This document shows, piece by piece, positions 1 to 64,000 of a stretch of DNA of 64,000 nt; within the stretch, counting starts at the first letter, position 1; each line of letters begins with the position of its first letter. The notes under the pieces are model-generated. The model ran no database searches, was not told the origin of the DNA, and was given only the letters and a program-made list of their open reading frames with translations. Source of the stretch: Bryoerythrophyllum caledonicum (Eukaryota; Streptophyta; Bryopsida; Pottiales; Pottiaceae); contig OZ020520.1 in NCBI GenBank assembly GCA_963971425.1, positions 8,412,553 through 8,476,552 on the forward strand, given 5' to 3'. A program made the translations under genes and the position numbers.

Positions 1-841
1 GGGGAGATGGAATCGATGTCACAGAAGTTGGAGGTGGCAAATAAGGAGAATGACAAGGCACGAGCGGAACTAGAGACACTGCGGAGGACATTGAGATCGG
101 TGGACGACACACCATGGATCGAGAACACAATGCCTTGGTTGGGTTGGGTTCATCACCTTGAGGACAAAGAGACCATGGTCTCGAAAGCACAACATGATCT
201 CAAAAAATTTGCCGCCGAATCACAAGTTTCATGTGAACTCGTGGATACCTCATTGGAGAGATTGAAGAAATTCGTTGGACAACGTGGACATGAGTTCACA
301 AAGGTAACTATTTGGGGTGATGTACCGGAGATGATGGATCGTACAAACTATCATCGGAAGGGAAAAAGCCATGGTATTGACTGGGCTTTAGAAGTGGAGG
401 AAGGATGGGTGCCCTACAATACCTTCTCATCACATTTTGTAGAATCGGAGCAAAGAGTAATCCATACTTGCGACCCTATCCCGACATTCCTCAATGATAA
501 ATGCAGCTTGTGCCAAGATCATTTCGGTCCGGAGGGAACGTATACGTTGGGCCAATGTGGCCATAACTTTCATATTACTTGCATTTCCGCAGGTTCTATG
601 ATAAAATCGGCGTGTCCTATGTGCCACTTTCTAGTTAGCACAAGATTCTACGAAGTGATGGGGATATGAGATGTTATGCCACCAGGGCACGAGTTCAATC
701 GATGGAATCTCCCCATGGATCAACTTCCAAAGAAATTCCTGAACTATTGTGAGTGGGGAAAACCACTTATGTGGAATAGTGAATTTTCTTGTCACCAACT
801 ATACGAGGAGTATGGGATGAGAATTTGTCATACCTCAAATT
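1..841 (+). pseudogene. Coiled-coil/RING-H2 gene, 5' part (RING1), cut by element X copy A
   Basis: The reading frame is open from the left window edge, so the true start lies outside. Residues 1-35 look like a charged coiled coil. A RING-H2 finger follows at 502-627: C-x2-C, then C-G-H-x2-H-x2-C, then C-P-M-C, giving zinc ligands C3H2C3. RING-H2 fingers usually bind E2 enzymes in ubiquitin ligases; that role is inferred from the motif only. An in-frame TGA at 667-669 is followed in the same frame by a stretch resembling the second family member at 49890-52096 (shared MPP and CHQL blocks). The frame ends where element X copy A begins at 842. Coding sequence in the same orientation resumes at 19650, after the target duplication. 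The gene belongs to a family found near hAT transposases in this window, so it may be transposon cargo rather than a host gene. Confidence 0.6.
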
Positions 842-961
842 TTTTGTTTTTTTTTAGTTAGGTACATATAGGTATTAAAATTAGGAAAGGTAGCTAGGCT
901 AGAAGGTTATTCCCAACCGGGATTAATCTTTAAGTAAGATTAGGATAGGAGAAATACAGAG

Positions 962-976
962 CTTTTATAAAAGCCT
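962..976 (+). promoter_or_regulatory. Possible TATA box in leader of X copy A
   Basis: TTTTATAAAAGCC lies about 120 bp inside the left end of X copy A and upstream of the long leader and ORF. Position and sequence fit a TATA element. No transcription start can be verified. Confidence 0.3.
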
Positions 977-1101
977 TAATAGTAGCAAGGAGGGACCTAG
1001 AGCTATGACTTAGACTCTAGCCTAAACACAGTCCCTCGGGCCCCAAACCCGCAAGAAGACCAAGAGGCAAGGAATGCCATTATCTGGGCCAAACCGCGCG
1101 A

Positions 1102-1180
1102 ACCCGAATCTGGCCCGGAAGAAGGAAGGAGACTGAATCTGGCCCGGAAGATGGACACCACCCGAATCTGGCCCGGAAGG
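1102..1180 (+). repeat. Short tandem repeat with core AATCTGGCCCGGAAG
   Basis: Three copies of GAATCTGGCCCGGAAG occur at roughly 25-35 bp spacing in the leader of X copy A. Copy B lacks them at the same place. Confidence 0.7.
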
Positions 1181-1309
1181 TGAGAAGAAGCGAGACGAGA
1201 AGGGACCGGGAAGGTTCCCATAGTGTGGACCACGGGGCATAAAGGTCAGCTCGACGAAGATGAACATCACAGCAGCCGGCAAGGGGAAACCAGCGAGTGG
1301 GTGAACGCA

Positions 1310-1475
1310 AGCGAGCTCCGGGCCAGTCTACACCAGGGTACTCGGAGAGGGCGCTCCGGGCCAGTCTACACCAGCGTACTCGGAGAAGGAGCTCCGGGCC
1401 AGTCTACGCCGGCAGACACCAGCAAAGACGAAGGACAACCAACGTACTCGGAGAGGGAGCTTCGGACCAGTCCAC
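1310..1475 (+). repeat. Minisatellite of about 41 bp, core CTCCGGGCCAGTCTACACC
   Basis: About four degenerate units run head to tail, each with the core plus a TACTCGGAGAGG block. They lie in the leader of X copy A between the left end and the ORF start at 2076. Reading frames through this block are repeat artefacts. Confidence 0.75.
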
Positions 1476-1676
1476 ACAAGCAGACACGGAGCAAGACGAA
1501 GGGCAGCCAGCATACTCAAGGAGCAGGACGAAGCCAGAGCAGGGCAAAGAAGCAGCCAGCGAGCACGAGGAGGATCGTCACAAGACGGGGTTGGCGCAGC
1601 CTGAAGGAGACGTGAAGAGCACCTCCGCTTATGACCACTACCCGGCCAAGGTAAGAAACTTTCAACCGGTGGAACC

Positions 1677-2040
1677 AGCTCGTGTTGATAGCTCCGGGCC
1701 AGCCTTGTGCACATCAGCTCGTGAGAAGATCCGGGCCAGCCTTGTGCCCCTCAGCTCGTGTTGATAACTCCAGGCCAGCCTTGTGCACATCAGCTCGTGA
1801 GAAGATCCGGGCCAGCCTTGTGCTCATCAGCTCGTGTTGATAGCTCCGGGCCAGCTCCGTGCACAACAACTCGTGAGGAGATCCAACCCGCTCGTGCACT
1901 CCAGTTCGTGGTAAGCTCCGGGCCGCTTGTGCACAACAGCTCGTGGTGGAGCATCCGGGCCAGCTTGTGCACTCCAATTCGTGGGGGCTCCTGGCAACTT
2001 GTGCACTCCAGTTCGTGGTAGCATCCGGGCCAGCTTAAAG
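1677..2040 (+). repeat. Minisatellite of 34-39 bp, about ten units, leader of X copy A
   Basis: Units share CAGCTCGTG, then an AGCTCCGGGCCAGC block, then TTGTGCAC. Units of two subtypes alternate in the first half (GTTGATAG versus GAGAAGAT), suggesting amplification of a two-unit block. The array ends about 35 bp before the ORF start at 2076. Its CCGGGCCA core recurs in the 3' minisatellite of the same copy (19236-19436). Confidence 0.8.
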
Positions 2041-2075
2041 GAGAGTATCGGGCGAGGATCAAGACCCCGAATCAA

Positions 2076-2875
2076 ATGGCCTCCCAGTTGGTGCCATCGG
2101 AGAAGAAGGACATTACCCCAGTCATACCCAAAGATATCCTTGAGCTCACCGAGCTCAAAGAGGATCTCCTTCGCATGGGATGTCTTTTCCTAATAGAGTT
2201 CCGTTGGAGTTTTTGGGTGAAATCAACCGTGCAGGAGATGAGGCAAGACCCCTTACCCGAGCCCAATGGAGATAGCATCCGGGCTTGTCTGGATAGATGG
2301 ACCATGGGGAGGTGGCAAGAGGTGTACGGCTTTCCACGACAAGGGGCGGGATGGACAAGTACGAAGAAGGAGGAGTATGCCAAGGGGAGGTTCGGCAACA
2401 AGGACGCCAAGAATGGTTACGCGGTACAAGATTGCGTGGACCCCCGCGCCAGGAGGATCTTTGCATTCCTCGTACCCATCTTACACCCCGAGAAACCTAC
2501 CCGAGTGACGGTTACTCTTGCGAACACCGTGTATGGCTCCTACCTTGGCGAGAGAGTGGTGAATTGGGCCATCATCGTGAAGGATGTGGTGATTCGTTTG
2601 ACCTGGAGCATTCACAATGTCAAGCGTGCACCCCTCTGCCCATTTTTGATCCACCTATATCACCATTTCAAGGAGACAACTCCGGAGGAGGACATGGCGT
2701 ACGGAACGCAACTGATGATGAAGAAGTTTGAAGGGACAGAATCAGAACCCGAACCGGGGTCTGAAGGAGGGAGCAGCTCATCGCAGTCAGGAGAGGAGAT
2801 TGTACCACCCCCGAAGCGCCAGAGACCGAAACAAGGAGGAGCCCCCTCCACCCGCACCCGCGCAGCCATACGCAC
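2076..2875 (+). pseudogene. Element X ORF, copy A, first part
   Basis: Starts at the ATG of MASQLVPSEKK and runs open for 800 bases until the MULE target duplication. The same protein is seen in copy B at 29448-30209, with strong similarity from the EEDLLRMGC block to the NLS-like PPPKRQR block. Residues 1-200 look globular, with conserved WQEVYGFPRQGAGW and VPILHPEKPTRV segments. An acidic Ser/Glu-rich stretch and PPPKRQR follow. I do not recognise the family with confidence. It faintly resembles plant transposon proteins of the plant-mobile-domain or gag-like type, which is inference only. The gene continues at 17257 on the far side of the MULE. Joining the parts with one target copy keeps the frame (RAAIRTAATG). 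Confidence 0.7.
2866..2875. repeat. Target-site duplication of the MULE-like element, left copy
   Basis: CCATACGCAC occurs here and again at 17247-17256, directly flanking the inverted repeats. Copy B of element X carries a single equivalent site (CCATCCGCGC), confirming the empty-site structure. Nine to ten bases is the usual duplication size for MULEs. Confidence 0.9.
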
Positions 2876-2930
2876 GAGCGACGCTATTTTGTGAGCCTAG
2901 AGCAGTGAGCGGTGAGCAGAGAGCAGAAAA
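2876..2930 (+). repeat. Left terminal inverted repeat of the MULE
   Basis: Starts GAGCGACGCTATTTTGTGAGC. Its match at the other end, read on the minus strand from 17246, is GGGGAATGCTATTATGTGAGC. About 27 of the first 35 bases agree. GTGAGC occurs three times here and four times at the right end, and may be transposase contact sites (inference). Confidence 0.85.
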
Positions 2931-3286
2931 AATATACTCATTTTAGGAAAAATGATTATTTTATTATAATTTTATTATAAAATTTCCATTTCTATTTATA
3001 TTTAGTAAATAAATAGCCCTATTACCGTGTAAGTTTTACATAATAAAAAATAATATACGTCCATTAAAATAGGTTTAGGGTCAAAAAACTTGAATTACAT
3101 TAATCATTATACATAATCAGTAATAGATGAACATAATTGCCAAAAAAAAAAATAGGAATTTGTACAATCAAGACATTACACCACTGAAGAGATAAAACTT
3201 TGTAGTGGCCCTTTTAGTCTCACTACATTTTTACTGCTCATTGAATATTGATTGCAGTACAAGGATGCCAAACGACATAAGAAACC

Positions 3287-6200
3287 TTAAGGAATAGGAT
3301 GCCTAAGTAGACCACTCTCAAGAATATGCTTGATCTCGTTAAAGCTGAGACTTGGAGCATGTATAAACACATTAGTTTCGGAGTCTAATCCACATATCAC
3401 AATAAAAATGTAATACAAGTGTTTACAATTTGTCCACTGACCTCGCTTACCTAGAGATTTCCTCATCATCTCTTGGAAAAATGGACATGAACAAGTGGGA
3501 AACTGTCCAACAGTGATAGAGTATTGTTCAATTTTTGGAGGAGTTCCGGAATCAAACGTAACAACGCAGCCAAGAGCTGGAATAGGTATCATGGTCAACC
3601 GGCGAAGACGGCCTGTGACCAATAGGGCTGATGCACAAACATTGGCTTGTTTCGATGATGGTGCTTTTGCATTCCTACGAATGTTTTTTCCAAATCTCTG
3701 CTTGGGATGATCATCAGGAAATTCCGGAGAAATATATCCGGACAAATCGACTGGAATTTGCTGACCTTCAAATAATCTCCGTGGCGATATTGCAGCACGA
3801 GGCTGAAGATGAAATCCTGCATTCTCCAAAGCAAGAATCTCAGAGATGGTTAGATTAGTGCCCATCTTCACTGGCCAAGTCTCTGGCACAGCTGGTCTTG
3901 ACACCACCCACTTGCGCTTTGTACCCTTCACGCATCTTTCAATATCATCGTTGCAGAAGAAGAACTGCATACGCTCCATCCGGTTCCTCTGGTAATTGTC
4001 CATCATTCCAGTGTATGTTGGAGCCGCCGTGTTCTTACCATCTTGGACAATCTTCGCAACACACTTTTTCTTCGTAATTGCCTGTTGGGCAAAACATGCT
4101 TTCGCTGAGGTCTTAGGTAATCTTGCAATGTGCCACTCAGTCACATCGCATGCAGTTTCTTGGACAGAAGTCACATGCACTTTCGAAGGTGCAACAATAG
4201 TTGTCTCCACATCTTCACGTGCATTTTGTTGATCTTCATTTGTCTCTTCTTGAACTCCAGCTCTTGGTGATGCATCCTCTCCGGAAGTTGATGATCCGCG
4301 CCTAGTTTGAACACGAGGCCGAGAGAAGTTGACCTTGTCGGGTCTGTGGGAGTCGCCGTCGCAACCGGGAGGAAGATCTAACTTCCGTTTTAAAGAACCA
4401 AATACCTCCTCACCTTCAAGATGTGGTTCTCGAGTACAAATATAGGAAGCTCCAGGTAGTTTGGCCATTGCAGCATGGAGTGCTTTAGGATTACCTGATT
4501 GTTGAGTTGTACGCTGAGCCACTCGTAAGAGGAGTTCCTCCTTGTTAGGACCGGTGCCTGGTCGATCACCATTCAAATATTGGAAGTAGGCGACCACTTG
4601 CATGAAGGCTCGAACATAATCATCCACAGTTGCAACATAGAGATCATTGCCACGATTCCCAGACTGTTGTAACCACTTGTTATGTACGGTCTCCGCAAGA
4701 TTGCAAGAAGGCATTTCAGCCAACTCAGGTTCGGAGAGAGGCTGTCAAAAATCAAGCATTATACAAAATATTAGAGTAAAACAAAATAATGGATTTAGAA
4801 CCATCGATTAAAATTTGACAAATTCAACATTGACGTGGATATCATAAAGAGGATGGGTCAAAATATACCATTTGCATGAACCCGCCCCATTGGCGGTAGC
4901 GAAAATGCCAAAAGGCTAACCAAAGATCTAGATGGACGATCTCCTCATTTGTTGTTGCTCCAGAAGACAACCACCAAGATCGGATGGCATGGTATCTAGC
5001 CTCCGCCTCGTCAATGGTTTTTGCATCCTTGTATTGCTTGCACATTTGGCGATGTTGTGCTTGGAGATCCGGCCGAATACTTGCTTTTGTGTGTTTCTCC
5101 AAAGATTGGGTCCAATGGAAGAGACATGTCCTCTCTTGATTCTCCATAGGCACCGATGCATCTCCAGTACCGTAGATGATGCGAATAGCATTCCAATTTG
5201 CTTGTGCACTATCCGCCATAAATCCTTTAAATTTTGGGTTTGAAATGCCATGCCTGGCCATGATGATGTTGAGATTCTTCCAAAATAATATTTGGGCAGT
5301 AGCATCTTCTGACTGCATATCACAGACGGCAATAGTCATGACTCGACAGTATTGAGCGTCATAAACATGGCAAGCCATGGTAGTCCATCCTTTGACACGC
5401 TTGACGTGGTCATACATGATCCATGCGTTCTCCAAGTCCCCTCCAGACTGCATCCGCTTTACAAGATCTACTCCACTTCCGGGGCCAACTTCAGACATTT
5501 TGAAAACGAAGACTTTATCGGAGTCCGATCCTTGGCCAGGAAACTTGTTTTCTTGAACAAACGCCCACTTGCTAGATCCGCGAAGCTTAGTAATACTATC
5601 CATAACTCCAAATCGACGCAAGTACCGAAAGGTGGTGACCTTGTTGCGAATGCTTGGCGAAGTCATGTGCTTGCAAGTATTAAGCACGGGTATAAGTTCC
5701 TTGAATGTGAGAGTAGTTTGAGGTGCATCGTCAGAGTGAAGCAATAACTCTCCGACTAAATCCTTGCTTGCCTCCATTATAATGGCAGAATTGGTGGCTG
5801 AAGGTGTCCTCTCTACTTGCTCTCCTAGAATACTATCTGCCCTATCTGCAAATTCCCTATCAACTCCAATCTTCACAGGATGTGCATGTGAACCAAGGTG
5901 GATACAAGCACGAGTCATATGATCTTTAGTAAGAACATAATAGATTTTTGCAGGACAGATGGCTAAGCAAGAGGGAGGAACTTTACATACCTTACAGACG
6001 ACAGACGAACCTTTGGGATGCTCAGATCCTACGTCAAAGGTGATAGAGCTGAACCCATCCCATTCAACTTCATTTGCCGCTGAGGTTCGGTGAACTCGTG
6101 TCACATAATCACAGTTGACATTAAAACATTTGAGATGCCCCAAACAGGATGATGATCTGAATGTCAGCCCCATGTCGTTCTTAATATTGGATGTGATGGT

Positions 6201-6962
6201 TCGTGTCCACGCATGTCCGTCGTGTCGTTTGTCCATCCCACGGAGGAGTCGAGCTTGAGAGTGCGTTGTTGAGGCGCCAATAGGGGGAAGTTCAAACACA
6301 ATGTCTCCATCAAAAGTGGGTGGCAAGAATTCGACCTTCTCTACTCTGATACGGTTGTAATCAATCTTGGTAACTACAGACTTCGACCCTTTCCTAGCTG
6401 ATAACGTTTTAAGACAATCAACGACACTCAACGAATTTGAGGCACGTTGAGGAAGTGGAGGTTTGCCAATAGAACCCCGAAATGATTGAGAGGGTTGAGA
6501 GAGTGGAGAAGAGACAGGTTGGTCAACAGGACGAGGATGAGGAGGTACAGGAGCTGGAGAGTCATCATCGGAGTCATCACTAAGAAGATGGATAGGTTCA
6601 AGCCCAGGCTCTATCTTTACTGACCGGACAAGAGGTGTGTTGTGCGTGGAAGTAGATGACTGCCTTGGCGTGAGAAATTCAGCAGACCCATTAAGGAGAG
6701 AGTCAGAGAGACCATACAGTCTAAACCTCCCTGGCGTAAGGCGCCAGAACTTTACACCATCATTCATATAGGACAGTTGACCGATAGTATGTGTGAGCTC
6801 ACCGGAGGCATTGTCAAAAATCTCTTGATCGATGTGAATGGTCTCCTCCTGTAACTGAAACCTAAGACTCAATCGAGAAGCTGTAACAATACAAAACCCT
6901 TCATCTCCAATAGGAAATGAGACAGGGATTCCGTGCCCATTCGCATGAATGAAGGCCATCAT
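3287..6962 (-). CDS. MULE transposase with SWIM zinc finger (two exons)
   Basis: Exon 1 runs 6962-4869 and exon 2 runs 4741-3287. The intron 4868-4742 has GT and AG ends and joins in phase 0. The product is about 1,180 aa. I start at the Met-Met pair at 6962, because upstream codons contain no better ATG. Order: a Ser/Pro-rich N-terminal third; a cysteine cluster near 6080-6160; then the MULE catalytic region, with MYDHVKR near 5400, ADSAQANW near 5210 and CLFHW near 5120. The last two fit the D-then-C-x2-H spacing of MULE transposases. Exon 2 holds a SWIM finger, CSC near 3490 and CKH near 3425, typical of MULE and FAR1 proteins. I could not assign the third catalytic acid with certainty. 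It acts in the nucleus to cut and paste the element. No stop or frameshift is visible. Confidence 0.85.
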
Positions 6963-8030
6963 CAGAAGAAGAATTGTGCAATCTAGTACTTGACAAAGAA
7001 GAGGCAAATTATGGTGCTTGAAAACCAGTTGGAGTCATTATATATGCCAAGCAGGGTACATTCAAGTCAACGCTGTAAAAGGTGGAGTAAATTGAACATA
7101 ATTATTCATTGTAATAAAAATGCATTTAACAAAAGCAAACAGCGGTGCAAATAAATATATATAGCATATGGAAGACGGCGGAATTCAAGAATAACAAAAA
7201 AAATTGTATCTTATTGAAGGAGACAACAGAATGCCAAGATAAGTAAAATGTTATTGATCAAAAGAATAAAGAGATCTTTAGCATAGGATAAATATTGCCC
7301 CTATTGGGCAGCAAATAACACATTACATTGTGATACTCGGACAATGCTCGGCGAAGTAGTTTTTGAAATATACATGAATCACTGGCTCAAGCATTTAATA
7401 GACTAGAATCACAACTATACGATCCAATAAAATTAGTAAGAACCAGACAAGCAAAAAGTGGCATGACAATGCATGTAATTAAGTAATGACTAAAGGTCAC
7501 CAAAATAATGGAGATGGTAGGTGATACGATAATTTTTGAACTATCGAATTATAGTTGTTCAAAAAGTCGAGGAATGGCAATCCTCTCTGTTACATAAAAT
7601 TCTGTAAATAAGTCGTCCACCTGAAAATAAGGTGGGCGATCAATAATAATAGAATGGGAGGGTGAATGTAATTTGTTTTGGATTTGAAATAGAGCCAAGG
7701 AAGGAGGGGCAAAGATAAAGCAAATGAGGGATTTAGGCGCATTACACATGGGTACTTGACTGCGGATTTAGCCACAAAGCAAGAGAGCTTGACTCCACAT
7801 TACATCTCATGTCGGCACAATTCATGTGAGTAGATGCGGCGTGATTAACTTACCTCAATGTAAATTTTTCGACTAAATCTTACCCTCTCGATTATTTGGA
7901 TTCAAGATAGGTATCCCCAGATTTGTGCTTGACAAACACTATCGACTAGACTCAACATAGCCATCCTTTCTTTCTTCAACTTGCAGGAATACTCAAAGGT
8001 GAGAGTTTTGATGTCATTTGAGAGTTGCAG
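6963..8030. other. Divergent intergenic region of the MULE
   Basis: This 1-kb AT-rich region separates the minus-strand transposase start from the first plus-strand exon candidate. It should hold both promoters. Short open frames here lack supporting features. A splice acceptor-like tract (CTTTCTTCAACTTGCAG) ends at about 7984. Confidence 0.5.
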
Positions 8031-8501
8031 ATCCAGATGCCAGAGGAGAGAGAGGAGTTGTTATGTTTGGCAACTGCACAGAAGAAGAAACGTAGGAGGC
8101 GTGGTTTACGCTTCTCTAGTACGAAGCAACTAAAGAGGTATAGGATGAGCAAGAGAGTTGCTCCGAGGGTAGACAGTGATGTGGGGGACACTGCACGCGT
8201 GCTATCATTTGACACTGAGAATTGCAGAATCAAGGGCAGTTTAAAAACTGTTATCGAAGTGCAAGGAAGCCTGCCATCAGACCTTGTGCGGAGTGGTGGT
8301 GCTCGGAGCGGTAATCCTGGAAGCGGTGACTCGGAGGGGCGGAGGCAAGGGATGAGTCGAGGAGCCGAGGTGGAGGCAAACGAGATGGAAGAAGAGCAAC
8401 CACTTTTAGAGTTAGGTATAAGTGAAGCGCCTTCAAGTCAATCTGAGGAGCATGATGATTTATTGAACAGTCAAAGCAGTGAAGAACCAAAGAAGAGAAA
8501 G
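8031..8501 (+). CDS. Candidate N-terminal exon with basic NLS clusters
   Basis: The stretch begins after an AG acceptor (GAGTTGCAG) and ends at a strong donor (AAAG|GTAAGA) in phase 0. It encodes about 157 residues without a stop. It starts with a KKKRRRR cluster, is rich in Gly/Ser/Glu in the middle, and ends with EEPKKRK just before the donor. Both basic clusters resemble nuclear localisation signals. Orientation and exon phase are compatible with it being the first coding exon of the ParB-methylase gene downstream, whose first certain exons also join in phase 0. It could instead be a separate small gene. I do not recognise a domain. Confidence 0.5.
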
Positions 8502-10580
8502 GTAAGATTTGACTTGCTTTGCTTGGAACTTTTTGGACTTTTCATGTGTGTTTGAGAAAGTGAGTTTAAGATGCAAGTCTTCTCAGGTCAAATATTATTG
8601 ATTAGGAATGCTCATGGAATGGTGGCAAGGAATTGGAAGATATTGAGCTCGGTAGGCTTCGGGGCCGAAGCTTCATTTGGGCAACCATTAGGCCTTGTCT
8701 AAACATATTCTTTTTAGGGAAATTGACCAATATACTCTTTGAAAGTCAAAAATTTCTATCATCATGAAAGTATTTGATTGTAAATTACTTCCACTATCAT
8801 TCATCCAACTCATCTCAACCAGACTAATCAAATATTTACCAACTTTGGCTTTCTGTTGGATGAAAAACTTCATTTAGTATACATTAGTATTAGAGAACAA
8901 ATAAGAGTATAATACCCTCAACATGTGGGTTACATTTTGATCAGGTATTGATGCCATTATCAACAACTTCAAATACATTTGGTCCTTTAGAAGGTAGAAT
9001 AGTCACTGAGCTTCAGTGATTAGACTTCATACCACTATTTTTGACACAATTTGTCAAATGTCGAACCCATTTGTCAAAAGAGAGGGACAAACTGTTTGTC
9101 AGAAATTGAATGTCCGTGGGGCTAAATTATCATAATGAAGAATAATAGTTAATAAAAAATCAAGTCAAAATCATTCAATTATGTCTGTTCTATATATTAC
9201 AATTTCGATGAGAGACTTTAAAAAACAAGCAGTTCAGAAACAATAATGTATCTTCTTCCATCAATACATGTCTCCAAGTGTACATTTTCAGTGTACATTT
9301 CCAGAGATCAGATTCTAGACAAGGTCTAAGGAGTCCTGAGGAAAGCAAGTGTGTCACACAAGTTACACAAGATATATGGTATGGGAGGAGTCAGGACTGT
9401 GTACTGTATATGGTCGGTGAACGTGTGACGCTTGTCTCATGCATTTGTCCTCAAGTTCTTGTTTTTTACCGCTAACACTCAAAAAGAATTTTCAGAAACA
9501 TCGCACTGGGAGCCAGCTTCTTCTGTCCTTGATATTCCACAGCTGTAATCTCACGTCGTCGTAATCCTCGATTCGCACTCCAAGATGGGATTTTAGCCTT
9601 GTGTACAATGAGAGACATCAAGTACCTATTACCACTAATACATGTCTCTCATGTGTTGAATAAAGTATTTTGTAGATTTGAAGTCTAAAATGTCTCTGTT
9701 GTCTAGATATCTTCGCAACGATGTTCCTGTGAAGTGTAGATGATGACTATTCTGTGCACGATATTCCTGTGCATGTACCTTCACCTGCTCTAGATCTGGA
9801 GATCACAGATCCCAACTCTGACGGAGTGCCGGCAGAAACGGATTCGCCGGTTCAGTCTTGCAGGATTCGTCACAGAAGTTTGCAGGATTCGTCACAGTCT
9901 TGGTGAGAAGTTTGCTGGATTTGTTGCTGGATTCGTCGCGTATGTGGTGATTGTCGTGTGTGTGCTGGATTCGTCGAAGTTGAAACTTGTGGTTGTTGGC
10001 GTACTCTGGTTGTGTCCTGGTGCGAACGCTAGATCGATTATGGGTCTCGTTAGGTCTCGAAGGTTTCCGTTAGGTCTTGTTAGGTCTCGAAGTGCGACGT
10101 TAGGTTCCAACAGCTTATTAGGTTCCAACAGCATATTTGTGAGCTGCTCCGAGGATGATTGAGCTTCGAGAGGAGGAGGCTTCGGCGCCGAAGCCTTCTC
10201 GATGCGCAGAACGCAGTATCTCCGCCGACTTCCTGGCGACAAGACCTCGACCTCTCAGCGCCGAATTTTAGGCACCACGGAACAGATTCCATCGTGACAG
10301 CCAGTGGCCAGACACGCAGCGGGACTCTTCGCCGCGGAACACAGTGCCGGGACTGGCATCGAGACTCGCACCTGGACCTGCAGCGAGACTTGCACCTGGA
10401 AACTTCGCAGCCAGTGCCGGAATTGCAGGAGGACACTCAGGGAAACTTCGCAGCGGGACACCCAGGGCCGGGACTAGCACAATCTCACCAACAGTGTCGA
10501 CTTCTTCCGTGTAGGTCGTTCAGTTTGATAATTGTGTTGTGGGGGACTTTGGCTGGTGATAGGAAGTTGACAGAAGAACG
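8502..10580. other. MULE region with no certain gene; palindromic SAP-motif remnants
   Basis: No long open frame is supported. A palindromic GC-rich stretch at 8655-8674 (GGCTTCGGGGCCGAAGCTTC) and one at 10179-10196 (GGCTTCGGCGCCGAAGCC) resemble the short exons at 10581 and 10743. The second lies in a frame giving EEASAPKPS. Between 10200 and 10500 the sequence is richer in C and G than its surroundings and holds repeats of a GGGACTxGCACCTGG type. Extra small exons could exist here but cannot be fixed without transcripts. Confidence 0.4.
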
Positions 10581-13500
10581 ATGGAGGCCCCTCTCGGAGA
10601 GAGTTCGGCACCGAACCCTCCTGTTGTTACGAATGTAAGTCTTCCAGTTGATTACGGTTCTTTCAGTTGATAACTGTATTTGCGCTTGGTGCGCTCGATG
10701 CAAAATGTTTTGAAAACCTTACGGTTCTCTTGTTGGTCACAGGAGGGACCCGAGATGACACAGGATGTAGAGCTGCTGGAGCCTTCGGCCCCGAACCCTT
10801 GCATGGCGACTGAGGTAAGCCTTAACCCCGAAATTCGAAATCGACCAGAATGTTGTCAATCTGACTCTGGTCAGGCTCTCAGTTACTAAATTAAGATCTT
10901 ATGAAGTTACAATTTTGGAAGATTGTAGAGTTTTCCGAGACCTTTAAAATGACACCATTTATGCTTGAAAATTCCTCATACTTTAGGAGATATTCACGGT
11001 CAAAGGTCGAGATCTTCAAAGGTAGCAGGTCGAGCAACATCAACGCGTCGATGGTCTGTGCATGCATATTCTTCACGTCAATGAAGCCCATGTAGGTCTT
11101 GATCTCGAAGTACTCCCATATGTCCTTGTTAACCCCTAAAGTCGAAATCGACTTCTGGAAGGTTGTAGAGTTTTCCCATACCTTTAAAATGACACCATTC
11201 ATGCTTCAAAATTCCTCATACTTTAGGAGATAATCACGGTCAAAGTTTGAAAACACTGTTAGGGCATGCTGAAATCTGTCCAAAACTGCAGTGTATGCTC
11301 ATTTGTTCTCAAAATCTGCCCAAAATCAGATAGATCGCAGTAACTTCAAAAATTCACCAAAAATTGAGATTTTACATTTTTTCGAATTTTGTTTTTCGTT
11401 CATGTAAAAGGGGTAGTAAAGCATGATCTCACCGTTTGGATTTTCAATTCAATACTCTTTTTCATGCCTGTATTGTTGAAATTAAGCTTTTGTATTTGTA
11501 TATCAGCATACCTCTATGTGAAAAATTAAGCATTTCTTAAGGTTTTATAGGTCCTGAGATGGTAAAAATCATATGGACATATACTCACATAGGAACAAGA
11601 ATTTGAAGAGCCTCATGTCAAATTTCCTGTCAAAAATTGTTTTTTGGCCCCCAATACATTAGTTTTCCATTCTACAACAAGGAAAAAATGGTTTGTTTCA
11701 ACTTTGATCATTTCGATCTCACAAATGGTGAGAAATTTGAATCTAAGATTTGGTATGCATGTACATGTATAAGTTAGGTACTAGATCTTACGGTTACATA
11801 CTCGAAAATTTGTCAAAAGATAAAGATTTTCACCTTGCATTGAAAGAGGGCAGTTTTGAGGGTTTTTGGCAGTTTAGAGGCCTTTCGACTTTAGGGGTTA
11901 ATATTCTGCCTGAATTGTGCACATTGTCTATACTATTATATGTTTATATGGACGTAAGTGTTGTGCTCCTGTTCGATTTGAAATAATGTCAATTTAATTG
12001 GACTTTTCATGGAAATTATCCTGTGCTCATATTTCATGCCCCATGTTTAATGTGCCGCATGTGTTAACCCTGACTATTTTGAATGTATTGAGACCACTCT
12101 ACTTTCATGATATGTGTGTTACCTTGATTTGTTTTTTTGAAAGCTTTGGCATTATCTAGTATTGCTATGATTTAGTGAATTCTTTAATATTTGGATACAG
12201 GTCTCTGATTCGGTGGATTCAGTTGCCGACTCCGACGACTGCACAACGGTGAAGTGTCCACCAGATTGCCACGATGCTAAAGAAGGGGAGCGATTGCGGC
12301 GCAAGTTGGAGAAGCGAGACTATCACTCCGTTTTAAATAGCATGCGATCTTTGGATTCAGGGTTACGAATCCCATTATGCAGGCTCTTACCTTTGCCACG
12401 AGTTAGACCAGTTCAAGAGGTGGATGTCCGACGCTTGGAGATTCTTTTTGAAGATTGTGATGGATATGATGATGCAGATCGTGCTCTATACGTGTCCATC
12501 TACAATGATAAGGAGACCACTACTGACGTTGGAGACGAGCATCGGATTTCTTGGGGTCATCATTGGCATGATGCAAATGACCGGTTTGACGCCCAGCTTG
12601 AGTCTTCACCTTTATACGCTCATCTGAGAGGTAAGATGTTCTATGTTTGGGATGGCAATCACAGATTCTCCGCTTGGTGGCGCAAAATCAACAACGATCA
12701 TTCTGAGGAGGCTCGCTGGCATTTCTCAGTCATCTGCATCGTCTTGGACCCCCGAGGCCGCATTGGACCTCTTCTGAATGCAATGAATGACGTTAACTGG
12801 TATGTCTTTGAAATTTCTATTTATTCAAATTCCATTTTTTCATTTATTTTCTTTAACCACTCTCAAATTAGGTCCACTCAAAATGATCATGTCAAGACCA
12901 GTCTCCCTGCTCGATTGACACGGATGCGATATTTTGGAGCACTTTCATTGGAGGACTTTCGTGACTTGCTGACTCCCACTGAGTACAAAACTTGTGGAAA
13001 AATAAAAAAGAGTAGGCCGACGTGGTTCCCTCTCACGGTTGATGTCTTCATCTCCTTTTTGTATCGGGTGCGTTTTCTTTTATCACATTTGAGATTTCAA
13101 GATTATTTCACTCAATATTTAATAAATACTCAGTTGCTGATAATAGAAACTTATCCCCAGGCGGACATATCCCGTGCTTCTGATGAGGCTGTCCGTGAGT
13201 ACAATGATCGTACTCAGGAGAAGGATAGGACTGCGGAGGCCGTGTGGGGGGTCATGCAGGCTGCTTCAGAAAAAGCCATTAAAGTCATTAAGCAGAGGGA
13301 CTTTCTAAAGTACTTGACTGTGGCGAATCCTAGAAATGGGGAGGATTTCTTCAATCAGGTTAGAGCATTTCATCTCTATTTCTTCTTTCATGTCATTTAC
13401 ATATACTGTCTTTCATGACTTTTCATATTTTATTTATTCTCATATATCATAAATATTTTTTATGGGCAACAGATCAATTTGCACTATAGTACAAATTCCA

Positions 13501-16174
13501 AGCCGGAGATGACGATTGAGAAGCTTCAAAAGATTGCAACATCTGTGGTGGAGCCAGAATTCAAAGCCAAATGGCTTCGGTGGTGGAATTCAGGCACTAT
13601 GCGGCGAGCCGCCTACCGCTTCCTTCCTACCAATTTTAAGGAGGCAGACCTTGATACTTGGCTCAACAAAGCCACATTTTGGGCTCAGGTAATGTGATTT
13701 CCTTGCATTCATTCTTCTTCTTCTGTAACTTCATTTATTTCCACTCCTTGATTATATATCTTCTTTGCAGATCGAAGACCGTGTTGTCAAGCAGTTCAAT
13801 GAGATTTCTGGTGATGAATTGGGTAATATTGATTGGAGTGCATCTGGAGGCATCAAAAAGCCCTCAGATTTTGTGGAGTCTTGGAGAATTTTACTTTGGG
13901 ACAAAGCGTTCCAAACTTTTCTCCACCCAAATGCTACCCCTCCTTTTATGAAGGGATCCATATTTGATGATCATCCTGGAGCTCAATTGGCAGAGAGACG
14001 GGTGTTATATCGGTAATATATGAACCTTATATATTTATAATTGTCTCCTTTTACTACATTGAATTTTTTGAGCTTACTAAATATTTTTCTTTTGGCAGAT
14101 ATATGATGCGGGAGCTTATTACTAAACATGCCATTCCATCTCAATCTCTCCCACCCTATGTTGAAGCTTGGATCAAGCTTTCCTCCGACCTTTGCATGTA
14201 TACTCCAGTGCAACAAAAGAGGTACGCAACCAATCACCTCCAAGCTGGGTGTTGGTACCTTGATTGTTCACCAAACTATACTCCGGACGATGAGGTACAC
14301 ATTAGGAATAGCCTTGATGCTGCTTCTGTGTCTCCTATTGGAGCTACCGACGTTGTCGACCTTCTTGAGGAAGACTCCATTCAACCAATTCATGTTCGTG
14401 GCGACGGTTCTTCTCAGAAGAAGAAACCTTTGACCAAAGCCCAGAAGGAGGCGGTAGACAAGGTTGCGCAAGTGAAGGAGGTAGGAGATGCCACTACTGC
14501 TGCGGCCTCTAGTCTTCCTACATTCTCAGTATTACCTAGCAATATCACTGCCCCAACAAGTGACCAACATGGTATGTTACCACACTCTTCATCTCAGTTC
14601 CCTACCACTTCAAGTGTTGCACAAGCCACGGAGGAGCTCCTTGGGCAACGGAAAGTCCGCCAGCTGCCCTCTGCTTCAACCTCTGTTGCACAGATACATC
14701 CTTTGGAGGTGATGTTGGAAAATGCATCCCTTTTTGCGGTAATGGAGACTCTTGGTAGGCCAACAGGCCCTGATCAATTATGGGAGAAGCTTCATCAATT
14801 TATTACCCAGGTATTTTTTCATATTTATTACCTATTTTGGTTCTTTAGACTATTCATCAGATTATTCATCATTTCATCTCATTCCTTATTGTTTCATGCA
14901 GGTTGGTTCTGGTCGAACACGTCGTGTGTCTTCTCCACATTGTAAGAACACCGGTCTGGATCTCATCATCGCCGACATTCCAGAGAATCTGCCAGTGCCT
15001 GGCATTTCAATGCCGCCTTCGACAATTCCACAATGGAATTCACGACCTGAACGGTATGTAGAGTCCATTTTTGAGTTTGGTGATGCATATTTGCATGATG
15101 ACGCCGCCATTCTTCTATTCCACTGCGATGATCGTGCACTCTGTTCCGAAGTTGAAGAAGTTGCGGAGCAGTATAGCTTCCACCTTTGTAAAGATTGGTG
15201 GGGAATTAATGATATTGCCTTGGCATCACCAAAGTTCCCCTCGACCACGGTACGATATATTTTCCAATTCCATTGTCTCTTTTGGAATTTTTTTTATCAT
15301 TTTTGATTTTTAATGGATTGGGTCTATTGCAGTCGCATCGCTTTTGGATCCAGCTCTTTGTCCGTGATGAACCCATTCAATCACAGTTCTCTATCATAGA
15401 GAATCGCGAGCTTTCGGATGTGGGTCTCGAAGTTGAGCAGACTGACACTTTTTTCAATCTCACCACCGTCAAGAACCAGCTCATGCGAGGGAGTTTGCCC
15501 TGGCGTGGTGCACGGGAAAAAGATCCCCTTTTCATGCAAGTCTTGATTGAGTCCTTCACAAAACCTGGTGACATCGTGTTGGATTGGAAGGCCTCCACTG
15601 GTACCTTTCATGAACTCTTTATTTATTTTTGCAATTTGATTTATTGTTAACCATTATCATATGATTATTTATATGTTTTCTAATTCTTGCAGGTGCCTCT
15701 ATTCGTGCCTGCCAAGCCACTGGTAGGCACATTGTTGCATTTGAAGATGATCTGGATATCTTCACTACAATCCTACAGCCTTTGGTTGCTAAGCCTTCTC
15801 CTCCTCCGGCGGTTGCCAGGAAGGCTGTCAGGAAGGCTAGCCAGCCTCTTTTAGAGGAGCGCCCATCAAAGAAGCCAAAACGCAATCGATTTGCCTGTGC
15901 GTAAGTTTTTTTTTATTTATCCATTCTAAAATATTTGTAATCCATATACTCTACTTGTTAGCGGATCACTAACTGTATGTTATGCAGAGCTTTTCGTTCG
16001 AGCCTTCTAGAGGCTTTCACGCTTCCAAGCTATGCCGAGGATATGGCTATTGCATATGCACACACTCCTTCTCCTGCTCCTTCTCCTCCCCGCCGCGCAT
16101 TCCATTCAAGTGTGGAACAATTTATGGATGTTGAGGCTTCGGAAGGGGATGTTAGTGAGGGATATAGTAGTTAG
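10581..16174 (+). CDS. ParB/Srx-like domain fused to degenerate class-beta DNA methyltransferase domain
   Basis: Twelve exons: 10581-10634, 10743-10814, 12201-12799, 12872-13067, 13161-13358, 13473-13688, 13771-14012, 14099-14810, 14902-15249, 15333-15600, 15693-15900, 15988-16174. Every junction has GT-AG ends and phases agree, giving 1,099 residues. Residues 105-230 fit a ParB/sulfiredoxin-like domain: PVQEVDVRRLE, then FYVWDGNHRFSAW (DGNHR at 193-197). The middle is Ser/Thr-rich with basic KKKPLTKAQKE. The C-terminal third follows N4-cytosine/N6-adenine methylases in class-beta order: LDLIIADIPE (788-791, DPPY position), a sheet-rich core, then FTKPGDIVLDWKASTG (963-969, SAM-loop position). 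A basic SKKPKRNR tail follows. In prokaryotes ParB-methylase fusions modify phage or plasmid DNA. Here PPY and most loop glycines are gone, so methylation seems unlikely while SAM-fold or DNA binding may persist. The 5' end is uncertain. Confidence 0.8.
10912..11244 (+). repeat. Direct repeats of about 93 bp in the long intron
   Basis: Two copies, about 10912-11006 and 11152-11244, share blocks such as TTGTAGAGTTTTCC, CTTTAAAATGACACCATT and CTTTAGGAGATA. Between and after them, TTAACCCCTAAAGTCGAAA (near 11129) recurs in inverted form near 11880. The 1.39-kb intron (10815-12200) therefore probably contains an older inserted repeat. No coding potential is seen. Confidence 0.65.
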
Positions 16175-17189
16175 GAAGGGTCTTCACTTGTAGCCCGTGA
16201 TTTTACTAGTATTTGTATTTTCAGTGTCATTGATTTGTGAGTCCGACATGCATATTTTTTATGTGCAATTTGGCTAACAATCATTACATGTGTTTCTAAA
16301 TATTTATTTTATATATTATCTATTTTGTATATGGCCTACTACTATTCATAGTTTTATTTGTGGGCCATAAATAGTGACTAATGTATTAAATATAATGAAG
16401 TAAATAAATTGGTAGAATTTATGAGAATTTACCCTTAGTTAGTCAATTAGATGTGTGTATATGATTAGCAAAGATGTTTCACTCAAATTTGAATTTCTAG
16501 TTTAGCAAGGATTGTATTTATCAAAGTCATTTTGTATTAGTGGGTAACGGTGACTTATCTAGAGAAATGATATGGATGGAAGTTGTACTGGTTATCACTA
16601 ACCAGTATTAAAGCTTGAGGTTTCTCATTGCAAAAAACATGTTTTTAAATAATTGAAAATAAAAATAAAATAAAAATATAGACAAAGAAAGAGAAGAAAA
16701 TGAAAATGAAGATAAAATTTTAAACAAGAAAAAATAGAAGAAGAAAAAAAGGTAAAAACGTTATTATATATATATAGATATAAATAAAGAAAAGAAGGAA
16801 ATGAAGAAGAGAAAAAATGGAAAAGAAGAAGAAGAGAATAATCTTAAAAGAAAATGATAAGAAAATAATGGAAAGAGAAAAAGAAAAAGAAAAGAGAATG
16901 AAGAAAAAAAACAAAGAAGAAGAAAAAGAAGATGAATGGAGATGAAGAACAACAACAACAATATAAAAAAAAATCAAATAAAATCAAATCCTCCTACCGT
17001 TTTGTTTGCTCTTTTTTTCTCAAAATTTCAATACAACAGATATAATGTCAAAATGCCCCACTCACTTTAAACAAATCCCACGGTTATAGAACCTCTAATT
17101 ACTAAAAAAATCCATCCAACCTCTGATAATCCACGGTAATAAATCCCTAATATCTAAATTTTTGGAACTTTCATCTCGTCGTCGCTTAA
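16175..17189. other. 3' flank of the ParB-methylase gene; A/G-rich tract
   Basis: AT-rich noncoding sequence. From about 16640 to 16975 the plus strand is almost pure purine (GAAGAAAAAGAAG type). Open frames on the other strand are Phe/Leu/Ser low complexity and are not genes. The polyadenylation site of the gene should lie near 16200-16330 (TATTTATTTT runs). Confidence 0.6.
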
Positions 17190-17246
17190 AATTCTCTGCT
17201 CACCGCTCACAGCTCACCGCTCTACGCTCACATAATAGCATTCCCC
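17190..17246 (-). repeat. Right terminal inverted repeat of the MULE
   Basis: Read on the minus strand it begins GGGGAATGCTATTATGTGAGC and continues with GAGC-containing heptamers, GTAGAGC, GGTGAGC, TGTGAGC and GGTGAGC. It pairs with the left repeat at 2876. The target duplication follows at 17247-17256. Confidence 0.85.
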
Positions 17247-17256
17247 CCATACGCAC

Positions 17257-18268
17257 CGCAGCCACCGGACCAGCACAACTTGGAGGCAAGTCTTACCCGG
17301 CCTCCGAGCTACTTGAGGCCATTTGCGTATATGTGGAAGACTCGGATAGGACCTTGGGACAAGCAAGCAGCTTGGTGGGTAACCCTCCACGTGAAGGGTT
17401 GATCGCTGCGATCAAGGAGAAGGTCGGAGGAGCTGGCGATCTTCGCCTCATGGAGCAGAAGGTTAACCGACTAACGCTTGAGGTGACAAAGGTAAGGAGT
17501 CGAGCGTTGGAGGCAGAGAGAAGTTGCAAGGCGGCTCTTCTCCAAGCCAATGCCTTGACGTCAGCGTTACAGCAAGTAGACGAAGCATTACGTTTCCCCG
17601 CAGATGTGGTACTTAAAGCCAAGATGTTCGATGCTCAATTGGAGAGGGATGACCACATCTCCAGCAAGCGGGTGATTGCCTTCGTGATGGAGCAAACCGT
17701 GAAGGTTGAGGCGGCTTATGCCAACATGCAGTTATTGGTGAGCAATCTCACTCACATTCTATCCAAGTTTGTGGAAGACTCCGACAGTTCCAGCAAGGAT
17801 GAAGACTCGGGTTCGGAGATCAACTCGGAGGAGCGTCACCTCGGCGATCACGGCCCACGGAAGGAGAAGGAAGTAGTGGACCTTGACAGCCTGGATCTGC
17901 CCCCTCCACTCGTGAGCTCGAGGGTCCCGGCATGACCATTCCCTTCGGAGGTCCCCACACCGATGCAGAGCGGTTGGAAGGAACGGCCGGGGGTTGCGAT
18001 GGAGCCCCCTCTTCCAGTACATCCGCGCCAGCTGCCAATCGGAGATTCTCCGCGCACTATGCCGATTGTGGCCCCTTTGCAGAGCGGGCTTCACATTGGA
18101 AAGACCGCAAGTGAGAGTTCCTCTTACATGTACACTCCAGGACAGATATCCGGCCCGGATATCATCATGGGCACCCCGAGTCAGGCATCGGCCCCTCCGA
18201 CACGATCCGGGCCACATCTGTGCATGACTACCGTGTCAATTACCCTGGATGGCCCGGATTCCTCCTTG
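17257..18268 (+). pseudogene. Element X ORF, copy A, second part
   Basis: The frame continues from 2875. Conserved blocks shared with copy B include QLGGK-YPASEL, a leucine/charge heptad region from GGAGDLR to ALQQV that is likely coiled coil, FPADVV, then KAKMF and HISSKRVIAF. An acidic Asp/Ser-rich stretch and a VVDLDS motif follow. One in-frame TGA sits at 17933-17935, where copy B reads Cys. The Pro/Ser-rich C-terminal part stops matching copy B at about 18268, where an inverted block begins, so the last 100 or more residues are lost. The coiled coil suggests oligomerisation; function is otherwise unknown. It was split by the MULE, and the joined frame is consistent. Confidence 0.7.
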
Positions 18269-18640
18269 CCTTCGACGGTGTACTCTAGAACCTCTTATTC
18301 CCCTTCACCACGACTAATCTATTTGAGGGAACAAGGAAACAATCACAAGGGGTCAGAGTTAGAGTCACGCCCAACTAACCATCTAACCATCTCACCTGTT
18401 ATTCCCCTCCACCACGACTAATCTACTTGAGGGAACAAGGAAACAATCACAAGGGGTCAGAGTTAGAGTCACGCCCAACTAACCTTCTAACCATCTCACC
18501 TGTTATTCCCCTCCACCACGACTAATCTACTTGAGGGAACAAGGAAACAATGACTCGACGGTTAGTATGGACTTGAGGAGTGGACTACTTGAGATGGTAG
18601 TCACAGTCATATAGAATCCGAGCTCTCCAACCGTCGAAGG
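18269..18640. repeat. 372-bp block inverted relative to element X copy B
   Basis: The block is bounded by CCTTCGACGG (18269-18278) and its reverse complement CCGTCGAAGG (18631-18640). Its reverse complement matches copy B at about 42340-42590, including GGAGAGCTCGGATT and AAGTAGTCCACTCCTCAAGT. Each boundary is followed by GGTGTACTCTAGA. The block contains nearly three copies of a 104-bp unit with TTGAGGGAACAAGGAAACA (unit starts near 18311, 18415 and 18519). Copy B has two such units at 103-bp spacing. Confidence 0.8.
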
Positions 18641-19235
18641 TGTACTCTAGATCCCAGACGCATCAACCTTTGGTCGGATAGGTTGATCCATAGGAGCTCT
18701 ACACACCATCAACCCTTCGTGTTGAGGATGGAGTAGACTGGTTTGACCTAAGGGCAGTAAGTCCAGACCGACTCTAACAGCTCGGATTATCTTGAGAGAA
18801 GAGAGGAGATCCAACTAACCCCTTTGCGAGGTGACCATCGGAGTAATTGGAGGAGGACTTTGTTCCCTGAAGAAAAGGAGTGGGAATCGGGTACCCGGGG
18901 CTAATAGCTAGGCGAACCCACGACGAACTATTCCTTTAGCTGATTCTGAGGTGAAGAAAGGACTAACAGCTCGAAGGGTGGGTACACCACGTACGTGCCA
19001 CAAGAGTAAGTGTTAGTCGTTAAAGCCTAAGCCTTATCCCCTCTTACGGGGGGGAACCCAGTGACACCACAACCATCCCAAGTTAGTGAGTAGGAGTCAT
19101 TGGAGAAACCGTGAAGAAGAAGTAACGTTTACTAAAACTTGTTTGAGTCCGTGAACCGTCGTTTATGGTGGTAAAACACTCTCCGGATACGCAAGTATCC
19201 GGATGTCTATAATGTATATAGTTGTAAAGGTCATG
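18641..19235. other. 3' noncoding part of X copy A
   Basis: No gene seen. Short blocks match copy B (for example CTCTAACAGCTCG, then ACCATCCCAAGTTAG), showing homologous but diverged 3' regions. Confidence 0.6.
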
Positions 19236-19436
19236 TACGATCCGGGACATGTGGAATCCGGGCCATGTGGAATCCGGGCCATGTACGATCCGGGCCATGT
19301 ACGATCCGGGCCATGTAGGATCCGGGCCATGTAGGATCCGGGCCATGTGGGATCCGGGCCATGTATGATCCGGGCCATGTGGAATCCGGGCCATGTACGA
19401 TCCGGGCCATGTGGAATCCGGGCCATGTAAAGTACT
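19236..19436 (+). repeat. Minisatellite of 15-16 bp, unit GATCCGGGCCATGTA
   Basis: About 13 head-to-tail units alternate between GATCCGGGCCATGTA and GAATCCGGGCCATGT-G. They lie in the 3' part of X copy A. Open frames across all three minus-strand phases are by-products of the repeat. Copy B has a different array at the matching place (CCGCCGTGG units near 43410-43460). Confidence 0.85.
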
Positions 19437-19539
19437 TGGGTGGGGCGATTTGTGTAATTAACGCCCACCGTTGTAATCTAAACATTTCTCTCTTTTCTTT
19501 TGATGTATATATTGTATAGTTAACCTTGTACAGATCATG

Positions 19540-19644
19540 GTTTGTTGTTAGTCGTTGTAGTTCTCGGTGACTCTCTGTGGGAACGATTACCTTAAGGGTA
19601 TCTTTGTGTTAAGATGTGAATACTTGCCAACGCGTACTACGACA
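19540..19644 (+). repeat. LTR-like 3' end of X copy A
   Basis: GTTGTAGTTCTCGGTGA, then CTCTGTGGGAACGA, then GTTAAGATGTGAATACTTGCC, ends in TACTACGACA. Copy B shows the same end at 43600-43699. The gypsy LTR in this window also contains CTCTGTGGGAACGA near its 3' end, which supports an LTR origin for element X. Confidence 0.65.
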
Positions 19645-19649
19645 AAATT

Positions 19650-20357
19650 GATCCATTATTTTGGATGACACAAGACTATGAGGTGGAGATACGGGCGTGA
19701 GAGATTGAAGATGGCGAGCAACAAGAGTTGTTTTGCCGCAATTTTGGGGGGCATTGGAACACTGAGCACAAACGTTTCTTGCAATTTCTTCTAAGGAGAG
19801 CTGAGAAGGGATAAGATGGTGTATGGCATGAGGTAAACGATGGCATTGAGTTGAGAGATGAGTACAAGAAGTACAATCGTACTTTAGTGGGAAGAGCCCT
19901 AGTCCTTGCAAAGTTGGAAGAGGCCGCAAAGCTACGGAGTTCAACGAAAGAGGATTCTTTTAAAGACGTAGACTATTCTTATTGGGATGCGGTGCAAGCA
20001 TTTGATTGGAGGATTGAGGACATCATTGGCTATTGGTAGAATGTGCTGCAGAAATCCGAAGGAAAATTATTGGTCTCATTCCCATAGAATGACGCTTTTG
20101 TGAATAAGGTGGTGGAATAAATAAAGAAGGCCATGGAAATCTTTGCAGCAAAGAAGGTGGATCCCGGCGGGAAGCAGAAGAGGGATGATGGCAATGACAG
20201 CGACGATAGTTGGTGGTCGGAGATGCATAGGGAAATTGCAGCCGTGGATGGAGAGTACAAAGTGGGGGAGAGGATTGCTAGGCCAAGCCAGAGACCGCGG
20301 ACTCCTAGAAGCACTCGAACGGATCGTACCGATGAGCCTTCTTCTTCAAGGCAATAG
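19650..20357 (+). pseudogene. Coiled-coil/RING gene RING1, 3' part
   Basis: One frame runs from the target duplication through blocks such as FWMTQDYEVEIRA, HKRFLQFLLRRAEKG and YWDAVQAFDWRIEDIIGYW to a Ser/Arg-rich end (TPRSTRTDRTDEPSSSR). It contains stops TGA, TAA, TAG, TAG and TAA, each one C-to-T change from CGA, CAA or CAG, and no frameshift. Orientation, the AAATT duplication and coding on both sides argue that this is the C-terminal part of the gene cut at 841. The matching part of the paralogue at 49890-52096 falls in or beyond the N gap, so the pairing is not fully proven. No catalytic domain is recognised here. Confidence 0.55.
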
Positions 20358-20873
20358 AATGGGGTAGATGAATGTAAGGCTTAGCGTAGTTGTTATTTAA
20401 GGAATGATGTGGCAAGAAGTTGCAAGCATGCCGTGGTGGGGCATACTTTTTGAAATAAAGGTTTACAATTTGTAAGATATATTGTCAACTTGTTAGTTCT
20501 TCAATTGTATGTGGATGTTAGAAATGTTGTGGTGCATCAAATGGATGCGAAGCAGTGAAATGAATAGAAGTTTGCAAACTCGAAGTACATTTTGCATACA
20601 ATAAGAATGTCATGTTTAAGTCATTTTGTATGGGATGACTAAATCCATACACAAAACACAAGACAATAGAATAGCAAAAGAGATGGATATAAAACTTGTG
20701 CATATATGAAAAAACTTTATTGCTATTTGGAATAAATCCAAGAATCAATTGAGACAATAAAAGCTTTTAATGCATATGTAGAACGACTATAAAGTATCCT
20801 AAACTCGAACTACAATATGAACATATAAAATAAGTGCGGTGAACGCATACTACGTAAATGGGCCAAAATTTTC
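20358..20873. other. Intergenic, no gene seen
   Basis: AT-rich sequence between the convergent ends of RING1 (plus) and the hAT1 transposase (minus). Nothing recognisable. Confidence 0.6.
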
Positions 20874-22686
20874 CTACTCATTCACGTCGGTAGGAAGTTC
20901 GTAATCGCTATCTCCTTTGATTTCAGCTCTACTAGATCCCGAAGGATCGTCTTCATTATCCGTGGTGGCTTCTTGTTTGATTCTCCGTTTGATCGACAAT
21001 GTTTCAATGGTTTTGAATCTCTTGTAAGTTCCAATGACATCAGTGGGATTATTAGGTCGCGTGCCAAGAAATGGATGCATGGGAGCTTTACGTTTCTTTG
21101 TGTCATTTGTAGGCCGCCTAGGTTGTAACCCTAATCCTCCATGAATCTCGGGGTGAAGTATGAAGAGCTTAGACAGAGGTACATCGCCATCACTAGGTAT
21201 GCCATCGGATTGGCGTTGCGGTGTTTGGGGTCGCACATGTTTTGAAAGGGACACCAAACCGTGGGAGGATTTCAAATTGGTTGTAGTGACCGTTGCAAGA
21301 GGGGTTGCAAATAGAGACCGCGACACGCGACCACACAAAGACGGTTGATCCTTAGAAGAGGATGCCTTCTTCTCCTTGACGTGAATGGGACTCCTTGTAC
21401 CGCCGTAAGTACTACCCTCCATAGTTTTCTCCCCGAGAACAACCGTGTCGTCTAGGAATGGCTCTTTTGTTGTTTTCTCGGGGTTCCCCGCAAGTGCGAG
21501 ACCGTGGTGCTTGCCTTCCTCAACGCTCTTCACCGAGGGCCCTTGCATTTTTTGCCCGTGTAGTGCCGTTGCACGTGAGGATGATAAATCTTCTCCTCCC
21601 TTGTCCTATGTGTCTTCCAGAAGCGGAGTCGGTCCACGACGAAGGATATTATTGCTATTGACCATGCCGTCTCCATTCAAGTACCGCACTATGGGCAACA
21701 AATCATCTTCTTTCTCTACAAAAACGTCGTCATCGACAAAATCTTACTCGGTGATTGGGGCGTCGTGAGTATGATCCATACGTTGAGAAAGGCTGCTGTC
21801 GATGTCATTGTCTAGATGCTCTACATCGTAATGGGCAAGGGCACTGGTGCTAGAATCGTCAGAGTAGTCCGAGTCATCGGACTCACGTGGTTGTAGATCC
21901 TCTAAATCCAAGTTCTCCACGTACCACCTTTTCTCATCCGTCAACTTTGCATTCGCGAGCAACTTCGAGTTCGTATACAACAAGACCAAGTCATCAGCCC
22001 TTCCCGGTAATAATCGATTCCGTTTCTAGCCATGGAAGAAAGAGTAGCTACTCCAATTGCGTTTGCAAGAAGAAGATGACACTATCTGCGCTAGTATTCT
22101 CTTTGCAATTGGTGCAAGGAGCTTTCCACAAGCACCTTCGAAATCCCACCAAGCATATGGAGAACAATTTTGGTCCTTAGGATCGAACATGTCATGGAAT
22201 GGTACATCCTTGTTTCGAAATGCTAGAAACTCGTTCACCACGTCCGGGTAAGTCTTAGGAGTACATAGCTTTTGTAGTGCTCGTTTGCATGCTGTGATGA
22301 CATCCAGATTATCGGCCAACTCTTCGTCATGGAGTAAATAAGGATTGAGAAGTGCACCGGCGGAATGTTAATCCGTGGTCATCATCTGTTTCTGTGCGTA
22401 GAACTCGTCCTCAGCAATGACGGCAAAATCGCTATCGAGACAAAATGGTTCATTACACAAGGCTAGGACATGCTTCTCGAGGTCGCGAAGGATGTGCAAA
22501 ACCTTGGGCATGCAAGGTTCCTTGGCATCGAATTCCTGAAGCGCATACACTATAGAAGCTAACATTTCCTGGAAGTTCGTGCACCGCTCCCAGAAACGCT
22601 CATCTAGAACCACTCTATTGATGGCTCGAGAGATGACTATTTTATCTCTAGCCGAGAGTGACTTCTTGGAGGCGTATGCCCGCCAT
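20874..22686 (-). pseudogene. hAT-family transposase hAT1, C-terminal half, decayed
   Basis: A single minus-strand frame spans 22686-20874 without indels. It has VLDERFWERC, SAGALLNPYL, the hAT dimerisation block SSSCKRNWSSYSFFH and DLVLLYTNSKLL, all paralleled in hAT2 at 52647-54899. After the hATC domain there is an unusually long tail of about 360 codons that is acidic, then Ser/Lys-rich, ending in DSDYELPTDVNE. In-frame stops include TAA 22368-22370, TAG near 22026, TAA at 21744 and TAG near 21620. Most are one C-to-T change from Gln codons; the one at 22368 is at a Leu position in hAT2 and is an exception. The N-terminal half with BED finger and DUF659 is absent. At 22687 the frame runs into a CAGGGTTG end. 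Confidence 0.8.
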
Positions 22687-22781
22687 CAGGGTTGTACGAC
22701 CGTCCGTCCATCCGTTAGTGTCCGTTCGTCAAGCTGTCCGTCCAGTAGAGGCTGCTGTCCGTCCGATAAGGGTCAACCCTG
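22687..22781. mobile_element. 95-bp MITE-like hAT remnant
   Basis: Begins CAGGGTTGTACGACCG and ends in CAACCCTG, its reverse complement over 8 bp. Several GTCCGTCC units lie inside. The ends match the ends of the 8.7-kb fold-back hAT at 33405-42143 (CAGGGTTG). No matching 8-bp target duplication is visible, so it may be a rearranged end rather than an intact MITE. Confidence 0.45.
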
Positions 22782-22859
22782 GTTTGACCATGACTCGAGG
22801 TAAATCAATTTACCCACAACCACGAAGGCGACTACGTGGCTGACACGTCGTCGACGGGG

Positions 22860-23265
22860 TCGCGCGCGTACAGACAGGGGAGCGGGCGCGTGAAGGGGGC
22901 GGGCGCGTACACAGATGGGCCGGGCGCATACTGAAAGGGCCGGGCGCGTGCGGAGATGGGCCGGGCGCATACAGGGGAGGACCGGGCGCGTACCGTATTG
23001 GGATGGGCACGTATAGGGGTGGACCGGGCGCGTACCGTGAAGGGCCGGGTGCATGCAGGGAAGACCGCACACGTACCGCAAGGGGCCGGGCACGCACGGT
23101 GAAGGGCCGGACGCATACTTGGAGGGGCTAGCCCGTCCGACCAAGGTCGCGCGCGTTTGTGGAGGGGCTACCTGCGTTCGTAGGGGAGGGCTGGGCGCGT
23201 TCGTGGACGGATCTGGGCCGGGCGCGTGGCTTTTGGAGTCGCACGCGTACATGTATCGAATTCAG
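22860..23265 (-). repeat. GC-rich minisatellite, about 20 units of 19-21 bp, upstream of hAT1
   Basis: On the minus strand the units read CGCGCCCGGCCC plus a variable 7-9 bases ending in TACG or CACG. Similar arrays lie at 49340-49565 and 52297-52440. In all three the C-rich strand is the sense strand of the next downstream hAT-linked gene. GC content is far above the surroundings. Open frames through it are repeat artefacts. Confidence 0.85.
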
Positions 23266-23448
23266 GGGTCGCGCGCGCTCTCTCACTTCTTAACATGCAT
23301 GAGCTTCATGTCACAATGTGTATGGAAAATGTTAATCTTTTATTTATCACAAGATGGGCAAAAAGTACCGTTACATCACAACGCTAGTACATATTGCAAA
23401 ATGATCAACAATTCAAACCTTCACTATCAATACGCTAAGTCAAAATAT

Positions 23449-24127
23449 CTATATCTCATAGCGGAAGCAAGCATCCGGAACTTCAAAGTTGAATGGTTTA
23501 GCCATTAGCTCGTCAACCACTTTGCAAAGTGTTGGACGTTTGAGGGGATCTTGCTCGAGTAATTTCTCGATCTTCACTTGAAAAGCTGCGTAGTTGATGG
23601 TTGATTTGAAGAATGTTGAATCAAACTCTTTCTCCCAAATCGCTCTAGCCATCCACCCAACGGAGTACGAATCGGCGAGCTGGGTGTATTGGTGTCGCCG
23701 ATGCATCACATCCAATGTCGTTTCTGAATCTTGTCGGCCGAATTTGTAAAAAAAGTCTGGAGCTACCAAATGTCGTCTCTGGCGTTAATTGTCAAGCTCC
23801 GTGTCCATCGGGAATCCATATTTTGATGGCTCTTTGTGTGATACTCGGATCGCAATTCCCCAATCACAAACGCCAATGTAGACAGACCCTGGTTTCTCTG
23901 GAGGGAAGCGGAGAAGCACGTTTGTGGGAGCGATGTTATTGTGAATGACATTTGCCTTGAGGACTTGGGCCATGGTGCACATCAAAGCCCAGGCAAGTCT
24001 TGCTCTATTCTTCCGGAAGGCTAAGTTTTGTGTTGTATCCTCCGCCGAAATATATAGAACTGAAAGGATTGAGTTGCTCGAGGCCGCCGGATTTGCCTTT
24101 GAATCGACGGTTTTAAAATGGGCCCAG
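23449..24127 (-). pseudogene. Kinase-like gene, C-terminal part, cut by the gypsy element
   Basis: From 24127 downward one frame gives ALMCTMAQVLKANVIHNNIAPTNVLL, written here in pieces: the catalytic loop HNNIAPTN (family form HxDxxxxN), then VCDWGIA (DFG position), then a C-lobe with SYSVGWMARAI and DPLKRPTLCKVVDELM. The catalytic-loop Asp is Asn and DFG is DWG. The Asn is one G-to-A change from Asp, so decay is as likely as a genuine pseudokinase. An in-frame TAA at about 23788 is one change from CAA. The N-terminal part is 24 kb away at 49145-48239. Removing the gypsy element plus 5 bases puts both parts in one frame. Confidence 0.75.
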
Positions 24128-25716
24128 TGTGAGATTCCGTTCCCACATGGTGCCGGACGTTAACCTTAAGTTCCGGCCAAAACACAAAATCTTAGTAATT
24201 AATTATGATAGATTGTGCCAGGATACAACCAATAGTCTTCAGGTAGGAATAAAGTCGGATCGACCCGACTGCCAACCCTAATTAAGCCTAAAGATGTTAA
24301 AAGCAACGTCCAAGAAGGCGAAGGGCAAGGCGCGCGTTCCGGTGGAGATTTCCCCCTCCCGCCGGAGTGGGAGAAATCAGGGTCCCGGTGCTCCTACTTA
24401 GGGTTAAACTAGGTTGTAAGTTTCTTTTTGTTTATTTTTTTTTCTCAGGGTTAGAGTCCGGATCAGCAGCGACCAACAATGGGGCCCCAAGTGCACCCGG
24501 CTGCTACCGGAATCAATAGCCAAGTTTTGTTAGAGAAGGAAGTCCGGAGTCCAGGAACTGTTCCAAGATTTTAGGATCTGAGATCCGATCTGGGACTTTT
24601 CCGGATTTCTCGGATCTTTTAGATAAGATCTAGCAGATTTCCCATAGTCATAGGTAGAAAGAAATATGAATTTGGGGAATTCAGAGAGTACTTGGTAGGA
24701 GGTTTTGGGAAAACCTTCATCTTGTTCATTTCACTCGAAAATATACGTTACCTTTTTCACTAGATTTGCTACCTTGTGTTATTGTGGGACGTGTGAATCC
24801 TGTGAGTGACGGATCCATTTTTGAGGGTGTGGTTGTCTGAGGAATTCTTCCGGACTAGGGTAACTTACTCGTTTTGCCGGAGGGGGAAGTTATCGAGGGT
24901 AGTGTCAGGAGATCGCTCAGGAGAGCTGGAGAGAACTATTGCAGAGGTGTTCCTGGTAGTCCCCAGGGTCCGGAAGTAGCCAGGAGGGGAAGAGATGAAC
25001 TGCAGAGGTGTTCCTGGTAATCTCTAGTTTACGGAGGAAATCGTGTTAAACTGGATCCCGGTCAATACCAGAGTTCTCCCCTAAGATAGGAAAAAGCCTG
25101 ATACCAATACCTAGATAAAATAACCATAGCAAACCGTGAGTCTCTATTCCGGAGATTTACAATCATACCCCCCCCGGAATGCCGTTGTAGCCCGGATTAG
25201 TCTTTTTGTGACCGCATTCGGAAGGCCTTTCGGATGTCGTGAAAGCCGAAGTCCGGTAGCAGCAATCGAATTACCAGTTAGCATAGTAGGGAGAGTGGTG
25301 TTCGATCACTATAAGTTCCGGACAGTGGGTGTCTAGCCACTTTAAGTCACAGGGCAGTGGGAAACCCAGCCACTTACACAAAACAGTGTCAGTGGACTTC
25401 GGCCACTCGTTTAAAAACTCTAGGAGACTCTCTGAGGAGGAACAAAGACTAATCAAACTACCCTCCGAATTTCCGGAACCTATTCTCCAGAAACCATTGT
25501 ATAAAATCCGGATCCGGACGGATCCGGATCTAACCTAAGTAAGAAAGGACTTTAGCTAAGTCGTAACCGAATTGCTTTGGTAAGCTTAGTAATTCGGAGT
25601 ATTGGAAAGAAGATATTTAGGTCTCTGTGGGAACGAAACCAGAGCGGTTACTTTGGGAAGCTCTTAGTGACGATTAGGAGCATTCCGGAGGAATACTGTC
25701 TATACGAACTGCAACA
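24128..25716 (+). repeat. Gypsy 5' LTR
   Basis: Matches 46654-48238 over its full length. TG...CA ends. CTCTGTGGGAACGAAACC lies about 100 bp before the 3' end. A GGATCCGGACGGATCCGG stretch occurs near 25505. Confidence 0.93.
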
Positions 25717-28633
25717 TGATTTCTGGACCTATTTCATTTTTTCCAGTATTCTTAGGACAATAATACTTGTGATAGTAATATGGAATATATATATTCCAAT
25801 TAGACAATCCGTGAGATTAAAACGTGTGAGTCAAAGTGCGCCCCGAAGTGAAGGAGGACGCCGATCAGCCCGGAAGAGAACCGCTGCGGGGAAGTCCGGG
25901 AGTCGATCTCTTACTCCACCAAGATCACGTAGTGGAACCGGATCTGAAACCCAAGAAACCTCGGTGACCTTGTCTGTTGGGATGGCGTTGCCACGGCCTA
26001 CCTTTCGCTTGAAGTACCAGAAGTTTAAAGGAGACGGACGGGAGGTCGTAGACGACTGGCTATGCGAGTTCAACACCACTGCCACAGCAAACTAAGAGGA
26101 GAACGCCACGAAACTCCGGTTGTTCCAAGGGCTCCTGAAGAGTGAGGCGTTGCAATGGTATCAAGACGTTCCAGAAGCGACCCGGGCCAACTGGAATCTG
26201 CTGACGGCGGCCTTTCTTCGTACATTCCGGGAGGTTGGTGGAGAAACACAGACGTTGGGCAAGTTCAGCTAGATGAAGATGAAGACGAATGAATCCGTCC
26301 GGAGGTATGGCCAGAGAGTCCGGAGTCATATTCACAAACTAACTCCGGGCATCGCCCAAAGTGTGCAAATCGAATGGTATGTGGCAGACTTTCCGGAGAA
26401 GATGGGGTTCTACATTCGCCAAGCTCGACTTCAGTCCCTGCAAGAAGCGATGGAGGCTGCACAAAACTATGAGAACTCCAAGCAGTCCCTCCGTCAATCT
26501 CGCTCCAGACCGGCATCCACGAGTTCCAAAAGGGGCAAGCAGATCCGGAAGAACCGAAGAAGCTCAAGTTTCGGATCCGGATCCAGTAGCTCTAGTAGCA
26601 CGGAGAGTCAGTCTAGTGAAGACAAAGACTCCGAGGAACCCAGTCCTCCCCGGAGATCCTCAAGTTCCAACGGACACAGGAAGGAACGGGATCGAGTTGC
26701 GGTAAAAGTCAAGGAAGAGGCGCCCAATGACAGGCGAGTGATCAAGGACATCCAAACCAGCCTGGCCGCCATGAAAGTATAGTTGGCGGATAGTCACAAG
26801 CCGAGACGAGCAGTTCTGGTGGTCCGGAACAATGTCTGGTGCACCCGCTATGGACAACCCGGTCATTATCCGAACGAGTGTCCCCTTCTCCCCCCCAAAA
26901 GAGTACAGTTCGTGGACGATGAAGGGACAATGTTCTACGCTACTGCGGAATACGAGGAGGAAGAACCGGACAATGTACCCGTGTATCAGATGACACCTAC
27001 CTACGGAAGGGGCAGAGGGTTACAACCCATGGCGGAAATCCACAACCCGAACGGAAGGCCAGGGATCCCCGGACAATCTTCCGGAGATCCACCAGGAACG
27101 GCCGGACATCCAAGACGTCCGGTGTCAATGGAACGACAATATGGGCTATGTTTCACTTGTTGCGAACTAGGACACTACTCGTCGGACTGTCCATAGAAGG
27201 GAGGTCAGGGAGCTCCGCTACAGTTGCCTTGTCAAAACTGTGGTTATTATGGACACATCGCATCGGACTGTCAGCATCTACCGCGCCCAAAGCCGGTTTA
27301 CAAGCAGGTCGAGGTCCCACCCAATGATCAGACCGCGATGAACTACGGTCACAAGGAAGGGGTGGAGAATCCGAACACCTGACGGTGTTTGGTGGGGCAG
27401 CTGGACCGACCAGAAGCCAACATCCACTAGGTCAGTACGCGTAGCTCCACCAAGGGCCGGTCAGAAAGGAAGAAAGCCCAGATGGCTAAACGGGCAAAAG
27501 CAGAAGAAAGACGGAACAGAGTTCCGAAACCACCAGAGAGTTCCGGAAGCTCAGACTTGGAGATTCTCCAAGAGGTAGCAAAAGTGGAAAAATGGGTAGA
27601 AGACCCAATTCTTAACTCGGACATTACTGCAGAAGTCCGAGAAGAGCTGAACCGGAATCAAGATAAGACAAGACGAACGGTGAGGTTCCGGGAATCCGTT
27701 ACTCTTGTGCAGCCGGAACTCAAAGTGAAGGTTGACGAGTACGATATCTTGCAAGATATCCACGAGAAGAAGGCCAACGTTACCATTGGCCAATTCTTGC
27801 ATGATAATGCAAATTATCAGAAGCAGCTAAAGGCTGCTTTGGTCAGACCTCGGAGGAGGACAGTCCGCCTTCCCACGGTGGCAGTTAATTTTGCAGAGAT
27901 GGAAGACTTTGGAGCCCCGGAGATTTCCGTGGAAATCGACGGATGTACCATTCGGAACGTTCCAATAGACGGAGGATCCGGAGTCAACCTACTCCTGGAG
28001 AATACTGCAACTCACTTAGGTTACACCGTCTTCGAACCCACCAACCAAACGCTACGGATGGCAGATCAGTCAAGAGTAGTTCCGGTTGGAAAGCTGTCCG
28101 GAATCCCAACTAGGATTTCCGGAATAACCTACCGCTTGAACTACCTTGTCATCCTGGTGGAGGAGGGACGGCCCTTTCCCATGCTCTTGGGGCAACCATG
28201 GCTCTACTTAGCCGGAGTAAAGGTCAATTGGGCACAAAAGGCCTTTTGCTTTGGAGACCCGGGCGGTAGTCCTGTCGTGGCGACCAGAGAAGCATCAAGG
28301 CGAGACAAGTGGCTCGGACGGGTACACCACGGACTAGACGGATATGGAATCCTCAGACTCGGTAGAGGCATACCAAGTCCAGGCATTCCAGGAGATCACC
28401 GAGGAAGATCTTGGCTTTACAGAACCAATTCCGGAACAAGGTACTTCACACTCTCCGGAGGAGGGTTCGGGTTCTCCAGTGGACCCACCAGAGGACCGAT
28501 CTTTGGGAGAGACAAGCGTGGAATTTTTTGCTGGATGGATCCGGAAACAGATAGCAGAAGGCTCACTTCCAACAGTTCCTTCCGGATCCTCCACAACGTC
28601 CCTTTCTTGGGCTGAATTCCGATCCGGACCATC
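25717..28633 (+). pseudogene. Gypsy gag and protease region
   Basis: A likely start is the ATG at 25982 (MALPRPTFRLKYQKF). Gag blocks follow: ALQWYQDVPEATRANW and LTAAFLRTFREVGG. A Ser-rich spacer comes next, then three CCHC-type knuckles near 26850, 27145 and 27235 (for example CFTCCELGHYSSDC). The protease carries IDGGSGVNLL near 27970 and MLLGQPWL near 28180. In-frame stops lie at 26093, 26270, 26780, 27194, 27380 and 27428; all are one C-to-T change from CAA, CAG or CGA. Between about 28200 and 28344 the frame shifts by one into the linker (SVEAYQVQAFQEITEED) that joins the RT frame at 43706. The shift may be damage or a pol frameshift. Gag packages the RNA; protease cuts the polyprotein. 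Confidence 0.85.
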
Positions 28634-28954
28634 TGTCGTACCACGAATTTTCAAAAAAATTTAGTTGATAGTTTAGAATAGTTTAAATAGTACAAAATAA
28701 CTCATGTTTGAGGGATTAGATTACCCCTATATTTAGCATTAGTAGTATTAGGATAAGGGCCAAGATCGGAGGTGTGGAACCCACTAAAATAGTTAAAACC
28801 AGGGCTAGACCATGCCTTGCCCAACCGAACCGGAGGCAACCAAGCCACCCCAACCGGGGGTAGCCGGGTCACCCACCAAAGTAGCCGAGCAGCCGGAACG
28901 ATGCAGCATACCAACAGATGAGGGGGAAGTATACCGCTCAACAGAGGGAACACC

Positions 28955-29180
28955 TCGGAGCGGAAGCACCTCGGCACCACAACATCCGAGCAGGGAACAC
29001 CTCGGAGCGGGGGCACCTCGGCACCACAGCATCCGAGCAGGGAGCACCCCGGAGCTAGAGCACCTCGGCACCACAGCATCCGAGCAACCTAGGTGAGCCT
29101 ATTAACACCACAGCATCCGACCAGGGAACACCTCGGAGCGGGGGCACCTCGGCACCACAGCATCCGAGCAAGGAGCGTCC
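28955..29180 (+). repeat. Minisatellite of about 47 bp in leader of X copy B
   Basis: Four to five units of CACCTCGGAGCGGGGGCACC followed by TCGGCACCACAGCATCCGAG. It occupies the same position as the different arrays in copy A (1310-2040). Confidence 0.8.
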
Positions 29181-29447
29181 CTGCACCGCTGGATCCGTGC
29201 CACCATCCGGGTAGCTGGAGCATCCTTGCACCGAACACTCTTCCAAACAGCCTGCAATCCGAGCCGAGGCAGCCAGGAGGAGCGGAGCTGTGGGCGCAAT
29301 ACAAGCCAAGAAGGAGGCCTGAGACCGAGCCAGGGGAAGGAGACCCGAGACGACCAGAAAAGAAGACTCGAGGGAGTAAGCAGGGACTCCCCATCCGAGC
29401 CACGTCGAGCTCGGCCTTTTAACAGATTACCTGCAGAGCCGAGGAAC

Positions 29448-30606
29448 ATGGCCTCCTCTAACCCGGTAACGACTATGGCAAAGGAGATCTCTCCACTCCT
29501 CCCCAAAAACCCTCTCGAACAAACCGAGGTTGAGGAGGATCTCCTCCGGATGGGGTGTCTTTCTCTCTTAGAATTCTGTTGGGATTTCCGGGTTGATTCA
29601 ACGGTGTAGGAGCTCCGGCAAGCCCCCTTGCCGCTACTAGAGGGAGATAGCATCCGGGCTTACCCGGATCGATGGACAATAGGAAGATGGCAGGAGGTGT
29701 ATGGTTTTCCAAGGCAGGGAGCGGGATGGACAAGCTTGAAGAAGGAGGAGTATGCAAAGGGAAAGTTTGGCACCAAGGATGCCAAGAGCGGTTATGCCTT
29801 ACGAGATTGCTTGGATCCCCGAGCAAAGAGGGTCTTCTCCTTCCTTGTACCCATCTTGCACCCGGAGAAGCCCACTAGAGTCACGGTTACACTAGCCAGT
29901 ACTTTGTATGGCTCTTACCTTGGAGAACGGGTGGTGAATTGGGCCATCATCATGCGGGAGGTGGTGCTCAGGTTGACCAAGGGCATCAACAGCACCAAAC
30001 GCTCTCCCATCTGTTCTTTCTTGATCCACCTCTACCATCATTTCAAAGAGACCACTCCGGAGGAGGACATTGCTTACGGGACACAACTCATGCTCAAGAA
30101 GTTTGAAGGGACTAAGTCAGAGCCCGAGCAAGGATCGAAGGGAGGGAGTAGTACTTTGCAGTCGGAGGAGGAGGCTCTACCACCTCCCAAGCGCCAGAGG
30201 CAGAGATAGGGAGCAGCATCTTCCACCCGCACCCGAGCCGCCATCCGCGCCGCCGCCACCGGTCCAACTCAACTTGGGGGTAAGACTTACCCAGCCTCTG
30301 AGTTGGTTGAAGCCCTTCGTGTGTATGTGTAGGACATGGACAGGACCTTAGGACAGGTGAACGGTTTGGTGGGCAATCCCTCGCATGAAAGATTGGTTGA
30401 TGCGGTCGAGAAGAAGGTTGGAGGAGCTGGTGACCTCCGCACCCTGGAGCAGAAGATCACCAAGCTCACCCTTGACATGACCAAGATGAGGAGCCGGGCA
30501 TTGGAGGCGGAGAAGAATTGTAGGGAAGCTCTTCTGCGAGCCAACACCTCGGCAGCAGCATTGCAACAGGTGGAGGAGGCCTTGCACTTCCCGGCGGATG
30601 TAGTAG
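29448..30606 (+). pseudogene. Element X ORF, copy B, first part
   Basis: Starts at ATG 29448 (MASSNPVTTMAKE), with the EEDLLRMGC, WQEVYGFPRQGAGW, VPILHPEKPTRV and LIHLYHHFKETTPEED blocks shared with copy A, then PPPKRQRQR and the coiled-coil segment up to FPADVVV. Stops: TAG 29607 (copy A has CAG), TAG 30207 (copy A has CAA) and TAG 30331 (copy A has GAA, so not a simple C-to-T). The frame is otherwise intact until the TSD of the LTR-like insertion at 30607. Product unknown; see copy A. Confidence 0.75.
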
Positions 30607-32436
30607 TGTAGAGTGGTTTTTCACCACTCTAATAAAACACCCAAGTGTACCCACACCTCATAGGATTCGTTACGGGGATGATTATACGCCTAGTTTTAAG
30701 TAATTGGAGATTAATTGTGTCGTTAAAGCTATCTTTTTGATTAATTCTTAAGGTTATCTATCTATTTTTAGGAAATTAGGGCTGTTAGCATCACTCTTAA
30801 AGGATCCACAAACAAAGTCTAAACCCCAAGGATCTCTCGTGCCTTAAGACGGAACATTAGTCCTTTTAAGATTGTGCTTATGCCACTAATCCTTAAACAC
30901 TTGCCACACTGGGCTAATGGAAGTTTCCATTAAGTCTCATTGCATTGGTTCTTTAATTACAATCTTTAAAAATTCACATTCTTACCTCATGCAAAAACGC
31001 TCCACTTTTCACGTCCGTCCACTCGGTCCACGTGATCACGTTCTTAAGACAATGGTTAGTCTCAAAAATCCCATACACAAGTTAACTTAAGTCTTAAGGA
31101 GTTCACCTCTTAAGTCTCCACTTAAGTTCACTTACCCACAATTATCCCTTAAAGACTGCGGTGTTCCACACTTACTCGTACCACTTAGTCTTTAAGATGT
31201 CTGAATTTTACTTAAGACTTCTCTCTCGGTCGGGTCCATGTTCTTAAGAACACAGTTTCTGTCCTTGAGTTCTTAAGCACTTACTTTCTCACTTAGAACT
31301 GATTCTTAAGAACCTGCACTGTCTAGACCAATTGGGTCCTACGGTGTTCTTAAGTTTCTGTCTTTAAAACTTCAAGAGCCGGGAATGCATCTCACTGAAT
31401 GCAAATGTTGTCCCGTATTCTCACTCATACAAACCTTTAAGTCCAAGCCCTTAAACTTAAGGGTCTCATGGTACTTAAGGTCTCACTCTTCATAAGCTTA
31501 TGTATCCAAACTTGGACTTAAGATTCTTAAGTTTCTATGTTTTCTTCTTAAGTCTTTCTTTGGGATTTGTTCCTTATTTTCTCTCTTATGATAGATTCTT
31601 AAATACTCACAACTTAGTCTACCTTAGAGAATCCCTTCTATTAAGGTTAGACTTAATGCCAATTTTTTGTATGCATAATATGACACTCTTGCCATGCATC
31701 AAGGTATGCCACTCTTGATGTTTATTGCATAAATTGCATTAACATGAATAAGAACTCCACTCTTATTCTTATGATACTCAAGTTATGCTCACTCACACTT
31801 GAGATCTTATTAAGTACTTATGCATCACTCATCTCATGCACTAAGTCACTTAATTTCACATTATCTCCATTAATCTTCACACTCATGATTAATGCTCCAA
31901 CACACACACAAGGTCACACACACGACCTTTGTAGTTAGGGTATTTCCCTAACTTATTCCATGAAGAATAAATATACAATGCATTCATGCATAGGAATTTT
32001 ATCCACAATTAATACCTAATGCATGCAATTGCATTTACAACACACAATGTCAAATTTATGCAATGAAGTTCACATAATATTGCAATTATACATATGACTC
32101 AAGTCACACACAAGACTCTACACATGCAAATTCAATAACAATTATATATTCATATATAAAATTAAATACTCTTACAACATTAGGAGTCATCAACTAGCTC
32201 TTTCACCTAAAGCTAGGGCTCACTCCAATCTTCCTCCAAGGAATTTCTATGGTAATGGCAAAGAATGCTAAAAATTCAAGCTAGTCATTCTACTCAACAT
32301 CCAAGAGGTACAACTCTTGGAAAGAGGTTTTCCCTAGTGTAAACTTAATCATTAATTTTTTAATTCTCCATATATCTACAACCCTTTTTACACTTCATTT
32401 TCGGAAAAAAGCTAATTTTGTCATTTTGGCTCTACA
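30607..32436. mobile_element. LTR-like insertion, 1,830 bp, rich in CTTAAG
   Basis: Starts TGTAGAG and ends CTCTACA, flanked by AGTAG at 30602-30606 and 32437-32441. Removing it restores the X ORF (DVVAKAKMF). Size, TG...CA ends and 5-bp duplication fit a solo LTR of a family not otherwise seen here. It has no ORF of note. CTTAAG occurs about 16 times between 30840 and 31600. A TATA-like AATAAATATACAATG stretch lies near 31965. Confidence 0.75.
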
Positions 32437-32441
32437 AGTAG

Positions 32442-33277
32442 CAAAGGCCAAGATGTTCAACGCCAAGTTAGAGAGCGATGGCCATATTTCCAGCAAGAGG
32501 GTGATTGCCTTCATGGTGGAGCAGACCGTCAAAGTGGAGGAAGCTTATGCTAACATGAGATTGTTGGTAGAGAACCTCACCCACATTCTACCCAAGATTG
32601 TGGAGGATTCTGACACTTCAGGATCAAAGACGGACTCCGGTGGGTAGGGTTTGGGTGGCCAAGACAAGTCGAAGGAGGTGGTTGATCTTGATAGCCCAGA
32701 CCTTCCACCCCGAGCTCTAGTGGTGGGAGTTGTTGCATGCCCTTCCCCTTCGGAGATCACCACGCAAGCACGGGGCGGTAGGAAGGAGGACACGGGTGTC
32801 ACGGGGGAGCCTTCATCCAAGGTTGGTCCCCACACCCTCCCTCTTGGAAACCCCGTTCGCAACGTGCCATTCGTGGCGCCTTTGCCGAGTGTATCTCAAC
32901 CGGGGAGGTCCACGAGTGAGAGCTCCGCTTACTTGCACCTTCCGGTATCCACGAAGGACAAGTCCGAACCCATTGCTGCGGAGAAGGTCTTCACCGAGAC
33001 TCCAAGCCCGGTACCCGCCTTCACGATCCGACCCGAGCTTCACCCAAGCACTACTTCCGTGTTACTCACTCCGGGTGGCCCGGAAGCCTCTTTGACCTCG
33101 AGGGAGACCCTCCCTCGAGCGTCCGTGTCCGGACCGGCTTCCTCGTTGTCCGTTGATTTCTTATATCCCTTGGCAACTCTTGCGAAGGCCGCCTCCAAGT
33201 CGACCTCAAGCCAGACTGCCAAGAAGCGGAAGAGGAAGGAAGAGAAGAGAAGACTTGAGGAGTCGACCCGGCAGTAG
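32442..33277 (+). pseudogene. Element X ORF, copy B, second part
   Basis: Resumes at AKAKMFNAKLE and HISSKRVIAFMVEQTVKVEE, then an acidic stretch with TAG at 32645-32647, then VVDLDSPDLPP and a long Pro/Ser/Thr-rich region. It ends in a basic SQTAKKRKRKEEKRR cluster, a likely NLS and the true C-terminus (stop TAG after STRQ). Copy A lacks this C-terminal part. The two parts of copy B together give about 664 codons. Localisation to the nucleus is suggested by two basic clusters. Confidence 0.75.
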
Positions 33278-33674
33278 GGTCAGTATCTTAGTTTATAGGT
33301 CACTGTTCATTCGCGGACTAGGCCCCGGTTTGACTTTGGAGTTTGACTTGATTTGCCTTGGGAGTTGTGTTTAGATGTCTTTTGACTTGGCGTTGAGTTG
33401 GTGGCAGGGTTGTCTATCGTGACATTGTGACAGTGACGTGCCGTCATGACGCGACATGTCGTGACGGACCCTCTCGTCACGACACAATAGAGTCAACCTA
33501 GGGTCAAAGATGAACTTTACCCCTTTGTATGGTACATTAGTTACCTCAGCGTCGACGTGGCCGTCCTATGTGGCAATGAAATCCAACGTGGCTATCCTAG
33601 ATGGCAGTGATATCCAATGTGTATACCATCATTTTACCTTAGTGAGTTAATTCTAAATTCCCCTCAACTCCAAT

Positions 33675-33870
33675 TTGAAGGCAGTCCACGGGCACTCCGG
33701 AACAAGTCCGCGGGCAGTCCGCAGTCAGTCCGCGTCTAGTCCGCGGCCAGTCCGCGGCCAGTCTACGACCAGTCCGCGGTCACTCCGAGGCTAGTCCGGA
33801 ACGAGTCCGCGGCCAGTCCGCGGCCATTCCAAGTTCAGTCCGCAGGCTGTCCACACCCATTCCGCGTACC
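33675..33870 (+). repeat. Subterminal repeats, core AGTCCGCGGCC, left arm
   Basis: More than ten degenerate copies of a 10-bp unit (AGTCCGCGG plus CC, GC or TC). The mirror array lies at 41590-41865. Clustered subterminal repeats are typical hAT transposase binding sites. Confidence 0.75.
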
Positions 33871-34740
33871 CCCTCAGCTTTGAGCGGACATACCACACGG
33901 AGTTCTTGCTCAAATCTTATGTTTGATGACATTTTGGACATCTACGTTTTACAAGCATGTCGAAAATGTCCTCACACTTGATATTTGAGCAAGTAATCAA
34001 GCTGATATGGCCTCCTGTCCGCGGGGAGTCCGTGGGCTGTCCGCAGCCATTCTGCATACCCCCTCAACTTTGAGCGGACATAGCGCACGGAATCCTTGCT
34101 CAAATCTTACGTGTGAGGACGTTTTGGACATCTACGTTTCACAAGCATGTTAAAAATGTCCTCAAACTTGACATTCAAGTAAGTAATCTAGCTGATATGG
34201 CCTCTTGTCCGCGGGCAGTCCGCGGGCTGTCCGCAGCCATTCTGCGTACCCCCTCAACTTTGAGCGGACATAGCGCACGGAATTCTTGCTCAAATCTTAC
34301 ATTTGATGACATTTTGGACATTTACGTTTTACAAGCATGTCGAAAATGTCCTCAAACTTGATATTTGAGCAAGTAATCAAGCTGATATGGCCTCCTGTCC
34401 GCGGGCAGTTTGCGGGCTGTCCGCAGCCATTCTGCGTACCCCCTCAACTTTGAGCGGACATAGCGCACGGAATTCTTGCTCAAATCTTACGTTTGATGAC
34501 ATTTTGGACATCTACGTTTTACAAGCATGTCGAAAATGTCCTCAAACTTGATATTTGAGCAAGTAATCAAGCTGATATGGCCTCCTGTCCGCGGGCAGTC
34601 CGCGGGCTGTCCGCAGCCATTCTGCATACCCCCTCAGCTTTGAGCGGACATAGCGCACGGAATCCTTGCTCAAATCTTACGTGTGAGGACATTTTCGACA
34701 TCTACGTTTCACAAGGATGTCAAAATTGTCCTTAAAAGTG
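33860..34740 (+). repeat. 190-bp tandem repeat, five units, left arm
   Basis: The landmark GAGCGGACAT recurs at 33882, 34072, 34262, 34452 and 34642, an exact 190-bp spacing. Each unit holds TTTGAGCAAG, a CTTGTAAAACG-like block in inverse form, and the AGTCCGCGGGC core. Confidence 0.9.
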
Positions 34741-35735
34741 TAGTTTGATTTGAGTATCAGGGTTGTAATAGCTAGACTCATTGTCCACAACTCTATCGGA
34801 CCCCATCCAACTCCTTCTATTTTGGAGGTTGTAGCGGAATAATTATTCCTTCATTGTTTCTTGTGAAGATACTTTTGGCATCAACATTTAATAGGGATGT
34901 TAAGAACCTCTTTCTTTATGTGATTTGAATAAAATGTGAGGTTGCTAGAGCCTCCTAAATGTGGCCATATTCTCCCACCCTACTTCGACTATCTATCCAA
35001 CTTTGAGGCCTTCTCCCTCTTCCTCATTCCTCCCTCTTATTCCCTCTCACTCCCACTTCCTCTCTTGCCCTCTCCTTCCCTCCTACTCCGTCTCCATCTC
35101 CTTCCCCTCCCTCCTTCCACTCCCTTTCCCTCCTTGTTTGCTCTCCATCTTCTTACCCCTCTCTCTTTTGTTATTTCTTTCTCAATATCTTTCTTTTCTT
35201 GTTTTTTTTTCTTAAATTCATTTCTTTGTGGATATGAATATTTTCAACTTAGACTTCATGATTTTGTTTTTCGAATAAACAAGTATCTCTTTTCTAAATT
35301 TCATCCTTATTGAAATCCTTCTTGCTCTATTCTTTTCATGTGTTTTTATTCTTAGTTAATAGCTTGGTGTTTTATTTTTTTGTTTAAAATGGTTAAATGC
35401 TCAATCATTGATTCTAGTGTTTCACGGTAGGCTTCTTCTATGAAGTATGTTCTTTAAAATATCCATATGGCATTCAAATTTAGTTCTACCAACCAATTAG
35501 TTTGAAGCAACTTTATGGTTGGTACAACCTTCTAAAGATAATTTGTGAAATCCTTGCAATCATTAGTCTTTATGGAGCTCCCTTTTTACCCATATGAATC
35601 ATATAAGATCCATCTTTGGCATTAATAGTTTGTATGGATATCCAATTTGTCTTTTCATGTAGCATTTGGTTCCATATGGAAGCTCTTTGGAGTCCCAAAG
35701 CATCAACCCTTCTTCCTCCACCTCCTTAATTCTCT

Positions 35736-38700
35736 TCACGGTTTGTAGGTGAAAAAGTCTATGAAGAACGTAATATTTCTGCAAGGGTTTGGTTCAAATT
35801 CAAGGAAATTGAATAAATTGATTTACATACGAATAAGTTATTGAAAAAGTTGTCGTTTGATTGAAATATATTATATTCATTGCATATTATAAAAAAACAT
35901 GACAATGTTTGTGGATAGGGAAATATTTTAATATTTTGTGGCAATTCAACTTTAAATTTTTGCGTTTAAAATCCATGTTTTTTCAACAAATCAATGATTA
36001 CATCTTTTTGAGCTTTTCATACTTTTGTGTTTTTAAACCCCTAAAAGCCCAAGTGTCACAAAATGACAATTTGAAAATTTGGTCAGGTTCCAATGGTGTC
36101 AATTTCTAACATTCTTCAAAAAAAAATTATTGTAGAAGGGCATTACTAAAAACTATTTGGGAAAATGATTTTTTTCTAAATCCGATATCATATAAAAAAT
36201 TTATAGCAATTTGAATTTCAAACGGGGAGAGCAGGCACATCGGGCACCTCCAAAACCTTTTGCTAGTATAGTCTATTGAATGTGAGATTTTCAATACTAG
36301 CAAATAATATTATTTCCTTTCATATTTTCAAAAAAAAAATCTTGTCTTGAGTGGAAAATAGCGCATGAACCCAAGTCAAAAATTTCCACATTTTGCCTCA
36401 CATTGTCGGGCAAGGTACCAAAAAAAAAACTTCTTACCACATGAAACTTAGAGATTTTAATTTTTTTCAATTTTGATTTTTTCCACAACATGTGGTGTAG
36501 ACCTTCATATTGACCGTTTGGATCATCAATCTAAAACATGTAAAGTTTCTAAAAAACTAAAACGTGAATTGGCAGTTTTTGAACCTCCTATTCTAGCACA
36601 GTTGACTTGAATAAGCTACACCCTTTTTCTACCTCTAAAAATTTGTGTATAAGGAACTAACATCATCCTTAATACAATAGTAATGGATTTAGACCTTATG
36701 TAGCGCAAAAATTTGATACCAAGTGAAGTCAAAGTCTACTGATCCACCAAACACAGGGAAGAAAATGAACCATTTGCTTTACTTCAAACACTATAATCTT
36801 TCAATCCGTGCGGTTAAAGTTTATGAAATTTTTTGGGGACATCAATAAGGAAGTCATTATTGAGATCCTTTAATTGGATGTTGAAATAAAAAGTTTTTGT
36901 CTCCCTTCTTAGGCATTATTTTGAAGTGTTTTTGGTGCAAAAATGCCTTGGGCCTTTAGGGGTTAATCTAAAATATGTTGATTTGATTTTGTATGCAAGG
37001 CGCTTAGACCAAAATAATTCCTTTGAATTGCTTGCATATGTATGGTTGTTCAAAGTTTTAGAGCTTAAAGGTGTTGGTTGTTTGTTTTAATTTTGTTCCA
37101 AATGGAAACAAAGAAATCATTTCAATTGCTATGGTGCCGAGATTGGCGCACAGTAGAGTTTGCAGAGGTGGTTTAAGTGTTAGAAACCACCTAATATAGT
37201 GATATGTTCTTTTGTTGTGGCAAGGCATTAAAATTAACTCTAATTAGATATCAGGGTTAGTTTTAGTGCCAAGTGGCTTTAGGGTTAATGATGGTGTCTT
37301 TTGGACACCTCATTTGGGACTTGGATCTCAAATGACCTTTGTAGATGTTGTTGGGAGACTTATCTTTCACAAATTGAGTCTCCCACATAACAAAGTGAGG
37401 GTGTGTTTGCACACACCGCTAGCTCCATTATTATCATGCAATCATTCATTAAGAATGGCATGGACTTGACTATGTTGTAATGTATACGTGTTTTCTACTT
37501 ATTTATTAGTAAAGAGGTCTGTGGACCGCTTACTACATGAAAGTATTAGTGATTATGGACTCTGAATTTCTTTTCCCGAGTCTTAGTTGTTGATAGTGTT
37601 TGCTTTATAGTATGACCTATTGTTTTATTGTTCGTGGGGATAGCGGTGTTAGTTTTGGACACTTTTGGTCCCGGGTTTTGTCCAGAGGGGTGTGCGACTA
37701 CTCATGTGGCACGATGTTATCTGCACACGATGTGGTGGTGCATGACAATGGTTTAAAATAAGATTATGAATTTTGATATACTGCAAATTCTATTGAAACT
37801 CTAAATGTATCTATTCTCAAATCTCCAATTAGATTTTGGCTAATTTAATTGAAGAGGTAGGTAAATTTTTTTATACTTTCTAGATAGAAGTTTTTATTTT
37901 TCTTTGCTTATAAATCATTTAAGATTTGTAATGCCTTGTATTCTTTGAAGGTTATTGGTGCTATTTCATGAGAGAATTTAAAATCAAAAGTGGACTTAGT
38001 ATTACATAAGTATTGAACCATTATTATAAAGTTGGAGAAGGAACACTAGGTAGTAGGGGGTATGTTAGAAAAATTTCATTTTTATTTAATTTTTAGTTAA
38101 AATCAAATGTGCAAAAGGGAGACCAAAATTTTTAACTACGTGTCCTATGCTATGTAGGATGGATGTGCATTTCTTTCATAGTTTCACATGATTGGGCAAG
38201 CTACCAAAAACATTTCTTCTTTTCCAAATAAACTTATAAATATTCATATTTCTTACATTCTATTTTTCAACTAGAAGATGTGGTGTAACCTTTTTATTGA
38301 CCGTTTAGATTCTTTTCCTAGAAGATAATAGTTCAAAAAACATTATAAAGTGGCTTGGCAATTTTTTAACCTCCACTCCTTGCATAATTGTTTTGAATAT
38401 GCTTCACTCTGTTTCTACCTCTCAAATTTGGATTACGAGCAACTAATATCATGCTAGATATGATGGTATTGAACTTAGACCTTGCGTGTGCAAAGACTTG
38501 ACACTATGTGGCGTTAAGGTCTTGCTAATCTACTCAATTTAGGGAAGAAAATGAATTGTTTTCTCTATTCCAAGCACCATAATCTTTCAACATCTGCTGT
38601 CAATGAGTATGAAATATTTTGAGTATGTGACTTAATAAGTTTTAATTGAGGTTAATTAGGATTCTACGGTTAGAATTAAAAATAAGAGGTTCTCTTTTCT

Positions 38701-39914
38701 TCCTTACTCATTGCACTAGATCGAGTAGTTCTGAAGTGTTTTTGGTGTAAACGAACCTTGGAAATTTAAGGGCTATGGAGAGGGGGAAGAGATGAAAGAG
38801 AGTGGTTGAGAGACAGTTTGAATTAAAGTAGGGAAGAGAGTGGGTGAAGAATAATCTCAATTACAAAAGATAGTTTGAGAGAAGAGAGGAAAAATCTAAA
38901 TTAGAATTTTAAAACATAATAGAAGGGGGAGGGAGGAAGGAATGAATCATAAAAGTAAGGAGGAAATCCTATGAGGAATTCAAGGAAAAGAATTTTCTTA
39001 ATAGTGTATAATTAATTAAATAAGGGGCAACAAAGACTTTAAAATCAAAATAAAACAAGATATAGAGAGGGAAACGGAAGGAGATATGGAATTCCTTTCT
39101 CAAAAACAAAAACTAGAGAATTAATGGAGAGAGGTTTAGAGAGGGACAATGACTTAAAGGAGGAATAGAGAGCCCCGATGACATGGCGATTCAAATTCAT
39201 TGAGCTTAACAATAATGCATATAAGAGAAGGGAAAAACTTTATAAAGAGGAACAAATCTTTTTAAAAGAAAGACAAATTATAAATCCTTAATGATAATGT
39301 GGCGCTGCAAACTAGTTGGACTTAGAAATAATGCATTAATTACCAAAGCTCATCATCAATCTCCCCATTAATAATAATTGATGTTATTTAGTCCGATCAA
39401 TTGAGCTCCAAGGGTACTCTCAATGAAGTGTTTATTTATATTTCTAAAGCATAAAAAATACTTACTAAGAATAGGGCCACTTGAAAGACCAAAACTAAAA
39501 ATTAAATAGAAATAGTGAGGATGAAGGGGGGAGGAAGTAGGACAACTTTTCAAAGAAAATAACTTATTCATTGAGGGGCAATAGGAAAGAAAAATATGTA
39601 TAAACATCAAATTAAAAAACAAACACAATTTTTATGAAGGAAATTTGAAATTCTACGTGGGATCTAAGAAAAATATTAAATACTTTTAGAATCGAGTGGT
39701 AGAATTATTATCAAAATATGAGAAAATCCAAAAATGATGTCAAATCTATAATAAAAATAGATAAAGAGGATAATGGAAGAGAAAGACAATTTTTCAAAAA
39801 CAAAAAATTATTATTAAAGAAAGGAGAGAGATTATGGAGAATGAAAGGAAAAAAGTGTGAGACAAGAAGAGGAAAGATGGCACGAAAAGGGATGATCCCA
39901 CTCCAAAAATTGCC
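35736..39914. other. Interior of the fold-back hAT; diverged direct repeats, no gene
   Basis: AT-rich sequence without a credible ORF. A block at about 36240-36965 is repeated in the same orientation at about 38060-38770 with moderate divergence (shared ATGTGGTGTA, ATTGACCGTTT, CAGGGAAGAAAATGAA-like and GAAGTGTTTTTGGTG landmarks). Confidence 0.6.
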
Positions 39915-42143
39915 ATTAAAAGAATTAGGGAGGTGGAGGAAGAAGGGTTGATGCTTTGGGACTCCAAAGAGCTTCCATATGGAACCAAATGCTACATGAA
40001 AAGACAAATTGGATATCCATACAAACTATTAATGCCAAAGATGGATCTTATATGATTCATATGGGTAAAAAGGGAGCTCCATAAAGACTAATGATTGCAA
40101 GGATTTCACAAATTATCTTTAGAAGGTTGTACCAACCATAAAGTTGCTTCAAACTAATTGGTTGGTAGAACTAAATTTGAATGCCATATGGATATTTTAA
40201 AGAACATACTTCATAGAAGAAGCCTACCGTGAAACACTAGAATCAATGATTGAGCATTTAACCATTTTAAACAAAAAAATAAAACACCAAGCTATTAACT
40301 AAGAATAAAAACACATGAAAAGAATAGAGCAAGAAGGATTTCAATAAGGATGAAATTTAGAAAAGAGATACTTGTTTATTCGAAAAACAAAATCATGAAG
40401 TCTAAGTTGAAAATATTCATATCCACAAAGAAATGAATTTAAGAAAAAAAAACAAGAAAAGAAAGATATTGAGAAAGAAATAACAAAAGAGAGAGGGGTA
40501 AGAAGATGGAGAGCAAACAAGGAGGAAAAGGGAGTGGAAGGAGGGAGGGGAAGGAGATGGAGACGGAGTAGGAGGGAAGGAGAGGGCAAGAGAGGAAGTG
40601 GGAGTGAGAGGGAATAAGAGGGAGGAATGAGGAAGAGGGAGAAGGCCTCAAAGTTGGATAGATAGTCGAAGTAGGGTGGGAGAATATGGCCACATTTAGG
40701 AGGCTCTAGCAACCTCACATTTTATTCAAATCACATAAAGAAAGACGTTCTTAACATCCCTATTAAATGTTGATGCCAAAAGTATCTTCACAAGAAACAA
40801 TGAAGGAATAATTATTCCGCCACAACCTCTAAAATAGAAGGAGTTGGATGGGGTCCAATAGAGTTGTGGACAATGAGTCTAGCTATTACAACCCTGATAC
40901 TCAAATCAAACTACACTTTTAAGAACAATTTTGACATCCTTGTGAAACGTAGATGTCTACAATTTCCTCAAAATGAAAGATTTGAGCAAGAACTCCGTGT
41001 GCTATGTCCGCTCAAAGCTGAGGGGGTACGCGGAATGGCTGTGGACAGCCCGCAAACTGCCCGCGGATAGGAGGCCATATCAGCCTGATAACTTGCTCAA
41101 AAGTCAAGTATGAGGACATTTTTGACATCCTTGTAAAACGTAGGTGTCCAAAATGTCCTCACACGTAAGATTTGAGCAAGGATTCCGTGCGCTATGTCCG
41201 TTCAAAGCTGAGGGGGTACGTAGAATGGCTGCGGACAGCCCGCGGACAGGAGGCCATATCAGCTGGATTACTTACTTGAATGTCAAGTTTGAGGACATTT
41301 TTGACATACTTGTCAAACGTAGATGTCCAAAACGTCCTCAAATGTAAGATTTGAGCAAGAATTCCGTGCGCTATGTCCGCTCAAAGTTGAGGGGGTACGC
41401 AGAATGGCTGCGGACAGCCCGCGGACTGCCCGCGGACAGGAGGCCATATCAGCTTGATTAGTTGCTCAAATATCAAGTGTGAGGACATTTTTGATATCCT
41501 TGAGATACATAGATGTCCAAAATGTCATCAAACATAAGATTTGAGCAAGAATTTTACGCGCTATGTCCGCTCAAAGGTGAGGGGGTATGGGGAATGGCTG
41601 CGGACTGACCGCGGAATGTCCGCAGACTGGCTGCGGACTCGTTCCGGAGTGTCCGCGGACTGACCGCAGACTGAACGCGGAATGGCCGCGGACTGGCCGC
41701 AGATTGGCCGCGGACTCGTTTGAATTGCTTGCGGACAGACCGCGGACTGGCCGCGGATTGAACACGGAATGGCCGCGGACTGGCCGCGGACTGAACGCGG
41801 AATGGCTGTGGAATGGCCGTGGACATGGCGCGGACGAGCCGCGGACAGCATTTGAAAACAGAGTGAGCGCGGATTGGTGCGGACACTCTTTTTACCCATG
41901 CTGAAAATTACTGAGACATGAATTTACCGTAGTTGATGACATGTCTGCACATGTGGCATACAGATTCCTTTATGTATCCAACGTGTCTCTCTCTCGGTAA
42001 ATGTAAATATTGTGTTTTCTGACGTCAAAATGGTCTTGTCACAGTAAAGTCACGATCCGTCAGAATGTCATGCCGTCATTGTGTCGTGACATCGTGACAT
42101 TGTGACGGAATCTGTCCCTGTTACGACACAATAGACAACCCTG
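39915..42143 (-). repeat. Right arm of the fold-back hAT
   Basis: Inverse copy of 33405-35735. It contains four 190-bp-type units (GCTATGTCCG at 41001, 41191, 41370 and 41560; the third interval is 11 bp shorter) and the subterminal CCGCGGACTGGC array at 41590-41865. Confidence 0.88.
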
Positions 42144-42151
42144 GTTGGTGG

Positions 42152-43599
42152 GTTGATGGCTGCGCCGTCAAGGGTAGTTAATGCCACCATGTTTAGTTAG
42201 ATGGCATCTCTTGTTTTGGATGCTAATTTGTATTTGCTGCAGTATAAGTGGGGAGCCTCTTGGCCCCTCCCTTGACTGCTTGTTGTGTGTATTTTGCTTT
42301 CAGTTTTAATTCTAAACCTACGCTCTCAAAAAACCTTCCATGGTTGGAGAGCTCGGATTGCATATGTGATTGTGAGTACCATTTCAAGTAGTCCACTCCT
42401 CAAGTCTATACTAACCACCGAAAATGTCGTTTCCTTGTTCCATCAAGTATAGTTAGTCGTGTGGATGGGAATAACAGATGAGATGGCTAGGGGGTTAGTC
42501 GGACGTGACTCTAACTCAAACTCGTGCAATTGTTTCCTTGTTCCATCAAGTAGGGTTAGTCCGGGTGGATGGGAATAACAGGTGAGATTGTACGGGTTCC
42601 GGGAAGGACAAGGGGGGAGTGACCGGTGAGGGAGAAGTCTTGGTGCGCCTTGTGTGACCTATCGGTGGCGGATGTAGCCGGTTGTGAGGGCGTAGTCAGA
42701 TTCTTGCTACACTAACCTTTGGTCGGATGGTTGAGTCGTAAGGAGCATTAACTTACCTTAAAACATTAAGTCTAGTTTCAGTCTTCTCTTTTGTGCGGAT
42801 GTCTATTGGTAAGGACTGACCCAAAAACCAGGTGTTAAGGATTGAATAGGACCTGGTTAGATCCCTTGTGCGGATGTCTATGCGGATACAACTAGGACCT
42901 ACTCTAACAGCTCGAGTTACCTTGAGGGAAGGACGGAAAGCCTACTAAACCCCCTTTGTGCGGATGTCTATTGGAAGTGAGGGAGGAAGGATGTCGTACT
43001 CTGAAGGAAAGGAGTAGAGTCTATGGTCCCTTGTGCGGATGTCTATGTGGACCCCCTAGATAAAGCTCTTTTAGCCATTTTGAGGTAAAGGAAGGACTAC
43101 TAATTCAGATGGTAGGTAGGTAAAACTACGTGGCCGCCACGAGACTTACACAAGTCTTAGAGGCCAAGGGCCTAACCCTCCCTAACGGGGAAAATACAGT
43201 GAAACCACACCCATCCCAAGTTAGAAGTAGGAGTCGATAGAAGAGGAGGAAGGAAGAAGAGTGTTACTTGTGTCAAACCCCAAAATCTCTACGAGTCCGC
43301 GGAGCAATGGTCCGTGGTGATATACCCCCCCGAATGCTTATGATCTCCGGATGTCCATAGTGTACATGGGTGTATAGTTGTTCCTCCCCAAGGACTTAGT
43401 GGGTGCCCGCCGTGGGTAGCTGCCGTGGGTGTCCGCCGTGGCTATCCGCCGTGGATTTCCACCCAAGGAGTAAAGCCCTTCCCTTTCGGTAAAGGGGGAG
43501 GGTGGTGGTAGATAAAACTAAACCATATGGCCTAACCTTTCTTTTCTTTCTTATTATGTATCTAGTGTGGTATGTTTAGTGTTGTATAGCCTTAGGACT
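42152..43599. other. 3' noncoding part of X copy B
   Basis: No gene. It has two 103-bp units with TTCCTTGTTCCATCAAGTA (42434 and 42537 area), in the opposite orientation to copy A. TTGTGCGGATGTCTAT occurs four times, near 42791, 42864, 42955 and 43031. A CCGCCGTGG array lies at 43405-43455. The LTR-like end follows at 43600-43699. Confidence 0.65.
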
Positions 43600-43704
43600 G
43601 TTGCTAGTCGTTGTAGTTCTCGATGATTCTCTGTGGGAACGAATACCTTAGGGTATCTTTGTGTTAAGATGTGAATACTTGCCAACACGTGCTACGACAC
43701 CATC

Positions 43705-46642
43705 ATCAGGAGAGATCGATCAAATCAAGACCGTGGTATCTCCGGACGAATATTAGTCAGTCAAGGTGACGGAGACTAAAAGCTTTTTCTTAGGAAAACA
43801 GCTGTCTCCGGAAGAACGAGAGGAGTATATCAAACTACTCATAGAGTATGACGATGTATTCGCAAGGACACCGGCCGGTCTCATTGGGATCCCACCGGAG
43901 TTGGGAGAGCATCACATCGACCTGATTGACGGAGTTATTCCCAGCCGGCAACGCCAATACCGGCTGAACCCCAAGTATTCGATGATGGTGAAGGAGGAGC
44001 TAGAGAAACTCTTGGAGGCCCGCTTCATCTATTCGGTTAACAATTCGGAGTGGGTGTCACCAATTGTGGTTGTGCCTAAGAAGACTGGTCCGGACGGGAA
44101 AGTAAAAATCCGGGTATGTCAAGACTTCCGGAAGCTCAAGGCAGCAACTAAGAAGGATCACTTTCCCCTGCCGTTCATCGACATGGTCCTCGATCACGTA
44201 GCCGGTCAAGAGTGCTTCAATTTCTTAGATGGATTCTCGGGATACAATCAGGTATCCATCCGGAAGGAAGATCAGTTGAAAACGACGTTCACCATGGATT
44301 GGGGAACGTATGCATTCAATCGGATGCCGTTCGGACTTTGCAATGCGCCTAGGACATTTCAACGCCTCATGATGGATATCTTCCAGGATTTTCTAAAACA
44401 CTTCCTGGAGGTATTCATTGATGATTTTGCAGTCTTCAGCAAGTTACGAGAGCACCTGGCCTGCCTCCGAAAAACATTCCGGAGATGCCGAGAGACCAAC
44501 CTCAAACTACATCCCGGAAAGTGCTTCTTCGGGATGATCTCCGGACTACTCCCTGGCCATATAGTGAGCCAACATGGGATTGCAGTAGACCTAGCCAAAA
44601 TTATGGTCATCCTGGCCCTTCTTCCTCCACGGAACCTTCGGGAACTACGTGGATTTTTCGGCTGTATCGGGTATTACCGGAGATTCGTGGAGAGCTACGC
44701 TCGGATCGCCATGCCCTTGACGGAGCTGTTGAGAAAGGAAATGGAGTATGTTTGGACGGAAGTCCGGCAGGCAGCCTTTGAAGAGATGAAGAAGCGGTTG
44801 GTGATAGCTCCAATTTTGGCACCGCCGGATTGGACAAAAGAGTTCCACGTTACGCAGGATGCATCCGGATGGTGTTTGGGCGCGATCCTGTGGCAGCCTG
44901 ATGAGGAACAACGGGAGAGGCCGATATACTACGCCAGCCGGCAGATGAACCCCGCGGAGAGGAACTACACAACCACTGAGAGGGAGGCCCTGGCGGTAAT
45001 CTACGCGTGCAAGAAGTTCCGTCATTATTTACTAGGGTACAAGGTGATTTTCCATACGGATCATGACTCTTTGAAGTACCTTGTGAATAAGCCGGATCTG
45101 TCAGGACGTTTGGCCAGGTGGATACTTCTCCTCCAGAAATTCAACTATGAGGTGCGGATAAAATCCGGCAAGTCCAACTCAAATGCAGACTACTTATCGC
45201 GCCAAAGAAGACCGGAAAACCTAAATGAGCTCCAGGCAGAGTTTCCGGATGAATTTCCGGATATCGTTATGCCGGTAAGCATCCCTGACCCGGAGAAGAT
45301 ACCTACCTCCGGCAAAAGTTCGGTTTTCTTGACCGAGGATGACGAAGAACCTGAGCTGTTGCTTATCAGGGAGTACCTTCGTACCCAATGCTATCCGGTT
45401 GGACTGACTCGAGAAGAGAAGAGTGTTTTCCAGCATCGAGCAGCCCCGTATTCGCTGATCAGAGGAATACTCTTTCGGATGGGTCCAGATGATGTACTGA
45501 GACGATGTGTGGAGCCTAAATTCCGGGTTACAGTTATTCAAAGCTTACATGACGGACCAACCGGAGGGCATTTTGCAGCAGTCACTACCATTGAACATAT
45601 CCAAAGTGCTGGGTATTGGTGGTAGCATCTGAATCAGAACGTCCGAAGCTTCATCCGGAGCTCTGACCCTTGCCAACGCACCGGAAATCCAACTTTCTAG
45701 AACCATTGGCCTATGACGCCAATCGTACCATTGGCCCCTTTCGAAAAATGGGGAGTCGATTTTATCGGTCCATTCCAACCTTTGGGAAGTCAGAAGCACC
45801 GGTACATCATACTGGCCACAGATTATGCCACGAAATGGGTTGAGGCTCGGGCCACCCGGAAGAACGACGCTGAGACATCGGCAAGGTTCCTGTTTGAAAG
45901 GATCATGATGAGGTTTGGACATCCGTTGGAATTGGTCAGCGATCAAGGGACCCATTTCCTAAACAAAGTGGTGTCCGATCTCACTGGACGGTATGACATA
46001 CGGCACCGAAAGACGACTCCATACAACTCGAAAGCAAACGGGTTGACGGAACGCGCGAATGGCATCATTTGCAAGATCCTGACCAAGGTGGTTGCCTCAC
46101 ACAAGACGGACTGGGACCAAAAGCTAAACTCCGCCGTTTTTGCATACAACACGGCGTACAAAAGCACCACCGGTAAGAGCCCCTTCTTTCTGGATTATGG
46201 ACAAGAAGTACTCCAAGCCATCGAGACGGAAGTAGAGACATTCCGGATCTTATCCTTCCGGCATGGAGATCGAGTTCTGGACATACAACAACGGCTGGAG
46301 GATATCGACACTCTTGAGAAAAGCCGGATGGATGCCTTGGAAAAGACGACGGAAGTCCAAAGAAAAAGAAAGGAGGTGTACGACCGGAAGTTGCCAAAGG
46401 ACAACGGAATTAGGGAGAACAATTTGGTGCTCCTTTACGACAGTCGGCATAAGGATTTCCCAGGTAAACTCCACACCCAATGAATGGGTCCCTTTAGAGT
46501 TTCTAAAATCTACGAAAATGGTTCTCTCCAGCTAGAAGATCTAGAGGGAAAACCGCTGGATACTCGTACGAACGGCTCTAGGGTTAGGCTCTATAATCCG
46601 GAGGGTAATGCCGAAAGCGTGAGAGAGGGCGCTCACGGTTGA
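43705..46642 (+). pseudogene. Gypsy pol: reverse transcriptase, RNase H, integrase
   Basis: After a TAG at 43754 the frame is open 43766-45625. The RT carries WVSPIVVVPKKTGPDGK, FNRMPFGLCNAPRTFQ and the active site FIDDF near 44420. RNase H has TQDASG near 44850, TTEREALAV and HTDHDSLKYL. The integrase zinc region HDGPTGGHF...GYWW is followed by TAG 45623, then a pair reading SSDPC instead of the usual CxxC, so one zinc ligand is lost, then TAG 45698. The integrase core keeps GVDFIGP, VSDQGTHF and NGLTERANG, the three catalytic acids. TGA 46481 cuts the C-terminal domain, which ends at 46642. All four stops fit C-to-T changes. Pol copies the RNA and inserts the DNA. Confidence 0.9.
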
Positions 46643-46650
46643 AAAAGGGG
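46641..46650 (+). other. Polypurine tract of the gypsy element
   Basis: GAAAAAGGGG lies three bases before the 3' LTR start. This is the usual plus-strand primer position. Confidence 0.75.
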
Positions 46651-46653
46651 TAA

Positions 46654-48238
46654 TGTGGGATTCCGTTCCCACATGGTGCCGGACGTTAACCTTAAGTTTC
46701 GGCCAAAACACAAAATCTTAGTAATTAATTATGATAGATTGTGCCAGGATACAACCAATAGTCTTGAGGTAGGAATAAAGTCGGATCGACCCGACTGCCA
46801 ACCCTAATTAAGCCTAAAGATGTTAAAAGCAACGTCCAAGAAGGCGAAGGGCAAGGCGCGCGTTCCGGTGGAGATTTCCCCCTCCCGCCAGAGTGAGAGA
46901 AATCGGGGTCCCGGTGCTCCTACTTAGGGTTAAACTAGGTTGTAAGTTTCTTTTTGATTTTTTTTTTCTCAGGATTTGAGTCCGGATCAGCAGCGACTAA
47001 CGATGGGGCCCAAAGTGCACCCGGCTGCTACCGGAATCAACACCTAGGTTTTGTTAGAGAAGGAAGTCCGGAGTCCAGGAACTGTTCCGAGATTTTAGGA
47101 TCTGAGATCCGATCTGGGACTTTTCCAGATTTCTCGGATCTTTTAGATAAGATCTAGCGGATTTCCCGTAGTCATAGGTAGAAAGAAATATGAATTTGGG
47201 GAATTCAGAGAGTACTTAGTAGGAGGTTTTGGGAAAACCTTCATCTTGTTTATTTCACTCGGAAATATACGTTACCTTTTTCACTAGATTTGCTACCTAG
47301 TGTTATTGTGGGACGTGTGAATCCTGTGAGTGACGGATCCATTCTTGAGGGTGTGGTTGTGTGAGGAATTCTTCCGGACTAGGGTAACTCACTCGTTTTG
47401 CCAGAGGGGGAAGTTATCGAGGGTAATGTCAGGAGATCGCTCAGGAGAGCTGGAGAGAACTATTGCAGAGGTGTTCCTGGTAGTCCCCAGGGTCCGGAAG
47501 TAGCCAGGAGGGGAAGAGATGAACTGCAGAGGTGTTCCTGGTAATCTCTAGTTTACGGAGGAAATCGTGTTAAACTGGATCCCGGTCAATACCGGAGTTC
47601 TCCCCTAAGATAGGAAAAAGCCTGATACCAATACCTAGATAAAATAACCATAGCAAACCGTGAGTCTCTGTTTCGGAGATTTACAATCATACCCCCCCGG
47701 AATGCCGTTGTAGCCCGGATTAGTCTTCGTGTGACCGCATTCGGAAGGCCTTCCGGATGTCGTGAGAGCCGAAGTCCGGCAGCAGCAATCGAATTACCAG
47801 TTAGCATAGTAGGGAGAGTGGCGTTCGGTCACTATAAGTTCCGGACAGTGGGTGCCTAGCCACTTTAAGTCACAGGGCAGTGGGAAACCCAACCACTTAC
47901 ACAAAACAGTATCAGTGGACTTTGGCCACTCGTTTAAAAACTCCAAGAGACTCTCAGAGGAGGAACAAAGACTAATCAAACTACCCTCCGAATTTCCGGA
48001 ACCTATTCTCCGGAAACCATTGTATAAAATCCGGATCCGGACGGATCCGGACCTAACCTAAGTAAGAAAGGACTTTAGCTAAGTCGTAACCGAATTGCTT
48101 TGGTAAGCTTAGAAATCCGGAGTATTGGAAAGAAGATATTTAGGTCTCTGTGGGAACGAAACCGGAGCGGTTACTTAGGGAAGCTCTTGTGACGATTAGG
48201 AGCATTCTGGAGGAATACTGTCTCTACGAACTGCAACA
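46654..48238 (+). repeat. Gypsy 3' LTR
   Basis: Counterpart of 24128-25716, TG...CA, same order of landmarks including GGATCCGGACGGATCCGG and CTCTGTGGGAACGAAACC. Confidence 0.93.
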
Positions 48239-49145
48239 CAGAGCTACCACCATTCCACGACAATGTGCACGCCTCCATATTCTTCGTATTCACCGCCCAA
48301 AACTTTATAACTCCTCGGTGTGCAACATCACATATCATGGCCTCGTAAGACCGTTGTCTTAATTTCTCTTTCGAATGAGATGCCGTTGGCATTTTCCCGG
48401 AAAACTCCATGTATGCCGAAATGGCTCGCACACCCACGATGCAGACCTTCCGAACCTTTCTGTATCCACCAATGGCGTCATATCCGGAAAGTCCATAAAC
48501 TCCGATATCTTCTGGAAGAAATTGCACGCTGTGCAACATATGCGCCTCCATGGCTGACTTCATCGCTTGTTCATTCCAAGGCATACCTCTCGTATGAGAG
48601 CTTGAAAACCTGCCAATGGTGGTCTTCACACCTTTAAGGAACTTGCGAAGTTCCAAGTCTCGTGGCTGATGCTGGCCCCCGCGAGGTTTATTCACCTCAC
48701 AATCAAATACGTGCGATGCATTACTCGTGCATTGAGTGATTACTCTCTCCATGAATGAGGCATAGTGATACATGCCATATGCATCCTTGAACGATTCAGA
48801 ACTCTCTAGAGCGCGCTCGAATTTTGACAGGAGGTCAGCCTACAGGCACATGATTCCTGGCTCTCCCTTCTCCAAATAAACCTGACGGAATCGCACCATG
48901 TCAATTTCACACCATCGACGGTAGTATCGTATTGCCACACCTCAAAGAAATGCGGAATACTCCTTTGGTGGATAACCGGCATCCTTCTCGCGCACAGACA
49001 TTTTTTGCTTTGCCCTCTTCGACGGTGCGTTTGGTGCATCGGAAGGATTGCGGCTCGACTCTGCAACGCTAGTAGGTGGAATCTCAGCTGCATCTGGAGC
49101 ATCAAAATCAACATACGCGGGCCGCTCAGTGCGATCACTGGCCAT
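48239..49145 (-). pseudogene. Kinase-like gene, N-terminal part
   Basis: Starts at the ATG at 49145 (MASDRTERPAYVDFDAP). A basic KRAKQKMSVREK stretch follows, then TGA 48944 and a TAG near 48840, both one C-to-T change from Arg or Gln codons, with no frame change. The kinase N-lobe begins at YDAIGGYRKVRKVCI, with FSGKMP as the possible ATP-lysine region, then DVAHRGVIKFWAVNTKNMEA and WNGGS, where the gypsy element interrupts it. The C-lobe is at 24127-23449. The kinase assignment rests on the combined order of motifs. It shares a divergent upstream region with the RING2 gene. It may be hAT-linked cargo or a host gene. Confidence 0.7.
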
Positions 49146-49339
49146 TGCAATAATCACAACTCTACACAAACTATAATTTTATAAAAAAAATCAAAACCTC
49201 CCCCAGACCTAATGTGTGTTGGTCCCCCTCTTAGTTCCTAGCAATGTACAAATAGTACTAGGACAAGGAGCCACTTGAGAGGAGCCTATGTGATTGATAT
49301 TAGAATCTGTTCCATTTATAGTGAAATGGAAAACCCTCG

Positions 49340-49565
49340 CCTCCCATGTGCGTCCGCATACGTCTGACCAAGATGCCACGCGCCCGGCCCGTTCCCGTAC
49401 GCGCCCGGCCCTCTAGCAAACGCGCCCGGCCTCCCATCAAACGCGTCCGGCCCTCCAGCATACGTGTGCGGCCCTCCAGCGTACACGCAAGACCCCAGCG
49501 TATGCGCCCGGTCTCCATACGGCATGCGCGCGTTCCCCATGCCGCATGCGCGTCCGGCCCTCTAG
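49340..49565 (+). repeat. GC-rich minisatellite, about ten units of 21 bp, upstream of RING2
   Basis: Units of CGCGCCCGGCCCTCC plus AGCATA-type spacers on the plus strand. Directly followed by TATAAAT at 49566. Lies between the divergent kinase-like gene and RING2. Confidence 0.85.
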
Positions 49566-49572
49566 TATAAAT
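49566..49572 (+). promoter_or_regulatory. TATA box of RING2
   Basis: TATAAAT immediately after the minisatellite, about 320 bp before the first ATG of RING2. The same order, minisatellite then TATA, is seen before hAT2. Confidence 0.5.
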
Positions 49573-49889
49573 GGTCGCACGCAACCCATCTCACAAACTC
49601 TAATTGGAAATCGTGGCCTTCAACTATCTTTTTAAAGTGGCTGATTGCGTGATCTTCGATTGGGGCTCTAGATTTGCACACATCCATACGACGTATTGCA
49701 TCACTGCATCGATCACTGTTCAAATTAATTAACATCGTTACCTTGGATTATTTTGAAATCCAAGGTGCTAATTTTCGTTTGTTTCTTTCAGATAGAGTTT
49801 AGTATAGTTAACGAACATTTTGGTAGAATTTTTTACAGTGTTTGGCTATAGAGAGTGAGAGTGAGCCGGATGCTCAACAACAACCACCA

Positions 49890-52096
49890 ATGTCCACCGT
49901 GTAGAGGAAGAGGGAGAAAGACAGAGATAGGGCGAGGCACGGGAAGCTCTAGAAGAAGCGGATGCACGTGTTCAAGAATCCAGCGAAGATTGCATTCGTG
50001 GGTTGGAAAGATGAGCCATTGCCATGGTCGTCCGTCACTTGCACGGATTACATCGAGTGGTCCCACTTGTCGAAGATGTTTCCTCCACATCGCCATTTAA
50101 TAAATCTTCGCACAAACAAGGCAAATTTGAAGTATTGCATCAATGAGGCGTTTCGAGCTCGAGCCCTCCAAGTTCACCAACACTTATACGAGCTCGAATT
50201 CATGCCCCACAATGATTGTCCCCTCTATCTCGCTCGCATGGTATATGCGGAGGTTGTTCTGAATAAGCGAGTGGATTGGATGACTGTGCGGAAAACTCCA
50301 AAAATGCCGAGGGTGTGGATGCATGCCGATGTGCCTAGGGAGCAACATCCTATGTTTCATTTTGCGGCACTAGGGCCACAGAGAACGGATGGCCCAGAAG
50401 AAGTAGCTCCAGTAGAGTGAGATTCATCACCGGATTCGGACTCAGATGGTTGTGTAGGTCGGCATTCATTGACTTCGTCACTTCTCTAGTGGCGTGTGCG
50501 TCACGAAAATAGCGCCAACCAGTGAAGCTCCATCAAGTAGGACGTCTACTGGTTCAAGGAGGTGGCCAAGTAGATTTACCAATTGTAAATCTTGTTGGCG
50601 ATGATGTACCCGCCGCGAGACTTGAGGGTGTTGGAGATGAAGAATCCATCCATGTTATGGATGAAATGCCAATAATGGATGTCATAGTCACCACTTCCAA
50701 CACCAGGCATGTAGCATCAGGGTCCGGAAGTACGACCGTCGATGCTCACCAGGAGTTATTGGACACTATCAGCTTGAAGGATGAGATGATTCAACGTCTT
50801 CAAGAAGAGATTGAAAACCTCAAGCTGCAATCCAGTGAAAAGGGTGATATTATCACCAAACAAGCAGCCGAGATAGAAGAATTGCGTCGAGAACATGTTG
50901 CCAGCCAGGCTAATATTGGCGGAGTTGCTCGAGGTGTGGACGACACAATCCTCGACAATGTTATTGGCAATATTACTAGCTGCTTGCTAGAGACCCCGAC
51001 AAGACCACCGCGTCACCGCTTTGCTAGTCGTCCGTTGGTTTTTCTACAGCCGCCGACTGTAGCAGCGCAGCCATTCGTAGATTCCATCGGCACCGAGGAT
51101 TCTCTGTCATTTTCCCCAGCTAATCCAAGCACGAAACTTGTTCATCTTCGCATTGCAAACGGCATCCTTCGAAAAAGGATTAGATCGGCGAGCGAGCAGT
51201 ACTATCAATGGAAGGTGGCATGCATCTTGAATATTGACCGTGCGAGGCAAATGGCAATAGAGGTCCAGAAGATCGACAACGAATATTTGACGAATAATAC
51301 GCGCCATGACTTTGGACTCACATCTTCGGGTCAAATCGACGAGATGTTTCCAACTGAATTGCCTCTGTTGCCAGATGGTAAATCTATTGACTAGGCAAAG
51401 TTAGAGTGGGACCACGTAGAGGCTATGTCTTCTCATGCCCTTCAACCAAGCAAAAACGTGGCACCATGCAAATTATGGCCAACACCAGCAAGCTTCACGC
51501 AAAATGAAGATGCTTGCCCGGTTTGTTTAAATCCTGTCGGGCTAGAAGGTGCATATGCTCTTGGCACGTGTCAGTGTTTATACCATCCGATGTGTCTGCT
51601 AGGTGGTATCTTGATATGTAGGTTTTGCGCAAAGTGTAGAGCACCATTTCATAAGCGCTTGTATGAATTGTTTGGTTTCACCACCTACATGCCACCTAGT
51701 TGGGAGTTGAACCCGGAGAATGCGCCTGGGGATGCCTATGCTCAAAAGAGGGGAGAAGATTTGGTGTGGAATTGGCGTGCGCAGTGCCACCAACTACATA
51801 AGTTGAGTGTAAGCACACAATTTGGTTGGGAGAATGACCACAAAGAAATTGTACGAGTGGCCAAGAAGCTCATATCGGCAACCACCGCGGACCATGTTGG
51901 TAAACGAAACTTCTTCTACCAAGTCATGGGCGGATATTGGGATGCTAGGCAGAAGCTATTTCAATTCAGGCGATGTCCAGATGGGAAACTGTGGAATCAT
52001 CAGGGACGTGTGGTGTCAGAATTGGGAGAGGCCACTGGTCTTGACCTTTGCAATGCGTTGCAATGGGAAGAATCGCAATGGAAGGAAACTTGGAAG
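49890..52096 (+). pseudogene. Coiled-coil/RING-CH-like gene RING2
   Basis: The N-terminal part (ATG 49890 to 50420) has a basic start and blocks FKNPAKIAFVGWKDEPLPW and YLARMVYAEVV. It holds stops at about 49905 and 49950. A frameshift lies between 50420 and 50522. The next frame has a coiled coil (SLKDEMIQRLQEEIENLKLQ region, 50765-50920). After TAG 51392 (from CAG) comes a RING-type finger at 51515-51637: C-x2-C, C-x-C, H-x2-C, C-x2-C, a C4HC3 arrangement like RING-CH. RING1 has C3H2C3. The downstream part (WNWRAQCHQLHKL, YWDARQKLF) continues into the N gap. RING proteins are often E3 ubiquitin ligases. Whether this one ever was is unknown; here it is broken. Confidence 0.65.
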
Positions 52097-52296
52097 NNNN
52101 NNNNNNNNNNNNNNNNNNNNNNNNNNNNNNNNNNNNNNNNNNNNNNNNNNNNNNNNNNNNNNNNNNNNNNNNNNNNNNNNNNNNNNNNNNNNNNNNNNNN
52201 NNNNNNNNNNNNNNNNNNNNNNNNNNNNNNNNNNNNNNNNNNNNNNNNNNNNNNNNNNNNNNNNNNNNNNNNNNNNNNNNNNNNNNNNNNNNNNNN
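52097..52296. other. Assembly gap, 200 N
   Basis: Exactly 200 N bases; the real length is unknown. The gap hides the 3' end of RING2 and probably part of the adjacent GC-rich minisatellite, which may have caused the assembly break. Confidence 0.95.
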
Positions 52297-52440
52297 CGCA
52301 CGGCCCTACAACGTGCGCGTCCGGCCCACAACGTGCGTGCTCGGCTGCAAGCGTGCGCGTTCGGCCTACAGCGTGTGCGCCCGGCCACATAGAGTATGCA
52401 CCCAGCCCCCCTTGTGCGCGCCCGGCCCTAGATGCTCCTG
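52297..52440 (+). repeat. GC-rich minisatellite of 19-21 bp upstream of hAT2
   Basis: About seven units of the CGCGTCCGGCCCACAACGTG type, related to the arrays at 49340 and 22860. The array borders the gap, so its full length is unknown. Confidence 0.8.
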
Positions 52441-52449
52441 CTCTAGCAC

Positions 52450-52457
52450 TATATAAG
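52450..52457 (+). promoter_or_regulatory. TATA box of hAT2
   Basis: TATATAAG lies about 10 bp after the minisatellite and about 190 bp before the hAT2 ATG at 52647. Confidence 0.5.
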
Positions 52458-52646
52458 AACCATATGCGATGTGCTTGACTCACCTCACATCCTTGGCTTT
52501 GTGTCCTAGAACTCTTTATTGGGCTCCTTGCATGAATCTACAAGTTTGTGAGTGACCTTTGGGTCTTCATTTTCTATGTACACATAATTTCCTATTACTT
52601 TTGGTGAATTCTCTTTGGCACAACATTGCGCGCCGATTTTATTGTG

Positions 52647-54899
52647 ATGTCGTCTCAATGAAGGGCTCAAACGAAGGAGTGGGCTCCATGGTACACATTT
52701 AACAAGAAGGATCAAGTGACATGTGTTTGGTGCAATTACACGTTCGCATACATACGTGGGAGGTGCATGTCACACTATAGGTATCCACAATGGACGAAGA
52801 CTTCGTGCACTAAGGCCCCAACAGCTGTTAAGGCCCGTTTTAAAAGATGCGAAAATATTATTCCTACTAGGATGACCGAGGCGGAGATTGTTGGCCTTCC
52901 TAGCGCACTAGCAACATGTTCCACTAAACCTTGTTCTAGCCAATCCATCCAACAAGGTAGTTTCTTGGAAACTCGAAATGAGGAGAACACGCAGTCCACA
53001 AATCCTCTAAGCCAAGCAGCATCATCAACACCAAGATCTGTACGACAACGGAGCTTTCCAGAGGCTTACCAAATAGAAAAACGAAAAGAGTTGGACGAAT
53101 TATGGGCACATTTTTTTTATGAAGCAAACGTTGCATTCAACGTGGTTAGACATCCGGCCTTCATCAAGGCCACCCTCGCAACGTCAAAGGCGGGTTTCGA
53201 TTACACACCGCCATCGTACAATGCCATGAGGACGACATACATTGAGCCTCTAAAAGAAAAGTGAAAGACCTTGCCGACAAGAAGACCGGCGTTGATATTG
53301 CCAAGTATGCCGCAACAATATGCTCGGATGGGTGGGACAATGTTACACGTCACCCTCTCATGAATATCATGCTCGTATGTCCAATGGCCCATGGGTGATA
53401 TCTTCTTGGGTTCTATAGACACCACGGGTATGAAGAAATCTACGGCATATATAGGGGACCAATTGAAAAGTTTTATCCGTAAGGTTGGACAATTGAATGT
53501 GGTCCAAGTGTGCACTGGTAATGCTTCAAACATGTTGGGGGCAATGAAGAAGGTCAACGATGAGTACCCGCACATATATACTCAAGGGTGTTGTGCACAT
53601 ATTTTGGACCTCCTCCTCGAGGACTGGGGGAAGGAAGACATATTTACAGACCTCGTCCAGAAGGCGAAACAGATTGCATTGTATATCCGGAACCACAATG
53701 TGCCCATGGCCCTTTTTCGTCGATTTTTGCCAAAATTGTCTCTGTTGTGGCCTGCAGCGACAAGGTTTGCATGCAATTACATAATGATCCATCATCTATT
53801 GGAAGTAAAGAATGCCTTGGAGATGGTTGTGATAGACCCCGCATGGATATCCTACGTATCCTCTCTTTTTGATAGGCAAAACGGGCACCGTGCCCATGCG
53901 AAGGCATCGCAGGTGCGAGCCACCGTTCTAGACGAGACTTTTTGGCATCGGTGCAGTAACTTTGAATTTGTAGTGGCACCAGTACTAAAGTCATTGCGGA
54001 CTTTTGATGGTGACACTCCGGCAATGGGAATTGCTTGGGTGACCATGAACAAGCTAAAGGAGCACGTGTTCAAGCTGCGCAATGCGCCATTCAACATGCT
54101 TGACGGAATTGCAACTCGCCTTGAAGGATCATTCCTACGGCGTTGGGAGATGATGACAACAGATCTCCATTATGCAGGGGCTTTATTGAATCCTTATCTA
54201 GCCAATAACTTGCAAATTCAAAACAATGGTGAGGCCAAAAAGGCCCTAAACAAGGTTGTTATGATGCTCTGTGGTGCACTCGGAGTGTCTGTTTTGACAG
54301 TAATGCTCAAAATCATGGAGTGTGAAGAGTTGCGAGGCCCACATTCACCATTGGAAGCTGGGGAAATTGAAAACATCAATCTGTTGTCTCACCAATGGTG
54401 GAACCGCGTGGGCGGGCAATCATTGCCTATCATTGCGAATCGTATACTAGCACAAACTTGTTTGGCCTCGTCATGTGAGCGTAATTGGAGCATGTATTCG
54501 TTCGTGCATAGCAAGAGCCAATATCGCTTGGGAGTGCAGAAAGCGGAAGATTTGGTTTACATCTACACAAATAGTCGATTGCTCCAAGAACGTGCTCGAC
54601 TAGATCCAATTCGATGGTATGAGGAGAATGTGCATTCGGAGGAGTCTGATCCAGATAGGGGACTTCCTTCAAACACCGAAGATGAGGGCTTGGAGTCGGA
54701 TGATGAGGGTTACAACTGGATGGGCGGCGATTGAAAAGACCTTGCCGGTGACAATAACTTCACGTCTGATCATAGCCCACCTAGGGACAACTCTGCAAAC
54801 AACGAGCACGGTGGAGATGCACTACATGACCATTTTCACAACGTCCACGGTGATCAAGTGGGTCAACACCATATTCATTATATTGGGAGATTTCCATGA
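52647..54899 (+). pseudogene. hAT-family transposase hAT2, nearly complete, inactivated
   Basis: ATG 52647 is followed by TGA at 52659. A BED-type finger comes next (CVWC, then SHY and TSC near 52725-52810). The DUF659-like region has ATICSDGWDN near 53310, in a different frame from both flanks, so two single-base indels lie near 53260 and 53390. In the second catalytic position, family VTDNA, the sequence reads CTGNASNML, so the Asp is Gly. GCCAHILDLLLEDW follows. The C-terminal dimerisation domain is well kept: SSCERNWSMYSFVHSKSQ and DLVYIYTNSRLL. TGA 54734 probably replaces CGA, since a His/Asp-rich tail stays open to 54899. It once cut and joined hAT ends. hAT1 at 20874-22686 is a relative. 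Confidence 0.88.
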
Positions 54900-55154
54900 T
54901 TTTGAAGATTTATGATCTCTGAAGTATCAATATATATAGACAATTGTAGGTGCAAAGCATATCAATGATGCACCAAGAATACTATATTTCATTACATGGA
55001 TGGACCAAATTAGCCGAATGTCCCAAAAAATGGTAACGCTAAAAGAAGCATGTACCATTATTCCAAGCTTTATTCAAACTTCATGAAAAAAGTCACAAAC
55101 AACACTCATTCACCCCGAGGCAAAAGACAATCATCCTATCACTAATCAAATGGT
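54900..55154. other. Intergenic, no gene seen
   Basis: AT-rich spacer between the convergent ends of hAT2 (plus) and the first phosphatase-like gene (minus). Confidence 0.6.
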
Positions 55155-57000
55155 CTACGGAGTTCCACCATAAGCCTCTATACGCGTCTTCAAAAAAGCC
55201 CTCTGACGTTGCCTAGTCCATGTTGCGCCATTCTCTTGTATTAATGGACTCTCTAGAAGACGCTGCAAACCCCGCCTACGCACCTCGTCACTGTTTGATT
55301 TGGGCACCGAGTGCCGGCGGGTGGGGGAAGGAGAGCATTTGCCTCTAGCAGCATCTCCTGACAAAGTTCGGGGACGGAGACATTTACCCAATGGTTCCTG
55401 CACAATAGGCGCCACACACACTCCACAGAAATACACTTTAGGTCGAATACTGCTACACAACACACATGAAAATTGTATCAATAAGATCCATCCTAGCGCA
55501 CATAAGGTCGAATGGAGCTAAAATACAGAAGGAAAGATCCACAGAGTACATTTAACATCCAAAGAAAAAAAACAAGCTCAAATGAACCAAAACTACATTA
55601 GTGCAATGTAGCTCAACAACAAACAAAAATTGTCTAGGCCAAAACATCTCAATAGTGCAATAACTTGGAGGTCATCATAACACCCACCGCGAGCGAGCGC
55701 TGGGAAGTAGCATCCCTTAAACCGTCATAGAGAATACGCTTTGCCGGAGTACAATTATCCGGATTTAGATGCGGGGACCTTGGAACTGAACGAGGCCACT
55801 TCGGCGAAGGTGAGTTGTTCCATTCATGAATTGGCTCCCGCACAATAGGGCTTTCAACAACTCCGTCGTCCAGTGCCATGGTCGAATAATCCATGGTTGA
55901 CAGCGCGGTTGCAACAGAGTGCAACATAAGCCCTTTACTCCGAAGGGAAAGGGCGAACTCCTCTGGACCCAGCAAAGAATCCACGGACGCCCGACAATCA
56001 CAGTCCTGTAGAAATTTCAACCAGAGTGACGCTCACATATCTCAGAACAATAGATGAAAATTCCAATCATTCAAAACATGACGACATTCTATTAGCAGTA
56101 GGTATCCAATCCCTACAACAAACAAAGTGGTGAAACATCTCAGTTTCATTTATCAAAAAATATATATACACAAAAAATGGTCCAACAAAATTTACAAAAT
56201 CGAGCTGCAGTCAATCGATACAGTTTAGCTCTATCCGATCTAAAGTGTAATAGGCATCTAAGCGTTCCAACGGCATTAAGAGTAGAGATTCTGAGACGCT
56301 TGGATTGCGTTCCTGATACTCGCAGACTGACCACACGTCTTTTGATCATTATTGAACATCTCCCGGCCAGAGGGATGTTCGGCCCGGTACTGCGCTAGGC
56401 GACCCGGAAACTGATGAAGGTCAGAGAGATATGGCAGCAATTCCTCGAGCAGTACAGAATCATCTCTCGCGCCATCATGTTTGTGCGACCATGATAGAAG
56501 AAGAACGACGTTCTCTGGCAAATTAAGCATATGCTTGATTGGGTTGTCGTCAATGACAAGCGTATTTGCCAGAGTATACTCACGACCCAACCTATTGAAG
56601 AGATGGCTCGATAAGGTCTTCAAGAAGATGTCCTTCTGAGTGCCAGATTCCTTCATGTAGATTGTTCTGCTACCGACTCTACGCTCGGGAACCCTATTGC
56701 AACTCTCCTAACCAAAGATCCTGAGAGGGTACGAAGAACTATGCTGAAAAAGATATTTTCATATTTGACGTGTTGTGGATTCCATCATCAAACTCCAGAT
56801 CGTGATGGTGGCAATGTTAGACAACTTTGTAAGGAATTCAGCACAACCAGGGCGCACTCGGACTAGTTTAGGGCCTACTTCGGCTGGCTGCAAAGCCGAG
56901 TGAATGGACGAGCCAGAGTTTCTGGATCCTCTGGCCTGCCACGAAGGCTCACACGTGCATAGAATTCCATTGAGGTCCAGCACAATATTCAACCACCTGC
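55155..57000 (-). pseudogene. FCP1/HAD-like phosphatase relative P1
   Basis: The minus-strand order starts at an acceptor-like TTTTTAGGGCAG just above 57000. WLNIVLDLNGILC follows (HAD motif I, with the second Asp replaced by Asn), then RPGCAEFLTKLSNIATITIWS (motif II area), KDIFLKTLSS, and LVIDDNPIKHM near 56540 (motif IV, two Asp kept). TGA near 56759 and TAG near 56705 interrupt the frame; both fit C-to-T changes. Later exons start after CTACAG near 56005 (DCDCRASVDSLL) and after TTGTGCAG near 55404, ending YGGTP. The tail block MDYSTMALDDGVVESP is paralleled in P2. FCP1-like HAD proteins remove phosphate from Ser/Thr. The DxN form is seen in some plant members, so activity is doubtful. 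Confidence 0.65.
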
Positions 57001-57195
57001 CCTAAAAATCTGATAGGACTCTAGGTATTTCTTCTAGAATACTGGCACCACTTATTGATGTCTCGCCGACCGGGTTCGAAAACGCTAGGAGAACGACCAA
57101 TATTACCACAGATTCATTAACAACGACGAATCAACAATACGTAGAATGAATGAGGTAAACGGGGGGATGCGTGATGGGGAAAGAGTGGAGATTGA

Positions 57196-57483
57196 AAAGT
57201 GTTAGAAGAATACCTCGAGAACTTCATCGTCCTGCAGCATTTCGTCCCCGGCACCTATCGGTCCCAACGAACCCTACATGCTGTCAAGGGGTCCCGAGTG
57301 CCCGACATCCATTTGGGGGCGCGGTTCTGGGACAAGAAGAGGTGGGTCCGGGACAGGAGAATCATGATTGATCTCGTCTATGAGCACGGCCAAAACTTGG
57401 ACGACCTCTTCTACGACTGGGACTGCAGTTTGAACGACCTCAACAATGACTGGGTGAGCAATCGCGTCATCACCAAAACTTAG
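57196..57483 (+). CDS. Unrecognised ORF fragment, 94 codons
   Basis: The frame LEEYLENFIVLQHFVPGTYR through FWDKKRWVRDRRIMIDLVYE to DWVSNRVITKT has a protein-like composition, with aromatic and acidic residues, and no repeat. TGA immediately upstream (GD*KVLEEY) could be a mutated CGA. It lies on the plus strand just upstream of P1, perhaps as a divergent gene remnant. I do not recognise it. Confidence 0.35.
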   Translation, partial: KVLEEYLENFIVLQHFVPGTYRSQRTLHAVKGSRVPDIHLGARFWDKKRWVRDRRIMIDLVYEHGQNLDDLFYDWDCSLNDLNNDWVSNRVITKT

Positions 57484-58087
57484 ATCTGAAAAAATTCAAC
57501 AACTTCACCCTATGAGCGGATGCGCACATAGGACACTGATACAAGTCACAGTGGTTAGGTGTCAAGCAGTTTAGCTCAAGTCGAGCTGAAGTGCTCGCCG
57601 AGCACTGTAATATTAACAAAAAATACTGGAGTACAAAATTGGGCATTTACAAAATGTTCTACCTCTATATACTCGCAACTACGTTAAACACCATATTCAT
57701 TAAAATGAGACAAACCGTGAGATTTGAGACTAAAAGCCTATTACTTCGGACACAAATATTGAGAAAAGTTTTTGCAAACGAGGCATACATCATGCAACAT
57801 ACAAGAAACATTTTAAATCCAACAATATACAACATGATCATTGCAACGCTCCAAAATTGCATTATACAAGACATACTATTAATAGATCGTCATAGAGAAT
57901 ATAATTCCATCCATAGTCAAAGAGGAGTGAGCACAATAGAAAATAATAATACTAAAACTTTATTTTCATGACATCGTTTATCAACATAGGTAATCACAAG
58001 TAAAATTCTATTTATAGCAGTCCAAGATCTATACTAACGTCTCTACAACAAAACAAGGAAGGACTCCTAAAGCATATAAAATTGTTC
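57484..58087. other. Intergenic, no gene seen
   Basis: AT-rich. A 126-codon open frame at 57591-57971 has no recognisable feature, and its Ile/Asn/Lys-rich composition matches noncoding AT-rich DNA. Confidence 0.55.
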
Positions 58088-60069
58088 CTACTGAGGAGTT
58101 CCTCCCTCATTAGAAGGAATGGTTGAACCACCTCCTCGTTTCTGGAGAAGCAAGGCCTCCTGCGCTTTCACTTTCGCATACCCAATCATAATTTCCTTCC
58201 TCCGAGAATAGGGTTTATAGTAATCATCCACATCCGAATAATTCATGGATTTTTGCAGAGGTGAATGACGTGATAGATGGCACCGACCACTATCAGCCCC
58301 AGAACCACCACCTCCACTCAAGCAAAGTGAGTTACGACAAAACTGTGAAGATGCAGATCTCGAAGAACTAGGTTTTAAACCGAGAGATTCAGTATGCAAT
58401 CCCGTTGAACGGGAGGGAGGATTACTAACTCCAACAATACCTTCAGATCTTGAACTAGGAAGCCACCTCCGCTTAGCAGGGGTAGGAGTAGGCTGGATAG
58501 GAATATACGAAGGTGGAATAATCAAATTGGAAGAGATAGGCTCAGACTCCTTCACCTCGTGAACATCAATTGCACCATTAACATAGAGCTGCCGTTTAGG
58601 AGTGCAATCACCAACAAGCTCTACAAAAGCACACATCCGCTTGAGCGGCAAAAGAGATGCCACACGGGGAATTCCAGTCCTCCGCTCAAGAGGGCTATCA
58701 ACAACACCATCATCGACTTTCTGTGTAGAAAAGTCCATGATTGCAGAGGCAGCATCGGTTGCAGTGCACATAAGAAATGGCTTTGAATAGTGAGATTGGG
58801 AGAAACCTCTAGGAAGAGATCCAGAATACTCAGAAAACGAGCCACAGTTGGAGGGCGGTTTACTACGATCACTCCTATAAAGAGGAGGGATGGTTGCCTT
58901 CACAACCTGCAAAAGACACACGAGGTAAAAGAAGCGATGAGTAGGACATAACAACATTCACAGCAATCCAACGCATGCTCGACCCGAGGATAATTATGAA
59001 AGCCCGCAGGAAAAAAGTTTACCTTGAATCCATAATAAAAACAATAGGCTCGACTAGAGGATAAACAATAATACTAAAAACAATGATAAATCCTAGAATC
59101 GACCGAAAGATAAATAAAAAAACATAGGAAACAAAAAACAGAAGACAATGGCAATAAGTTACAAAAAAACATGTTGTAGTTAAAAAATATATATATATTC
59201 AAAATGTATAATGGTGTTTACAATGTCGATACTAAATATCTACTTTATTACAAAATAGAAGTCTGAAACTATAAATTCGATGAAGTAGAACCATCTGGAA
59301 TATCATAGACAAAACCAAAGTAGCGCCATCCCATCTACAATATATCTCATGAAAGGGCTACTACGCGCCAACGGTTGAACCCCAATACGATTGTTATTAA
59401 CAAAATCATGTAATTGCCCAACGGGGCATTCAGAAACCAAACGTTGCAGCCAAGGTACAAGTTCATGAGTAAGGAACTGGTCATCACAAGCTGCATGTCT
59501 CCAAGGATGAAGAAAAATGGCATTTCCAGTATGATTACAGACGCTCTTCTCCGGGTTGTCGTCGATGAGGAGGGTGTTGTCTGAATCTAAGACCATCGAT
59601 TCAACTTGGCGCCTAAACAAAATTGATGACAGGGTTTTCAAGAAGATCATCTTGTTCGAATTATTCGGGTCCATCAAGAACTTATTGGGTGAGGTTTCAA
59701 TTCCCTCACAGTTCTCTAGACCAAGAACCAAAGCTAGAGAAGCCATGTCTGAAAAAATATTCTTCGCAATTTCAACCACAGTGGACTTCTTCATAGAGCT
59801 CCAGACGACAATAGAGTTCGTAATGTTTCTGATTTCCACCAGAACGCACGAACTCCTGGGCGAGTATATACAGCTTTGGGACCTATGTACGCAGGGACGG
59901 TGCAAGAATACGCTCCTCGACTCCCGGAGCCTCTCGACAACCCAGGGGCATGTTTTGTCTTGCATAGGATGCCATTAATATCCAGAACAATATTAAGCCA
60001 CTTGTGTGGCCGCCGGTTGAGGACAACGGACAAACTCCTCGGCAAACAATCCTGGGACAAGACGAACAA
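58088..60069 (-). pseudogene. FCP1/HAD-like phosphatase relative P2
   Basis: The N-terminal exon follows an acceptor (TTGTCCCAG, near 60052). It has WLNIVLDINGILCKTK (motif I, Asp-Ile-Asn), then TRPGVRAF. One base is missing near 59835, after which VEIRNITNSIVVWSSMKKST continues. MIFLKTLSSILF and LLIDDNPEKS near 59560 carry motif IV. An intron separates this from the last exon, which starts after CTTTTGCAG near 58908 (VVKATIPPL) and ends GGTPQ at 58088. Its Ser/Pro-rich tail has MDFSTQKVDDGVVDSP and DCTPKRQLYVNG, matching P1 in order. P1 and P2 are thus tandem duplicates in the same orientation. Apart from the frameshift P2 is better kept than P1. Function as for P1. Confidence 0.65.
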
Positions 60070-60456
60070 ACAGTAAGGACAACGGAAATTACCTGATCAA
60101 ATGCACATTGAGAAATATGCAAAGGAAGTGTCACTGATAGCATCAATTCTCCCCCACATAGTGACTTCTGTAAATCATTCCCAATCCGAGGCTTCAATGC
60201 AAGAGGTTAGTGAACAATATCATCCATTCTCATCTGGGAAAACAATTGAAGAAAATTGAATTGTTAAACAATTCCATAAATTATAAACAAAATGGTATTA
60301 CAAATATGTACACTCCGCCTAATGTACATTAAAAATCATACGGATCCGATGCCTGCAAGCCAACACACCAATATAAGACCTACTGGAGACTAGGAGTAGA
60401 CATCAAAAAACTACACGGCAATTGCTGGTGGGGCAAGAAAAAAACAGAGGAAAAAA
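60070..60456. other. Intergenic, no gene seen
   Basis: AT-rich spacer between gene Q and P2, both on the minus strand. It may hold the P2 promoter and 5' exons that I cannot identify. Confidence 0.5.
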
Positions 60457-60744
60457 CTAGCCAACCTTGTTAGGTTTGGACGTGACCTGGTCGACATTTT
60501 CCGGAGACGGCTTGTAATCCACTTGATCCTCCTCCACCGCACATAAAACATCCACATCCACAGGATGGTCGACAACACGAGCCCCAACATCGTACTCTTC
60601 AGACAGGCGAAGAGTTACTGGGAATTGATGTGACGAGGAAGCACGAACAAAGGAGGCACCATGATCACGATGAATCTCATTCTGGGAAGGGATCATGGTG
60701 TCATTGCACATCGGTGGATTTTGCTGAGGACTAACCAGCATTCT

Positions 60745-60794
60745 ATCCTCGGGCCGAGGATAATCCACTGCGGTTCTATCCTCGGGTCGAGGAT
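60745..60794. repeat. Two tandem copies of a 17-bp palindrome, ATCCTCGGGTCGAGGAT type
   Basis: ATCCTCGGGCCGAGGAT at 60745-60761 and ATCCTCGGGTCGAGGAT at 60778-60794, 33 bp apart, inside exon 3 of gene Q. They encode the repeated YPRPED. Further copies lie in introns of Q and a partial one in P2 (58979-58994). Confidence 0.85.
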
Positions 60795-62137
60795 AATCCA
60801 CAGCCATCTCTTGGGACAAAGACGGTCCTTCATGAACAACAAGAGAACCAGCCGGGGAAGCATGTTGATGAACAACAGAGTCTCGCACATTTACCGCCAT
60901 GGTCTAGCAGGGAGTCGACAGACCAGAATCAGAGTTATCTTCGATGCGAGGATGAATTGCGGACTCTGGCAATAGAGACTGTGAAGGACCAGATGAAGCA
61001 GCACCTGTGGAGAGAGAGGCTGAAGACATCATCTGTGCCAGGTCTGCCTTCATTTGCAGGTGAAGCTCTGCACGGATAGTGGCCGCAATCCGCTCCTTGT
61101 CCAAAGCAAACTCCACCTTCTATTTCTCGAACGCAGCCTCCATCTCAGCCTGCTTGCGCTTGGACGCCTCCAACTACTCCAGGATATCTTGATTCACCTT
61201 CTCCTCCAAAGCGCGTCTAATCGCCATGTTTTGGAAATAATCAGCACCTGGTTCATACTTCACGATGACTCCAGGAGTAGGAGCTTCTCCGGCAGCATTG
61301 ACGCATACCTCTGCAACGTTGGGTCTCTTGACTAAATCGTCAGTAGAATCAGAGAGCAAGATAACGGAGCCAATCGGAGTTGAAGCTCTAGATGACACTG
61401 GTGTCTCAGGATTTTGGATATCCAAATTCGCTGTAGATTCATCCAGCAATCTAGGAGAGCGCAAAAGATTCAGAATATCTTGAAGACTTTCCTCGTCATC
61501 TCCAGCAACAGGAGTTGCTGATCGGGGTGATTCATATCTAGATGAGGGCCCGGCGTCACGAAGTCCAAGTATTGACATGTCCACACCTTCATTACTCCCA
61601 TACGGATTAAACTCGAAGACTTTGTCATGTTCATGATCCGGAGGGTTAGAAGGAGGAGCGGACGGCGGCAAGCATGCGTCCTCTGGAAACTCTTGAGGGA
61701 CTCACGATTCAATATGGAATCGAGAACCACTGAGATCACTTCGTTCTTGGACAGTTGAATCAATGCCCACAGATGCCCTGGCTTGCGCACGAGTACGGAA
61801 AGGCGCAGCTTGAGAGGTCGAGGTTGTCTGTGCTGCTGCTCGAGTAGGCCTCTGATCAGCTCTAGATGATGAAGTGTCAAGCCCACCGGACAGAGTTGGA
61901 AGAGGCCCAGCATACGCACAATCCTTGTGGATAAAATCGTTGATGTCATACATGTGAATCTTCCTAGAATTCTCCTTGTATAACTTCCGAAAGGTCTTAT
62001 CCACCAGACCGTAAAATGACATTCCAGACATCTGCGGAAGATATGACAAATCAATTTCAATAGTCAAAATTTCGTCATTACATATAACACTACGTCATTA
62101 AAAATTATACTACAAAACAAATAATGGATCAATGATT

Positions 62138-62154
62138 ATCCTCGGGTCAAGGAT
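62138..62154. repeat. 17-bp palindrome copy in intron 2 of gene Q
   Basis: ATCCTCGGGTCAAGGAT, one mismatch from the palindrome, flanked by TT and AA so that the symmetry extends outwards. Confidence 0.75.
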
Positions 62155-63617
62155 AAACACAGAAATCGATTGTGATTTCTTACCTTACTGGCGAGCAATA
62201 ACTTTGAGCCGGACTATATTCCAAACACTCGGCTCATGGGCTTGCTGAAGTCCGTGAGGAGGTCGAGGTAGAACTCCATCCTAAGTTTGTAGCCATGCAC
62301 TGCGAAGCAGGCCTCCAAATACTTGTTTCTCTCCGTGTAATATGGAGTATCAACAACAGAGTAGTTCAGCTTCACTTTCTCAAGCAAAGCGGGTGATTCG
62401 GGAAGGTCGGCTTTAATGAGGAATAGTAGGAAAACCTCAATACACTTCGACCTTGATGTCCCTAAATTCAGCCGCTCGTATGCGGAGGGAATGTATGCTG
62501 AGGAAAGACTATTGTACTTTGGCATCCTTCTTTCAGCATACTTCTATGCTTGCCTGGCCCGCTGCTCAGTAGAGGTGATCCACACCCAGACGGCAGGAGA
62601 GTTAAGGTTAGGAATGCTTCGTTGTGTCTTCAGGGTTTTCAGAAACGCTGAAAAGTAGGGCTCGTCGGAGGAGTCGTCTTTCAAGGCCCACCCAAGGACC
62701 TGTCAAAGGTCAAGGAGTCCGAGGGACCACACTTTGTCCTCAGCAGGTGGGTCAAAATATGAATAGAACTCCATCTTCTCCCCGTCAAAGTCACAAAGCT
62801 TAGAAGGCCCATCGATGGGATCGATGTGGCTCTTCACATACAAGAACTTCTGAAAAAAAGGAAGAACATTGGGAAACTTTTCCACTAAGTGGGACGCGCG
62901 CTTGAGTTTTCTTGCGTTCGTCAACCTCATGGAGAAGAACTCTTTGTCCGGTCGGACAAGGAGCATATTGTACGTGCCGGACGATACGCAATGTTCTTGC
63001 TTCCACGCTTTCCACACTGGGTCGTTTGTGGACCCGTCTGGCATTAAAAAATGCAATGACGGATTAATCGCCACCAAATCCTGCAAGACGATACGCTTTC
63101 TCTTACGCCGATCTGCCCATTCCTTGTAGTGATAGCAGGACCCATGCACCACGCTTGTTTTACGGAGCGTGACTTTTGGGTATCCACATGCTCTGTCACT
63201 GTCAACCAGGTAGCGGAACAGATTCCTCAAGTCCTTATCGGAGAGATGACCCAATCTCTTAAAGAACTCTCGATGAATTGGTGAAGCTCTGAACCCTCTC
63301 GCCTCCTTGTAAGGACTTAAGGTGTCGGGATTGATGATCTCGCCTTTGGTATGTCGATCGAGAAAGTCTTCCCACATCTTGAAAATGTCATCAAGAAGCG
63401 TAATCACCTTGATCTCGTTGGTGATGTCTGATGACTTGGTCACCTGCTTTCCTTCCTTAGTAGGATTGATGTTTTGAAAGCGGGTTACAATAAGCTTGGA
63501 AAATAACTACAATTCAATACAATGAACATACATTAGTCAGAACACGAAACCGTATCAATCAAAGACTGATGAGATGATCGCGGGCATGGATACAGATCAT
63601 AGTAGGTTGCAAGGATT

Positions 63618-63634
63618 ATCCTCGACCCGAGGAT
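63618..63634. repeat. 17-bp palindrome copy in intron 1 of gene Q
   Basis: ATCCTCGACCCGAGGAT within GATT...ACAA context. A second identical core follows 101 bp downstream. Confidence 0.8.
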
Positions 63635-63718
63635 ACAAGATAGAATGAAACACACAATGATTATACTAAACAGGTCTTTAAACGATATTGATACCAAACA
63701 TAGTGTTTTGATTAGATT

Positions 63719-63735
63719 ATCCTCGACCCGAGGAT
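63719..63735. repeat. 17-bp palindrome copy in intron 1 of gene Q
   Basis: ATCCTCGACCCGAGGAT, the same 17-bp core as at 63618-63634, only 23 bp from the exon 1 donor on the minus strand. Confidence 0.8.
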
Positions 63736-63898
63736 ACACTTCATAGGGAGAGCTTACCGAGTACTTTTCTTGGTCAAAGATGACACCATTATTTCGGGAT
63801 GCGGCCTCGCCTTGTTGATAACTTGGACGTCTCGAGTTTAGCTAGATTCTCCTGTAACTTGAGATCTGGTTACCCCATGTTGGTTGTGCATGGTCCAT

Positions 63899-64000
63899 GT
63901 AATTTGTGTCATTGTAAAACTTAGATATTCTCTGCAGCATCAGAGGATCTGTAGACCAAACTACATAAACACCCCAATTCCAAAGGCCGTTCTTCCGACT
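63899..64000. other. Right edge, upstream of gene Q
   Basis: Too short to assign. It should contain the 5' UTR or promoter of gene Q. No TATA box is obvious. Confidence 0.4.

Follow-up and report, generated by a model that had tools for sequence, protein, structure and literature searches.

A ParB- and methylase-like gene paired with the transposase of a recently active, MULE-like plant element points to an undescribed transposon helper protein

The window, a 64,000-nucleotide stretch of contig OZ020520.1 from Bryoerythrophyllum caledonicum, contains a large, recently active transposon. In addition to its transposase, the element carries an old, conserved gene, in divergent orientation to the transposase, for a protein of ~1,100 aa that combines a ParB/sulfiredoxin fold, a conserved middle and a class-beta methylase-like domain. 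A ParB fold is thereby found in a recently active plant transposon, in fusion with a methylase-like fold whose conserved motif is unusual. The results point to an undescribed ParB-methylase-like helper protein of a transposon; a search of mainly open-access journal literature found no earlier description of a ParB-methylase in a MULE.

The transposon occupies positions 2876..17246 (14,371 bp, no strand assigned) and is flanked by the 10-bp target-site duplication ccatacgcac at 2866..2875 and 17247..17256 (both forward strand). Its imperfect left terminal inverted repeat of ~55 bp (2876..2930, forward strand) pairs with the right end (17192..17246, reverse strand), with 41 of 48 bases matching (E=4e-11). 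A 10-bp duplication flanked all 10 full-length copies compared, the window included, a length within the range of 8-11 bp given for MULEs in the part of PMC6446971 available to us. Together, the duplications and inverted ends support the proposal of the first-pass annotation that the gene travels with a transposon, one whose ends and duplications are of MULE type. That annotation had noted neither these ends and duplications nor the non-canonical methylase motif IV described below. Eight further copies were 99.8-99.9% identical to the window over 2876-17246, with ends agreeing to within 5 bases, while a ninth (C4i) covered this span in pieces at 90-97% identity and a tenth (C11j) was truncated. 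In the non-coding parts of the transposon, only short tandem arrays were conspicuous, at 10043-10137 and 16656-16990.

The ParB/methylase-like gene lies on the forward strand and comprises twelve exons, all with GT-AG borders and in phase, giving a single 3,300-nt frame (1,099 aa plus stop) exactly as first annotated. Exons 1 (10581..10634) and 2 (10743..10814), which supply the first 42 residues, are tentative, as they are supported by the window and close copies alone. Exon 3 (12201..12799) encodes the ParB/sulfiredoxin-fold domain, with DGNHRFSAW at 12651-12677. It is followed by exons 4 (12872..13067), 5 (13161..13358), 6 (13473..13688) and 7 (13771..14012), defined by spliced alignment and intron positions, and by exon 8 (14099..14810), a variable linker region. 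Exon 9 (14902..15249) encodes part of the methylase-like fold, and in it LDLIIADIPE marks the motif IV position (DIPE at 14974-14985), and exon 10 (15333..15600) covers the motif X/I region, with DIVLDWKASTG from 15570. Exon 11 (15693..15900) contains RHIVAFEDD and a basic KKPKRNR stretch that appears NLS-like by eye, and exon 12 (15988..16174) includes the stop; GDIVLDWKASTG and RHIVAFEDD are spread over exons 10-11. A purpose-written spliced-alignment program, queried with the protein from residue 43, recovered exons 3-12 exactly. Among the near-identical full-length copies other than the window, the frame was free of stops and indels in seven of eight (C8c has one stop), so that the gene is full-length and intact in 8/9 when the window is counted, and all 11 introns retained GT-AG in 8/8. 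The frame was broken in both of the more diverged copies, C4i and C11j. Three of 12 divergent paralogues with 40-51% amino acid identity (L030, L036 and L039) lacked stops and frameshifts. In seven of the 12, none of the nine introns of exons 3-12 deviated from the window positions by more than one third of a codon, and in four of those seven the positions were identical.

The ParB-like and methylase-like halves form one spliced gene, as the first-pass annotation had held. This is because exon 9 was found downstream on the same strand at 124 of 150 exon-3 places (control, 0.09) and because a stop-free homologue of only 31% identity has five of six introns at the same residue and phase as the window gene. 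The distance from exon 3 to exon 9 had a median of 2,706 nt (2,701 nt in the window). Given this collinearity and the common introns, we rejected a chance open reading frame or two separate genes. As the domain order is also present in the 31%-identical homologue, together with the five introns, a recent capture is unlikely. The family comprises at least 150 scored places within a single genome, and none of the 149 homologues among the matches listed carried a precomputed Pfam domain. A whole-protein search found no relatives, whereas domain-alignment searches did find them. Of 21 pairs, 10 had a usable dS (< 1), and in these dN/dS over the coding region was 0.12-0.20. In L036-L039, the sole pair of the 10 with both members stop-free, it was 0.12 overall, 0.08 in the ParB-like and 0.13 in the methylase-like domain. 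To judge from these ratios, the coding region is under purifying selection.

A structural model of the N-terminal domain built with AF2 from 90 sequences reached a pLDDT of 89.8 and a pTM of 0.80; it was used in place of a single-sequence model with a pLDDT of 39.9. When this model was compared with the PDB using Foldseek, matches 1-34 of 43 all had the ParB/sulfiredoxin fold (Noc, ParB, Srx, PadC, KorB and SbnI entries) and the first unrelated chain ranked 35th. These 34 matches had E values of 0.034-4.2, none of the matches reaching 0.001 or better, TM scores of 0.18-0.37 by query length, and probabilities from 0.99 at the top to 0.10-0.20 for the weakest. The pattern W[DEK]GNH[RK]..[AT]W was present in 107 of 120 homologues among the matches listed, with Arg in 106 of these 107, and unmatched in the remaining 13. 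In our reading of the fold, the conserved Arg of [DE]GNHR would occupy the P-motif / Box II position. At the level of profiles, Pfam ParB (PF02195) matched 0/90 members at E<=1, and PHROG 1033 ('ParB-like partition protein') gave weak matches in 9/90 (best E 0.05), the most members of any of the 43 families with weak matches. Thus, the ParB/sulfiredoxin fold that had been suggested near the N-terminus was recovered by structure prediction, while the PF02195 match expected alongside it was not. According to the available part of PMC12704722, ParB-fold proteins bind CTP, ATP or GTP, and the eukaryotic ParB fold is most commonly sulfiredoxin.

The C-terminal domain resembles class-beta N4/N6-methylases, and here the earlier assignment gained support from profiles only. 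The window protein matched PHROG 3008 (N4/N6-methylase-like) at E=6e-8 and PF01555 weakly over residues 944-993 (E=1.9e-4; 21.9 bits, cut-off 26.7 bits). Homologue P0140 matched PF01555 over profile positions 9-193 of 221 (E=5e-4; 20.5 bits, below the 26.7-bit cut-off), in an alignment that takes in both the motif IV and motif I regions; L043 and P0123 gave no methylase profile match. A motif IV-like stretch at residue ~788 precedes a motif I-like stretch at ~960, which is the class beta order. However, the catalytic [DNS]PP[YFW] was found in 0/29 methylase-domain matches. Counted from the profile alignment without any requirement for Glu, the motif IV place in the 21 covering homologues read DIPE in 15, DVPE in two, DLPE in two, and DITE and DVPD in one each, i.e., D[ILV]PE in 19/21. 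The family alignment had DIPE in 9/10 rows (L031 reads DISE), L043 has DVPE, and most family members share D-x-P-E-N-L-P-V-P. The first Gly of motif I was absent from most aligned segments, 9/17 of which read ASTG, and a GxG was retained in few homologues (AGTG in P0140, CGVG in P0137/P0138). Because of the motif IV sequence, we rejected the 'modification enzyme' of the first-pass annotation as the default reading. The conserved DxPE is equally compatible with a changed active site and with a loss of catalysis.

A prokaryotic derivation, likewise proposed earlier, was not supported. No relatives were found in viral contigs, phage records yielded a single match at chance level (E=9), and the sole match among the genome contigs searched, L043, is interrupted by introns and has the appearance of eukaryotic DNA that was assigned to a cyanobacterial MAG during binning. 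The phage precedent claimed for such fusions does stand: in the available part of PMC12704722, ParB fusions to PF01555 are described as enriched in phages. These phage and prophage ParB-N6_N4_Mtase fusions likewise join a ParB/Srx fold to an amino-methylase-type fold in a mobile-element setting (PMC12704722, same part), whereas the window gene is spliced, encodes ~1,100 aa of which ~450 form a middle region, resides in a plant DNA transposon and has DxPE at motif IV. At the protein level, the comparison covered one phage ParB-methylase-like protein, gene 1 of phage Vincenzo (L046). By eye, its motif-I-like stretch lies ahead of CPPY, a different permutation, and it was rejected as a near relative since the motif order differs and the profile comparison was not significant.

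The transposase gene lies on the reverse strand in two exons, 4869..6962 (exon 1; start codon tentative, frame open to 7007) and 3287..4741 (exon 2, ending by eye in a C-x-C...C-x-H, SWIM-like motif), with a spliced frame of 1,182 aa. It is divergent from the ParB/methylase-like gene, and both lie inside one exact-ended element. No match to a MULE transposase profile was obtained at E<=10, and Pfam SWIM matched at E=1.1. By eye, the protein shows a D...D...C-x-x-H plus SWIM-like pattern resembling the MULE transposase consensus. A homologue lies divergently upstream of paralogue L036, with 59-63% identity over approximately the first 790 residues; it has three stops, and the comparison ends at the edge of the retrieved DNA.

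This arrangement recurs: at least 42 divergent transposase/exon-9 pairs, 8.0-14.6 kb apart, were found (42 transposase and 41 exon-9 places), compared with a mean of 0.3 and a maximum of 3 in a shifted control. At least 46 pairs lay within 20 kb in any orientation, 42 of them divergent. Among the matches listed, a partner was missing for 66 of 108 transposase places and for 109 of 150 exon-9 places. The two genes also co-occur in subfamilies with 53-65% exon-9 identity, and in six elements the identity is 71-72% for the transposase and 95-100% for the ParB/methylase-like gene, which suggests that modules have been exchanged yet remain paired. In the group of transposases with 82-87% identity, 14/14 had no divergent partner within 20 kb among the matches listed, two of them having a ParB/methylase-like match within 40 kb in a different orientation. 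Hence, the accessory gene may be dispensable for transposition, or the partner may have scored too low to be listed.

From this anatomy, we infer a function. We give about even chances to a DNA-acting accessory factor, encoded by the transposon, that couples an NTP-binding domain of ParB type to a methylase fold which probably does not methylate bases. Such a protein would act in the nucleus. Its ParB-fold domain is predicted to bind a nucleoside triphosphate, and its methylase-like domain, with an acidic residue in place of the catalytic aromatic (D-x-P-E), would probably be a DNA-binding or altered SAM-dependent module rather than an ordinary amino-methylase. The likeliest task would be to aid expression or movement of the element's own DNA, as an anti-silencing factor or transposase cofactor; the first-pass annotation had suggested that the protein may read or protect the element's DNA or ends, or counter silencing. 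In a bolder version, to which we give little credence, a family of eukaryotic transposon proteins would couple an NTP-driven ParB-type clamp to a methylase fold with a re-made active site, whose SAM-dependent or SAM-sensing activity would target the DNA or chromatin of the element and differ from ordinary 6mA/4mC methylation; if true, transposons would have a novel means of marking themselves or of spreading along their DNA. That the protein is purely a transposition cofactor, a clamp that assists transposase action at the ends or the choice of target and has no silencing role, loosely as MuB helps MuA, seems unlikely to us. The divergent pairing and the modules swapped yet paired in six elements agree with it, but the 14 transposases lacking a partner at the expected place among the matches listed do not, and end binding is a proposal by analogy.

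An active DNA amino-methylase, placing 6mA or 4mC on transposon or host DNA to mark, protect or de-repress it, is likewise doubtful. While the profile-level fold, the class-beta motif order, purifying selection on the methylase-like domain and the few homologues with GxG would suit such an enzyme, the D[ILV]PE at motif IV, the missing [DNS]PP[YFW] and the usual loss of the first Gly of motif I argue against it. MULEs are known to pick up pieces of host genes and additional ORFs (PMC6446971, available part), so that a domesticated host gene or Pack-MULE-like cargo of no benefit to the element might be envisaged; yet the intact near-identical copies, the occurrence beside the transposase in diverged subfamilies and the low dN/dS already disfavour this, and we consider it very improbable. 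Least credible of all is an annotation accident merging neighbouring genes or a pseudogene: the gene model was derived from genomic DNA, but order, strand and spacing are kept at most exon-3 places and the five introns recur in the stop-free homologue. Since some copies are very young and intact and their ends are known, the question whether transposons employ a ParB-like clamp to withstand silencing or to move is open to experiment.

The role envisaged for this accessory factor would be that of VANC or MURB in other MULEs, fulfilled by an unrelated protein. VANC-type anti-silencing factors hypomethylate related copies via short motifs. In maize MuDR, mudrB is a second gene adjoining the transposase of an autonomous MULE, as in the window element; MURB is not known as a ParB- or methylase-fold protein. 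VANDAL MULEs of Arabidopsis also encode an accessory protein, VANC, that acts on related copies, and in the available parts of PMC5735166 and PMC13317346 it is not described as a ParB or methylase. Captured epigenetic enzymes include DNMT in charophyte and dinoflagellate retrotransposons, TET/JBP in fungal DNA transposons and SET in oomycete MuDR (PMC5890265, PMC12730594, available parts). These elements resemble the window element as mobile DNA with a chromatin or DNA-modification gene, but their enzymes are of different families, and the same sources mention neither a ParB fold nor an amino-methylase among them.

The element occupies window 2876-17246 (14,371 bp), and Blast comparison of window 1-26000 with ten copies from the same genome showed its boundaries to be sharp. 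Eight of these copies match it at 99.8-99.9%; of the other two, C11j is truncated and C4i covers it piecewise at 90-97% identity. The ends carry imperfect inverted repeats with 41 of 48 bases identical, and a perfect 10-bp target duplication was found in all ten full-length copies compared, including that of the window. In the accessible part of a MULE survey (PMC6446971), target duplications of MULEs are 8-11 bp long. The left half of the element encodes a transposase frame on the minus strand (two exons, 1,182 aa). Since a profile search of this frame gave no match to MULE profiles, the assignment to MULEs is based on the ends, the duplications, and motifs recognized by eye.

The ParB/MTase gene (window 10581-16174, plus strand) lies divergently to the transposase. 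The twelve-exon model proposed in the first-pass annotation held up: all borders are GT-AG, a single frame of 1,099 aa results, and a spliced protein-to-DNA aligner queried with residues 43 onward recovered exons 3-12 identically. Neither intron 3 nor intron 4 interrupts the reading frame (window 12201-13358; ORF 12213-13418), so that an unspliced message could yield a longer variant by read-through. A sequence search with residues 60-1060 returned no matches among 5.8 billion sequences.

The host is taken to be a streptophyte, since an rbcL piece from its genome gives 702 bits with land-plant Rubisco and about 665 bits with chains of the Chlamydomonas type. Within the genome (894 contigs, 437 Mb), the gene is repeated many times. 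For exon 9 (methylase-like), 150 of 1,695 first-look candidates were scored, giving at least 150 places that fall into a close class (90-100% identity, 49 places) and a divergent one (53-65%, 101 places); for exon 3 (ParB-like), 150 of 1,706 candidates were scored (again at least 150). At 124 of the 150 exon-3 places, exon 9 follows on the same strand at a median distance of 2,706 nt, compared to 2,701 in the window (shifted control: mean 0.09, maximum 2). Of the 101 exon-9 places in the divergent class, 78 belong to such pairings. Together with introns kept in L043, a homologue on contig CADCWO010000058.1, this bears out the earlier proposal that the ParB-like and methylase-like halves form one gene. 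L043 is 31% identical over the full length and free of stops, and five of its six introns match those of the ParB/MTase gene in both residue and phase. The contig, binned in a cyanobacterial MAG, is probably eukaryotic DNA contaminating a public genome.

The gene is also linked to the transposase. Among the places listed, with 108 of 2,759 transposase candidates scored, 46 transposase/exon-9 pairs lie within 20 kb in any orientation, and 42 of them are divergent at a spacing of 8.0-14.6 kb (shifted control: mean 0.3, maximum 3). These pairs involve 41 of the 150 exon-9 places listed. By identity class, 19 of 21 (90-100%), 0 of 14 (82-87%), and 23 of 73 (71-75%) listed transposases are linked; two of the 14 unlinked ones listed have a ParB/MTase match up to 40 kb away in another orientation. 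In six elements of this genome, a transposase of 71-72% identity stands with a ParB/MTase gene of 95-100%, which shows that modules are exchanged between subfamilies.

From the 101 divergent exon-9 places we retrieved twelve loci (L029-L040). Three of them (L030, L036, L039) are without stops or frameshifts, and L035, L038, and L040 carry 1, 5, and 3 stops, respectively; L029, L033, and L037, being broken or poorly aligning, were excluded from the protein alignment. In seven of the 12, none of the nine introns of exons 3-12 is displaced by more than one third of a codon from its place in the window, and in four of these the positions are exactly the same. Upstream of the gene in L036, and divergent from it as in the element, a direct reading gave a transposase with 3 stops whose first 790 residues or so are 59-63% identical. 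The coding region is under selection: of 21 pairs, ten have a dS below 1 and show dN/dS of 0.12-0.20, and the rest are saturated. The only usable pair with both members intact, L036-L039, gave 0.12 overall, 0.08 for the ParB-like part, and 0.13 for the methylase-like part. Between L035 and L036, dS reaches 1.6-1.7 across the ParB-like part and the middle but is 0.11-0.35 in the linker, methylase-like part, and C-terminus, a pattern that probably reflects mosaic copies formed by recombination inside the gene.

A six-member alignment of residues 80-312 retrieved 139 proteins at E<=1 from a metagenome-scale database. None of the 120 relatives listed for this domain carried a precomputed Pfam domain, and none of 90 members matched the Pfam ParB profile (PF02195) at E<=1. 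The PHROG 'ParB-like partition protein' matched 9 of the 90 weakly (best E 0.05), the highest number of members reached by any of 43 weakly matching families. The ParB/sulfiredoxin fold foreseen in the first-pass annotation is settled by predicted structure and not by profiles: an AlphaFold2 model from 90 sequences (pLDDT 89.8, pTM 0.80) returned exclusively ParB/sulfiredoxin-fold chains (Noc, sulfiredoxin, ParB, PadC, KorB, SbnI) at ranks 1-34 of 43 in Foldseek against PDB; the best match has E 0.034 and probability 0.99, and no unrelated chain precedes rank 35. A viral library gave 141 matches; 31 of the best 50 were informatively named, and among these listed matches 25 were ParB, ParB/sulfiredoxin, partitioning, or occlusion proteins. 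TM-scores were modest, and no match in either library reached a Foldseek E-value of 0.001. The motif W[DEK]GNH[RK]..[AT]W occurs in 107 of the 120 listed homologues.

The C-terminal domain appears methylase-like from profile matches: PF01555 (E=1.9e-4) and an NCBIfam amino-methylase (E=2.4e-4), both under their curated cut-offs, PHROG 3008 amino-methylase (E=6e-8), and, using an alignment, DpnA in PDB (E=0.0015). The homologue P0140 matches PF01555 at E=5e-4 across 185 of 221 positions; L043 and P0123, each searched alone, gave no methylase match. Motif IV precedes motif I, the class-beta order. At the motif IV position, D[ILV]PE stands in 19 of the 21 matches that cover it, DITE and DVPD occur once each, and the residues that follow are mostly NLPVP; the family alignment has DIPE in 9 of 10 rows (DISE in L031), and L043 has DVPE. 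The window protein has DWKASTG as motif I, and 17 aligned segments include ASTG nine times, CGVG twice, and AGTG once. As the changed motif IV is kept down to a 31%-identical protein, the site seems to be in use and not decaying. Its conservation offers no argument for ordinary base methylation.

We see about an even chance that the protein is an accessory factor of the element with a non-base-methylating domain. Basic stretches noted by eye in exon 11 and the linker would fit nuclear action, the methylase-like domain may contact DNA, and the ParB-like domain may bind NTP; in the part of PMC12704722 available, the conserved Arg of the P-motif is required for NTP binding in ParB-fold proteins. 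By analogy with VANC, a precedent for a MULE-encoded factor in element expression or movement in the accessible text of PMC5735166, its task would be one of these two, and a pure transposition cofactor appears unlikely. Slightly less probable still is an active amino-methylase, as the modification enzyme of the first-pass annotation implied: the profile matches and class-beta order agree with it, but the catalytic [DNS]PP[YFW] occurs in none of 29 methylase-domain matches. The gene combines things already known separately, namely MULEs with accessory genes and ParB-methylase fusions. In its accessible part, PMC12704722 describes ParB-PF01555 fusions as enriched in phages and sulfiredoxin as the commonest eukaryotic ParB fold, and has no word in 'transpos-'. 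Table 1 of PMC6446971, in its accessible parts, lists SET, ovarian-tumour-gene, FAR1, PMD, and DUF extras and neither methylase nor ParB, and 'methyltransferase' is absent from the survey's main text. The searchable literature (few subscription papers, without bioRxiv and Repbase) yielded no prior description of a ParB-methylase gene in a MULE; what is new there is the union of both in plants, the changed catalytic motif, and the intron-rich gene.

Elsewhere in the window, two direct repeats of ~1.35 kb (24113-25468 and 46639-47991) lie 22.5 kb apart; comparison of 300-nt stretches from them gave 95-96% identity. Between them, ORFs at 43766-46483 carry motifs of what we take to be Ty3/gypsy-like pol and integrase, and repeats and ORFs constitute an LTR retrotransposon carrying large insertions. 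Within it, inverted arms of 1,058 bp (34684-35741 and 39913-40970; 99% complementary, 4.2 kb apart), with tandem units of ~180-190 bp outside them, make up a foldback-type element. A 447-aa ORF at 53391-54734 is, judging by a motif, presumably the C-terminal half of a hAT transposase. Similar RING-like Cys/His motifs were seen by eye in the ORFs at 7-669 and 51425-52456.
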